Part shown: one piece after another, positions 1-36,633 of the stretch
How positions within the stretch are numbered: the first letter of the stretch is position 1
How the letters are laid out: each line of letters begins with the position of its first letter
IMG/VR virus record: IMGVR_UViG_3300009172_000019
Location: 1-36,633 of that record
Source: a virus
DNA length: 36,633 nt
Reading direction: 5' to 3' (one strand)
The notes under the pieces: generated by a model
The model's input: the letters and a program-made list of their open reading frames with translations, nothing else
Databases searched by the model: none
Told to the model about the DNA's origin: nothing
Program-made: the position numbers and the translations under genes

Positions 1-1721
1 AATATAGAACGACAATCTTTAAATGTATGTGTAACAACTTCTGTAATAGTTAAGTCTGCATTTGCAACATTCTCTACAATCTTATTGGCTTCACCAGAAT
101 CCGAGGCTTTAATCTTTTCACCAACTGCAAAAGTTCCAACAACTGTTGTCAGAACGACTTTACCAGAACCAGTACCAGAAGCAAATACATATCCAGTTGC
201 GGCAGAAGTAACACCAGTTACTTGAACACCACCACTTGCATGATTAGCGAGTAGCGTTCCACTAGGTGTACCACTTAATGTAAGTTTAGTAAAAGGTCTA
301 ACATCCCACAAATATAAATCATAAACAGCAGCAGAAGTTCCTACAACACCAGTACGATATTCAATTGCTTTTCCTCGAGCAACACCAATCTGATTTCCAG
401 AAGATGTACCGTTAGTAACAATCTTATCATCGAATAACCCAATTGTTTTGTATGCAGTAGATTCTCCAGAAATAAATGTGATATCTGGTTGTCCAAATAT
501 ATTTGTTATTTGACAAAAGTTTCCGATTTCATGTGTAACAACACCAGTGTTAACAGAATTAAAATCTCTTGCTTTAGGTAAATCTTTAAACGTAGGTGAT
601 ATTTTTTCTAATTCATAACCCTTGACATATGCTTTACCAGGCGAAACATGAAGAGAAAGCAAACTTTCATCTGGAGTTCCACCATCATCTGTAGTAGTTT
701 TCCCAGCAAACACACCTTGGTAATTAGTATTTCTTGCAGTGATATTAGTACTTTCTCTCATATCAAAATTAAAAGGACGTACAGTATATGATCCACTTTC
801 ATCGAAAGTTCTTCTTGCGAGAGTATCTCCTAATACATCGTATTCTGTAACTCTGGCTTGTCCAACCATAGTACCGTTTTCAATTCTCATCAGTTCTACA
901 AAATTAGAGTCTGCTGTTGAAGAAGTAGTTCTTGAGTCGAGTGTTAAAGTAATTTTTAATCTATGGGCACCTTTGGCTGCATAGTTAGATGAACCAGTTG
1001 CATTATCAGTTAAACTGGTATCTATTTCTGGTGTCGATAATGTTTCTGTAATTGAAAAACCAACTCTTGCAGTGACAGCATTAGAGTTTGTTGACAGTAC
1101 TAATCTTTGAGCGGCACATCTTACAAACTGTCCTCTTACATAGTAAACACCCTCTTGTAGTTCAACTGCAAGTCCATCTTGAGTAGCAGTAGTACCATCA
1201 ATTGGTGAGAATATAGTTCCAGAAGCATTATTAGAAGCATATGATGTAGTATGAGTAATACCAGCATTTGCAGTTATGTTCTCACCATTTACAAATCTTT
1301 GAGATACACCATCTGTTCCAGTATTTACATATTGAACATACAACATAGGTTGTGTTGTTGAAGTTGCAATTTGAAATCCTATAACTTTAGCTGTAACACC
1401 AGATATTTGTCCAGTGATAACTACATTGTTAGTTTGATTATAATATGAACTTGGGTTTACTGTTTCGTTAGAAAATGTTCCATCCAACTGTACTGTTTGG
1501 AATTGTTTCATTATGGAAAGTTGGCCAGGTATAACCACTGTTCCTTCTTTGAACATGTGATTACCATGCTGTTCGACTTGGTTTTGTAGGATAGACTGTA
1601 GAGTTGTTAACTCTCTAGCCTGAACTGCAAAGCCTGGACGAAATAATACTCTGTGAAAATCTTTATCTTTACTAAAGTCATCATAGTATGGTGATACATT
1701 TAGGTCGGTGAGTTGAGCCAT
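1..1721 (-). CDS. DUF4815-type virion structural protein (3' end outside window)
   Basis: This is the first 573 codons of a gene that runs off the left edge of the window, so no stop is seen. It starts MAQLTDLNVSPYYDDF and continues with FRPGFAVQARELTTLQS, the N-terminal signature I associate with DUF4815 proteins, large baseplate or tail-fibre-related virion proteins of T4-like marine phages. The rest is Thr/Ser/Val-rich and beta-like, as expected for a fibrous virion protein. The start lies 12 bases after the end of gp8, so it is probably translated from the same late transcript. Its place after gp8 corresponds to T4 gp9/gp10, but I see no clear similarity to those proteins. Its exact place in the particle is unknown. 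Confidence 0.8.
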   Translation of the reverse strand, partial: MAQLTDLNVSPYYDDFSKDKDFHRVLFRPGFAVQARELTTLQSILQNQVEQHGNHMFKEGTVVIPGQLSIMKQFQTVQLDGTFSNETVNPSSYYNQTNNVVITGQISGVTAKVIGFQIATSTTQPMLYVQYVNTGTDGVSQRFVNGENITANAGITHTTSYASNNASGTIFSPIDGTTATQDGLAVELQEGVYYVRGQFVRCAAQRLVLSTNSNAVTARVGFSITETLSTPEIDTSLTDNATGSSNYAAKGAHRLKITLTLDSRTTSSTADSNFVELMRIENGTMVGQARVTEYDVLGDTLARRTFDESGSYTVRPFNFDMRESTNITARNTNYQGVFAGKTTTDDGGTPDESLLSLHVSPGKAYVKGYELEKISPTFKDLPKARDFNSVNTGVVTHEIGNFCQITNIFGQPDITFISGESTAYKTIGLFDDKIVTNGTSSGNQIGVARGKAIEYRTGVVGTSAAVYDLYLWDVRPFTKLTLSGTPSGTLLANHASGGVQVTGVTSAATGYVFASGTGSGKVVLTTVVGTFAVGEKIKASDSGEANKIVENVANADLTITEVVTHTFKDCRSI

Positions 1722-1732
1722 TAACTAATCCT

Positions 1733-3232
1733 TTAAAATTCAATTATAATTTTTATATCTTCTGTTTGGTCACTTGATCTTTGAATTGGTTTTCTATTTT
1801 CTAGATAAATAATATTACCACTATCTGGTTGTAACTCTGGATTCGCATATCCACTTGTTAAAGATAAACTATTAGAGTTTGCCAAAGTAACGGTTTCACT
1901 TGCTGTATTTGATGGTGTTCCAGTTGCACCAGAAGTTCCACCAGTTATAGTTGCCGTAGTTGAAAACAAAGCATAAGCACCAGTTGTAGAATTAGTTCCG
2001 TAAGAACCAAATCTTTCTTGGTGATAATATAAAAGACTTCTAGAAGCATCCCATTCTACTACTCTTCCAACAGCACCAGTAGTTGCTTGTGTTATAGTTT
2101 CATCTACATCAAAAGTTCCAGAAGATGTTGACATTTTTACAACATATGTCATTCTTCCAGTATTAACACTTGCGACAGAAGAAGAACCAAAAACTGTTGG
2201 GTCTACTACAAGTCCAACTTCTCTAAAATCGTTTGCAGTTGTAATGTCATCATTTTCAGCCTGTGTTAAAGTTGTATTAGACATTACATAATGTCCACCT
2301 AACTCTGCAACAGCATCTGAACCATGTCCATTCTTTGGACTTATAACAACACCTATTGAACCACCAGAACCACTACCTAATGTACCAGAACTTGTTAAGG
2401 CTGTGTCTGTAAATATATAAGCAGCAGCTAAGTTAACCTTTCCAAAGGTATAACCACTTCCACCGTTATGTAAAATTGTGTCTGTTCCAGAGGCTAATCC
2501 AAATCCTTGGATTGCACCACCAGATACTTTGATAGAAACAATAGCACCAGTTGCAGTTCCAGCATTTGTACCGTCACCATAAACTGCAGCGTAGAAAGTT
2601 CCATCAGTATAACCAGAGCCCCCAATTATGGATAGAGCTTCTATTTTACCATCTGTTGCAGCAGCATTTACAGTTGCATTTGTTTTTACGGGCATAAAGT
2701 CTGTGGTTAAAAATTTGGTAGCATCTGATGCAGAAATAGTGTACATATATTTAAGGACATAACCACCAAGAGCAAAAGGCGATGTTGATTCTGATGTCGG
2801 TTCAGAACCAGAGTATGAAGCCCCAGCGTTATTATCTAATATTTTGTATACTCTAAATGCAGAGGTTATGAAATAAAAGTTTGAGTCGAATAAATTTGTC
2901 GCACCATTGGCAGATAAACTAGATGCAGATATGTCATCTTTGTACATTGAATAAACTGTTCCGTTTATCCAGTTAACTCTTGGTAGAGCAAATGATACAT
3001 CCGTTGATGCAACTTTTTTAGCTGCAATCATAGAATCCCATCTATAGAACTCTGAACTAATATCATCTGATGGGGTTGGGGGAATAGTATCGTTTCCTCC
3101 AGTAGTACCAGAAGTGAATGGTGTTGCCTTACCTATGAATAGGTAGTACACCGATGCAGCTGCTTCAGTAAATGATTCAAAAAACTGATTAGCATTATGC
3201 TGTCTAAATTTCTCTGTAATTATTGCCGACAT
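1733..3232 (-). CDS. 8: Baseplate wedge protein gp8-like
   Basis: This 499-residue protein resembles T4 gp8 (334 residues) at both ends. The N-terminus has ITEKFRQHNANQFFESF followed by a YLFIGKATPF strand, and the C-terminus has SGNIIYLENRKPI then SDQTEDIKI, matching the T4 pattern of MIYMENRPPI then DQTEEINI. The middle is about 165 residues longer than in T4. It contains two GGSGYT repeats (about residues 205 and 257) and a GGTSGATGT stretch, which look like inserted beta-rich modules. gp8 links the wedge to the peripheral baseplate. The gene follows gp7, keeping the T4 order 6-7-8, and has its own late promoter 19 bases ahead of the start. Confidence 0.85.
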   Translation of the reverse strand: MSAIITEKFRQHNANQFFESFTEAAASVYYLFIGKATPFTSGTTGGNDTIPPTPSDDISSEFYRWDSMIAAKKVASTDVSFALPRVNWINGTVYSMYKDDISASSLSANGATNLFDSNFYFITSAFRVYKILDNNAGASYSGSEPTSESTSPFALGGYVLKYMYTISASDATKFLTTDFMPVKTNATVNAAATDGKIEALSIIGGSGYTDGTFYAAVYGDGTNAGTATGAIVSIKVSGGAIQGFGLASGTDTILHNGGSGYTFGKVNLAAAYIFTDTALTSSGTLGSGSGGSIGVVISPKNGHGSDAVAELGGHYVMSNTTLTQAENDDITTANDFREVGLVVDPTVFGSSSVASVNTGRMTYVVKMSTSSGTFDVDETITQATTGAVGRVVEWDASRSLLYYHQERFGSYGTNSTTGAYALFSTTATITGGTSGATGTPSNTASETVTLANSNSLSLTSGYANPELQPDSGNIIYLENRKPIQRSSDQTEDIKIIIEF

Positions 3233-3250
3233 TTTTTAATCCTTTGTATA

Positions 3251-3258
3251 TATTTATA
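3251..3258 (-). promoter_or_regulatory. T4-type late promoter for gp8
   Basis: A perfect TATAAATA octamer on the minus strand ends 18 bases before the gp8 start codon. In T4-like phages this box is read by RNA polymerase carrying the phage late sigma factor, with transcription starting a few bases downstream. It sits in the short gap between gp7 and gp8. Confidence 0.75.
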
Positions 3259-3274
3259 ACACATTTCCATCCTT

Positions 3275-6200
3275 TTATGAAACCTTCAACGTAATAATTG
3301 CAGGCTGTACGATTGGAATGTTCCTTATACTTGTATTTATACTCCCAGACATTGTATAATTCTCAATTGGTTTAACTCCTCTATTTGCAATATAGGCAGA
3401 AGTCTCTAATACAATATGATTTATTCTATCTGAACCTATATCAGCAGTGTCTTGTTCTTGAAGTAATCTTTCATTTTCATCTACTGGATTTCCATCAGCA
3501 GCAGTACTCGTTGCATCAAGAACTATATTACCACCATCAGTAGTTGTTCCATCTTCTTGAATAATGATATCTTCAACTGACCTTAGATATGTTGCTTCTA
3601 TGAGTAAAGCAGATGGAACGCCAATTCCATCATCAAGAGCATCTTCTAATTGAATTACATCTATGATTGATAACGTAGATGAATCTTCTTCTACAATAGC
3701 ACCAGCTGTTTCTTGTATTATTCTTTCGTGTTTACCAGTTATATTTTCTAAGAGTATTGATGAGTTTTCATTTACTGCAAAAGCATCATCACCAACACCA
3801 CTTATTTCATTTCCATCCATCAAAATGAAACCATCTTCTTCTAGTGCAATACCAGTATCTTCTGTTGAAATACTTTGTCCGTTAAGCCCAAACCCATCTT
3901 GTAATATCTTTCCCTTTCTTGCAATTTCTGTAATCTGTATATCACCTAGTTCTGAAAGAGTTAGTGTATCATCGTTTGTAGGTTCAGACAATAGTAATTT
4001 TTCATTTCTATTTCTAACTTGATCTGCAATGAAAGTAAAGATAGATGATTCAAGTAATGTTCTACCAGACCCTATATTAATAGTGTCTTGTTCAAATACA
4101 ATATTTTCACCAGCCTCAGTTACTAAGAAAGCAACAGAAGGTAAAGGTTCTTCACCATCTAATCTAATTACATCATGACGAACTGTTGTATCATTTACAA
4201 CTATAAGTCCACCAGTTTCTAAAAGTATATTATCTATTACTGCATCTCCGTCACCGTCTGTATCTGTTCCATCTTCCATACCTAAAATGGAATTGTTTTC
4301 CATTTGTATTCCACCGTATGCTTGTTCCACAGCAAAAGGGTGGTCATATAGATATGTTAATAAGTTTTTAGCAGCATGATTTATTGGTTTAGTTGCCCGT
4401 GTTATCCTCATCTCTTTAGTTAATGTTCTTTCTCCTTTACCACCCATAGAAGAAGAACTTTCAGACATAACCCTACCACCAGAAGATTCATTTTCTCTTA
4501 TTTGATTTGATTCATATAACAATGCTTTACCAGCAGCAAGACTTCCAATTTCCATAAGAATAGTAGAATCATCTTCCATAAGGATGCTATCAAACTCATC
4601 TGTGATACGTCCAGTTTCATGAAGTATTTGAAAATTATCTTCTTGTACTATATGTGATACAGCATAATCATAATTTGTGGGTTGTAAACTATCTTCTAGT
4701 AGCAATGATATATTTGCAGGCATTCCAGATGCCACAGTTGCAGACGAACCTTCTAATGCCATTTGAGCAGAGTCTGGTATTCCGTTTTCTAATAATACTT
4801 GGTCATCTCTATTACCAATTATCATACTACCAGCAACCAACCTTCTCTGAATTGTTTGATCAAATAATACTTCTAGAACAGAAGCAAGTTCTGGTGTAAA
4901 TGTTTGTGTATCTCCAAGGTATCCGGCAACACCAGCAGCAGTTGTTCCTACGGTTGCAGAGACAAAAGATGCAATACTAACTTTACCAAATGGAGCAAAA
5001 CCAGCAGGGTGAACTGCTCTTTTTAATTGATTAATATAAGTTGCAGTAGATTGTCCAACGGCAACTTCGTATGAGAAATCTTGATAATAGAATGAATCTT
5101 GAATACGAATTAAATCCTCACCAATCAAGTTATCAATTGTTACATAGTTTCCAATACCAGTTGAAATTGTATCAACTAATGTTGTACCAGATGCAATATC
5201 AGCAAAAATAATTGTACCAGATGCCCCACTCGAATCCGTGATAGTTACATCTTTTCCAGAAAAATCAATTGGTTGTTCTAGAATTAAATTTTCTCCAGCA
5301 TTTAAAGCATTATTATTTGAACCATCTAAAACAATGAAGTCAGCAGTTTCATCATCTAATAAAAAGAGGTCATTATCTTCTAATGTTAGGTTGAAACCAA
5401 AATCTTCACCATGTATTTTATCACCATTTTCCTCTTGAACTATGAATACAGAGCCTGGATTTATTTCTCTGTACTTATTCATAACAATTTTATCACCAAT
5501 TCCTTGGACAAAACTACTAATAGATTCTTCTAGTTGAACACCCCCCACATTATAGTTATACCCATTTACGATTTTACCATTTGAATCTTCAAGTTCTATT
5601 ACACCCCCACTTACCTCACTGGAATCTTCTAATAGAAGTTTAGTTTTATCTTCTAAATCTAATCGTCCTTGAGTAAAGCCAGGATCTTCTTCAAATTCTA
5701 TAATACCAAATCCAGTAAAATTAACTGCATCTTCTAGTAGTATATTAAATTCATGTTTACTAAATCCATCTGTTAATATATTAGAACCCACATCCAATAC
5801 AACTGATTGCAGTTGTGGTGTTAAAATACTATTACCCATACCACTATGATTTGTACAATAATAATAAAGATTTGGAGCTCCAAATGGAACAACTATTTGA
5901 ATAAATGCACCAACTGTTCCTATTGGTACGAGTGTGATAACGGATTCTGTTACACCATTTGTAAATGCAGAACCAGAATTGTGTGTTCCATCTGGTGTTG
6001 TTGAAAATCTTAATTGATGTGAATTAACAGAAGTATTATCCGTGTACAAAGATGGATCAGACAAATCAAAATAATAAGTGTTACCCTCATACAATGCTAA
6101 TTCTGGTCGTTTAGATTCATTTATCATAAACCGATTGACAGATAATCCATCCTCGTTTAATTCTGAATATTTTTTAACTTTTAAAACAAATGTTTGATTG

Positions 6201-8329
6201 ATTGGTTCTCTAATTGCAGTACCATCTAATACAATGTTATCACCACCATCAAATTCTTGTTCATCTTCTAAAAATATTTGTGATGACAAATTATCAGCAG
6301 TATTACCCTCTAACTCAATAGCTTCATTAAACGTACTATCTTGTTCGTGTGTAAGTCTTTCTTCATTTTCAAAAGTTGTAGTTAATAATTTAGTAGCAGA
6401 ATCGTATGCTTGAACTACACCAGTATGTCCGTTAGTCGATAAAGTATTACCAAATGCAAACGTGCCAGATACATCTTTTAAAATAAAATGAGCCCTTGGA
6501 GCAATTGTTGGAGCATTGGTTGCATCGTAATTAAACCCAGAGTCACTAATTTTTAGTGATTGTATTTTACCAATTTCTGTGGATATCGCAGTAAGATCAG
6601 CGCTACTACCAAAAGTAGATGTAACAGAAATTGTGGGTAGTCTTGTATAACCATCACCACTGTTTTCTATAAATATTTTTTTAATTTGTCCAAATTCATT
6701 AGAAGGGAATGTACCATCTTCTAGAACTAATTGATCTGTAACTGTTCCAAATGTATCATTTACTTCTATCTGTTGATTTGTTTGTAATTTATATCCAGCA
6801 TCTAAACTAGAACCATTCGTTCCGTTTAACAGTAAGAAGTCTTGTGCATTACCTTTAATAAAAATAGTTGAAAGAGATTTGGGTGCTGTTGTAAATGTAA
6901 TTGTGCTACCAGATTGTATGTATGCAGTTGTGATTGCATTGTCAATATAAATTGTAATAGTATCTGTAGTTGGAACATTAACTAATGTAAATGCTCGTGT
7001 AGTTCCATCGCCAATAAGTCTATCTTCTACTCTACTCTCCAGTAGTATATTAAAGTTTTCGGATGATACATCTGTAGCACCTTCTAAAATTATAATATCG
7101 CCTGTGTCATCTTCATCTGTAATACCACCACCAACAACACTTACAAATCCAGTTGCAGCAGATACATTTGTATCTACAGAATTTGGAGTAATAGTTACTC
7201 TATCCCCAACTTGATAATTTAAACCAACACCATCAATATCAATGTCAGTTATACCACCACTTTCGATACCACTAACTCTAATATCAGCAAAATTATTTCC
7301 TAAAGCCTCAGCGTCAATTGTTTCATTATCAACATACAAAGCACCAGGCTCATCCAAATTTGATTGGGATACAATTGCTCTTACACGAAAGTTAGCAGGA
7401 ACATCTGTAAGTGTAGATATTGCAGTAATTAATTCACCACTATTGAACTCTCCATTTACAGAATCTATTTCTAATTCAGTAACAGATACAGAACCTTGCT
7501 GGAACGTAATAGTATCAACAACAATCGCAGTTGCAAAAGATGTTGCACCAGTTATAACTTGATTGACAATTTCATCAGCAGAAGAACCAATTGTTTCAAC
7601 TCTCATTGTAGTTTTTTGTCGCCAATCACCATTTGAAACTCTTAACATATATTTTGTTGGATAAAAGATAGAAGCACTTTCACCAAGTAACAATCTCATA
7701 AAGAGTTTATGTCCTTCTGATGTTCCTTTAGCAGTGTACAAGTCTCTAATAGATTTTATTAAATTTCTTTTTGCTGTTCCAGTTGCAAGAGTATTAGGAA
7801 TTGCTTCCATGAACGAATCTCTAAATTTATTTAAAAAGTCAAAGATTGTATTGTCTACGTCAGCGTAATCTAAAAGTTGTTGAATATTTTGAACTGGGTT
7901 TGCACGATATCTTTTCAGTACACCAGTTGATGTAGAAGTTTGTCCAGTAATAGTTTCACCAGTTTCAAACTTTTGATTTGATGAAATATATAGTGTGCCA
8001 TTACGAACATCTTCAACCAAAACTTCTGCTGTTGCATTTGAAATAGAACCTACAACGGTTTCTCCATTAACAAAGTTACCAACAGTTCCAGCACCTTGTT
8101 CTGCAACAATTCTATCACCATCATCATTAAGTATATATGATAAAGTTTCTGTTTCGTATTTTACATAGTCAACAGCTGCAGTAAGTTCCATCTTACCAGC
8201 TTCAAGAAATTTATAATAGTCTTGGACAAATTTTACAAAGAGTTTGTTTTCATCTTTAACAAAATCTGGAAACTGACCTTCTATTAATGGGGATATCTTA
8301 CCTAAAAATTTGGAAGATTTTTCCGACAT
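3275..8329 (-). CDS. 7: Giant gp7-like baseplate wedge protein with cupredoxin-like insert and acidic repeats
   Basis: This 1684-residue protein lies between gp6 and gp8, the position of T4 gp7 (1032 residues). Residues about 150-225 (FLNKFRDSF, then AKRNLIKSIRDLYTAKG, then LFMRLLLGES) resemble the T4 gp7 helical segment with its FYSTKGIEASYKFLFKVL motif. A later LKRAVHPAGFAPFG (about residue 1100) resembles RFVHPVGFGF of T4 gp7. Extra parts include a segment at about 750-835 with SHQLRFST and YYYCTNHSGMG, a possible cupredoxin fold with His/Cys/His/Met ligands. From about residue 650 to 1640 there are more than thirty short acidic repeats of the type I-L-L-E-D/E-x. The organisation suggests a gp7 core extended by repeat modules that may decorate the baseplate edge. 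The gp7 call rests on context plus two matching segments. Confidence 0.75.
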   Translation of the reverse strand: MSEKSSKFLGKISPLIEGQFPDFVKDENKLFVKFVQDYYKFLEAGKMELTAAVDYVKYETETLSYILNDDGDRIVAEQGAGTVGNFVNGETVVGSISNATAEVLVEDVRNGTLYISSNQKFETGETITGQTSTSTGVLKRYRANPVQNIQQLLDYADVDNTIFDFLNKFRDSFMEAIPNTLATGTAKRNLIKSIRDLYTAKGTSEGHKLFMRLLLGESASIFYPTKYMLRVSNGDWRQKTTMRVETIGSSADEIVNQVITGATSFATAIVVDTITFQQGSVSVTELEIDSVNGEFNSGELITAISTLTDVPANFRVRAIVSQSNLDEPGALYVDNETIDAEALGNNFADIRVSGIESGGITDIDIDGVGLNYQVGDRVTITPNSVDTNVSAATGFVSVVGGGITDEDDTGDIIILEGATDVSSENFNILLESRVEDRLIGDGTTRAFTLVNVPTTDTITIYIDNAITTAYIQSGSTITFTTAPKSLSTIFIKGNAQDFLLLNGTNGSSLDAGYKLQTNQQIEVNDTFGTVTDQLVLEDGTFPSNEFGQIKKIFIENSGDGYTRLPTISVTSTFGSSADLTAISTEIGKIQSLKISDSGFNYDATNAPTIAPRAHFILKDVSGTFAFGNTLSTNGHTGVVQAYDSATKLLTTTFENEERLTHEQDSTFNEAIELEGNTADNLSSQIFLEDEQEFDGGDNIVLDGTAIREPINQTFVLKVKKYSELNEDGLSVNRFMINESKRPELALYEGNTYYFDLSDPSLYTDNTSVNSHQLRFSTTPDGTHNSGSAFTNGVTESVITLVPIGTVGAFIQIVVPFGAPNLYYYCTNHSGMGNSILTPQLQSVVLDVGSNILTDGFSKHEFNILLEDAVNFTGFGIIEFEEDPGFTQGRLDLEDKTKLLLEDSSEVSGGVIELEDSNGKIVNGYNYNVGGVQLEESISSFVQGIGDKIVMNKYREINPGSVFIVQEENGDKIHGEDFGFNLTLEDNDLFLLDDETADFIVLDGSNNNALNAGENLILEQPIDFSGKDVTITDSSGASGTIIFADIASGTTLVDTISTGIGNYVTIDNLIGEDLIRIQDSFYYQDFSYEVAVGQSTATYINQLKRAVHPAGFAPFGKVSIASFVSATVGTTAAGVAGYLGDTQTFTPELASVLEVLFDQTIQRRLVAGSMIIGNRDDQVLLENGIPDSAQMALEGSSATVASGMPANISLLLEDSLQPTNYDYAVSHIVQEDNFQILHETGRITDEFDSILMEDDSTILMEIGSLAAGKALLYESNQIRENESSGGRVMSESSSSMGGKGERTLTKEMRITRATKPINHAAKNLLTYLYDHPFAVEQAYGGIQMENNSILGMEDGTDTDGDGDAVIDNILLETGGLIVVNDTTVRHDVIRLDGEEPLPSVAFLVTEAGENIVFEQDTINIGSGRTLLESSIFTFIADQVRNRNEKLLLSEPTNDDTLTLSELGDIQITEIARKGKILQDGFGLNGQSISTEDTGIALEEDGFILMDGNEISGVGDDAFAVNENSSILLENITGKHERIIQETAGAIVEEDSSTLSIIDVIQLEDALDDGIGVPSALLIEATYLRSVEDIIIQEDGTTTDGGNIVLDATSTAADGNPVDENERLLQEQDTADIGSDRINHIVLETSAYIANRGVKPIENYTMSGSINTSIRNIPIVQPAIITLKVS

Positions 8330-8339
8330 AGATTACTCC

Positions 8340-10280
8340 CTAATAAGCACTTGTTGGACCAGATGATGGATTAGTTGCTACTGATGTTTGTGTGGTTGTT
8401 GCATCCCCACCAGTTGAAGCGACTGTGTAACCAACACCAGTTGTTGCCGTTGCATCAACATTACTTAATATAGTTGAGTTAACTAAATCTATTTCTAATA
8501 ATTGATTTCTAACTGGAACAATATCGTTTGAGTTTGGTTTAGCAGTTATTCTAATTTTTTCAGATGTGTTACCATCAACACTTGATATAGTATTAATAAC
8601 AAATGCATTTGTAGATATAACACCAGTTATATAATCTACTTTTCCTGCTTGAGTAGCATAATAAGTTCTTGCAGAACCTTGAAGATAATACATTCTTAGA
8701 TTTCCTTGTCCGTCATCATCAAAAAACATTTCTTCCGTTCTACCACTAATTTTAAAACCAGTAGATGCAATAACACCACCACCAAGATTATTGTGTCCAG
8801 AGTGTGGGTTATATATTGGATTGTTAAAACTAATTGTATAAGAAACATTTGTTCCAATGATTGGTGTAAAGAATTTAGCCATAGTTACAAGTGTAGTATT
8901 GTTTAAAATAGCTGCATCAACACCATCTACTAATCCAGTAACAGAAGAATGTCTGAAAGGACTATTAAAACTTTTTAAAGATGTATCATTGTAATTAGAA
9001 ACAGCAACTTTAACTGCGGCTTCTAAGTCTGGCCCAACTAAAACTGTCTTTGTAGAATCAAACATAAATGTAACCCCCAGAATTAAGAATGTTGTTTCTG
9101 GATCAACAATCACTGGTGTAATTGATGCTACAGTAAATGGACTAAAGGATTTAACTAGCGATGATTTTTGAGCAGAAGTTAAGTTCTGTCCAGTATTAGA
9201 TTTAATTGATATGTAAACTTTACCATATTGTGGTGTTGCAGTAACACCCAAAGATGAATCAAAACTTCCATCTTCTCCACCCCAAACTGAAACGGCTTGT
9301 GCATTTGCAAATAACTTTTTTGTAAATACTTGATAGTCATTTCTAGTCACACAACGCCCTTGAGCAGCATAGTCTAGTGGAGCATTTAGTTTTATTGAAT
9401 CCATACTCTCTGGTTCAGAACCACCAGAGGCAGATTGTACAAGTGTAATACCAATGTCGGTAACTCCACTTATTGAACTTGGTGAACTAAACCCATTTGC
9501 ACCATTAGCAGCAGTTTTGTTTGTTACCACATAATTCATTATTACTATGTTTCCATCTGTCAACGCTTTACTTACAACACCATCTCCAAAGTAAATTTCA
9601 AACCTACCCCCATCAACTTCTTGTAAAAAATAAACTGGACTATTAATTGAAAGTTGTGATATGTCAGTTGCTTTTGTAAATGTTGAAGTAAATGTATCCG
9701 ATGTAGAGTTTTGTACTGTCACACTTAATGTAGTGGTGTCTGCTCTGTTATCGGTTATAGTAAATCTTTGTTCTGTATCTGTATTATCAACTATATATTT
9801 TGTTGTAACATAAGTTCCTTCATAAATTTCTGTGTTATCAAAGTTAACAATGTTACCAGAACTAGTCGAGTTTAGAGTTGATATGTTTACAAACTGATAT
9901 GATACCCCATCTACTGTTGTAGTAAACTTTGTTCCAGCAGGCATTGTAGCTGTAGAGTTAGTTGTTGTTAATGAAACTCCTATAGATGCTCTTGGAGCAC
10001 GACAAGAAGATGGTTCATATCCTAAAGTCTTTGCATGTGATACTACAGAACTTCTTAAGGCCGCACTGTCTAGAAACATTTCATTCGCCAACATGTTTGC
10101 GTTGAAACCTAGATAGTGAGTGTTGTATGCAAGTGTATCAAGAAGAACACTCATACCACTTCCCTCAAAATCATAGTCTCTAAATTCATTTTGGTTTTTT
10201 AGAAAAGATTTTAGGTTTGCTTTGATTTCATCAAAGTCTAATTCCGTTACTCTTACTTTTTGATTATTACTATCTGCCAT
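8340..10280 (-). CDS. 6: Baseplate wedge protein gp6
   Basis: This 646-residue protein is close in length to T4 gp6 (660). Its N-terminus has TELDFDEIKANLKSFLKNQ, then FEGSGMSVLLDTLAYNTHY and ANMLANEMFLDSAALRSSV, the helical signature of the gp6/J-type baseplate wedge family. The middle and C-terminal parts are beta-rich. gp6 dimers join neighbouring wedges to form the baseplate ring around the hub. The gene starts 1 base after the end of gp25 and ends 10 bases before gp7, so gp25, gp6 and gp7 are probably read from one late message started at the promoter in front of gp25. Nothing suggests truncation. Confidence 0.93.
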   Translation of the reverse strand: MADSNNQKVRVTELDFDEIKANLKSFLKNQNEFRDYDFEGSGMSVLLDTLAYNTHYLGFNANMLANEMFLDSAALRSSVVSHAKTLGYEPSSCRAPRASIGVSLTTTNSTATMPAGTKFTTTVDGVSYQFVNISTLNSTSSGNIVNFDNTEIYEGTYVTTKYIVDNTDTEQRFTITDNRADTTTLSVTVQNSTSDTFTSTFTKATDISQLSINSPVYFLQEVDGGRFEIYFGDGVVSKALTDGNIVIMNYVVTNKTAANGANGFSSPSSISGVTDIGITLVQSASGGSEPESMDSIKLNAPLDYAAQGRCVTRNDYQVFTKKLFANAQAVSVWGGEDGSFDSSLGVTATPQYGKVYISIKSNTGQNLTSAQKSSLVKSFSPFTVASITPVIVDPETTFLILGVTFMFDSTKTVLVGPDLEAAVKVAVSNYNDTSLKSFNSPFRHSSVTGLVDGVDAAILNNTTLVTMAKFFTPIIGTNVSYTISFNNPIYNPHSGHNNLGGGVIASTGFKISGRTEEMFFDDDGQGNLRMYYLQGSARTYYATQAGKVDYITGVISTNAFVINTISSVDGNTSEKIRITAKPNSNDIVPVRNQLLEIDLVNSTILSNVDATATTGVGYTVASTGGDATTTQTSVATNPSSGPTSAY

Positions 10281-10281
10281 C

Positions 10282-10710
10282 TTATCTCAATCTTTCTAAG
10301 AATACCGTTAAGTCTACTAACTCTGTCGGTGTGTTAACAACATAAAATTCTATTTTAATCTCATAGGCATTACGATCTAAATCTGGTATCGCAGTTACAC
10401 CTACAAGTTTTGCTCTAGGTTCAAAATTATTAATTACATCTTCAACTTGTCTTGCAATAATTTGAGCAGTAAATGGAGTCATTAACTCAAATAACATTCC
10501 CCTAATTCCAGATGCAATCTCTGGGTGAAAAGGTTTTTCATAGTAGTCAAGTTGGACTAGATTACGAACACTTCTCTTTACCGCTTGAACATCTGTAAGT
10601 GTATTTATATCGCTATTAGATGTTTTTCTGCTAAAGAATAAATCTAAATCAGAGTATTGTCTATTATTCCTAGATGTGTCATTATTTAACTGAGCATCAT
10701 ATTGCGACAT
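10282..10710 (-). CDS. 25: Baseplate wedge / sheath-initiator protein gp25
   Basis: This 142-residue protein has the full gp25 pattern: SDLDLFFSRK near the N-terminus, VKRSVRNLVQLDYYEKPFHP, then FELMTPFTAQIIA and the hallmark EPR triad at residues 97-99 (NNFEPRAKL). In T4 and in type VI secretion systems (TssE), this motif belongs to the inner-baseplate protein that connects the wedge to the first sheath ring. A late promoter lies just upstream. gp6 follows after one base, the arrangement usual in marine T4-like phages. Length and motifs are complete. Confidence 0.96.
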   Translation of the reverse strand: MSQYDAQLNNDTSRNNRQYSDLDLFFSRKTSNSDINTLTDVQAVKRSVRNLVQLDYYEKPFHPEIASGIRGMLFELMTPFTAQIIARQVEDVINNFEPRAKLVGVTAIPDLDRNAYEIKIEFYVVNTPTELVDLTVFLERLR

Positions 10711-10728
10711 TTGTAATTCCTTTATTAG

Positions 10729-10736
10729 TATTTATA
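10729..10736 (-). promoter_or_regulatory. T4-type late promoter for gp25-gp6-gp7
   Basis: A perfect TATAAATA on the minus strand ends 18 bases before the gp25 start, the same spacing as at gp8. It overlaps the last base pairs before the end of the gp5 gene and probably starts the gp25-gp6-gp7 transcript. Confidence 0.78.
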
Positions 10737-12035
10737 CTATGCACCAGCACCATGTACAGTTTTTAATGTTGAACCAGAACTATTCTTGATGAGTAGTGTT
10801 GATAGACTTTTCATTTCAGCAGAACCTACAGCATCATCTGCAAGTTTATCTTGTGTTACAGCATTGTCTGCCAGTATCGTACTATTAACTGTACCAGTAG
10901 AATCTGTTTTAACCAGTGTATCTGGATACGCAGTTGTAGCAGTCGGTAATGTTACATTTGAAACAGTAGTTAAATCTAGAGATGTTGGTTCTGCCGCAGT
11001 TATACCAGATGAAATTGATGCCACGGTTTCTCCTTGAGCAGATGTTACTGAACCACTTCCACCAATAGGTACAGTAGTAACTCCAGCAGCAAGTCCAGCA
11101 TTATCCACATGTTGATGTCCAACTAGAGATATATTACTTGCAATTACATCGCCCGATGTATAAGTCGTATTACCAGTAGTTGCAGTATGAGTAAATGTTT
11201 CAGTTGTTTCATTATGTGTTGTATAAGTTTCGTTCATAGTTTCAGCAACTATGTTAATTGTTTTTGCTTTTATATTTAATGTATCGTCTACTGTTAGGTT
11301 CGCCGACCCCTTAACATGGACGAAATCATTTGCATGAATGACTTCATAATTGTTACCCACCACCCTTGTGATTTTTGAACCGTCTGGTCGCATTTCATAG
11401 AATGTTCCAGTTCTATGGTATTCGTGTATTCTCTCATTGCTCGATGTGTCATCGTATTCTTTGATATGGCCAGTCTCTGATTCAAATACATGGTTGTAAG
11501 GATACTTGGATGCTGAATGTGACCCAACTGGTTCATCCCAAGGTTCTCCACTTGCAACGGCAACTTGCTTATCTCTTTTGGATTCTTTAAGTTGGATAAT
11601 TTCATGTGGTTTGTCATCGGCTCCACCCTTCGCTAAACGGTTGACATCACTTTCATTTAAGTGGGTTGATAAAGGATAGTGACCATTTGGATCATTGAAA
11701 CCTTTTGTTTTATCCGCTGTTGTTTGTGGATAGCCTGGTAGTGTTCCAATAATTACTGGTTGTTGTTTTAATTCAGCATCTCTAAAGAAACCAATAACCC
11801 ATGTACCCTCAACCATGAAAGGTATACTCACACCCTTACCATTCATAGATGGCGTTGTTATCGGTAACATTATGTGAGCCCAAGGTAATGACGCTGTAGG
11901 GATTTTCACTTTATCTTCTGTGTGAAACCCTAAGCATCTTACACGGACTCTTCCTAGTAAAGCTGGGTCGTGTCTATCTTCAACGACACCAGTAAACCAG
12001 ACGAATCCATCTAGGCCCATGAAATTATTTGACAT
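10737..12035 (-). CDS. 5: gp5-type baseplate spike without lysozyme domain
   Basis: The 432-residue protein begins with an OB-fold of the gp5/VgrG type: FTGVVEDRHDP, then LLGRVRVRCLGFH and LPWAHIMLP, about residues 12-105. It then has a Thr/Asn-rich repetitive stretch (about 235-315; NLTVDDTLNIKAKTINIVAE) typical of the triple beta-helix of the cell-puncturing needle. T4 gp5 (575 residues) has a lysozyme domain between these parts; here none can be seen. The C-terminal about 100 residues are low-complexity and include LADNAVTQDKLADDAV, a motif more like tail-fibre stalks. The protein should form the central membrane-piercing spike and pair with the gp27-like hub encoded at 32.6-34.0 kb. A late promoter precedes it. 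Confidence 0.85.
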   Translation of the reverse strand: MSNNFMGLDGFVWFTGVVEDRHDPALLGRVRVRCLGFHTEDKVKIPTASLPWAHIMLPITTPSMNGKGVSIPFMVEGTWVIGFFRDAELKQQPVIIGTLPGYPQTTADKTKGFNDPNGHYPLSTHLNESDVNRLAKGGADDKPHEIIQLKESKRDKQVAVASGEPWDEPVGSHSASKYPYNHVFESETGHIKEYDDTSSNERIHEYHRTGTFYEMRPDGSKITRVVGNNYEVIHANDFVHVKGSANLTVDDTLNIKAKTINIVAETMNETYTTHNETTETFTHTATTGNTTYTSGDVIASNISLVGHQHVDNAGLAAGVTTVPIGGSGSVTSAQGETVASISSGITAAEPTSLDLTTVSNVTLPTATTAYPDTLVKTDSTGTVNSTILADNAVTQDKLADDAVGSAEMKSLSTLLIKNSSGSTLKTVHGAGA

Positions 12036-12055
12036 GCTGACTCCTATTATATTAT

Positions 12056-12063
12056 TATTTATA
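12056..12063 (-). promoter_or_regulatory. T4-type late promoter for gp5
   Basis: A perfect TATAAATA on the minus strand ends 20 bases before the gp5 start codon and overlaps the stop codon of the upstream 76-residue gene. Confidence 0.75.
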
Positions 12064-12289
12064 AAGGATTATCATCTTGTTCTTTGGATTTGAATCTAGG
12101 TTTTTCTCTCATAGTTAATTGAGCGTGAAACTTTTGTTTTACTGGTTCTTTATCTTCACTATAATTTATCATCATAGATATTGCTTTGTAACCATCACCA
12201 ATAAAAAGTAATAGATTATTTTTGTATAGTCTGCTTTTGGTTGTAGTTGTTAAATCTATTTCCATATCTTCGTGTTGAAATATTCCCAT
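12059..12289 (-). CDS. Small conserved-type phage protein, unknown function
   Basis: The gene encodes 76 residues, starting MGIFQHEDMEIDLTTTT and ending in a charged, Lys/Glu-rich tail. It has no membrane segment, cysteine motif or catalytic pattern that I recognise. It begins one base after the end of the secreted 108-residue protein, and its stop overlaps the late promoter of gp5. This places it as the last gene of a four-gene late unit that starts at 13320. Its position between tail genes suggests a structural or assembly role, but nothing in the sequence shows this. Confidence 0.75.
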   Translation of the reverse strand: MGIFQHEDMEIDLTTTTKSRLYKNNLLLFIGDGYKAISMMINYSEDKEPVKQKFHAQLTMREKPRFKSKEQDDNPL

Positions 12290-12290
12290 G

Positions 12291-12617
12291 TTATTTTACT
12301 GCTTCATTAAGACTATCTATGACACTTCCAATGTTAGGTTCTGAACCAAATGGATTATACTTACATTTATATTGTCGTGGACATTTATTTTCGATAGCCA
12401 TTTCATAGGTTTTATTTTGTCCTTGATATATACAAACTTCGTCACCAGATTTAGTCTTTACTCGTTTCATGAGTCTGCAAGTAACCATCTTTGGTAGAAC
12501 TATATCACCCCTTTGAATCTTCTGCTGACGAGTATAATCCTTTTTACTACCAATAGTTTTTGCACCAGCAATTGCAAGTGTGGGTATAAGTAATAGTAAT
12601 GCAATGTACTTAATCAT
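12291..12617 (-). CDS. Exported small protein with signal peptide
   Basis: The 108-residue product starts MIKYIALLLLIPTLAIAGA, a clear signal peptide with a likely cleavage site after AIA (about residue 17). The mature part has four cysteines (MVTCRL, DEVCIY, NKCPRQYKC), which could form two disulfides in the periplasm. It is basic and otherwise unrecognised. It overlaps the upstream 74-residue gene by four bases and is followed after one base by the next gene, so it is part of a coupled late unit. A late exported cysteine protein beside tail genes could act in lysis or in altering the envelope; this is inference from location only. Confidence 0.8.
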   Translation of the reverse strand: MIKYIALLLLIPTLAIAGAKTIGSKKDYTRQQKIQRGDIVLPKMVTCRLMKRVKTKSGDEVCIYQGQNKTYEMAIENKCPRQYKCKYNPFGSEPNIGSVIDSLNEAVK

Positions 12618-12838
12618 TTGTATATTGAAACTTTCTGTGGGTCTACCTTACGAGGTTCACATACTGCTATATACTTTTGACTCTTAGGTTGATCTTCACC
12701 AGCTCTTCTATTAGGAACTGCTGGTTGTCTGTTTAATCTTTCTGCATAATACTTGCAGTTGTCTATACTATAGAAGTGCATATCTTGACTAATTATCTTA
12801 CCCCCCAAATATAGTATCAATAAAAAAGCGTGTGTCAT
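12614..12838 (-). CDS. Small protein with hydrophobic N-terminus, unknown function
   Basis: The gene encodes 74 residues beginning MTHAFLLILYLGGKII, a short hydrophobic stretch that could be a signal anchor. A charged part with two cysteines follows (DNCKYYAERLN and AVCEPRK). Its start overlaps the stop of the upstream gene (TAATG) and its end overlaps the next start by four bases, showing translational coupling. The two cysteines and the possible export signal pair it with the following secreted protein. No family is recognised. Confidence 0.75.
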   Translation of the reverse strand: MTHAFLLILYLGGKIISQDMHFYSIDNCKYYAERLNRQPAVPNRRAGEDQPKSQKYIAVCEPRKVDPQKVSIYK

Positions 12839-13320
12839 TATCCCAATCTTGAATAGTAAATTGAACCAACAAATATACCGATAATCACAATAATAGAAAG
12901 TGCTACCATACCAATCATTTTTAAAGCATCTATAAACTCTTTATGTTCTTTTGCTTTTTTTATTCTCTCTTGTCTTTGTAGTTCTTTATGTTCTTGGATT
13001 CGTCTTGCTCGTTCTTCCATAATCTCTCGCCAAGTATTTGGGCCGAAACGTAAGTTAATCATTTGAGATATTTCTTGCAGTTGTTCGGCAGCTAGTCTGG
13101 CGTCAATTGCTTCTCTTGCAATATGTGTAGTGTCAAACTGTTCTCTAACACCCAATCCTTTTTTAGAGTTTGTTCTATTGACTTCATCGTTACCTCGTAG
13201 AAGCCCATCTATGGCTCCACCGATTTCACTAATATCTTTACAAGTGTCTAAATTTGATTTGATGAAATCTACACTGGCCTTAACCAAGGAGATCCCAGCA
13301 AGTATTTCTGCTATAGGCAT
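12838..13320 (-). CDS. Tail-anchored membrane protein, unknown function
   Basis: This 160-residue protein starts at MPIAEILAGISLVKAS. An in-frame ATG five codons earlier is passed over because the GAGAGGA ribosome-binding site lies on top of it and is correctly spaced for this one. The first about 45 residues form an amphipathic helix-like region with small residues, a pattern I recall from proteins near tail genes in marine T4-like phages. The middle (about 95-135) is a highly charged helix, probably coiled coil. Residues about 137-155 (MIGMVALSIIVIIGIFVG) form one C-terminal membrane segment. The form, with a cytoplasmic coiled coil and C-terminal anchor, could suit a lysis or membrane-docking role, but no family is identified. 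It is the first gene of its late unit. Confidence 0.8.
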   Translation of the reverse strand: MPIAEILAGISLVKASVDFIKSNLDTCKDISEIGGAIDGLLRGNDEVNRTNSKKGLGVREQFDTTHIAREAIDARLAAEQLQEISQMINLRFGPNTWREIMEERARRIQEHKELQRQERIKKAKEHKEFIDALKMIGMVALSIIVIIGIFVGSIYYSRLG

Positions 13321-13358
13321 ATATAGTCCTCTCATCTCTCACCAAAAGAGTTCAGAAC

Positions 13359-13366
13359 TATTTATA
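13359..13366 (-). promoter_or_regulatory. T4-type late promoter for the 13.3-12.1 kb unit
   Basis: A perfect TATAAATA on the minus strand lies 39 bases ahead of the chosen start at 13320. It lies in the gap after the 77-residue gene and should start the four-gene unit ending at 12059. Confidence 0.72.
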
Positions 13367-13371
13367 AGAAA

Positions 13372-13605
13372 CTACTTTATTAGTTTAGCGTCATACTCTT
13401 TATTTGTGAAATCATTCATTTGATCGAGATGAAAGGGTAAATCTTGATCTCTTATAAATTGAATGTCCAAGTGATACATAATTTGTCTGTTTGCAGATAG
13501 CTGTCTATTTCTTTGCATTTGAACTATTGTGTTGTGAACTGATTTGTAAATAGCGTCACATACTTTACATGTTTCTTGCCATACGGCTGTGCTGATAGCA
13601 CTCAT
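13372..13605 (-). CDS. Small protein with CxxC, unknown function
   Basis: The gene encodes 77 residues starting MSAISTAVWQETCKVCDAI. A CKVC pair near the N-terminus could bind metal or form a redox pair; the rest is Gln/Asn-rich and helical (IVQMQRNRQLSANRQIMYHL). A strong GGAGG-type ribosome-binding site precedes the start. A late promoter lies about 48 bases upstream and another follows the gene, so it seems to be a single-gene late unit. No family is recognised. Confidence 0.75.
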   Translation of the reverse strand: MSAISTAVWQETCKVCDAIYKSVHNTIVQMQRNRQLSANRQIMYHLDIQFIRDQDLPFHLDQMNDFTNKEYDAKLIK

Positions 13606-13652
13606 TGTGGTCCTCCCTAATGTGTGAATTATAATCTTTTTGATTACACTTA

Positions 13653-13660
13653 TATTTATA
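13653..13660 (-). promoter_or_regulatory. T4-type late promoter for the 77-residue gene
   Basis: A perfect TATAAATA on the minus strand lies about 48 bases upstream of the start at 13605, in the gap after the 2OG oxygenase gene. It marks the border between the late structural half and the accessory half of the window. Confidence 0.72.
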
Positions 13661-13711
13661 CTGGAACGACTGATTCTAAATCGAACAACACTGTTGTCTA
13701 AATGGAAACAG

Positions 13712-14323
13712 TCAACAACCTATGGATTTAGGATCGTCATCATATAACATAGAGTCTTGATATCCATTTGGAATAGTACTTTCTGGTTTTGTAAACTTAA
13801 AACTAATGTTACCAGCAACAACTATTCTTTCATTCTCTGATTCACTCTTAGGAACAGAATGTTTTATATTACTTGGAAAGATAATCAAGTCACCTATCTC
13901 TGGTTCAAAAACTTGTTTGACTTCTGGAAAGACAAGTGGTGGTGAAGTCTTATCTACTTTACTATAGTAACACCAAGACCATAAAAATGGCCAATGTGTA
14001 TGTTCAACAACTTCTTCTGACCATCTTTGAACATTTCCCCAACACTCACTATTATGTAATTCAAACTTACCAGACATCTTCTCGCACTCTATCATAACGA
14101 GGTTTGTAAGTCCTTTAACACAATCATCTTGTTCGTGTAGATACCAACTTGTCATAGTTGCTTTTACATTTGATAAATGTTTATCATCCGTTGCATGTTT
14201 ACGAACGGCTTCTTGTATATGTGTATTCTCTACCTTGTCTAAAACATTAAGATGCACAAGAGGTACACGAACACTTGCATCGAACATACTACTAGAACTT
14301 TTTAATATATCCGTTAAGCCCAT
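13712..14323 (-). CDS. 2OG-Fe(II) oxygenase
   Basis: The 203-residue protein has the C-terminal double-stranded beta-helix pattern of 2-oxoglutarate/Fe(II) oxygenases. It has EHTHWPFLWSWCYYSKVD (H108, H110), PEIGDLIIFPSNIKHSV (H155) and a following ERIVVAGNISF in which R166 would bind the 2OG carboxylate. The layout resembles the PF13759 group common in marine phages. Such enzymes hydroxylate proteins, nucleotides or small molecules; the substrate here is unknown. The start overlaps the end of the radical SAM/SPASM gene by ten bases, so the two are probably made together and may act on the same substrate. It is the last gene of the unit started near 17575. Confidence 0.82.
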   Translation of the reverse strand: MGLTDILKSSSSMFDASVRVPLVHLNVLDKVENTHIQEAVRKHATDDKHLSNVKATMTSWYLHEQDDCVKGLTNLVMIECEKMSGKFELHNSECWGNVQRWSEEVVEHTHWPFLWSWCYYSKVDKTSPPLVFPEVKQVFEPEIGDLIIFPSNIKHSVPKSESENERIVVAGNISFKFTKPESTIPNGYQDSMLYDDDPKSIGC

Positions 14324-15378
14324 TCTTCCGTCCTCTTCTCTTTTAGTAAATTTATTTTTTTATTACAGACACGATAACATACTCTACATGGTTTGTCAAC
14401 CCAAGATTCTTTTAGTTTAGTAAACCACTGATTAGTCATGACTTTTGTTGCACCATATTTTATTGCATCATGTGAATCATCTTTTAGTATCTCACCTATA
14501 AGTCCATCTTCCTCAACTGGATACGATGGTTTGAAATAAGTATCTTTGGTTCTCCATCTGTGTATTGAAGCACCAACCCAACAACAAGGAACTATCTCAC
14601 CAGTGTAGTTTACAAATATCTCTTCATAATCATCTTGTAAAGCTTTACACGATATGTCTAGGTTCTCTGGCGGCCAAGGTATTGTAGAAAGGTTTGGCAT
14701 CTCCTTTGTTGTTGTCTCTTCTAATTTATGATCCACCCCATCTAACTTATATTTTTTGTATCCTTTACCATTGTGAAATCTTGTGGTATACACAGAAATA
14801 AATTTTTTGAATCCATACTCTTCCGATAATCTCTTTGCTTCTTCTAGTTGATGTTCATTATGTTTGAACACTAGGAAAGACCATTCTGCATTACCACCAG
14901 CAGATATAAATGATTTTGCATTTCGTATAATCTTATCGTAGTTTGTTCTATGTCTATACAATGCATGTGTAATATTATCTGTACCATCTAGTGCAAACAC
15001 AACTCTACGATTTTTGTTATTAAACATACTTCCGAAATGATACCACCATTCTTCTGTCTTTAAACTTCCGTTAGTAGTAACATTAAGTATTATCTTTGGA
15101 TTATTAAATATGAAGAACTCTACAATCTCATGTAAATCTTTAGTTGCGATAGGGTCAGAATAGTTTCCGACAAATCTTACATTTGATATTTGGTGTGTAT
15201 TCCAGAACTCATCATCAAAGATTCTTTCTATATCTTCAAGTCTAAGTTCTGTAGTTTGCATACCAGCCTGTAATCTTAATTCACCATTAGCAGAAGTGTT
15301 TCTACCACACTGTGGACACATGGCATTACACTTGTTAGATAATTCTATATGAACCTTTAAAGGTTTTCCGCTATACAT
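14314..15378 (-). CDS. Radical SAM enzyme with SPASM-type C-terminal cysteines
   Basis: The 354-residue protein has the radical SAM cluster motif CNAMCPQC (C17, C21, C24) after VHIELSNKC. In place of the usual GGEP it has VRFVGNYSDPIATKDL, as found in some SPASM proteins. The C-terminal third has a cysteine set (DISCKALQ, EIVPCCW, then CRVCYRVC) expected to hold one or two auxiliary 4Fe-4S clusters. SPASM proteins most often modify peptides or proteins, but some act on small molecules. It is followed by an overlapping 2OG oxygenase and starts right at the end of a 56-residue membrane protein. This is the fourth radical SAM gene in the window and is unlike the twitch pair. Confidence 0.9.
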   Translation of the reverse strand: MYSGKPLKVHIELSNKCNAMCPQCGRNTSANGELRLQAGMQTTELRLEDIERIFDDEFWNTHQISNVRFVGNYSDPIATKDLHEIVEFFIFNNPKIILNVTTNGSLKTEEWWYHFGSMFNNKNRRVVFALDGTDNITHALYRHRTNYDKIIRNAKSFISAGGNAEWSFLVFKHNEHQLEEAKRLSEEYGFKKFISVYTTRFHNGKGYKKYKLDGVDHKLEETTTKEMPNLSTIPWPPENLDISCKALQDDYEEIFVNYTGEIVPCCWVGASIHRWRTKDTYFKPSYPVEEDGLIGEILKDDSHDAIKYGATKVMTNQWFTKLKESWVDKPCRVCYRVCNKKINLLKEKRTEEWA

Positions 15379-15549
15379 TTACCACCATCCTAACAATCTA
15401 CCATTGCCTGTGATAATCATAAGACAAGTTACAATGTGTAATATAAACCAAGGTGTTCTCATGAGTAGATGAATGTGATCATCCTTCTTGTCATTATCAT
15501 ATGCACGACTACCCATTGCCTTACACCAATGTCTCCACAACTTGTTCAT
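15379..15549 (-). CDS. Small membrane protein, 56 residues
   Basis: The short gene encodes MNKLWRHWCKAMGS, a charged stretch (YDNDKKDDHIH), and one hydrophobic segment (PWFILHIVTCLMIITGNG) ending in GWW. The pattern of Trp-rich N-terminus, acid linker, membrane helix and Gly-Trp-Trp end is one I have seen in small proteins of T4-like marine phages; no function is known to me. The ATG overlaps the TGA of the upstream ligase-like gene (ATGA), and the stop abuts the start of the radical SAM gene, so it sits tightly inside the operon. Confidence 0.8.
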   Translation of the reverse strand: MNKLWRHWCKAMGSRAYDNDKKDDHIHLLMRTPWFILHIVTCLMIITGNGRLLGWW

Positions 15550-15839
15550 CAATCCATTTCCGTAGGTCTTAATTGAGATTCTTTTAAAAGTGATAAAGAA
15601 GCTTGTACAACTCTTTGGGGATATTTAATATCGTATCCAGTTCCTGCTTTAAGTGATTCTAAATCAAGTAATGGTTTGTGCCAGTGTTCTAATGTATCCC
15701 ACTTCTCTATGAGTTGTTTACATATGTCATCATATTCTGTATCGTCTATTAGACTTTCGTTTTCTTTGTAATAACAATATGATAACATTAAATAATAAGG
15801 AACTAACATGTTAGGATTTGTAAGGTAAGGTTTCTTCAT
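15549..15839 (-). CDS. Small protein resembling the N-terminal domain of DNA ligases
   Basis: The gene encodes about 96 residues from MKKPYLTNPNMLVPYYL. I chose this start over an in-frame ATG 18 bases earlier because it overlaps the upstream stop as ATGA. The segment YCYYKENESLIDDTEYDDICKQL resembles the helical Ia region at the front of NAD-dependent DNA ligases (a YY...D.EYD pattern), but there is no adenylation lysine motif, so it cannot be a ligase alone. Stand-alone proteins of this type occur in T4-like marine phages as I remember. The role might be nucleotide or protein binding; this is uncertain. It ends in an ATGA overlap with the next small membrane gene. Confidence 0.75.
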   Translation of the reverse strand: MKKPYLTNPNMLVPYYLMLSYCYYKENESLIDDTEYDDICKQLIEKWDTLEHWHKPLLDLESLKAGTGYDIKYPQRVVQASLSLLKESQLRPTEMD

Positions 15840-15973
15840 TCGCCAACTCTCATCCATTCTTCACTAGGCCGTCCTCTCATCATAGTTCTTTGGGTTCGCA
15901 TGTCATCATTATATATTACAGTAGTATAGATAAGACCACAAATTAAATAGAATTTTAAAAAGAAACTAAACAC
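15836..15973 (-). CDS. Small membrane protein, 45 residues, GTG start
   Basis: This short open frame would start with GTG inside the last codons of the upstream 29-residue gene and ends in a TGA that overlaps the ATG of the ligase-like gene. It encodes a hydrophobic N-terminus (FSFFLKFYLICGLIYTTVIY, one membrane helix) and a basic then acidic tail (MMRGRPSEEWMRVGE). The overlap with genes on both sides and the clean membrane-helix pattern support it. The absence of an ATG and of a clear ribosome-binding site leaves doubt. Confidence 0.55.
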   Translation of the reverse strand: MFSFFLKFYLICGLIYTTVIYNDDMRTQRTMMRGRPSEEWMRVGE

Positions 15974-16055
15974 CGGCAACTTTCATACATATGAGTATTG
16001 ATATAACTAACATAGTCAGTACCAGATACTTTTTATCTTGATGAGGTTCAAACAT
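15966..16055 (-). CDS. Tiny single-span membrane protein, 29 residues
   Basis: This is a 29-codon gene: a short charged start (MFEPHQDKKY), then one hydrophobic helix (LVLTMLVISILICMKVAGV). The ATG overlaps the TGA of the methyltransferase gene (ATGA), and an AGGAAG ribosome-binding site lies upstream. It is one of a chain of tiny membrane proteins in this unit. Function unknown. Confidence 0.6.
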   Translation of the reverse strand: MFEPHQDKKYLVLTMLVISILICMKVAGV

Positions 16056-16687
16056 CACATCTTCCTTAACATTGTTATACTTCCTTGGCGGAACTTGTTA
16101 GGTTCTACAATATCCATACGGTATGCACTTCCGCTCGCATTATTTAGTATTGCATCCATGTTCTTATTTGGTTGTCCTCTAAAGTAAGTAAAGTGAAAGA
16201 AACAATATTCAGAACATAAATCCCAATACTCTTTCATAAACTGTTCATACTCTTCTGGCCCACCACAATCAAACCATACGAAATCAAACTTACCATACTT
16301 CGGTTCTATCCATTCTCGCATACCTTGGAACTTACCGTCAATTAATTCTATCCAGTGTTTCTGAGGCACTTCGACCCGACCGAGCGACATATCATCTATA
16401 ATCACATAACGAGGATCATAAGGTTTCTTATAGTACTCCATATCATGATTATCATCAAAGTCTATTTGGTAGTTCTGTTCTATCGCCTCGGCAATAAACG
16501 GAGTCGTATATCCAACACCCACTTCCAGTATTCGCTGAGGACGTACCATACGAATCATACTCGCAAGAAACGGCCCTACGTTCTCTGTTCCGAAACCTTT
16601 CCGATAATACTTCTCAAACCGTTTTTGAGGTTTGACCGCTGCTGATATCACATCAAATGTATTAGCGTCTTTTTCCAGTGCTGTCAT
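16055..16687 (-). CDS. Class I SAM-dependent methyltransferase
   Basis: About 210 residues from MTALEKDANTFDV; in-frame sequence further upstream lies inside the preceding gene, and this ATG removes most of that overlap. Motif I is RILEVGVGYTTPF (about residues 52-64), followed by an acidic DMEYYKK region and KFDFVWFDCGGPEEY (motif IV-like). This is a Rossmann-fold methyltransferase of the kind that often acts on sugars, lipids or small molecules. I see no DNA-methyltransferase DPPY/NPPF motif, so DNA is a less likely substrate. It shares a tightly packed unit with a radical SAM enzyme and a 2OG oxygenase. Confidence 0.82.
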   Translation of the reverse strand: MTALEKDANTFDVISAAVKPQKRFEKYYRKGFGTENVGPFLASMIRMVRPQRILEVGVGYTTPFIAEAIEQNYQIDFDDNHDMEYYKKPYDPRYVIIDDMSLGRVEVPQKHWIELIDGKFQGMREWIEPKYGKFDFVWFDCGGPEEYEQFMKEYWDLCSEYCFFHFTYFRGQPNKNMDAILNNASGSAYRMDIVEPNKFRQGSITMLRKM

Positions 16688-17015
16688 CGTTTGCTTCCTT
16701 CTCTGATAGAACAACCAGACCACCCTTATTGTACGCCTGTCCTATGTTATAAGATTTAGTTAATGTATACTTCTGACCCCTTAGACAAGGACTCCAATCA
16801 TATTCGGATATATCTTTTTGGGGTAGTGCAACTGAAACACGCTCAGTTTTAGGGGGTGGGGCCTTTGCTTTGTGACTAGGGTCGTATCCCATACGTTTGA
16901 GATACTTCTCATGTTCTGCAATAGCAGCAACCATCTTCGCTGTAACCTTACGGTTCTTACGCTTCTTGTGATTGTTTGTATTCCAATACGCTGGAAGTAA
17001 ATGCATACCACTCAT
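16662..17015 (-). CDS. Conserved-type small basic protein, unknown function
   Basis: The gene encodes 117 residues from MSGMHLLPAYWNTNNHKKRK. The N-terminal pattern (SGMHLLP then a Lys/Arg-rich stretch, then AEHEKYLKRMGYDP) is one I recall from many T4-like marine phage proteins of unknown role. The C-terminal part (SEYDWSPCLRGQKYTLTKSY, then YNKGGLVVLS) looks like a small beta unit. The basic N-terminus could bind nucleic acid. It overlaps the methyltransferase start by 26 bases and is preceded by a 24-residue membrane peptide. Confidence 0.78.
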   Translation of the reverse strand: MSGMHLLPAYWNTNNHKKRKNRKVTAKMVAAIAEHEKYLKRMGYDPSHKAKAPPPKTERVSVALPQKDISEYDWSPCLRGQKYTLTKSYNIGQAYNKGGLVVLSEKEANDDSTGKRR

Positions 17016-17016
17016 A

Positions 17017-17091
17017 TTAAATCTCCATTATCATCCATATTGTAATCCACTGTATTGCCACAAAGGCAAACACACATAACCATATCTTCAT
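17017..17091 (-). CDS. Tiny membrane peptide, 24 residues
   Basis: The frame fills the gap between the DUF6552-like gene and the 117-residue gene. It is almost wholly hydrophobic: MKIWLCVFAFVAIQWITIW followed by MIMEI. It starts one base after the upstream stop and ends just before the next gene. The exact fit to the gap and membrane-helix content support it; the size makes it tentative. Confidence 0.5.
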   Translation of the reverse strand: MKIWLCVFAFVAIQWITIWMIMEI

Positions 17092-17092
17092 G

Positions 17093-17353
17093 TTATGCTC
17101 CCCAATACCATTTCATAATACCACTTGTATTAATGAATAGTCCTACAGCATTAATGAATATCAATGCACGATCATGCCACCAATATCCAACTAACAACCA
17201 TCCTACCAGACCACACCAGAAGAACATAAGATTGAATGGTTCTAAACCACCCACAGATGTTAACGCTTGTGCAATGATTAAGAACACAGAGGATACCCAT
17301 TTGACATACCAATCCTTAGTATAGACTGGCGTATACTTTGTAATGTCTATCAT
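17093..17353 (-). CDS. Small multi-span membrane protein (DUF6552-like)
   Basis: The 86-residue protein begins MIDITKYTPVYTKDWYVKW and then has three hydrophobic stretches: WVSSVFLIIAQALTSVG, FFWCGLVGWLLVGYWW and ALIFINAVGLFINTSG. The start pattern (YTP.YT.DW..KW) matches what I recall of DUF6552 small phage membrane proteins. Three helices and an N-containing last helix are reminiscent of half-transporters of the SemiSWEET type, but no transport function is shown. It overlaps the upstream 57-residue gene by ATGA and is the second gene after the promoter at 17552-17580. Confidence 0.78.
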   Translation of the reverse strand: MIDITKYTPVYTKDWYVKWVSSVFLIIAQALTSVGGLEPFNLMFFWCGLVGWLLVGYWWHDRALIFINAVGLFINTSGIMKWYWGA

Positions 17354-17523
17354 ACCAAGGACTCCTTTGCATATGCAGAACGATATGTTACAAACGCTTC
17401 AATTACTTTGTCGTTAACTGCATAGGGATTACGTTCAATAAACACTTCCAGTTCTTTCCAAGTTAATCCCAGAAAATCCATCTCTCCCTTTAGAATAGTA
17501 GTCGCACCTTTTAATCTCATCAT
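17350..17523 (-). CDS. Small protein, 57 residues, first gene after an early promoter
   Basis: The gene encodes 57 residues beginning MMRLKGATTILKGEMDFLGL, then TWKELEVFIERNPYAVND and a helical end. It has no membrane segment. Two adjacent ATG codons are possible starts; an AAAGG-like site lies upstream. The gene follows the sigma70-type promoter at 17552-17580 and ends in an ATGA overlap with the DUF6552-like gene. It is the leader gene of the unit that ends with the 2OG oxygenase at 13712. Function unknown. Confidence 0.72.
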   Translation of the reverse strand: MMRLKGATTILKGEMDFLGLTWKELEVFIERNPYAVNDKVIEAFVTYRSAYAKESLV

Positions 17524-17535
17524 ATAAACCTTTCA

Positions 17536-17581
17536 ATTGTATTATAGAATCATAATACCACACATACGAGCAAATGTCAAG
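17536..17581 (-). repeat. 46-bp perfect direct repeat, copy 1 (promoter)
   Basis: This 46-bp stretch is identical to 17817-17862. Each copy holds a full sigma70-type promoter, so the repeat is a duplicated promoter cassette placed in front of two different small genes. Confidence 0.95.
17552..17580 (-). promoter_or_regulatory. Sigma70-type early promoter for the 17.5-13.7 kb unit
   Basis: On the minus strand: TTGACA (17575-17580), a 17-bp spacer ending TGG (extended -10), and TATTAT (17552-17557). It precedes the 57-residue gene by about 30 bases and is the only recognised promoter for the unit down to 13712. Confidence 0.88.
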
Positions 17582-17599
17582 ATGTTTTTATAACTTTTT

Positions 17600-17800
17600 T
17601 TAATAAAGTTCGTGATCCTGCCAAGTCCACTCAGATACTCTATCGACAGAAGTTCTATCAGCAAATATCAAAGTGTCAGTATCCCAATCAACATCACCAT
17701 GACTACGATGATCGTGCCATCTGTGAACAAAGTCAACATTCCAAACACGAGAAACTCTCTGTACTTGGTCGTCTGTCATACCGAAAACATGAACTGCCAT
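17600..17800 (-). CDS. Small His/Trp/Asp-rich protein, unknown function
   Basis: The gene encodes 66 residues from MAVHVFGMTDDQVQRVSRVW. An in-frame ATG six codons earlier is rejected because AAAGGGG, a strong ribosome-binding site, lies inside that extension at the right distance for this start. It has NVDFVHRWHDHRSHGDVDWD and ends WTWQDHELY. The many His/Asp residues could bind metal. I recall similar small proteins in marine phages without known function. It is a single-gene unit between two copies of the 46-bp promoter repeat. Confidence 0.75.
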   Translation of the reverse strand: MAVHVFGMTDDQVQRVSRVWNVDFVHRWHDHRSHGDVDWDTDTLIFADRTSVDRVSEWTWQDHELY

Positions 17801-17816
17801 TTCAAACCCCTTTCTC

Positions 17817-17862
17817 ATTGTATTATAGAATCATAATACCACACATACGAGCAAATGTCAAG
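17817..17862 (-). repeat. 46-bp perfect direct repeat, copy 2 (promoter)
   Basis: Identical over 46 bases to 17536-17581. The copies start 281 bases apart in direct orientation with the 66-residue gene between them, so recombination between them would delete that gene. Confidence 0.95.
17833..17861 (-). promoter_or_regulatory. Sigma70-type early promoter for the 66-residue gene
   Basis: On the minus strand: TTGACA (17856-17861), a 17-bp spacer ending TGG and TATTAT (17833-17838), identical to the promoter at 17552-17580. The start codon used is 33 bases downstream. Confidence 0.88.
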
Positions 17863-17939
17863 TAAATTCTTTAAGTACCTACTATTGCATTTATAGATTG
17901 CCTGAGGCCACTACAGTATTAACCCCCCCCTATGCTAGC

Positions 17940-18063
17940 TGAGAGGACACAGTGTGATAACAGAAGAGAGCGCCCAACACATCATGACACCATACTATGG
18001 AACTTTCTAGCAGAGCTGCTATCTGTCAACCAACCCACCTTAATGAACACTCTCTTCTGATTC
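17940..18063 (-). ncRNA. Candidate small non-coding RNA closed by a 10-bp stem
   Basis: Transcription from the promoter at 18069-18097 should begin near 18062. It would at once copy CAGAAGAGAG (complement of 18050-18059), which pairs perfectly with the complement of 17961-17970, 79 bases on. Inside lie two smaller hairpins (TAGCA-GCTC-TGCTA and CCAT-AGT-ATGG). Just after the stem is another (CACACTGTG). There is no T-loop or anticodon arm, so it is not a tRNA, and there is no open frame of note. The 3' end is not defined. The call rests on promoter position plus the closing stem. Confidence 0.4.
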
Positions 18064-18068
18064 TATTA

Positions 18069-18097
18069 ATAGTACCACACTTAGCGGCTAATGTCAA
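18069..18097 (-). promoter_or_regulatory. Sigma70-type promoter ahead of the candidate RNA
   Basis: On the minus strand: TTGACA (18092-18097), a 17-bp spacer ending GTGTGG (TGn extended -10) and TACTAT (18069-18074). No gene starts within the next 260 bases, so its product is probably an untranslated RNA or a long leader. Confidence 0.8.
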
Positions 18098-18207
18098 GTA
18101 CTATTTAAGCTTCTCCCAGCATATCTCCCATCAATCTCTCTGTTGTATGCATCTCTTAGCCTTATCTAAGTAAGCACTATAGTTATTCTGAATGGCATAC
18201 AAGTACT

Positions 18208-18236
18208 ATTATACACACATATGGAGCGCTTGTCAA
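18208..18236 (-). promoter_or_regulatory. Perfect-consensus sigma70 promoter
   Basis: On the minus strand: TTGACA (18231-18236), a 17-bp spacer and TATAAT (18208-18213). Both boxes match the consensus exactly. It is followed by only a 15-codon frame before the next promoter at 18069-18097, so the two may give stacked transcripts of the same RNA. Confidence 0.85.
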
Positions 18237-18374
18237 GTCTTTTTTTAATTATTTCTGTATTATTTCTGGGAGCTCTCTGTGAAAATTCGGTCTCTGACAG
18301 ACTTTAAACACAAAGGATGTATGTTTATTTCGCCATTTAATTAAAGTGTCCGATTATCCCATAATATCCCATGA

Positions 18375-19151
18375 TTACCCATTCGTTTCCGCTAACACGG
18401 GTTTTAGTCTATTCTCTCTCATGAAATCTTCTACTCTTATAGTGGGTCTCCAACCTATACTCTTCATGATACTGATGTCAGCAAGGGTCGTATGTCTCTC
18501 ATATGCCATCTCTGGGTACTCTTCTATTGTATGGCATGGTAGGTCTGGGCGTATATCTTGTATTGATATGTTAGTGCCTGTACCTATGTCTACTACTCCC
18601 TTGATATGGTGATGTTTTATGAGTTTCTTTATAGCACTGCATATATCGTTTACATGTATGAAGTCTCTTCTGTGATTTGTTGTATATGTTAGTTCATTGT
18701 TTATTAATTTATCAAATAGCATACCCTTTCTAGGCGTGCTACTATATACGGTGTGAAACCTCATGAATACTACGTTCTTATGTGGTATTGATTCTGCTAC
18801 ATACTTACTCCCAGCATATGGATTTAAAGCAGGTTCATACGCTGTGCTGCTTGATGCAACTAAGCATCTTATGTTCTTATAATGTTCTAATATACGTTGT
18901 GTTCCTATGACGTTTGTTTTCCAATAGTCAGCAGGTCGATTCATTGACTCTCTTACACCTCCTATACCAGCAAGATGAATCACCATGTCTATATTGCTTG
19001 GCAATTCTGCTCTCGTAATACATTGATGGTCGGTAACTTGATTAGGTGTAGGTCTGTGTATATCTAGTCCAGAGAGTACATGGTCGTCTCTCAGCGCATC
19101 CGTGAGTGCCGTTCCGATGAAACCCTTATGTCCAGTGATAAGTATGTTCAT
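18375..19151 (-). CDS. NAD-dependent epimerase/dehydratase (extended SDR)
   Basis: The 258-residue protein has the N-terminal nucleotide-binding motif MNILITGHKGFIG (G7, G10, G13), VIHLAGIGG, a serine cluster (LVASSSTAYEP, about residues 98-106) and the catalytic YAGSK (Y112, K116). RRDFIHVNDICSAI and a VVDIGTGTN segment complete the extended-SDR pattern of sugar-nucleotide epimerases, reductases and dehydratases. It is somewhat shorter than the usual 310-340 residues, mostly in the C-terminal substrate domain. It may alter a nucleotide sugar used for host-surface or virion glycans. It is last in a unit of small genes started at 20695. Confidence 0.88.
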   Translation of the reverse strand: MNILITGHKGFIGTALTDALRDDHVLSGLDIHRPTPNQVTDHQCITRAELPSNIDMVIHLAGIGGVRESMNRPADYWKTNVIGTQRILEHYKNIRCLVASSSTAYEPALNPYAGSKYVAESIPHKNVVFMRFHTVYSSTPRKGMLFDKLINNELTYTTNHRRDFIHVNDICSAIKKLIKHHHIKGVVDIGTGTNISIQDIRPDLPCHTIEEYPEMAYERHTTLADISIMKSIGWRPTIRVEDFMRENRLKPVLAETNG

Positions 19152-19160
19152 TTCGACTGT

Positions 19161-19253
19161 TTATGCGATGCTAATTAGCATGGCAGTGTATCCCATCCAT
19201 ACGAATATGTAAAATGCAGTAGCATATACTCCCCATTTAATTAATTGTAACAT
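19161..19253 (-). CDS. Tiny single-span membrane protein, 30 residues
   Basis: The gene encodes MLQLIKWGVYATAFYIFVWM followed by GYTAMLISIA, one long hydrophobic helix. It starts 17 bases inside the end of the 70-residue gene and ends nine bases before the epimerase start. It fills an otherwise empty gap and fits the pattern of other tiny membrane proteins in this phage. Function unknown. Confidence 0.58.
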   Translation of the reverse strand: MLQLIKWGVYATAFYIFVWMGYTAMLISIA

Positions 19254-19449
19254 TGACTCGATTCCCATATTTTACGATGAGTGCTTCTAGCACACGATTC
19301 CAATACTGTGTAGACCATTCTGTGCTACACATATCTATTTGTTGACTTACATTATTTTGACGAGTTGCCGCTAGATTCTCGTCCAGAAGAGCGAGTGTCC
19401 AATCTGGACTATCCATTCCAAGGACATCATGATTTTTTAATCTTCTCAT
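19237..19449 (-). CDS. Small soluble protein, 70 residues, unknown function
   Basis: The gene encodes MRRLKNHDVLGMDSPDWTLA, followed by LLDENLAATRQNN, TEWSTQYWNRVLEALIVKYG and NRVNVTIN. It looks like a mixed helical soluble domain. Its ATG overlaps the TGA of the upstream 56-residue gene (ATGA). No family is recognised. Confidence 0.68.
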   Translation of the reverse strand: MRRLKNHDVLGMDSPDWTLALLDENLAATRQNNVSQQIDMCSTEWSTQYWNRVLEALIVKYGNRVNVTIN

Positions 19450-19616
19450 TTCTCATTCCACTTCAAGATTTCAACAACACCATCCTTACTTACCTTACAG
19501 CGTAAGAATCCATCATGTATTAACTTATCAATTGTTGTTTCAATAGCAGTTCTGCTAAACAAATAATAAGTCACGACTGACCCCACGACATATGCGCCGA
19601 ACATCCACCCAATCAT
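19446..19616 (-). CDS. Small membrane-anchored protein, 56 residues
   Basis: The gene encodes a hydrophobic N-terminus (MIGWMFGAYVVGSVVTYYLF) and a soluble tail (TAIETTIDKLIHDGFLRC, then KVSKDGVVEILKWNE). The form, an N-terminal anchor with a short helix-strand domain of the type LI..GFL...., is one I recall from small proteins of marine T4-like phages. It is coupled on both sides: its ATG lies within the last codons of the 84-residue gene and its TGA overlaps the next ATG. Function unknown. Confidence 0.74.
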   Translation of the reverse strand: MIGWMFGAYVVGSVVTYYLFSRTAIETTIDKLIHDGFLRCKVSKDGVVEILKWNEK

Positions 19617-19867
19617 ATTTGTATTGTTTCCATATGAAAGAGATCAGCGGCCTTTTTACCCTTATTGGCAAATGCCTCTAATGCCTTATCAACAGATTCT
19701 TTCTCTGTTGGAGCAGTATAGGACACACACTGTCGTAACGCTTGGCGTTTCATCATATGTGGTATCTTAGACTCCTTCGTCACAAACCCTATCTGATGTA
19801 ACAGTCCTTCGATAAAAGTACGATCTGTATTGATAAATACGGTAGTCTTGAACATAGTTTTTTTCAT
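19613..19867 (-). CDS. Small basic protein, 84 residues, unknown function
   Basis: The gene encodes MKKTMFKTTVFINTDRTFIE, then GLLHQIGFVTKESKIPHMMK and a helical C-terminus (DKALEAFANKGKKAADLFHM). An in-frame second ATG at codon 5 is an alternative start; AAGGAAAAC upstream fits the first. It overlaps the next gene by four bases. It has no recognised motif. Confidence 0.68.
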   Translation of the reverse strand: MKKTMFKTTVFINTDRTFIEGLLHQIGFVTKESKIPHMMKRQALRQCVSYTAPTEKESVDKALEAFANKGKKAADLFHMETIQI

Positions 19868-19888
19868 GTAGTTTTCCTTATTCGCTGA

Positions 19889-20248
19889 TTAAAGATAAAG
19901 CGGGCCAGTCCAGCGTATACCGAAACCCCCTTCTAGAACATTACCACGAGCGGCATTACGAGCAGGAGCATTAAATCCTGCAGCTTTAAGTAAGTCACCC
20001 TTTTTAAATTTTGAATCTTGAGTCGTATTGACTACAAATCCCCATACTTGACCCATTCGGCCTGATGTGTGGTCGGATACACGACCAATCTTAATATATT
20101 TTTGTCCTACTTTAATCATGAACCCATCACGAAATTCATCAGAAGTTCTATGTGAGAAATCCATACTCTTATAGTCATGTGCAGCAGCATCTAACATATT
20201 GTTGATACCGTCCATTACATCATCGAATTGTTTTTTAATCTGTGTCAT
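19889..20248 (-). CDS. Conserved-type phage protein, 119 residues, unknown function
   Basis: The gene encodes an N-terminal helix (MTQIKKQFDDVMDGINNMLD), then a small beta-rich part (FMIKVGQKYIKIGRVSD, then MGQVWGFVV) and a Gly/Ala-rich end with GNVLEGGFGIRWTGPLYL. The final motif looks like a conserved tail, and I recall similar proteins in marine phages without known role. It overlaps the upstream gene by one base (TAATG type) and is 21 bases from the next. Confidence 0.72.
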   Translation of the reverse strand: MTQIKKQFDDVMDGINNMLDAAAHDYKSMDFSHRTSDEFRDGFMIKVGQKYIKIGRVSDHTSGRMGQVWGFVVNTTQDSKFKKGDLLKAAGFNAPARNAARGNVLEGGFGIRWTGPLYL

Positions 20249-20625
20249 TATGCGACCTCTTTCATTGCAGTTACAGTATAAGGTTTATTCCATTGTCCAA
20301 TATTGATATCACAATAATGCGACCTATGAAAGTAGTCAACCATTGCATCATCGTTATTGAAATACTTAACACCTTTCATTTGCAAAAGCAACTCATTTAG
20401 AAAGTTCTTCTGAATACCTTCATAATGTGAGTCAATGTGATACACATTTACTTGACTATAATCGTCACCATGTGAATGTTTGAACGTCATCGGCCCAGAC
20501 TTTATATTTACAACAATAGTTGAGTGGTGTCTGACTGCAATAGATGCCTTCATATTATACTTGTTTAGAACCTTTTTTATACCGACTGAAAGTTCTTTTT
20601 TGTCGTTTTGTGATACATACGCCAT
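20248..20625 (-). CDS. Conserved-type phage protein, 125 residues, unknown function
   Basis: The gene encodes MAYVSQNDKKELSVGIKKVL, then ASIAVRHHSTIVVNIKSGPM, VNVYHIDSHYEGIQKNFLNE, FNNDDAMVDYFHRSHYCDIN and IGQWNKPY. This order of motifs is one I remember as widespread in bacteriophages and some bacteria, with no assigned function. It is soluble, and the several His residues are notable. It is the first gene of its unit, 42 bases from the promoter -10 box, with a leader that is repeated at 30944-30964. Confidence 0.82.
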   Translation of the reverse strand: MAYVSQNDKKELSVGIKKVLNKYNMKASIAVRHHSTIVVNIKSGPMTFKHSHGDDYSQVNVYHIDSHYEGIQKNFLNELLLQMKGVKYFNNDDAMVDYFHRSHYCDINIGQWNKPYTVTAMKEVA

Positions 20626-20642
20626 TTGTTTTTCTCTCTCTT

Positions 20643-20663
20643 TGTTTCAACTCATCTTACTTA
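20643..20663 (-). repeat. 21-bp leader repeat, copy A
   Basis: This 5'-leader segment is identical to 30944-30964, which lies in the leader of an unrelated gene. Both sit directly downstream of a sigma70 promoter, and both are followed by an AG-rich tract (GAGAGAG) that serves as the ribosome-binding site. Confidence 0.95.
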
Positions 20664-20666
20664 TAC

Positions 20667-20695
20667 AATGTATCAGGCTTTTAGGGCAATGTCAA
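20667..20695 (-). promoter_or_regulatory. Sigma70-type early promoter for the 20.6-18.4 kb unit
   Basis: On the minus strand: TTGACA (20690-20695), a 17-bp spacer ending TGA (TGn) and TACATT (20667-20672). The spacer shares TTGCCC-AAAAG with the promoter at 30968-30996. Confidence 0.82.
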
Positions 20696-20729
20696 GTGTT
20701 ATTTTAAATCGTTGATAATACAGCGTTTT

Positions 20730-21806
20730 TTAGTAGTTATATTTATCCAATATGGACACTTTACGCTTACCGATTCGCTTTGATTCGGACAGTTGTTTCT
20801 GTATATGGTACATAACCTCTGGTTGCATCTGTTTTCGTGTCTTATCGTCCTTATATCGTGTACATTTGTTATCTGCTACACATGAACAGCGTATCTTTGT
20901 GCATGTCACGAAATTCCTGGGCAGCGTAATCTTCTTATCCTCTATATTTGCATAAGAACCACCTATCTTACATACTCCTCGTTGTATGTTACCATATTGA
21001 TCTATCTGACACCCTTCTAACCCTATACCACACAGCCAACCGTTGAAATCGTCCTCTTGTCGTGTAATCATATTGTTTGCCCACTCTTCCTTCGGTTCGT
21101 CTACCTCATTATAGTAGGCAAGCATGTCTGGTTGGTCAAATCTCTCACCAATCTCATCATATGATTGAGCATGTTCTCGTTCCTCTAACCACTGTATCTG
21201 CTCTGGTGTATAGAATGGGTCGTACTTACGATTGTCTGAATCCCATGTGCTCTTGGTTCGTATTCTCTTTATGTGGTGGTTTATCTGTCCTTTTTCACAA
21301 AATTCTACAATGTTCTGTACTGTATCCCAATACTCGGGCTCTGCCATAAGATTGACACTAAACTTCTTTAATGGTAATGCAGATAGGACATCCTTAAATT
21401 TGTCTAACTTTAGAAACCCAAAATGTGAACTAAACTGTATCTTCTCTACCCACTCCGACAACTCTTTATAATACTTTGGTAGTCTAGAACCATTACTGTT
21501 CAACCCCAGATTTCTTGCTCTGTCTGGGTATTCTGTTTTCAACCACTTGACAAACGGCAGAAAGTTTGGATTGATTGTTGGTTCACCACCAGTAAACCAT
21601 ATCTTGATATCCAGATTACTTGGTATCTCTGGTTCAATCTTTCTAAAGATTTCTTGGAAACTTTCTAGACTACGATGTTTTGATGTATAGTCATGTAGAT
21701 TGTCTGGGCAATAAGCACAATCGTAATTACATCTCTTACCCACATTCCAGTGAATTGTAAAGAAGTGTTGTGGTCTATTGCTTTGGGTGGTTATTCTAAA
21801 ATTCAT
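20730..21806 (-). CDS. Radical SAM enzyme with C-terminal cysteine cluster
   Basis: About 358 residues from MNFRITTQSNRP; an ATG six codons earlier is possible but lies further inside the methyltransferase gene. The radical SAM motif is CNYDCAYC (C26, C30, C33), followed by KIWFTGGEPTINPNF (GGEP) and NLGLNSNGSRLP. The C-terminal region has many cysteines (LCGIGLEGC, RGVCKIGG, CTKIRCSC, NKCTRYK), which suggests a SPASM-like domain with auxiliary Fe-S clusters. Such enzymes often modify peptides. It overlaps the methyltransferase by 11 bases and is the last gene of the 9-kb operon. It differs from the twitch-type pair upstream. Confidence 0.9.
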   Translation of the reverse strand: MNFRITTQSNRPQHFFTIHWNVGKRCNYDCAYCPDNLHDYTSKHRSLESFQEIFRKIEPEIPSNLDIKIWFTGGEPTINPNFLPFVKWLKTEYPDRARNLGLNSNGSRLPKYYKELSEWVEKIQFSSHFGFLKLDKFKDVLSALPLKKFSVNLMAEPEYWDTVQNIVEFCEKGQINHHIKRIRTKSTWDSDNRKYDPFYTPEQIQWLEEREHAQSYDEIGERFDQPDMLAYYNEVDEPKEEWANNMITRQEDDFNGWLCGIGLEGCQIDQYGNIQRGVCKIGGSYANIEDKKITLPRNFVTCTKIRCSCVADNKCTRYKDDKTRKQMQPEVMYHIQKQLSESKRIGKRKVSILDKYNY

Positions 21807-22515
21807 ATGTCCATCGCCACACAACTCTTTGTGGATTATCCTCTTCGTGTATACCTCTTACTTTTGCTCTGTATTGTAGAGCCTTTCTCTGTATATTATA
21901 ATGTTTGCGAGTCATCTTCCTCATATCCGTAGTGCCGACACCATCAATTGTAGTTTTTAGTGCAAACTCTTTCCCCAACCTAGTGATACGTTCTTCTGTC
22001 CATGTTATGTCACCATGTGCTACAATTGTGCCTGATGGTTTTAGTAGATGTACCCCTTGTGCAATTATTGATCTGTGTGTATCCTCATCTGTTGGCCCCC
22101 AAGGCCCAAGGATTAATACCCAATCAGCAATATTGGGTTTAAATATGTCCACTGCATCTTGTATTGGTCTAACTAGGTCTGATGTGGGGAATTTTACCAA
22201 GTCCATACCAATAAGATTCGGTATGATACCCTTGAATGGATTAGCACCACAACCAAGGTCAATGACTAACTCTGGATTAGTTGATGCTATCTCTTCTGCA
22301 AGTCCTCTTCCACTTAGTGACCTATACAATGGTAGGTTTTGTCTGATACTTTTCTCTATATCACCACTAAATCTTTCCTCCAGAATTTCGTGGGCGTCTG
22401 GTTGTCCATATTTGATAAGTCTATTCTTTGCTCTACTATACCATTGTTCTCTGTCCTCTTTTCTCATCATCCAGAGCATCCAATCGTAGTATCGTTTTGG
22501 TTCTCTATCTTCCAT
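21796..22515 (-). CDS. Class I SAM-dependent methyltransferase-like protein
   Basis: The 239-residue protein has an N-terminal helical part rich in charged residues and then motif I at about residues 84-93 (VIDLGCGANPFKG), GMDLV (motif II), ADWVLILGPWGP (motif IV-like) and LLKPSGTIVAHGDI (motif VI). This is a Rossmann methyltransferase with full SAM-binding signature; the substrate is unknown. It overlaps radical SAM genes on both sides (11 bases each), so the three proteins should be made in linked amounts and may act in one pathway. Confidence 0.82.
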   Translation of the reverse strand: MEDREPKRYYDWMLWMMRKEDREQWYSRAKNRLIKYGQPDAHEILEERFSGDIEKSIRQNLPLYRSLSGRGLAEEIASTNPELVIDLGCGANPFKGIIPNLIGMDLVKFPTSDLVRPIQDAVDIFKPNIADWVLILGPWGPTDEDTHRSIIAQGVHLLKPSGTIVAHGDITWTEERITRLGKEFALKTTIDGVGTTDMRKMTRKHYNIQRKALQYRAKVRGIHEEDNPQRVVWRWTYEF

Positions 22516-23767
22516 GAAATAAATCCTTTAATCGTAACATATTATTATCTATGCTATCCCAATTAGGGCGTTTTGGTCTAAGTCTGTCTTTAAGTTCTGT
22601 ATCATCTTTGAGTTGAGCCCATTGCACTTCTTTTGGCATACCAGTTTCCCCATTCGTTATGTGTTTAATAGCATCCTTTGATATTTTATCACCACCCTCT
22701 AGATAGTCTACTGCCCGTTGTATTGTATCATCTGGTAGAAATCTTACGTTTTGACATTTGGGTCTATACACAAAGTTTGAGTGTAAATTTATTAAATCTT
22801 TTCTACCCTCTTCACGGGCCCACTTTTCAAACTCTCTTATATTAAACAAATTAAACACACTTACAGTAAATTGATATGATATGGCTATGTCTGAAGCAAA
22901 CAACAACAATTGTTTAGTGTTTCTTGTCCATTGTTCCCAAGTGTGTGGATATCTTATATAATTATAATTGGCATCAGTTCCATCCACCGATAAATTAATC
23001 TTGGCACTTTTAAACTGACACATTTTTTCGTAGATGTCTGTGCCTTTGTATGTGCCGTTTGTAGTTAGTGAAAGTTCTATATGAGCTGAATGTCCAGTTT
23101 CTAACATGTAGTCCATCACCTCATGTACTTGTGGAATCAATGTTGGTTCACCACCAGTAAACTTTAATGTTCTTATGTGTTCTGCATTTGACTTTAACTT
23201 ATCATAAAAAGCAGGGTTTTGCCACCATTGTAATTCATCTGTAAACCCTGCTTTTTTATAGTCTGCCCATATTTTCTCTTTTTTCTCTTTACGGTTTCCT
23301 GCTTTATGCCACCATCCCTCTTTATAATTGTTCCACTTTTCTTTTGCAATAAGAGAACTAGATGCAGCTTCACACATATTGCACATTAGATTACACTTAC
23401 TACCAAGTTTTAAGTCTACATACGACCATTCATGTTCAGTTACAAGGTCATTCTCTAATCTTTCATTAGAACCTAGTCTCATACTTTGTATACCAGCTGC
23501 TTCTTGATCCCAACATTTATCACACCTTGGGTCTTTTATACCATTGTCTAAGTTGTCTCTTAGTGATTTCCACCAATCTGTTTCCCCATGATTTTCATTC
23601 CACATTGGTGGATCGCCAAACGTCACATTCCGAATGGGTGAAGTTCCTGCCTCCTTCTGACTTCTCATGAATATAGTACAACAAGGTTTATTCAGTCCAT
23701 CTGTAGACATACATATCCCACCATGTGCATAAACACACAGCGTGTTTTTTTTGTTAGCATCAATCAC
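22505..23767 (-). CDS. Twitch-domain radical SAM protein A (GTG start)
   Basis: The gene encodes 420 residues if started at GTG 23767. I chose that start over an ATG 16 codons earlier because it overlaps the ThyX stop closely and gives the same N-terminus and length as paralogue B (420 residues). A cysteine domain comes first (C11, C19, C29-C30, and CDKC at 82-85), as in twitch/SPASM auxiliary-cluster domains. The radical SAM core follows: CNLMCNMC (C125, C129, C132), GGEPTLIPQ (from 205) and LTTNGTYKG. The auxiliary domain therefore lies in front of the core, the reverse of normal SPASM order. It has an extra stretch after CC, including FMRSQKEA, absent from B. The reaction is unknown; protein or peptide modification is likely for the class. 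Confidence 0.9.
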   Translation of the reverse strand: MIDANKKNTLCVYAHGGICMSTDGLNKPCCTIFMRSQKEAGTSPIRNVTFGDPPMWNENHGETDWWKSLRDNLDNGIKDPRCDKCWDQEAAGIQSMRLGSNERLENDLVTEHEWSYVDLKLGSKCNLMCNMCEAASSSLIAKEKWNNYKEGWWHKAGNRKEKKEKIWADYKKAGFTDELQWWQNPAFYDKLKSNAEHIRTLKFTGGEPTLIPQVHEVMDYMLETGHSAHIELSLTTNGTYKGTDIYEKMCQFKSAKINLSVDGTDANYNYIRYPHTWEQWTRNTKQLLLFASDIAISYQFTVSVFNLFNIREFEKWAREEGRKDLINLHSNFVYRPKCQNVRFLPDDTIQRAVDYLEGGDKISKDAIKHITNGETGMPKEVQWAQLKDDTELKDRLRPKRPNWDSIDNNMLRLKDLFHGR

Positions 23768-24371
23768 GAAGCGCCGTCCAACTAATAGGAAAAAGTTCTT
23801 TTGCAGCATCGTCAATCATCTGTGCAATTTGTTGTGTTTCCCTCTGTGTATCTGGTTTACATCTTAGATTACATACACGGGCAAATGCCATAAGTGTACC
23901 ACTCCAATACCACTCCGTGTATAAATTCTGTGGTAATATCATTCTTGCCATCTCTGGTGCAACATTTGCTTTCAATAGATTGTTGTATGTTTGTGTCACA
24001 AATTGGACAGCACCATCAATATTGTATTCTATAGTTTCATCTGATGAACCTTGTTTTTTGTCATCTGCTTTAAGTCTCCATTCATTAGGAATGTAAAACT
24101 CTGGTTCATCATCTACATAACGTCTACTGACTTCGTTCCACACCAAACCGACTTGGTGTTTCACAAGTTGTCTTGCAACAAAGATTGGTGCCTTAATTCT
24201 GAATTGCATTGATGCATGTCCAAAAGGACTCCAGTGATTGTGTTTTGCAAGAAAATTGATGAGTTTCTCATCTCCTTTAGAAAACTCTGTACTCTCTTTT
24301 GCGAAAGATACACGAGCTGCATTTACTACTGATAGGTCTGTTCCCATCATATCTATTATTTCTACGTTCAT
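23760..24371 (-). CDS. thyX: Flavin-dependent thymidylate synthase ThyX
   Basis: The 203-residue protein makes dTMP from dUMP with FAD and methylene-tetrahydrofolate. Visible signatures are VVNAARVSFAKES near the N-terminus, LINFLAKHNHWSPFGHASM, and the ThyX-motif region VARQLVKHQVGLVWNEVSRRY. The classical motif is RHRxxSxNExSxRY; here the first part reads KHQ, the serine is replaced and there is one extra residue before NE, a form I associate with T4-like marine phages. It feeds phage DNA synthesis. It is an outlier in the modification operon, linked by an ATGA overlap upstream and an eight-base overlap with the radical SAM gene downstream. Confidence 0.92.
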   Translation of the reverse strand: MNVEIIDMMGTDLSVVNAARVSFAKESTEFSKGDEKLINFLAKHNHWSPFGHASMQFRIKAPIFVARQLVKHQVGLVWNEVSRRYVDDEPEFYIPNEWRLKADDKKQGSSDETIEYNIDGAVQFVTQTYNNLLKANVAPEMARMILPQNLYTEWYWSGTLMAFARVCNLRCKPDTQRETQQIAQMIDDAAKELFPISWTALRD

Positions 24372-24463
24372 AAACTTAATCCTCTAAAAACTAACCATAA
24401 ATTATATGTGCATAGTATAAGTGTTAGTGCTATTGCTATTGGTGCCGCCCATTTATATATCAT
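24368..24463 (-). CDS. Tiny single-span membrane protein, 31 residues
   Basis: The gene encodes MIYKWAAPIAIALTLILCTY then NLWLVFRGLSL, one membrane helix with a basic end. It overlaps the upstream 40-residue gene (ATGA) and the ThyX start (ATGA), exactly filling the gap between them. Function unknown. Confidence 0.62.
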   Translation of the reverse strand: MIYKWAAPIAIALTLILCTYNLWLVFRGLSL

Positions 24464-24582
24464 AACCACCCCATCGCTAGTTTAGTATCATACGGCACCA
24501 TCTCCATATTGAATGGTGGATCAAAAGTACAGTTTACTATACAATCTTTTGCACCAGTTTCATTTTTTTCTTCTGGCGTCAT
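24460..24582 (-). CDS. Short acidic protein, 40 residues
   Basis: The gene encodes MTPEEKNETGAKDCIVNCTF then DPPFNMEMVPYDTKLAMGWL. It has two cysteines (DCIVNC) and no membrane helix. Its ATG overlaps the TGA of the pentapeptide-repeat gene upstream and its TGA overlaps the next ATG. A small Cys-bearing peptide between a repeat protein and the enzymes would suit a modification substrate, but this is only a thought. Function unknown. Confidence 0.58.
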   Translation of the reverse strand: MTPEEKNETGAKDCIVNCTFDPPFNMEMVPYDTKLAMGWL

Positions 24583-25517
24583 TCATCCCTCACTTGTAGT
24601 GTTTCTGTGTTACCATCGTCAATTATATTAATGTACTTGTTCAAGTCAACTTCTTTCAGTACTTTCAACTTAGTAACAGTGAACTTAGAATTACTGTCTG
24701 ATACAACATCACCAGCATTAAACTCTACCATAAATAGATGCCAATTAGGTTTTGCCCCAAGTGCCATCCACTCTTTCAACACCCATGTCAATGGTGCAAG
24801 TGCTATGCCTGGATTCTTTGTTGCATCAATAGGTGAAGCACCACCTCTTGTAGCATCATATATCTTACCCACTTCATATACCATATGTGGGCGATAGATA
24901 CCACGCTTTCCTTCACCCAATAGTTTCCAACTAATACACTTATAGTCTGGTGGCATCTGATCGTATGCCTCCTTCTGACTTCTCATGAATCTTGGTATGC
25001 CAGTCGTCTTGTGTAATAGTGCTGAACGCCAATCACAATTAGTAAATCTAGCGCCTGTCCATACAGTTCCACGCCCATTTATGTCACGAAAGTCTGATTT
25101 TCTACAATCTGAACCACTAAAATCTACATACTGTAGTCTGGCACCATAGAAGTTTACACTTCGCATCATACAATCTTTGATTACACCACCACTCATGTTT
25201 ACATGACTCATATTTGCATGTCTCATATTACAGTTGATAAATTGTGTTCCCTTTAGTTTAGCGCCTGTAAAGTCTGCATCTCTTAGATGTCCAAACTCAA
25301 ATATACAGCCTGATAGGTCTGCATCCCTAAAACTACAGTTGTCAAAATACACATCCTTGATTACCTTATCATGCATAACAAGATTGTCAAAATCTAAGTT
25401 CAAGAAGTCTGGATTGTCTCTGCCTGTCAAGATATCTGCATCAACGCCCTTACCACCGTCTAGAAGTTCTACTAGTGTCTCATCATATATCTTTACACCC
25501 TCAAGATTGTATATCAT
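24579..25517 (-). CDS. Pentapeptide-repeat protein 1 with shared C-terminal domain
   Basis: About 312 residues from MIYNLEGVKIYDETLVELL; this second of two ATGs matches paralogue 2. Residues about 50-170 are pentapeptide repeats with A/N/D at i-2 and L/F at i (NCSFRDADLSGCIF, DADFTGAKLKGTQF, MSHVNMSGG), which form a square right-handed beta-helix. The last about 120 residues are a separate domain shared with the other two paralogues: GIYRPHMVYEVGKIYDA, NPGIALAPLTWVLKEW, LGAKPNWHLFMV and SKFTVTKLKVLKEV. In between is FMRSQKEA, an 8-residue string found also in radical SAM protein A. The start lies inside the end of radical SAM protein B, showing coupling. The role is unknown: DNA mimic, scaffold or substrate. 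Confidence 0.88.
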   Translation of the reverse strand: MIYNLEGVKIYDETLVELLDGGKGVDADILTGRDNPDFLNLDFDNLVMHDKVIKDVYFDNCSFRDADLSGCIFEFGHLRDADFTGAKLKGTQFINCNMRHANMSHVNMSGGVIKDCMMRSVNFYGARLQYVDFSGSDCRKSDFRDINGRGTVWTGARFTNCDWRSALLHKTTGIPRFMRSQKEAYDQMPPDYKCISWKLLGEGKRGIYRPHMVYEVGKIYDATRGGASPIDATKNPGIALAPLTWVLKEWMALGAKPNWHLFMVEFNAGDVVSDSNSKFTVTKLKVLKEVDLNKYINIIDDGNTETLQVRDE

Positions 25518-26763
25518 CAAATATTCTCCTCAAACCAAACGTATCTATTGAATCATAGTTAGGTCGTTTTACTCTTAATTTATCTTTTATTAATGTGTCT
25601 TGTTTTAACTTTTGCATTACTTCATTCTTCTCTTCTATAGATATATATGGTCTAGATTCGATGAAGTTAATTGCAGTTGTAGTCATCTTAGGATACTTCT
25701 TTTGTCCTTCTTTTAAATATACTAATGCCTTTTCTAATACATCATCTGGTAGATATCTTACGTTGTGGTGTCTAGGCCAAAACACTGGGTGTAATGAATA
25801 TCCCCCTCTATAACTTTTGCAACCACCAACTTCGTGAAACCATTTTGACATCTCTACGATGTTAAACAGATTAAATGCACTCATTGTAAATTGGTAGTTT
25901 AATTTTATTTCACCTTTATACAGTTGTAGTAGTTTTATATTTTGTTGCCACTTTTCCCACGAATGTGGATACCTTATATAATTATAGTTAGCACCAGTGC
26001 CATCTACACTCATTCGTATTTGTGATGAACGAAAGTTTAACATATCTTCCCATAGTTTTAGACTTTTGTTTGTTCCATTTGTAGTAATTCGTATGTGAAT
26101 GTGTTTAGCATGTCCAGACTTAACCATCCAATCCATGACCTCATGGACTTGTGGTATTACAGTAGGTTCTCCACCAGTAAATTTTAGTGTTCTTATGTGT
26201 TCTGCATTTGACTTTAACTTATCATAAAAAGCAGGGTCTTCATACCACTGTTTCTTCTCTGTAAAACCACCCAACTCATAATACTTCCGTGTCTGTTTTT
26301 TAAACTCCTCATGGTGTGATGGAAACAATCCTTCCTCTAATTCTCCTGGCCATTGTTCGTCCATATTATCGTACATTTCTTTTGCAATTAGTGAACTAGA
26401 TGGAGATTTACACATTGAACACATCAAGTTACATTTACTACCAAGTTTTAAGTCTACATACGACCAAGGGTGTATGTTTACTTTATCCTCTTCTTGAAAT
26501 TCATTACCACAAAGTCTCATACTTTGTATACCAGATGCTTCTAAATCCCAGCACTTTACACACCTTGAGTCTTTTATACCATTGTCTAAGTTGTCTCTTA
26601 GTGATGTCCACCATTGAGATTCATTGTGATCTTCACTCCAATGTGGTTTTTCACCTTCACCTTTTTTTATTTGACAACACGGTTTCGTGTATCCATTTGT
26701 GGATATACTCATACCACCATGTGCAAAAATACATTTTGTGTTATCTTTGGTGGTGGTTATCAT
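25501..26763 (-). CDS. Twitch-domain radical SAM protein B
   Basis: This 420-residue protein is a close paralogue of protein A. It starts MITTTKDNTKCIFAHGG with the cluster-domain cysteines C11, C29-C30 and CVKC (68-71). The core motif is CNLMCSMC (C111, C115, C118), followed by LKFTGGEPTVIPQ and a SVDGTGANYNYIRYPHSWE stretch shared with A. As in A, the auxiliary domain precedes the core. Its ATG overlaps the stop of pentapeptide-repeat protein 2 and its end overlaps the start of protein 1, so it is sandwiched between two repeat-protein genes. Some blocks match A exactly at DNA level (50, 37 and 32 bases). Confidence 0.92.
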   Translation of the reverse strand: MITTTKDNTKCIFAHGGMSISTNGYTKPCCQIKKGEGEKPHWSEDHNESQWWTSLRDNLDNGIKDSRCVKCWDLEASGIQSMRLCGNEFQEEDKVNIHPWSYVDLKLGSKCNLMCSMCKSPSSSLIAKEMYDNMDEQWPGELEEGLFPSHHEEFKKQTRKYYELGGFTEKKQWYEDPAFYDKLKSNAEHIRTLKFTGGEPTVIPQVHEVMDWMVKSGHAKHIHIRITTNGTNKSLKLWEDMLNFRSSQIRMSVDGTGANYNYIRYPHSWEKWQQNIKLLQLYKGEIKLNYQFTMSAFNLFNIVEMSKWFHEVGGCKSYRGGYSLHPVFWPRHHNVRYLPDDVLEKALVYLKEGQKKYPKMTTTAINFIESRPYISIEEKNEVMQKLKQDTLIKDKLRVKRPNYDSIDTFGLRRIFDDIQS

Positions 26764-27782
26764 TGCCCGATATCTTTTCCTTGATGAAATGCGGCTGTTC
26801 CACCAGTGTGATAATCAATATCCTCATTCAACAAATCATAGAACTCTTTCATGTCAATTTTTTTGAGACATTTCATCTTTCTGACATTGAACTTTGAATT
26901 ACCCTCTGCACGACATATAATACGATTGTGTACATGAGTTTGTATGACATCTTTGTATTTGTAGGACACCAGAAACAGCTGGTAATCTGGATATGCACCA
27001 AGTAAATTCCATTCTCTCAATACCCAATTGAGTGGTGCTAGTGCAATGCCTGAATTGTATTTTGGATCGATTGGGATTCTCACATCTGAATCATCTTGTA
27101 TCTCTGCATCAAACTCTTTACCCTCTGCATATGTAATCTTGGGATGATAAATGCCCTTACCATTAGCGGCTGCGAGTTTGTAAGCATAACCCACTGACTC
27201 TGGATCAAGAACTTCATTACTACCTACCTCATTCCAAAAGAAATGTGGTAAGTCTCCACCAGCATGTGTGAATTGTGTGTCTCTTGTGTTCATACCTCTT
27301 AATTTATTAGACTTCCATGTGGTATTTGAAAACTTTGCACCCCTAAGATTTGCTTTTCGTAAATCACTTCCTTCAAAGTGTGCATACTTAAACCATGAAC
27401 CTTGCATGTTCATATTCACCATATTACACGCCACAAACTTAGAACCATTACCAAAACATTGTGTCATGTTTGCTTCTCTTGCAACACAATTGATAAATGA
27501 TACACCTTCCAATACTGACCTATGAAAGTTCACACTCCGTAAACCACATTTGAAGAATGTTGCGCCTGTAAAATCACTATATGCAAAGTCTGTGTCATCA
27601 AACACCAATCCATCAAAAAACATCCCACGATAATCTCTTTTGGTTAGGTTTAGATTGTTAAATTTTCTTAGTCCATCCCCTGCTTGTCTATTGTGTTGTG
27701 ACATCGGTAATTTATCTTTATCTTTTAGAAGTTCTGGCAAATCTTCTTCATACCTTAATAAACCTTGTTTACTGTATATCAA
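26760..27782 (-). CDS. Pentapeptide-repeat protein 2 with shared C-terminal domain
   Basis: This 340-residue protein starts MIYSKQGLLRYEEDLPELL, aligned with protein 1. Repeats run about residues 50-175 (DDTDFAYSDFTGATFFKCGL, FEGSDLRKANLRGAKF). The C-terminal domain has GIYHPKITYAEGKEFDA, NSGIALAPLNWVLREW, LGAYPDYQLFLV and SKFNVRKMKCLKKI, with an extra about 16 residues (IQTHVHNRIICRAEG) not present in the other two. Its ATG overlaps the stop of protein 3 and its TGA overlaps the ATG of radical SAM protein B (ATGA). It is the direct neighbour of that enzyme. Function unknown. Confidence 0.88.
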   Translation of the reverse strand: MIYSKQGLLRYEEDLPELLKDKDKLPMSQHNRQAGDGLRKFNNLNLTKRDYRGMFFDGLVFDDTDFAYSDFTGATFFKCGLRSVNFHRSVLEGVSFINCVAREANMTQCFGNGSKFVACNMVNMNMQGSWFKYAHFEGSDLRKANLRGAKFSNTTWKSNKLRGMNTRDTQFTHAGGDLPHFFWNEVGSNEVLDPESVGYAYKLAAANGKGIYHPKITYAEGKEFDAEIQDDSDVRIPIDPKYNSGIALAPLNWVLREWNLLGAYPDYQLFLVSYKYKDVIQTHVHNRIICRAEGNSKFNVRKMKCLKKIDMKEFYDLLNEDIDYHTGGTAAFHQGKDIGQ

Positions 27783-28630
27783 TCTTTCATCTCCTCATAA
27801 AATTTTGCAATAGGATATTCTTTTTCAACTTTCATCTTTTTAACATTAAACTTTGCAATACCTTCTGCATTTATTACATCGCCTGCTTTAAAAGAAACAA
27901 GAAATAGTTTCCAAAAAGGATTAGCACCCAACATATTCCATTCTTTTAATACCCAATCAATAGGTGCAACAGCGATACCAGTGTTCATACTTCCACCACG
28001 ACCATCTGCTTCTGTTTTAAGTTCTTTGAATCCAGTTTCTTGTTGTTCTGCATCTGCTTCCAAACCCACATAATATTTTATCTTTGGATGATATATACCA
28101 TAACCATCTTGTTGTGTAAGTTTCCATGCATAACAAATAGTATCGGGCTCCATTATCTTATATTGATAAGTGTAATTGATCATCCAATCATGTATTTTCG
28201 CATGTTCTAGATGTGTTCCTCGCATCGCTACACCCTTCAACCAACAATTTGTAAAATCTGCATGTGGAAATCTAGCGTTACGAAAGTTAGACATTCTTAA
28301 ATCTGTGTCGGTAAAATCAACTCTGTGACCCTCAACGCCTGTAAAGTCACATCTAACCATCATATTGTCTGTAAGTACGGCATCTCTAAGAATTGCATTT
28401 ACAAGCCTACTCTCTCGTAAATTACAATCATGCATTGTAACACCAACCATGTTTGCGCCTGTAAAGTCGCAACCCCTCATGTATATATTCTTAAATGTGC
28501 TACCAGATAGGTTAGCACCCACAAAAGAACATTTATCAAAGTCCTGCCCTTGCTGATTGGGTTTTGACACAAATACTTGATTAGATAAATCTTTACCATC
28601 AAAGTTTCTATTTTTAGGGAATAAATTCAT
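27779..28630 (-). CDS. Pentapeptide-repeat protein 3 with shared C-terminal domain
   Basis: About 283 residues from MNLFPKNRNFDGKDLSNQVF; I prefer this start over one 11 codons upstream because it overlaps the upstream stop by one base (TAATG). Repeats run about residues 10-150 (CSFVGANLSGSTF, GCDFTGANMVGVTM, DLRMSNFRNARFPHADFTNC). The C-terminal domain has GIYHPKIKYYVG, NTGIAVAPIDWVLKEW, LGANPFWKLFLVSF and AKFNVKKMKVEKEY. It lacks the about 30-residue N-terminal cap of proteins 1 and 2. It follows the hydroxylase-like gene directly. The paralogues differ widely in repeats but keep the C-terminal core, which suggests that the C-terminal domain binds a common partner. Confidence 0.86.
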   Translation of the reverse strand: MNLFPKNRNFDGKDLSNQVFVSKPNQQGQDFDKCSFVGANLSGSTFKNIYMRGCDFTGANMVGVTMHDCNLRESRLVNAILRDAVLTDNMMVRCDFTGVEGHRVDFTDTDLRMSNFRNARFPHADFTNCWLKGVAMRGTHLEHAKIHDWMINYTYQYKIMEPDTICYAWKLTQQDGYGIYHPKIKYYVGLEADAEQQETGFKELKTEADGRGGSMNTGIAVAPIDWVLKEWNMLGANPFWKLFLVSFKAGDVINAEGIAKFNVKKMKVEKEYPIAKFYEEMKD

Positions 28631-29193
28631 TAGTCCATCTTTCCTTCCTCTGGGAATAACCACCAGCCTGTTGATATGTATTTAGAATGTTTATACACTG
28701 GATTGCCACGATGTTGCCATGGAAAGGCTGCTGGAAAGATTGCCATCATTCCCCTTTTGGGCTGTATCTTGATATCCTCTAATAAAAATTGTGTCTCACC
28801 CTCACCCTCATCAATATCGTTTAGATATATTGTCCAAGTTAATACTCTGCGAATGTTTTTATAGTGAGATATTTCCGAATGGAAATTATGAAAACCACCA
28901 CCTTGTGTGGCAGTTTTTTGTATTTTTGTTTCTTCTGATATTAGTTTCTTTGCTCCCTTATACACATAAGGAAACTCATCTAGGTACATGTCTAGAGTAC
29001 TCCTCTTGACTTGTTCTATCTTATTGTACAGATGAGTACCCACTGGCACCCACTTCTGCAAATCTTTTCTAGTATCTCTATTAGCAGTTACAGTTTTAGA
29101 TTCCGTATCTTCACGAAACCAATGTAGCATTTCCTTGACTAGTTCATGGTCTGCTGCATTTGTGTAACATCGACAAAAATCACTTAGGTTCAT
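28630..29193 (-). CDS. Prolyl-4-hydroxylase-like 2OG-Fe(II) oxygenase
   Basis: This 187-residue protein has the Fe(II) facial triad H105-x-E107 (GGGFHNFHSEISHYKN) and H161 (FPAAFPWQHRG), with K171 (KYISTGWW) placed to bind 2-oxoglutarate. RVLTWTIYLND and GEGETQFLLEDIKIQPKRG complete the P4H-type beta-helix pattern. Glu instead of Asp in the triad is allowed in this superfamily. Relatives hydroxylate Pro or other residues in proteins, or small molecules. The gene overlaps the membrane-protein gene upstream (ATGA) and pentapeptide-repeat gene 3 downstream, so a repeat protein is a reasonable candidate substrate; that is inference. Confidence 0.88.
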   Translation of the reverse strand: MNLSDFCRCYTNAADHELVKEMLHWFREDTESKTVTANRDTRKDLQKWVPVGTHLYNKIEQVKRSTLDMYLDEFPYVYKGAKKLISEETKIQKTATQGGGFHNFHSEISHYKNIRRVLTWTIYLNDIDEGEGETQFLLEDIKIQPKRGMMAIFPAAFPWQHRGNPVYKHSKYISTGWWLFPEEGKMD

Positions 29194-29402
29194 TTTGCTT
29201 TTAGAGTATCTATAATTGCCTTTGACAACTCATCAAAACTTCTCATGTCATTAATCTCGTTGTTTAATTCACTTATCTCATTGTAGATAGCGTCTTGTGT
29301 CGCTTTCATATCTACTACTGCTTTCTCTATGGTGATGAAAGCACCACCCACAGTAGCGATAATAATCATCAATAAAGATATTACTATTGTTTTATATATC
29401 AT
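29190..29402 (-). CDS. Membrane-anchored coiled-coil protein, 70 residues
   Basis: The gene encodes an N-terminal membrane helix (MIYKTIVISLLMIIIATVGG then AFITIE) and a helical coiled-coil tail (AIYNEISELNNEINDMRSF). The form resembles small spanin-like or scaffold proteins, but it has no lipobox and its place in an early operon does not suit lysis. ATG overlaps the upstream stop and TGA overlaps the hydroxylase start. Function unknown. Confidence 0.74.
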   Translation of the reverse strand: MIYKTIVISLLMIIIATVGGAFITIEKAVVDMKATQDAIYNEISELNNEINDMRSFDELSKAIIDTLKAK

Positions 29403-29695
29403 ATTTTACTCCATCCAGCATTATCACACTTGTATTTAGTTGTACCGATAAGAACCATATCTCCAACCATAGTGCTTCTACAAGCTTTACCATCAAACAT
29501 TTTTTCTACGTTAGTGTTTTCCCACCAACCACAATCAATATTATTTGTCAACATAAATGCTTCTTCTAATTTATCTTCATCAGTCTTTTCTTTATCAACA
29601 TAAACAAAAGCAACTACTGTATTGTCATGGATGACGCTCACTCTTTCAAGCTTGCTCTTTTCATAGTTTTCTAACAGTGCATCAATTTTTGTCAC
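29399..29695 (-). CDS. Small protein, first gene of the radical SAM operon
   Basis: The 98-residue protein has a helical N-terminus (MTKIDALLENYEKSKLERVS), a beta part (VVAFVYVDKEKT, then EEAFMLTNNIDCGWWEN) and a C-terminal ACRSTMVGDMVLIGTTKYKC unit. Domains ending in ..RSTS.GD.......Y.C...GW. are common in marine phage small proteins as I recall, without known role. A promoter lies about 26 bases upstream, so it leads the 29.7-20.7 kb operon. Confidence 0.78.
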   Translation of the reverse strand: MTKIDALLENYEKSKLERVSVIHDNTVVAFVYVDKEKTDEDKLEEAFMLTNNIDCGWWENTNVEKMFDGKACRSTMVGDMVLIGTTKYKCDNAGWSKI

Positions 29696-29720
29696 ATACT
29701 TATCCTCTCAATTAAGATTA

Positions 29721-29749
29721 ATATTAACACATAGGAGGGCTGTTGTCAA
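29721..29749 (-). promoter_or_regulatory. Sigma70-type early promoter for the radical SAM operon
   Basis: On the minus strand: TTGACA (29744-29749), a 17-bp spacer ending TGT (TGn extended -10) and TAATAT (29721-29726). It is the only promoter I recognise for the thirteen genes down to 20730. Confidence 0.82.
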
Positions 29750-29910
29750 GTAAAAAATGAAAAATGTTTGTATTTAGTGGTGGATATCACCCATTTTTCA
29801 TCTCGAAAGCACCAAAGCTTTACCAATCCACTCTCCTCTTGTGTTTACCCCCCTTTTGAACGAGTCTTACTCTGCTTCTTAGGCCACGTTTGTGTGGGGG
29901 GGCCGACCTT

Positions 29911-30186
29911 CTATACGGGCATGCCCGTAATTCCAAAACCACCATTTTCTTCGGGCGTTGTAAGGACAACATTTGCCTCTTCAGGCGTTGCAAAGTAGTC
30001 TGTGAACCTATCAAATGGTTCAACAATAAATTGTGACCCATCATTAAAAAGATCAGTCTTACAGACCTTACCGACATACCAACCAGCGGCAGATGCCATC
30101 ACGATTGGCGCAGAAACTAACATTTCTTCACCATACACACTAACTGTGTTGAACTTGATATCTTCGATTTTATTTTGAAATTGCAT
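29911..30186 (-). CDS. Small protein, 91 residues, unknown function
   Basis: The gene encodes MQFQNKIEDIKFNTVSVYGE, VMASAAGWYVGKVCKTDLFN, FDRFTDYFATPEEANVVL and ends GGFGITGMPV. A GGGAG ribosome-binding site is well placed. It looks like a soluble beta-rich domain. The last codons and stop lie in a 16-bp perfect palindrome (29914-29929). It is the last gene of the four-gene early unit from 30996. No family is recognised. Confidence 0.72.
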   Translation of the reverse strand: MQFQNKIEDIKFNTVSVYGEEMLVSAPIVMASAAGWYVGKVCKTDLFNDGSQFIVEPFDRFTDYFATPEEANVVLTTPEENGGFGITGMPV

Positions 30187-30201
30187 TATATTCTCCCTAA
30201 A

Positions 30202-30438
30202 TTAACTAATATTCCATTTGACTTGAAGTTTACCAGATTTTAAACAATCTGAAAGATATTTGACGTAGTTTGCAGCAGCATACTTCTCATCAGATGCACC
30301 CTCTGTAATTTGAAAAAAGGCATCTTCCAACGATACTGCCATATTTTTCTCTGCAACACCAAAATCCATAATGTATTGCCCACCATATTCGATATGCATC
30401 TTTTTATCTCTCCACTCTTGTCCAAACAGTATACTCAT
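30202..30438 (-). CDS. Small soluble protein, 78 residues, unknown function
   Basis: The gene encodes MSILFGQEWRDKKMHIEYGG, then VAEKNMAVSLEDAFFQITEG and YVKYLSDCLKSGKLQVKWNI. Mixed helix and strand, no membrane segment. Its ATG overlaps the stop of the upstream gene (TAATG). No family is recognised. Confidence 0.7.
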   Translation of the reverse strand: MSILFGQEWRDKKMHIEYGGQYIMDFGVAEKNMAVSLEDAFFQITEGASDEKYAAANYVKYLSDCLKSGKLQVKWNIS

Positions 30439-30626
30439 TATTGTGTCAACCCCTTCTCATTCATTAAATCTCTAACCATAATCATTCTCTTTTCAAGCAT
30501 CACCCAAACTTTTTCGTTTGTTTCCATCATCATCATCTGTGGTAACACACGAGCAAGTCTCTTGATTGATTCTGGATTATCCTTGATATTCCTTTTTAGT
30601 GCGGCAACTGAAACTGGTTTACTCAT
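30438..30626 (-). CDS. Small helical basic protein, 62 residues
   Basis: Starts MSKPVSVAALKRNIKDNPES; this ATG overlaps the upstream stop (TAATG) and is preferred over one nine codons earlier. It continues KRLARVLPQMMMMETNEKVW and ends NEKGLTQ. A Met-rich run and amphipathic helices suggest a small helical bundle or protein-binding peptide. Function unknown. Confidence 0.7.
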   Translation of the reverse strand: MSKPVSVAALKRNIKDNPESIKRLARVLPQMMMMETNEKVWVMLEKRMIMVRDLMNEKGLTQ

Positions 30627-30925
30627 TATCCTGCTACTCCATTTACTTCCCAATTAAACACGGCAATTGCATCATTCCAAAGTGTCATTGCATCTTCATC
30701 ATTTGCAAAACCTTCTTCACTTGCAAAATCCATTGAAGAACCACCACTAACACTCTCTGCAATACCCTTTGTCTTTAAGGCGTATGCAATCATCTCTGGG
30801 GTCTTACCCCATGCAACCAACTCACCGACTTCTGTACCATACATCTGAATACCACCGTTATGAGCATTGATATATCTAATAGGGTTCTTTTTGTCCGTAG
30901 TATCTTGCATTTCAAATGTTTTCAT
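30626..30925 (-). CDS. Small protein, 99 residues, unknown function
   Basis: The gene encodes MKTFEMQDTTDKKNPIRYIN, HNGGIQMYGTEVGELVAWGK, TPEMIAYALKTKGIAESVSG, and an acidic end with EDAMTLWNDAIAVFNWEVNG. Soluble, with no recognised motif. It is the first gene after the promoter at 30968-30996 and carries the same 21-base leader as the 20.6-kb gene. Confidence 0.72.
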   Translation of the reverse strand: MKTFEMQDTTDKKNPIRYINAHNGGIQMYGTEVGELVAWGKTPEMIAYALKTKGIAESVSGGSSMDFASEEGFANDEDAMTLWNDAIAVFNWEVNGVAG

Positions 30926-30943
30926 AATTATTTCTCTCTCTCT

Positions 30944-30964
30944 TGTTTCAACTCATCTTACTTA
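30944..30964 (-). repeat. 21-bp leader repeat, copy B
   Basis: Identical to 20643-20663. It lies between promoter and ribosome-binding site of an unrelated gene 10 kb away. Confidence 0.95.
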
Positions 30965-30967
30965 ATA

Positions 30968-30996
30968 AATATACAACACTTTTTGGGCAAAGTCAA
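30968..30996 (-). promoter_or_regulatory. Sigma70-type early promoter for the 30.9-29.9 kb unit
   Basis: On the minus strand: TTGACT (30991-30996), a 17-bp spacer and TATATT (30968-30973). The spacer start TTGCCC-AAAAG is shared with the promoter at 20667-20695. Confidence 0.82.
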
Positions 30997-31002
30997 CCCC
31001 CT

Positions 31003-31036
31003 TTCTGTAATCGTTGCTCACTAAGGGTTACAGAGA
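31003..31036 (-). repeat. 34-bp promoter-upstream repeat with small stem, copy 1
   Basis: This matches 31437-31470 at 30 of 34 positions. CTGTAA (31005-31010) and TTACAG (31028-31033) can form a 6-bp stem. It lies directly upstream of the -35 box of the promoter at 30968-30996. Confidence 0.85.
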
Positions 31037-31094
31037 CTTGTGTATTTTAAAGATTTTAGGATTATTGCGAATCGGGCGAATCACCCTATTCATA

Positions 31095-31370
31095 CTAGTT
31101 AAATGCAATCAACATTAACAACAGACTATTCAATGAGAATCCTATTGCATTTGATACGATATACAATGTATCCTTAGCATATATTGCTCTTATAAGGAAT
31201 AGAAACAATCCTAACCATACGAGGAATATAAAGTTCAATGGTGGTAGATCAGTTGACCAACCCATTAATACTGATACTGATGTAGGAGCAGTCGCACCAT
31301 GAATAAGTATCATACCTATCCACCCACAAGCCTCACTCATCTTGTTTGATTTAATCTTTTTAGTTTTCAT
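31095..31370 (-). CDS. Three-helix membrane protein (half-transporter-like)
   Basis: About 91 residues from MKTKKIKSNKMSEACGWIGM. A longer frame exists upstream but includes the promoter, so this ATG with its AAAGGAT site is used. Helices: GWIGMILIHGATAPTSVSVL, LNFIFLVWLGLFLFLIRAIY and LYIVSNAIGFSLNSLLLMLI. The pattern of three helices with a conserved N in the last one (SNAIGF.LN) recalls SemiSWEET/PQ-loop half-transporters, though the PQ motif is not seen. It is a single-gene unit with its own promoter. Substrate and function are unknown. Confidence 0.76.
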   Translation of the reverse strand: MKTKKIKSNKMSEACGWIGMILIHGATAPTSVSVLMGWSTDLPPLNFIFLVWLGLFLFLIRAIYAKDTLYIVSNAIGFSLNSLLLMLIAFN

Positions 31371-31401
31371 AATAAATCCTTTCTTTCTCAATTTATACCT
31401 T

Positions 31402-31430
31402 ATTATACCAAGTATTAATCGAAAAGTCAA
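31402..31430 (-). promoter_or_regulatory. Sigma70-type early promoter for the membrane protein gene
   Basis: On the minus strand: TTGACT (31425-31430), a 17-bp spacer ending TGG (TGn extended -10) and TATAAT (31402-31407). The start codon is about 32 bases downstream. Confidence 0.84.
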
Positions 31431-31436
31431 GGGCCC

Positions 31437-31470
31437 TTCTGTAATCGTTGCTGACTATACGTTACAGAGA
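31437..31470 (-). repeat. 34-bp promoter-upstream repeat with small stem, copy 2
   Basis: Second copy of the element at 31003-31036, again placed directly upstream of a -35 box. The stem halves are CTGTAA (31439-31444) and TTACAG (31462-31467). A further shared 13-mer, GCGAATCACCCTA, lies farther upstream at both loci (31076-31088 and 31509-31521). Confidence 0.85.
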
Positions 31471-31478
31471 ATATGAAT

Positions 31479-31604
31479 TTATGATGTTTTGTTGTTTATG
31501 AAAGAGTTGCGAATCACCCTAGACCTACAGTGTAAAATCCACAGTGCCTTGTTTATCTTATGTTGTTTGATTAATTTCTCTAATTGGTAAATTATCGTAT
31601 TCAT
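31479..31604 (-). CDS. Small basic protein, 41 residues
   Basis: The gene encodes MNTIIYQLEKLIKQHKINKA then LWILHCRSRVIRNSFINNK. An AAAGGAG ribosome-binding site lies eight bases ahead of this ATG and decides it over an in-frame ATG 29 codons upstream. It has no recognised motif. A CATAAATA box at 31693-31700 is a weak late-promoter candidate. Size and lack of similarity leave it tentative. Confidence 0.5.
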   Translation of the reverse strand: MNTIIYQLEKLIKQHKINKALWILHCRSRVIRNSFINNKTS

Positions 31605-31716
31605 ATCTCTACTCCTTTCGTTACCAAAAGTTTTGAGCGTTCCTTCAGCGATATGCCTACTTCCGTCTGTACGAATAGATGAACGATACAATTATTTATG
31701 TATTATCCGCTTGATA

Positions 31717-32379
31717 TTATCGGCGCTTAAGTTCTAATTCTCTTGCAATCCATGCTTTACCCCTAGTATTTCTTAGTTTCTGTCTAGTTAATGCACGAAC
31801 TCTTTTGATTGCTTGACCCATAATATCCTCATCTTTACTATTGTTATCTACAATAACAAAGTTGCCCCTAAAGAAGTTTTGAAACCTACCTATGTTTTTT
31901 TGTACATTGTTCCATGAAGTGGTTACAATAGATGTTGGTACACTTCTTGATCTTTCTGCATTTCTTTGTAGTGCAACATCAAGAGATGTATTGACAAATA
32001 TCATAAATGTATCGTATCCTAGAGTCTCTAGTGTCCTTGCCTGTCCAGAGATTTTATCATAATCGTGTCCAGTTCCGTCAATCACAAGTCCTAGTCTACC
32101 TTCTACATAGTTATCTTGTCTCTTCTTAGTGATTTCTTTTGATCTATCTCTAATTTTATCTCTAGGTTCTGCTTCTCTATCAGGCATTTTTAGAGAAAGG
32201 CCAGCGTCTTTGAGTTTTTTCTCAAAAACCTCGTCTGAATTTACAACCTTTAAACCCATACCACCAGTGGTTCTTTTTACAACATAAGATTTACCACTAC
32301 CTGGCCCTCCTGCTAAAAAGAATGCTTTAAGTATATTGGGATCGTAAACTCCTTCTTGTAGTTCTTTGTATGATTTCAT
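31717..32379 (-). CDS. P-loop kinase (zeta-toxin / polynucleotide-kinase-like)
   Basis: About 220 residues from MKSYKELQEGVYDPNILKAF. Walker A is FLAGGPGSGKSY (about residues 22-32), followed by LKVVNSDEVFEKKL, a basic helical region (DRSKEITKKRQDNY), GLVIDGTGHDYDKI (Walker B-like) and a lid-like RNAERSRSVPTSIV. The layout resembles zeta-toxin and polynucleotide-kinase P-loop ATPases. I recall this kind of gene beside tail genes in marine T4-like phages. It may phosphorylate a nucleotide, nucleic acid or sugar. It overlaps a small frame upstream (32327-32500) by about 50 bases. A GATAAATA box (32409-32416) could be a variant late promoter. Confidence 0.82.
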   Translation of the reverse strand: MKSYKELQEGVYDPNILKAFFLAGGPGSGKSYVVKRTTGGMGLKVVNSDEVFEKKLKDAGLSLKMPDREAEPRDKIRDRSKEITKKRQDNYVEGRLGLVIDGTGHDYDKISGQARTLETLGYDTFMIFVNTSLDVALQRNAERSRSVPTSIVTTSWNNVQKNIGRFQNFFRGNFVIVDNNSKDEDIMGQAIKRVRALTRQKLRNTRGKAWIARELELKRR

Positions 32380-32500
32380 GTTTAACCCTATCAATAGTTT
32401 TCAGCTGATATTTATCTTCTTCTGAAAGTGGTTCAAGTGTTCTGTCTCTATTTAAGAATTTGGATCTGTTTCTCATATTGGCTCTTGTCTTTACGTTCAT
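32327..32500 (-). CDS. Small basic protein, 57 residues, overlapping the kinase
   Basis: The frame encodes MNVKTRANMRNRSKFLNRDR, TLEPLSEEDKYQLKTIDRVK and a basic end (IIQRTTRRSLRSQYT). A GAGGGA site lies nine bases before the ATG. It covers the gap between the hub gene and the kinase, then overlaps the kinase by about 50 bases in another frame. The acidic middle and basic ends look protein-like, but the long overlap leaves doubt. Confidence 0.45.
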   Translation of the reverse strand: MNVKTRANMRNRSKFLNRDRTLEPLSEEDKYQLKTIDRVKHEIIQRTTRRSLRSQYT

Positions 32501-32564
32501 GAGTATTTCCCTCTTTTTCTATTATGATTGAAGCATAACAAATGTACTATTGAATCCCCCCCTT

Positions 32565-33995
32565 CTAAGTGTAAAATTGATTATTAATCAAACCTTGAGT
32601 GCCTGTCTCAAAATCATCTACTTCACCTACAATTTTTATAGGTGATTCAAATGAGTCTTTTGCAAGTCTCATTAGGATTGAGTGACTATTTGACATGTTT
32701 GAAAAAGTGTGTCGTAATGTAGTTACTAAGTATCTACCTTTGTAATATGGATTAATCTCTTCGCCTGTATGGTTTCTACCTTGAATAGGCATGTCAAACT
32801 CTACAATATCTCCACACGAAAGGTGGCTTTGTCCAATTATCTGTAAATTGACAGAAGCACCTTGGTTCAGTTCTATAATCTTAGAACGTCTTGCTAAAGT
32901 AGAATCGTGAGATCTGTCGTTAGAGTACAAGAAACCCTCTCCATATTTAGCACCCTCTTTAATGTAGGATGCATCTATATTTATATCTTTTGGACTCGCT
33001 GAAATGGGTGTAAGTTTAATACTTGCCTCTGGAAAATCACTTATTTTATTATCCCCATCAACCAATGAATCTGGATATATTGGATTATCATTAGAAGTTG
33101 CATCAAAATTAATTCTCTTGTGTTTCTTAAAATCCTCAAGGTAATTGAATGTTTGTTTGTTATATTTTTTCTGAAATATGTCATGTTGTAGTAGTGTACT
33201 TGCCATCATACCATTTCTATAAGCAGTTACAGTATCAGAAATTGCACCTTGTTCAAAACTAGTAACTCTTTTTAGTTCTTTTTCGATATTAGGTGATTTA
33301 GCATTATCATCCTTACTTTGAGTACCGGCCTCAGCAGCAAAAAATGATTGTTTGCTATCTTGAGAATACATACTCTGTAGACTTCTAAAATGTATACCTT
33401 TAGTATTTTCATAGAACACATAGTGTGGGGAATTACCTTCTTCGGATATTGCTTCAGCAGCAAGTCTCTGTAGAAATTCATAAGGTCTTTGATTGGGAAC
33501 TATTACATTTCTATTACCCATAGATGGTTCAATAAAAAGGTCTCTTTTTGTTCTTACTTCATTCCTCAATATTTTTTCTGCAATCTCTGAACATGTTCCA
33601 GTGTATGCATTAGATACTCTCATCCTATGGTTTCTTAGTGCATCCTTTGTTATAACAGATATTTCTACAAGATTTGCCTTACCACCCATCTCTTGTTTAG
33701 TACCTATTCTATATACTATAAGTGGTGAGTTCGTAAAGTCAATATTCTGTCCTTTACCATCAAGCCCTGGCGTAGAGATTTTAAGTGTAATATAGTCATG
33801 TCCAGTAATAGGTAGATTTAAGTCTAGAGCATTTGTATCGTTGATTGTGATACTTCCAGACATTTGTTTTTCAAAAATGTTCTCAAACAAATCTACAGTA
33901 ATAAGTAACTTACTTATATCAGTTACATTACCACTAGCAGTATGTAACTTAGCCTCTTCAACTTTAAACTCACCAGCAAAATTAATTCCAGCCAT
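32565..33995 (-). CDS. 27: Baseplate hub protein, gp27-like
   Basis: This 476-residue protein has an N-terminal beta domain (ISKLLITVDLFENIFEKQMSG, SITINDTNALDLNLPITGHD) and then NVIVPNQRPYEFLQRLAAEAI, the pattern found in the gp27/gpD/VgrG hub fold. A C-terminal GDIVEFDMPI and YKGRYLVTTLRHTFS look like the second hub barrel. T4 gp27 is 391 residues. In T4 it forms a trimer that joins the tube to the gp5 spike; gp5 here lies at 10.7-12.0 kb. It starts one base before the end of gp53 and shares the late cluster gp48-HesB-gp53-hub. The name rests on motif and context rather than on clear full-length similarity. Confidence 0.65.
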   Translation of the reverse strand: MAGINFAGEFKVEEAKLHTASGNVTDISKLLITVDLFENIFEKQMSGSITINDTNALDLNLPITGHDYITLKISTPGLDGKGQNIDFTNSPLIVYRIGTKQEMGGKANLVEISVITKDALRNHRMRVSNAYTGTCSEIAEKILRNEVRTKRDLFIEPSMGNRNVIVPNQRPYEFLQRLAAEAISEEGNSPHYVFYENTKGIHFRSLQSMYSQDSKQSFFAAEAGTQSKDDNAKSPNIEKELKRVTSFEQGAISDTVTAYRNGMMASTLLQHDIFQKKYNKQTFNYLEDFKKHKRINFDATSNDNPIYPDSLVDGDNKISDFPEASIKLTPISASPKDINIDASYIKEGAKYGEGFLYSNDRSHDSTLARRSKIIELNQGASVNLQIIGQSHLSCGDIVEFDMPIQGRNHTGEEINPYYKGRYLVTTLRHTFSNMSNSHSILMRLAKDSFESPIKIVGEVDDFETGTQGLINNQFYT

Positions 33996-34519
33996 TATAT
34001 CACCGACTCACTTATTCTTGTTTTAAATTCATCTACAAAGTCTGGAACAAATTTAGGGTCGAGTAATCTAATACTACGTTTAGTGTCTTGTTTCTTTTCT
34101 TCATATTCAAAGTTAGTTATAGGTGTTGCATTAGGATATGTATCTAAATCATTTACCTCTATGTTTACTGTTGTTTTGCCAGATGTTTGTGCTATTTCAT
34201 AATGGTGTATAGAGTTTGGGTTTACATACTTATCTTTTACATATGCTTGGAATTGTGGGGTAGTCATAGGCCATCCATGATATCTATCTGTAATATTGTT
34301 CATCAATAAAATAACCCAATGTAACTCTGGATCATCGTAAAACTTATCAGCAAGAATTTCTGGTGAATCACCCTCTTTGATATCATATGTATCAAACATT
34401 GCAGAGTTAGTGGATACTTTTGACCTTATGGCAACTCTTCTCAAAAGATTAGTCACATCTTTTAAATTACCATTACCTTCATTGTCATAGGGTATTACTG
34501 GAAATGAATTAAAATACAT
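33995..34519 (-). CDS. 53: Baseplate wedge protein gp53
   Basis: This 174-residue protein is close to T4 gp53 (196). Key stretches are MYFNSFPVIPYD, VTNLLRRVAIRSKV, YDIKEGDSPEILADKFYDDP and LHWVILLMNNITDRYHGWPM, which contain the LysM-like and WVILL.N signature of gp53. The protein clamps adjacent wedges at the centre of the baseplate. It lies nine bases after the Fe-S carrier gene and overlaps the hub gene start by one base. It is complete. Confidence 0.92.
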   Translation of the reverse strand: MYFNSFPVIPYDNEGNGNLKDVTNLLRRVAIRSKVSTNSAMFDTYDIKEGDSPEILADKFYDDPELHWVILLMNNITDRYHGWPMTTPQFQAYVKDKYVNPNSIHHYEIAQTSGKTTVNIEVNDLDTYPNATPITNFEYEEKKQDTKRSIRLLDPKFVPDFVDEFKTRISESVI

Positions 34520-34527
34520 CTTCTCTC

Positions 34528-34833
34528 CTAAACTGCAAAACTCTCACCACATCCACACGATGCAGTAGCATTTGGGTTAATAACTTTTAAATAAGAACCA
34601 CCTAACTCTTTTACATAATCTACTGTACAACCTATAACATACATTTCTGCTATAGGGTCTAGAACTAGTAAATCATCAATAGGTTTACCCCATTTGACAT
34701 CAGGCCAGTTTTTCTTAAAATCCCAGACATATTGAAATCCAGAACAACCACCCCCATTAACACCTAAAGTGATGTGGTCATTTTCTTTAATACTAGTGAG
34801 ATATTCTTTTGCATTATCTGTAAGTGTAACCAT
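34528..34833 (-). CDS. A-type Fe-S cluster carrier (IscA/HesB family)
   Basis: This 101-residue protein has the three family cysteines: C30 in GGGCSGFQY and C93/C95 in TASCGCGESF. The length and beta pattern (ITLGVNGGGC, LLVLDPIAEMYVIGCTVDYV) are normal for the family. An extra C69 is present. A-type carriers receive and pass on 2Fe-2S or 4Fe-4S clusters. The gene sits between gp48 and gp53 with two- and eight-base gaps, so it should be made late with the baseplate. It could supply clusters to a virion protein, to the phage radical SAM enzymes, or to the host. Homologues in marine T4-like phages are known to me. Confidence 0.93.
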   Translation of the reverse strand: MVTLTDNAKEYLTSIKENDHITLGVNGGGCSGFQYVWDFKKNWPDVKWGKPIDDLLVLDPIAEMYVIGCTVDYVKELGGSYLKVINPNATASCGCGESFAV

Positions 34834-34835
34834 AA

Positions 34836-36053
34836 TTAGAATCCTTCGTGTACTCTTTCTCTGGTGATAAGTTCTAGTTCTCTAAAACTCAATGTTATGC
34901 TGGTCTCCACTGGTGGAGCACCATCTTCTTTTGCAGTAAATGTTTTATATCTACTTCCACCTTGTGATACTTGTAAATCTTCTAATACGCATGTAGATAT
35001 CTTATGTAGGTAATCATTCTCTTTACCATTATACATATACTCTATATCAAATGTATTAGGCATTATCATCTCTCGCCCATTTCTAACACCATCTTTAAAC
35101 TCTGGTAACATGTTTGATTTAAAAGCAAATATAATTTTGCGTATTTCTTCTGATTCTTTGTCGTTTCTTGGTATCATCTTGAATGTATACTGAAAGGCTC
35201 TTTTATCAATACCTTTAAATGCAAGTTCCATTCTGTCTGATTGAATAAATCCTTGAGCAATCTCAAATGCTTCTGTTGCACCACCCATACCAGGCAATGC
35301 ACCTACCATTGAAAGTATAGTACCCTTTACACCCTCTTTTAATGCTTGTCCACCTCTATTAATCGCCGTTTTCATAGAACTTTCAGCACCCCTTCCAGCC
35401 ATAACAGAAGAATATACATCCATTGCGGCTGCAGTTCCACCACCAATTGGAGTATCGGAATACTGTGATTTATATGATACTTGTACTTGTGGAGGCATGT
35501 ACAATGCAATTGCTGTATCTAATCTTGTTGTTGGTGGTCTCTTTAAAAATACTGTAGAACCAGAAGTTTTTTTTGCACCGACACGGCTTGTCGCTGGTTT
35601 GATGTTAGTGTTTCGGTTTGGAGGCCCACCAGCAAGTGGGATATCAGCGTGTACTTGTTTCTGTACTTCGTTTGATTGTTTTGTATCAGTCTTGCCAGAA
35701 CCATCTGGTAGCATTTCTTTAATGTATTTTGGAATATTTCTACTCTTCTCTTCTCTCTTCATTTGGGCTGAACCAGATTCTGGCGTTCCAAATTTCAATT
35801 TAGCGTTTGACTGTTGATTGACATAAAAGATCATGTAATGTCCATGATTACCCAATCCAGGCGCTGCTGTAACATCTATCGGAAATGCATACATCTTCGG
35901 TGATTTCGCTTTTCGGTTTAGTCCAGCGAAATCAGAGCTATCCCCACCTCTACCAGATATAATACCAGCAAGGCCTGGTAAGTTGCCAGATACTTTTCTT
36001 AATGTTTTTTTGAGCGTTGAAACTGCTCTTGATCTACTAAAATCTATTGCCAT
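34836..36053 (-). CDS. 48: Baseplate tail-tube cap protein gp48-like
   Basis: This 405-residue protein (T4 gp48: 364) has a C-terminus SITLSFRELELITRERVHEGF-like ending comparable to the LEITMREIITLNR...GTF ending of T4 gp48. The region FQYTFKMIPRNDKESEEIRK resembles the FTWDLTPRSTEDL part of the T4 protein. The N-terminus is basic and Gly/Ser-rich (MAIDFSRSRAVSTLKKTL). gp48 and the related gp54 cap the hub and start tube polymerisation, so gp54 is the alternative call. The gene begins a late unit with the Fe-S carrier, gp53 and the hub, behind the late promoter at 36086-36093. Confidence 0.78.
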   Translation of the reverse strand: MAIDFSRSRAVSTLKKTLRKVSGNLPGLAGIISGRGGDSSDFAGLNRKAKSPKMYAFPIDVTAAPGLGNHGHYMIFYVNQQSNAKLKFGTPESGSAQMKREEKSRNIPKYIKEMLPDGSGKTDTKQSNEVQKQVHADIPLAGGPPNRNTNIKPATSRVGAKKTSGSTVFLKRPPTTRLDTAIALYMPPQVQVSYKSQYSDTPIGGGTAAAMDVYSSVMAGRGAESSMKTAINRGGQALKEGVKGTILSMVGALPGMGGATEAFEIAQGFIQSDRMELAFKGIDKRAFQYTFKMIPRNDKESEEIRKIIFAFKSNMLPEFKDGVRNGREMIMPNTFDIEYMYNGKENDYLHKISTCVLEDLQVSQGGSRYKTFTAKEDGAPPVETSITLSFRELELITRERVHEGF

Positions 36054-36085
36054 GTCTACCCCTAAATAGTTCGGAAGGTTATAAC

Positions 36086-36093
36086 TATTTATA
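36086..36093 (-). promoter_or_regulatory. T4-type late promoter for gp48 unit
   Basis: A perfect TATAAATA on the minus strand lies 33 bases before the gp48 start and directly beside the ATG of the divergent gp4 gene. On the plus strand a weaker box (CCTAAATA, 36061-36068) could serve gp4. Confidence 0.75.
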
Positions 36094-36540
36094 ATGGCTT
36101 ACAAAGGAAAATACCAACTAAAGAACACTCACAAGTATATTGGCAATCCTATGAATGTGGTATACCGTTCCCTTTGGGAGCGTAAGTTCATGGTATATGC
36201 TGATAATAGTAATAACATTCTAGAATGGGGAAGTGAAGAACACATAATTCCCTATGTATCTCCGTGGGATGGAAGGAAACATAGATATTTTCCAGATTTC
36301 TACATTAAGGCAAAACAAACAGATGGTTCTATTAAGAAGTTTATTATTGAAATTAAACCAAAAAACCAGTGTAGTCCACCAGAAAAGAAACCTGCTCGGA
36401 AGACAAAAGCATGGTATAATAAGGTAAAAACATGGGGTATTAATCAGGCAAAATGGCGTTATGCAAATGAGTATTGTCTGGATAGGAATTGGGAATTTAA
36501 AATACTAACAGAAGAACATCTAGGAATAAGGTATAAATAG
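36094..36540 (+). CDS. 4: Head completion protein gp4 (nuclease fold)
   Basis: This 148-residue protein matches T4 gp4 (150) over its length: MAYKGKYQLKNTHKYIGNP, YRSLWERKFMVY, ILEWGSEEHIIPY, RKHRYFPDFYIK, KFIIEIKPK and YANEYCLDRNWEFKILTEE. The PD-x(n)-ExK arrangement (D68, E86, K88) is that of PD-(D/E)xK nucleases. In T4 gp4 finishes DNA-filled heads so that tails can join, possibly by trimming the packaged DNA end. It is the first plus-strand gene, divergent from gp48. A GGAAGG stretch is farther from the ATG than usual. Confidence 0.95.
   Translation: MAYKGKYQLKNTHKYIGNPMNVVYRSLWERKFMVYADNSNNILEWGSEEHIIPYVSPWDGRKHRYFPDFYIKAKQTDGSIKKFIIEIKPKNQCSPPEKKPARKTKAWYNKVKTWGINQAKWRYANEYCLDRNWEFKILTEEHLGIRYK
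36532..36539 (+). promoter_or_regulatory. TATAAATA box at the end of gp4
   Basis: A perfect late-promoter octamer on the plus strand lies in the last codons of gp4. Transcription would start at or just after the ATG of the next gene (36545), so either that message is leaderless, the true start is downstream, or the box is not used. Confidence 0.45.
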
Positions 36541-36544
36541 TAGT

Positions 36545-36633
36545 ATGTATGAGTATAAATGTAAAATATTAAGAGTTGTAGATGGCGACACAGTAGATGT
36601 TGACATTGATTTAGGTTTCGGTATGTGGATGCA
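36545..36633 (+). CDS. Staphylococcal-nuclease-like (thermonuclease) protein, 3' end outside window
   Basis: The first 29 codons are seen: MYEYKCKILRVVDGDTVDVD then IDLGFGMWM. VVDGDTVDV is the hallmark first motif of the SNase/TNase family, where the Asp residues help bind calcium. Such small nucleases are common in T4-like marine phages. It starts four bases after gp4, probably on the same transcript. The catalytic Arg/Glu residues lie beyond the window, so activity cannot be judged. Confidence 0.82.
   Translation, partial: MYEYKCKILRVVDGDTVDVDIDLGFGMWM

Follow-up and report, generated by a model that had tools for sequence, protein, structure and literature searches.

Radical SAM enzymes, a methyltransferase and a hydroxylase are combined in the polytheonamide (poy) cluster. 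Pentapeptide-repeat proteins (PPRs) that mimic DNA are acidic, and phage T4 possesses the early ADP-ribosylation enzymes Alt, ModA and ModB. Classical ADP-ribosyltransferases (ARTs) carry a His or an Arg at the first strand and their catalytic triad is H-Y-E or R-S-E. Several T4-like marine genomes rich in Fe-S proteins, some of them near HTVC008M, were described to encode, besides an A-type Fe-S carrier, more than one radical SAM enzyme, with 12 radical SAM genes in one T4-like marine genome; in the passages available from this study neither PPRs nor a 13-gene operon are mentioned (Nishimura et al., 2017, PMC5332604). In the available excerpts of the literature on phage radical SAM enzymes and PPRs no account of the 13-gene operon was found, nor, in those on phage twitch-type radical SAM enzymes, a description of their role. 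Literature searches on pentapeptide repeats in phages, on DUF7666 and on pentapeptide repeats with ADP-ribosyltransferases did not show the PPR/ART-like architecture described below.

The locus is part of the viral record IMGVR_UViG_3300009172_000019, of which a stretch of 36,633 nucleotides was analysed (the window). Judged by its sequence, this marine phage is a Melnitz/HTVC008M-like myophage and kin of known Methylophilales and Pelagibacter phages. Its gp6-like protein shares 47-51% identity with the counterparts in Melnitz/HTVC008M-type phages and it shows the Melnitz-type (Kyanoviridae) baseplate order tail tube cap, phrog_232 wedge, phrog_350 tail, accessory genes, gp5, gp25 and gp6, which is shared with Melnitz-1, phrog_232 and phrog_350 matches being found in both. 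The 13-gene block is flanked by the phrog_350 tail gene (gp27-like) and gp5, an interval in which Melnitz has other accessory genes, whereas in HTVC008M gp5 almost adjoins the phrog_350 position and accessory genes lie between gp5 and gp25. The window also encodes an A-type Fe-S carrier (34528-34833) and four radical SAM enzymes, the fourth (rSAM4, 14314-15378) lying outside the block. The features of the block are, in gene order and with the promoter candidates:

29721-29749, minus strand: promoter-like site TTGACA-17-TAATAT with TG before the -10, early-type (sigma-70-like), 25 nt ahead of the orf98 start
29399-29695, minus strand: orf98, GTG start, homologues in L006-L008 and L022
29190-29402, minus strand: orf70, 70 aa, hydrophobic N-terminus
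28630-29193, minus strand: 2OG-Fe(II) oxygenase, P4H-like (PF13640 1.4e-10, phrog_61 4.8e-37)
27779-28630, minus strand: PPR-A, pentapeptide-repeat solenoid and ART-like C-terminal domain (PF00805 6.6e-25)
26760-27782, minus strand: PPR-B, architecture as PPR-A, TTG start (PF00805 1.4e-15; AF2 model pLDDT 83.1)
25501-26763, minus strand: rSAM1, N-terminal twitch radical SAM enzyme, CxxxCxxC and GGEP (NF033640 235.3 bits)
24579-25517, minus strand: PPR-C, architecture as PPR-A and PPR-B, TTG start at 25520 possible (PF00805 1.1e-20; C-terminal domain model pLDDT 80.9)
24622-24649, minus strand: possible internal promoter TTGACT-16-TATAAT within PPR-C, ahead of orf40 and ThyX
24460-24582, minus strand: orf40, 40 aa, weakly matching the final part of a SUF-associated family (TIGR02945 E 0.0011)
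24368-24463, minus strand: 31-aa hydrophobic ORF
23760-24371, minus strand: ThyX, FAD-dependent thymidylate synthase (TIGR02170 145.3 bits, cut-off 87.9)
22505-23767, minus strand: rSAM2, N-terminal twitch radical SAM enzyme (NF033640 234.7 bits), 52% identical to rSAM1
21796-22515, minus strand: MT, class I SAM methyltransferase-like (DLGCG motif, family alignment)
20730-21806, minus strand: rSAM3, radical SAM enzyme whose C-terminal part is rich in Cys (PF04055 39.2 bits, phrog_13987 4.5e-16)

The 13 coupled genes that the original prediction had placed here were confirmed: all lie on the minus strand (20730-29695) and overlap at 12/12 junctions by 1, 4, 8, 11 or 17 nt, compared with 5/21 and 4/11 neighbouring pairs on the rest of the minus strand, these being ORF pairs hand-picked from mechanical ORF lists. 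The accompanying claim of one early promoter stands in part. The site at 29749 retains its -35 hexamer, its spacing and TA..AT of the -10 in the relatives L006 and L007, with the remaining bases varying, and similar elements occur at 18236, 18097, 17861 and 17580; TTGACA is absent from the 100 bases upstream of the orf98 homologue in L022. In a generic promoter scan, however, the internal site at 24649 scored best in the block (11/12 consensus positions against 10/12 for the 29749 site), and the scan by itself proves nothing, since its 56 sites are near the 48.0 +/- 7.4 expected. L005, L006 and L008 retain the internal site, which L007 and L021 have lost; it is a candidate that could split the operon, and because the better consensus match sits inside the block, a single promoter for all 13 genes is considered likely rather than certain. 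Boxes of the type TATAAATA lie 26-40 bases upstream of four genes, namely gp48, gp5, gp25 and a wedge gene with its start at 3232; they also occur ahead of two accessory ORFs (13605, 13335) and within genes, and none was found within the block. From the shape of its promoter the block is probably expressed early.

The predicted enzyme classes largely held, with two twitch-type radical SAM enzymes, a P4H-like oxygenase, a SAM methyltransferase and three PPRs; ThyX had gone unmentioned. PF04055 exceeds its cut-off in rSAM1, rSAM2 and rSAM3, while the curated cut-off of NF033640 (N_Twi_rSAM, 170 bits) is passed by rSAM1 and rSAM2 only, rSAM3 (31.4 bits) and rSAM4 (43.3 bits) not being members. 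Across six aligned radical SAM sequences C111-C115-C118 of the radical SAM motif CxxxCxxC are invariant, as are C11, C29, C30, C68 and C71, the N-terminal Cys that would bind an auxiliary cluster. For rSAM3, said to be SPASM-like, five C-terminal Cys (259, 279, 302, 307, 309) are shared by all of three sequences, of which two are 98% identical, but none of the 25 NCBIfam matches listed is a SPASM model above cut-off. A viperin identity of rSAM1-3 was rejected, as the best PADLOC pVip scores are 27-44 bits and those of NF038283 21-35 bits (cut-off 180), matches that we regard as generic radical SAM similarity. An rSAM1/2 profile run against PDB sequences gave surface-protein matches only, regarded as chance, and MT alone as query gave nothing useful. 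MT itself has no match in Pfam, PHROG or NCBIfam; the family to which it belongs aligns with class I methyltransferases and 7/12 members, the block MT not among them, match Methyltransf_11. The oxygenase carries an HxE...H motif as read from the sequence, and orf70 has no match above cut-off in Pfam and NCBIfam. A SufT-like identity of orf40 was dismissed, the TIGR02945 match being far under cut-off and PF01883 giving none. In tblastn searches the oxygenase found 404 phage records, in the majority cyanophages; against isolated phages rSAM1 found 3, PPR-B 1 and rSAM3 2 records, none of them close, and no record matched MT or either of two PPR C-terminal domains.

The PPRs are a two-domain family, new here, in which a pentapeptide solenoid is followed by a conserved C-terminal domain. 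The three proteins score 73.3, 56.9 and 86.8 bits against PF00805 (cut-off 20.2 bits), and the PPR-B model aligns to pentapeptide solenoids with Z up to 22.1 (rmsd 2.3 over 168). The solenoid has a net charge of -3 to +5, thus not being strongly acidic, and contains five conserved Arg, four invariant and one present in 10/11 sequences. The C-terminal domain is weakly related to DUF7666 (PF24703): with E values of up to 1 allowed it was matched by 6/14 members (best 0.0019), and the PPR-C domain reaches 15.6 bits against a cut-off of 27 bits. In VIA-align, 42 of the 50 matches listed for its model are ARTs or Tpt1/KptA (Z 3.6-5.1), entries that are redundant (many PARP10 and PARP14, one toxin repeated), that were assigned in part by the family to which we take them to belong and otherwise by title, and whose Z all lie below 8, a range that VIA-align calls common. 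ART families outside this listing may also be candidates. The top match (Z 7.6) has no known function, Foldseek returned no match for the model at E <= 0.001, and the sequence profile of the domain found no solved structure at E <= 10. The alignment shows invariant Lys25, Tyr35, Tyr41, Glu76 and Asp97; at the first strand it is a Lys that is invariant, and neither a His nor an Arg. The model suggests that the fold of this domain may be ADP-ribosyltransferase-like.

The expected co-location of PPR genes with SAM-using enzymes recurs in other phages. A PPR of this family lies directly beside a radical SAM enzyme in the distant phage L022 and directly beside a methyltransferase in the distant phages L015-L017, and the order PPR-MT1-MT2 is found in three contigs, 53-69% conserved, whose other genes mostly differ. 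With MT1 as reciprocal query the three contigs used as seeds were returned and L118 as the single new locus, so that this test provides one independent case, which lacks a PPR. Environmental phages carry twitch-type radical SAM genes in abundance (at least 600 pattern matches). rSAM1 and rSAM2 belong to a divergent subgroup, 20-29% identical to the twitch-type enzymes of L025, L030 and L031, and in a distant twitch subgroup such a PPR occurs in 0/80 loci. By the refuting test set out with the original prediction, homologues are thus often apart. A first adjacency test gave 7/9 groups (P = 0.0003; 9/11 loci, 0/20,000 shuffles) and leans towards the claim, because the 2OG seeds were partly picked beside PPRs. 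Restricted to radical SAM enzymes and methyltransferases it gave 5/9 (P = 0.007), and 4/8 without the window (P = 0.028); with 2OG genes found from the window's two oxygenases only, again without the window, 4/8 (P = 0.038). When L015-L017 were counted once, 3/7 remained with the window (P = 0.079) and, in the strictest form, 2/6 without it (P = 0.25). Two near-duplicates (L006 of L008, L024 of L023) were dropped before counting and L007 and L008, which are biased as they were found through rSAM1, were dropped from the grouped tests as well; the ten non-window loci are stretches of unequal length cut from contigs. That two L025 genes and an L032 gene are oxygenases is our own reading, the former having no PHROG match and the latter no 2OG match in Pfam.

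These neighbourhoods can be read in several ways. The original prediction took the PPRs as substrates or scaffolds modified by the radical SAM enzymes, the methyltransferase and the hydroxylase in a polytheonamide-like pathway, which now appears unlikely. Gene content, overlaps and the proximity of PPRs to radical SAM or methyltransferase genes in several phages would fit, and in NCBIfam scans the NF033640 twitch enzymes are distantly related to peptide maturases, among others; yet the PPRs are folded proteins of 283-340 aa without a recognised leader rather than leader-core peptides, Pfam and NCBIfam scans of the 13 ORFs, which cover described families and leave room for an undescribed one, revealed no precursor family, and the PPR-free distant twitch loci likewise argue against it. 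So do the alleles of the presumed partners, which by their sequences are not co-inherited: L008 shares PPR-C with the window at 99% identity and rSAM2 at 62%, L007 shares rSAM1 at 99% and PPR-A at 80%, and independent swaps of PPR and enzyme alleles are also visible at the DNA level. This mosaicism would fit accumulation at a hot spot, with ThyX serving thymidylate synthesis, the 2OG and radical SAM enzymes other metabolism and the PPRs being independent morons that have only a promoter and an insertion interval in common. Single genes were indeed gained and lost modularly: ThyX, in the middle of the block, is missing between PPR-C and rSAM2 in L007, PPR-B is missing from L006, L007 and L008, L021 has a PPR-C homologue alone, without such enzymes in its 8 kb, a PPR-C-like gene sits exactly between two genes whose homologues abut in a 148-kb relative, the PPR-B-like genes of L023 and L024 have none of the block's enzyme types adjacent, and the MT1-like gene of L118 lacks a PPR. 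The strictest adjacency test also agrees with hot-spot accumulation, but the looser tests lie above chance, including the one with hand-picked 2OG seeds, and neither the repeated PPR-MT1-MT2 order nor the PPR abutting a radical SAM gene in L022 is expected from it; we consider it a serious, though doubtful, possibility.

An inhibition of gyrase or restriction enzymes early in infection by Qnr/MfpA-like DNA mimicry is suggested by the solved structures matching the solenoid, which include MfpA, Qnr and AlbG. Such matches are expected from any pentapeptide solenoid, however, and since the charge and the five Arg of the solenoid speak against mimicry and the conserved C-terminal domain would be left unexplained, this is very improbable. 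Our preferred reading, held tentatively and at somewhat less than an even chance, is an early accessory operon acting on the host with PPR/ART-like adaptors. The PPRs would be made early and act in the host cell as adaptors or effectors, the solenoid binding a target and the ART-like domain possibly binding a nucleotide or transferring ADP-ribose. Beside them, and sometimes in inherited units such as PPR-MT1-MT2, the radical SAM, methyltransferase and oxygenase proteins would act on metabolites or host targets and would not make a RiPP-type peptide. For this adaptor or effector operon count the overlaps, the kept early-type site, the absence of TATAAATA boxes from the block, the accessory interval, the gp6-like identity, the mosaicism, the ART-like model, the DUF7666 matches, the solenoid charge and PPR-MT1-MT2; against it count the Foldseek and profile nulls, the low and redundant Z, the first strand without an invariant His or Arg, the reliance on promoter shape, the TATAAATA boxes ahead of accessory ORFs and within genes, the 24649 site and the strict P = 0.25. 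An improbable extension of it is that the PPR/ART-like proteins, as a phage-specific family, might recognise targets on behalf of SAM- and iron-dependent modifying enzymes (radical SAM, methyltransferase, oxygenase) and be exchangeable as their partners, the whole being a modular system that modifies protein or RNA early in host takeover.

Compared with described systems, the genomes of Nishimura et al. (2017, PMC5332604) resemble the window, in the passages available, in the A-type carrier and several radical SAM enzymes. rSAM1 and rSAM2 are above the curated cut-off of NF033640 yet form a divergent subgroup. The block differs from the poy cluster in having no precursor peptide family, in its PPRs being full folded proteins and in the presence of ThyX in the operon. 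The PPRs share solenoid family and fold with Qnr, MfpA, HetL and AlbG, but add the conserved C-terminal domain and have an about neutral to basic solenoid. The model of this domain may share the general topology of Arr, KptA/Tpt1 and PARP, whereas a sequence match is absent and the classical catalytic residues are not recognised. A conserved two-domain PPR family beside twitch-type radical SAM enzymes constitutes a concrete candidate partner, and if its C-terminal domain were a working ADP-ribosyltransferase, the T4-type strategy of early ADP-ribosylation would extend to marine phages in a PPR architecture.

The original prediction of a coupled operon of radical SAM enzymes (rSAM1-3), pentapeptide-repeat proteins (PPR-A, PPR-B and PPR-C), a 2OG-Fe(II) oxygenase (2OG) and a methyltransferase (MT) was right and described the locus well: in the block of thirteen minus-strand genes (20730-29695) overlaps are found at 12 of 12 junctions. 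Two further features belong to this layout:

29749-29721, minus strand: early-type promoter-like element, TTGACA-17-TAATAT with a preceding TG, 25 bases ahead of the first gene
24460-24582, minus strand: orf40, a 40-aa ORF within the radical SAM operon with a weak match (TIGR02945, E 0.0011) to the C-terminal end of the SUF-associated family

In two relatives holding a similar block (L006 and L007) the -35 hexamer, the spacing and TA..AT of the 29749 element are retained and the remaining bases are variable, and no such element was found within 100 bases ahead of the orf98 homologue of L022, another PPR locus. Resembling elements are also present at 18236, 18097, 17861 and 17580; the last two are nearly identical 46-base early-promoter-like sequences on the minus strand (TTGACATTTGCTCGTATGTGTGGTATTATG...), to which the former two are related. 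Boxes of the sequence TATAAATA are located 26-40 bases ahead of gp48, gp5, gp25 and the wedge gene starting at 3232, and these look like late promoters. The remaining minus-strand copies lie ahead of two accessory ORFs (13605 and 13335), 109 bases before 3232 or within genes, and none falls in the block. From the sequence we infer that the block is expressed early. A generic promoter scan of the window yielded a count of sites not above chance; the highest-ranking site that it gave for the block lies internally (24649, 11/12), inside PPR-C and ahead of orf40, and is retained in the comparison loci L005, L006 and L008 and not in L007 or L021.

The three PPR proteins are paralogues (32-38% identical) with near-neutral solenoids that contain five conserved Arg residues. 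The AlphaFold2 model of PPR-B (pLDDT 83.1) has two parts, a solenoid and a distinct C-terminal domain of alpha/beta type, and the corresponding domain of PPR-C was modelled alone (AlphaFold2, pLDDT 80.9). With the latter model, Foldseek returned no match at E <= 0.001. In a VIA-align comparison with 996 chains the top row was a protein of unknown function (Z 7.6), and 42 of the 50 listed entries (Z 3.6-5.1; many are one protein listed again) are what we take, by title or by family, to be ADP-ribosyltransferases (ART) or Tpt1/KptA. The modelled domain is perhaps ART-like, a reading we mildly favour because the list agrees as a whole, not because of any single score. DUF7666 was weakly matched by 6 of 14 members of the domain family.

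Among the enzymes, rSAM1 and rSAM2 (52% identical) are members of the N-terminal twitch family NF033640 with intact CxxxCxxC and GGEP motifs, and rSAM3, also a radical SAM enzyme, has five Cys residues conserved in its C-terminal part. Further copies of the class I methyltransferase family to which MT belongs are encoded elsewhere in the phage. The 2OG protein is a member of phrog_61; by tblastn it matches 404 phage records, most of them from cyanophages. Separately, phrog_2297 and phrog_274, labelled as DNA endonuclease, match the 2OG oxygenase (28630-29193, and in L114); this label may be a misannotation, as may that of 'DNA endonuclease V' in HTVC008M.

The structural genes in the window, an IMG/VR virus record of 36,633 bases, are of the T4-like contractile-tail phage type, and the gp6-like baseplate wedge is 51, 50.5 and 47% identical to those of Methylophilales phage Melnitz, Pelagibacter phage Mosig and HTVC008M, respectively. 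The whole block is almost identical in the 148,443-base record IMGVR_UViG_3300027791_000007. In Melnitz, other genes, mostly hypothetical, one 2OG oxygenase and tRNAs lie between the phrog_350 tail gene (presumably gp27-like, by position) and gp5; in HTVC008M, gp5 follows the phrog_350 position almost directly and accessory genes are found between gp5 and gp25. Thus, the block sits in an accessory-gene interval. The window holds a further accessory block:

13712-16723 and 18375-19151, minus strand: second accessory block with rSAM, 2OG, putative methyltransferase and nucleotide-sugar epimerase
14314-15378, minus strand: fourth radical SAM gene, GGEP replaced by GNYSDP, overlapped by a second 2OG oxygenase

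Its putative methyltransferase was read as such from a protein without family matches. Radical SAM arrays with loci of up to about 21 kb were also seen in environmental phage contigs (L030, L031 and L033-L112, the last being the best 80 of at least 566), often together with putative genes for oxygenases, glycosyltransferases and further enzymes of metabolism.

In L006 and L008 the order is 2OG-PPR-A-rSAM1-PPR-C-ThyX-rSAM2, followed in L008 by MT-rSAM3, and in L007 it is 2OG-PPR-A-rSAM1-PPR-C-rSAM2, without ThyX; the contigs of L006 and L007 stop within and after rSAM2, respectively, and PPR-B is absent in all three. Other PPR loci show different neighbours. In L022 the succession is an MT gene, a PPR-A-like and an rSAM3-like one. 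L015-L017 each have a PPR-B-like gene that overlaps MT1, and MT2 comes next (identities of 63-69% for the PPRs, 53-67% for MT1 and 53-66% for MT2). Most of their other genes differ, except that L015 and L017 have a third methyltransferase in the same order (48%), which in L016 is found elsewhere, and that L016 and L017 have in common a transporter-like gene, in different positions. The PPR-B-like gene of L025 lies upstream of two genes read as oxygenases (without PHROG match) and of twitch rSAM genes; near this array the viral contig encodes a tryptophan halogenase (L025:6091-7269, PF04820, 3.6e-82). In L032 a PPR-A-like gene adjoins a gene read by eye, without Pfam identification, as 2OG oxygenase. 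This contig (PBDY01000027.1), filed under a Gammaproteobacteria genome, looks like phage and carries many accessory metabolic genes with the PPR-A-like gene. No rSAM, MT or oxygenase of these kinds adjoins the PPR-B-like genes of L023 and L024, and in L021 a PPR-C-like gene precisely separates two genes that have directly adjoining homologues in the 148-kb relative.

PPR genes adjoin such enzymes in 7 of 9 groups versus 2.36 expected (P = 0.0003). With rSAM and MT only, the count is 5/9 (P = 0.007), without the window 4/8 (P = 0.028), and in the strictest version, without the window and with L015-L017 counted once, 2/6 (P = 0.25). The association is suggestive. The rSAM1/2-profile search found only four records, all already known and each with PPRs. 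PPRs of this family were found in 0 of 80 loci of the LPWI-type twitch subgroup (best 80 of at least 566 confirmed stretches; mean of 4.1 radical SAM genes per locus), an indirect test of PPR company as this subgroup is distant from rSAM1/2. L118, the sole new locus from the MT1 query (38% identical), has no PPR and instead carries genes read as sulfotransferases. PPR-C is 99% identical between the window and L008 while rSAM2 is only 62% identical, and against L007 rSAM1 is 99% and PPR-A only 80% identical. Alleles appear to have been swapped one gene at a time, since in L005-L008 the rSAM1 DNA is uniform (98.7-99.8%) while PPR-A and PPR-C each fall to 81% in some.

No direct support was obtained for the proposal that the PPRs are modified by the enzymes, or that these produce a peptide. 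The probable early expression, the near-neutral solenoids with five conserved Arg and the ART-like domain suggest that the PPRs act as host-directed adaptors or effectors, and the enzymes of the block may modify the same targets. One further gene touches on the supply of these enzymes:

34528-34833, minus strand: A-type Fe-S carrier (IscA-like, PF01521), flanked by the genes for the tail tube cap and the phrog_232 wedge

The carrier gene was found in four of four records searched and would serve the radical SAM enzymes. It fits the Fe-S-rich T4-like genomes reported in a 2017 publication (PMC5332604). That such phages carry many radical SAM genes was noted earlier; what is new is the family of PPR/ART-like proteins with its recurrent neighbours.
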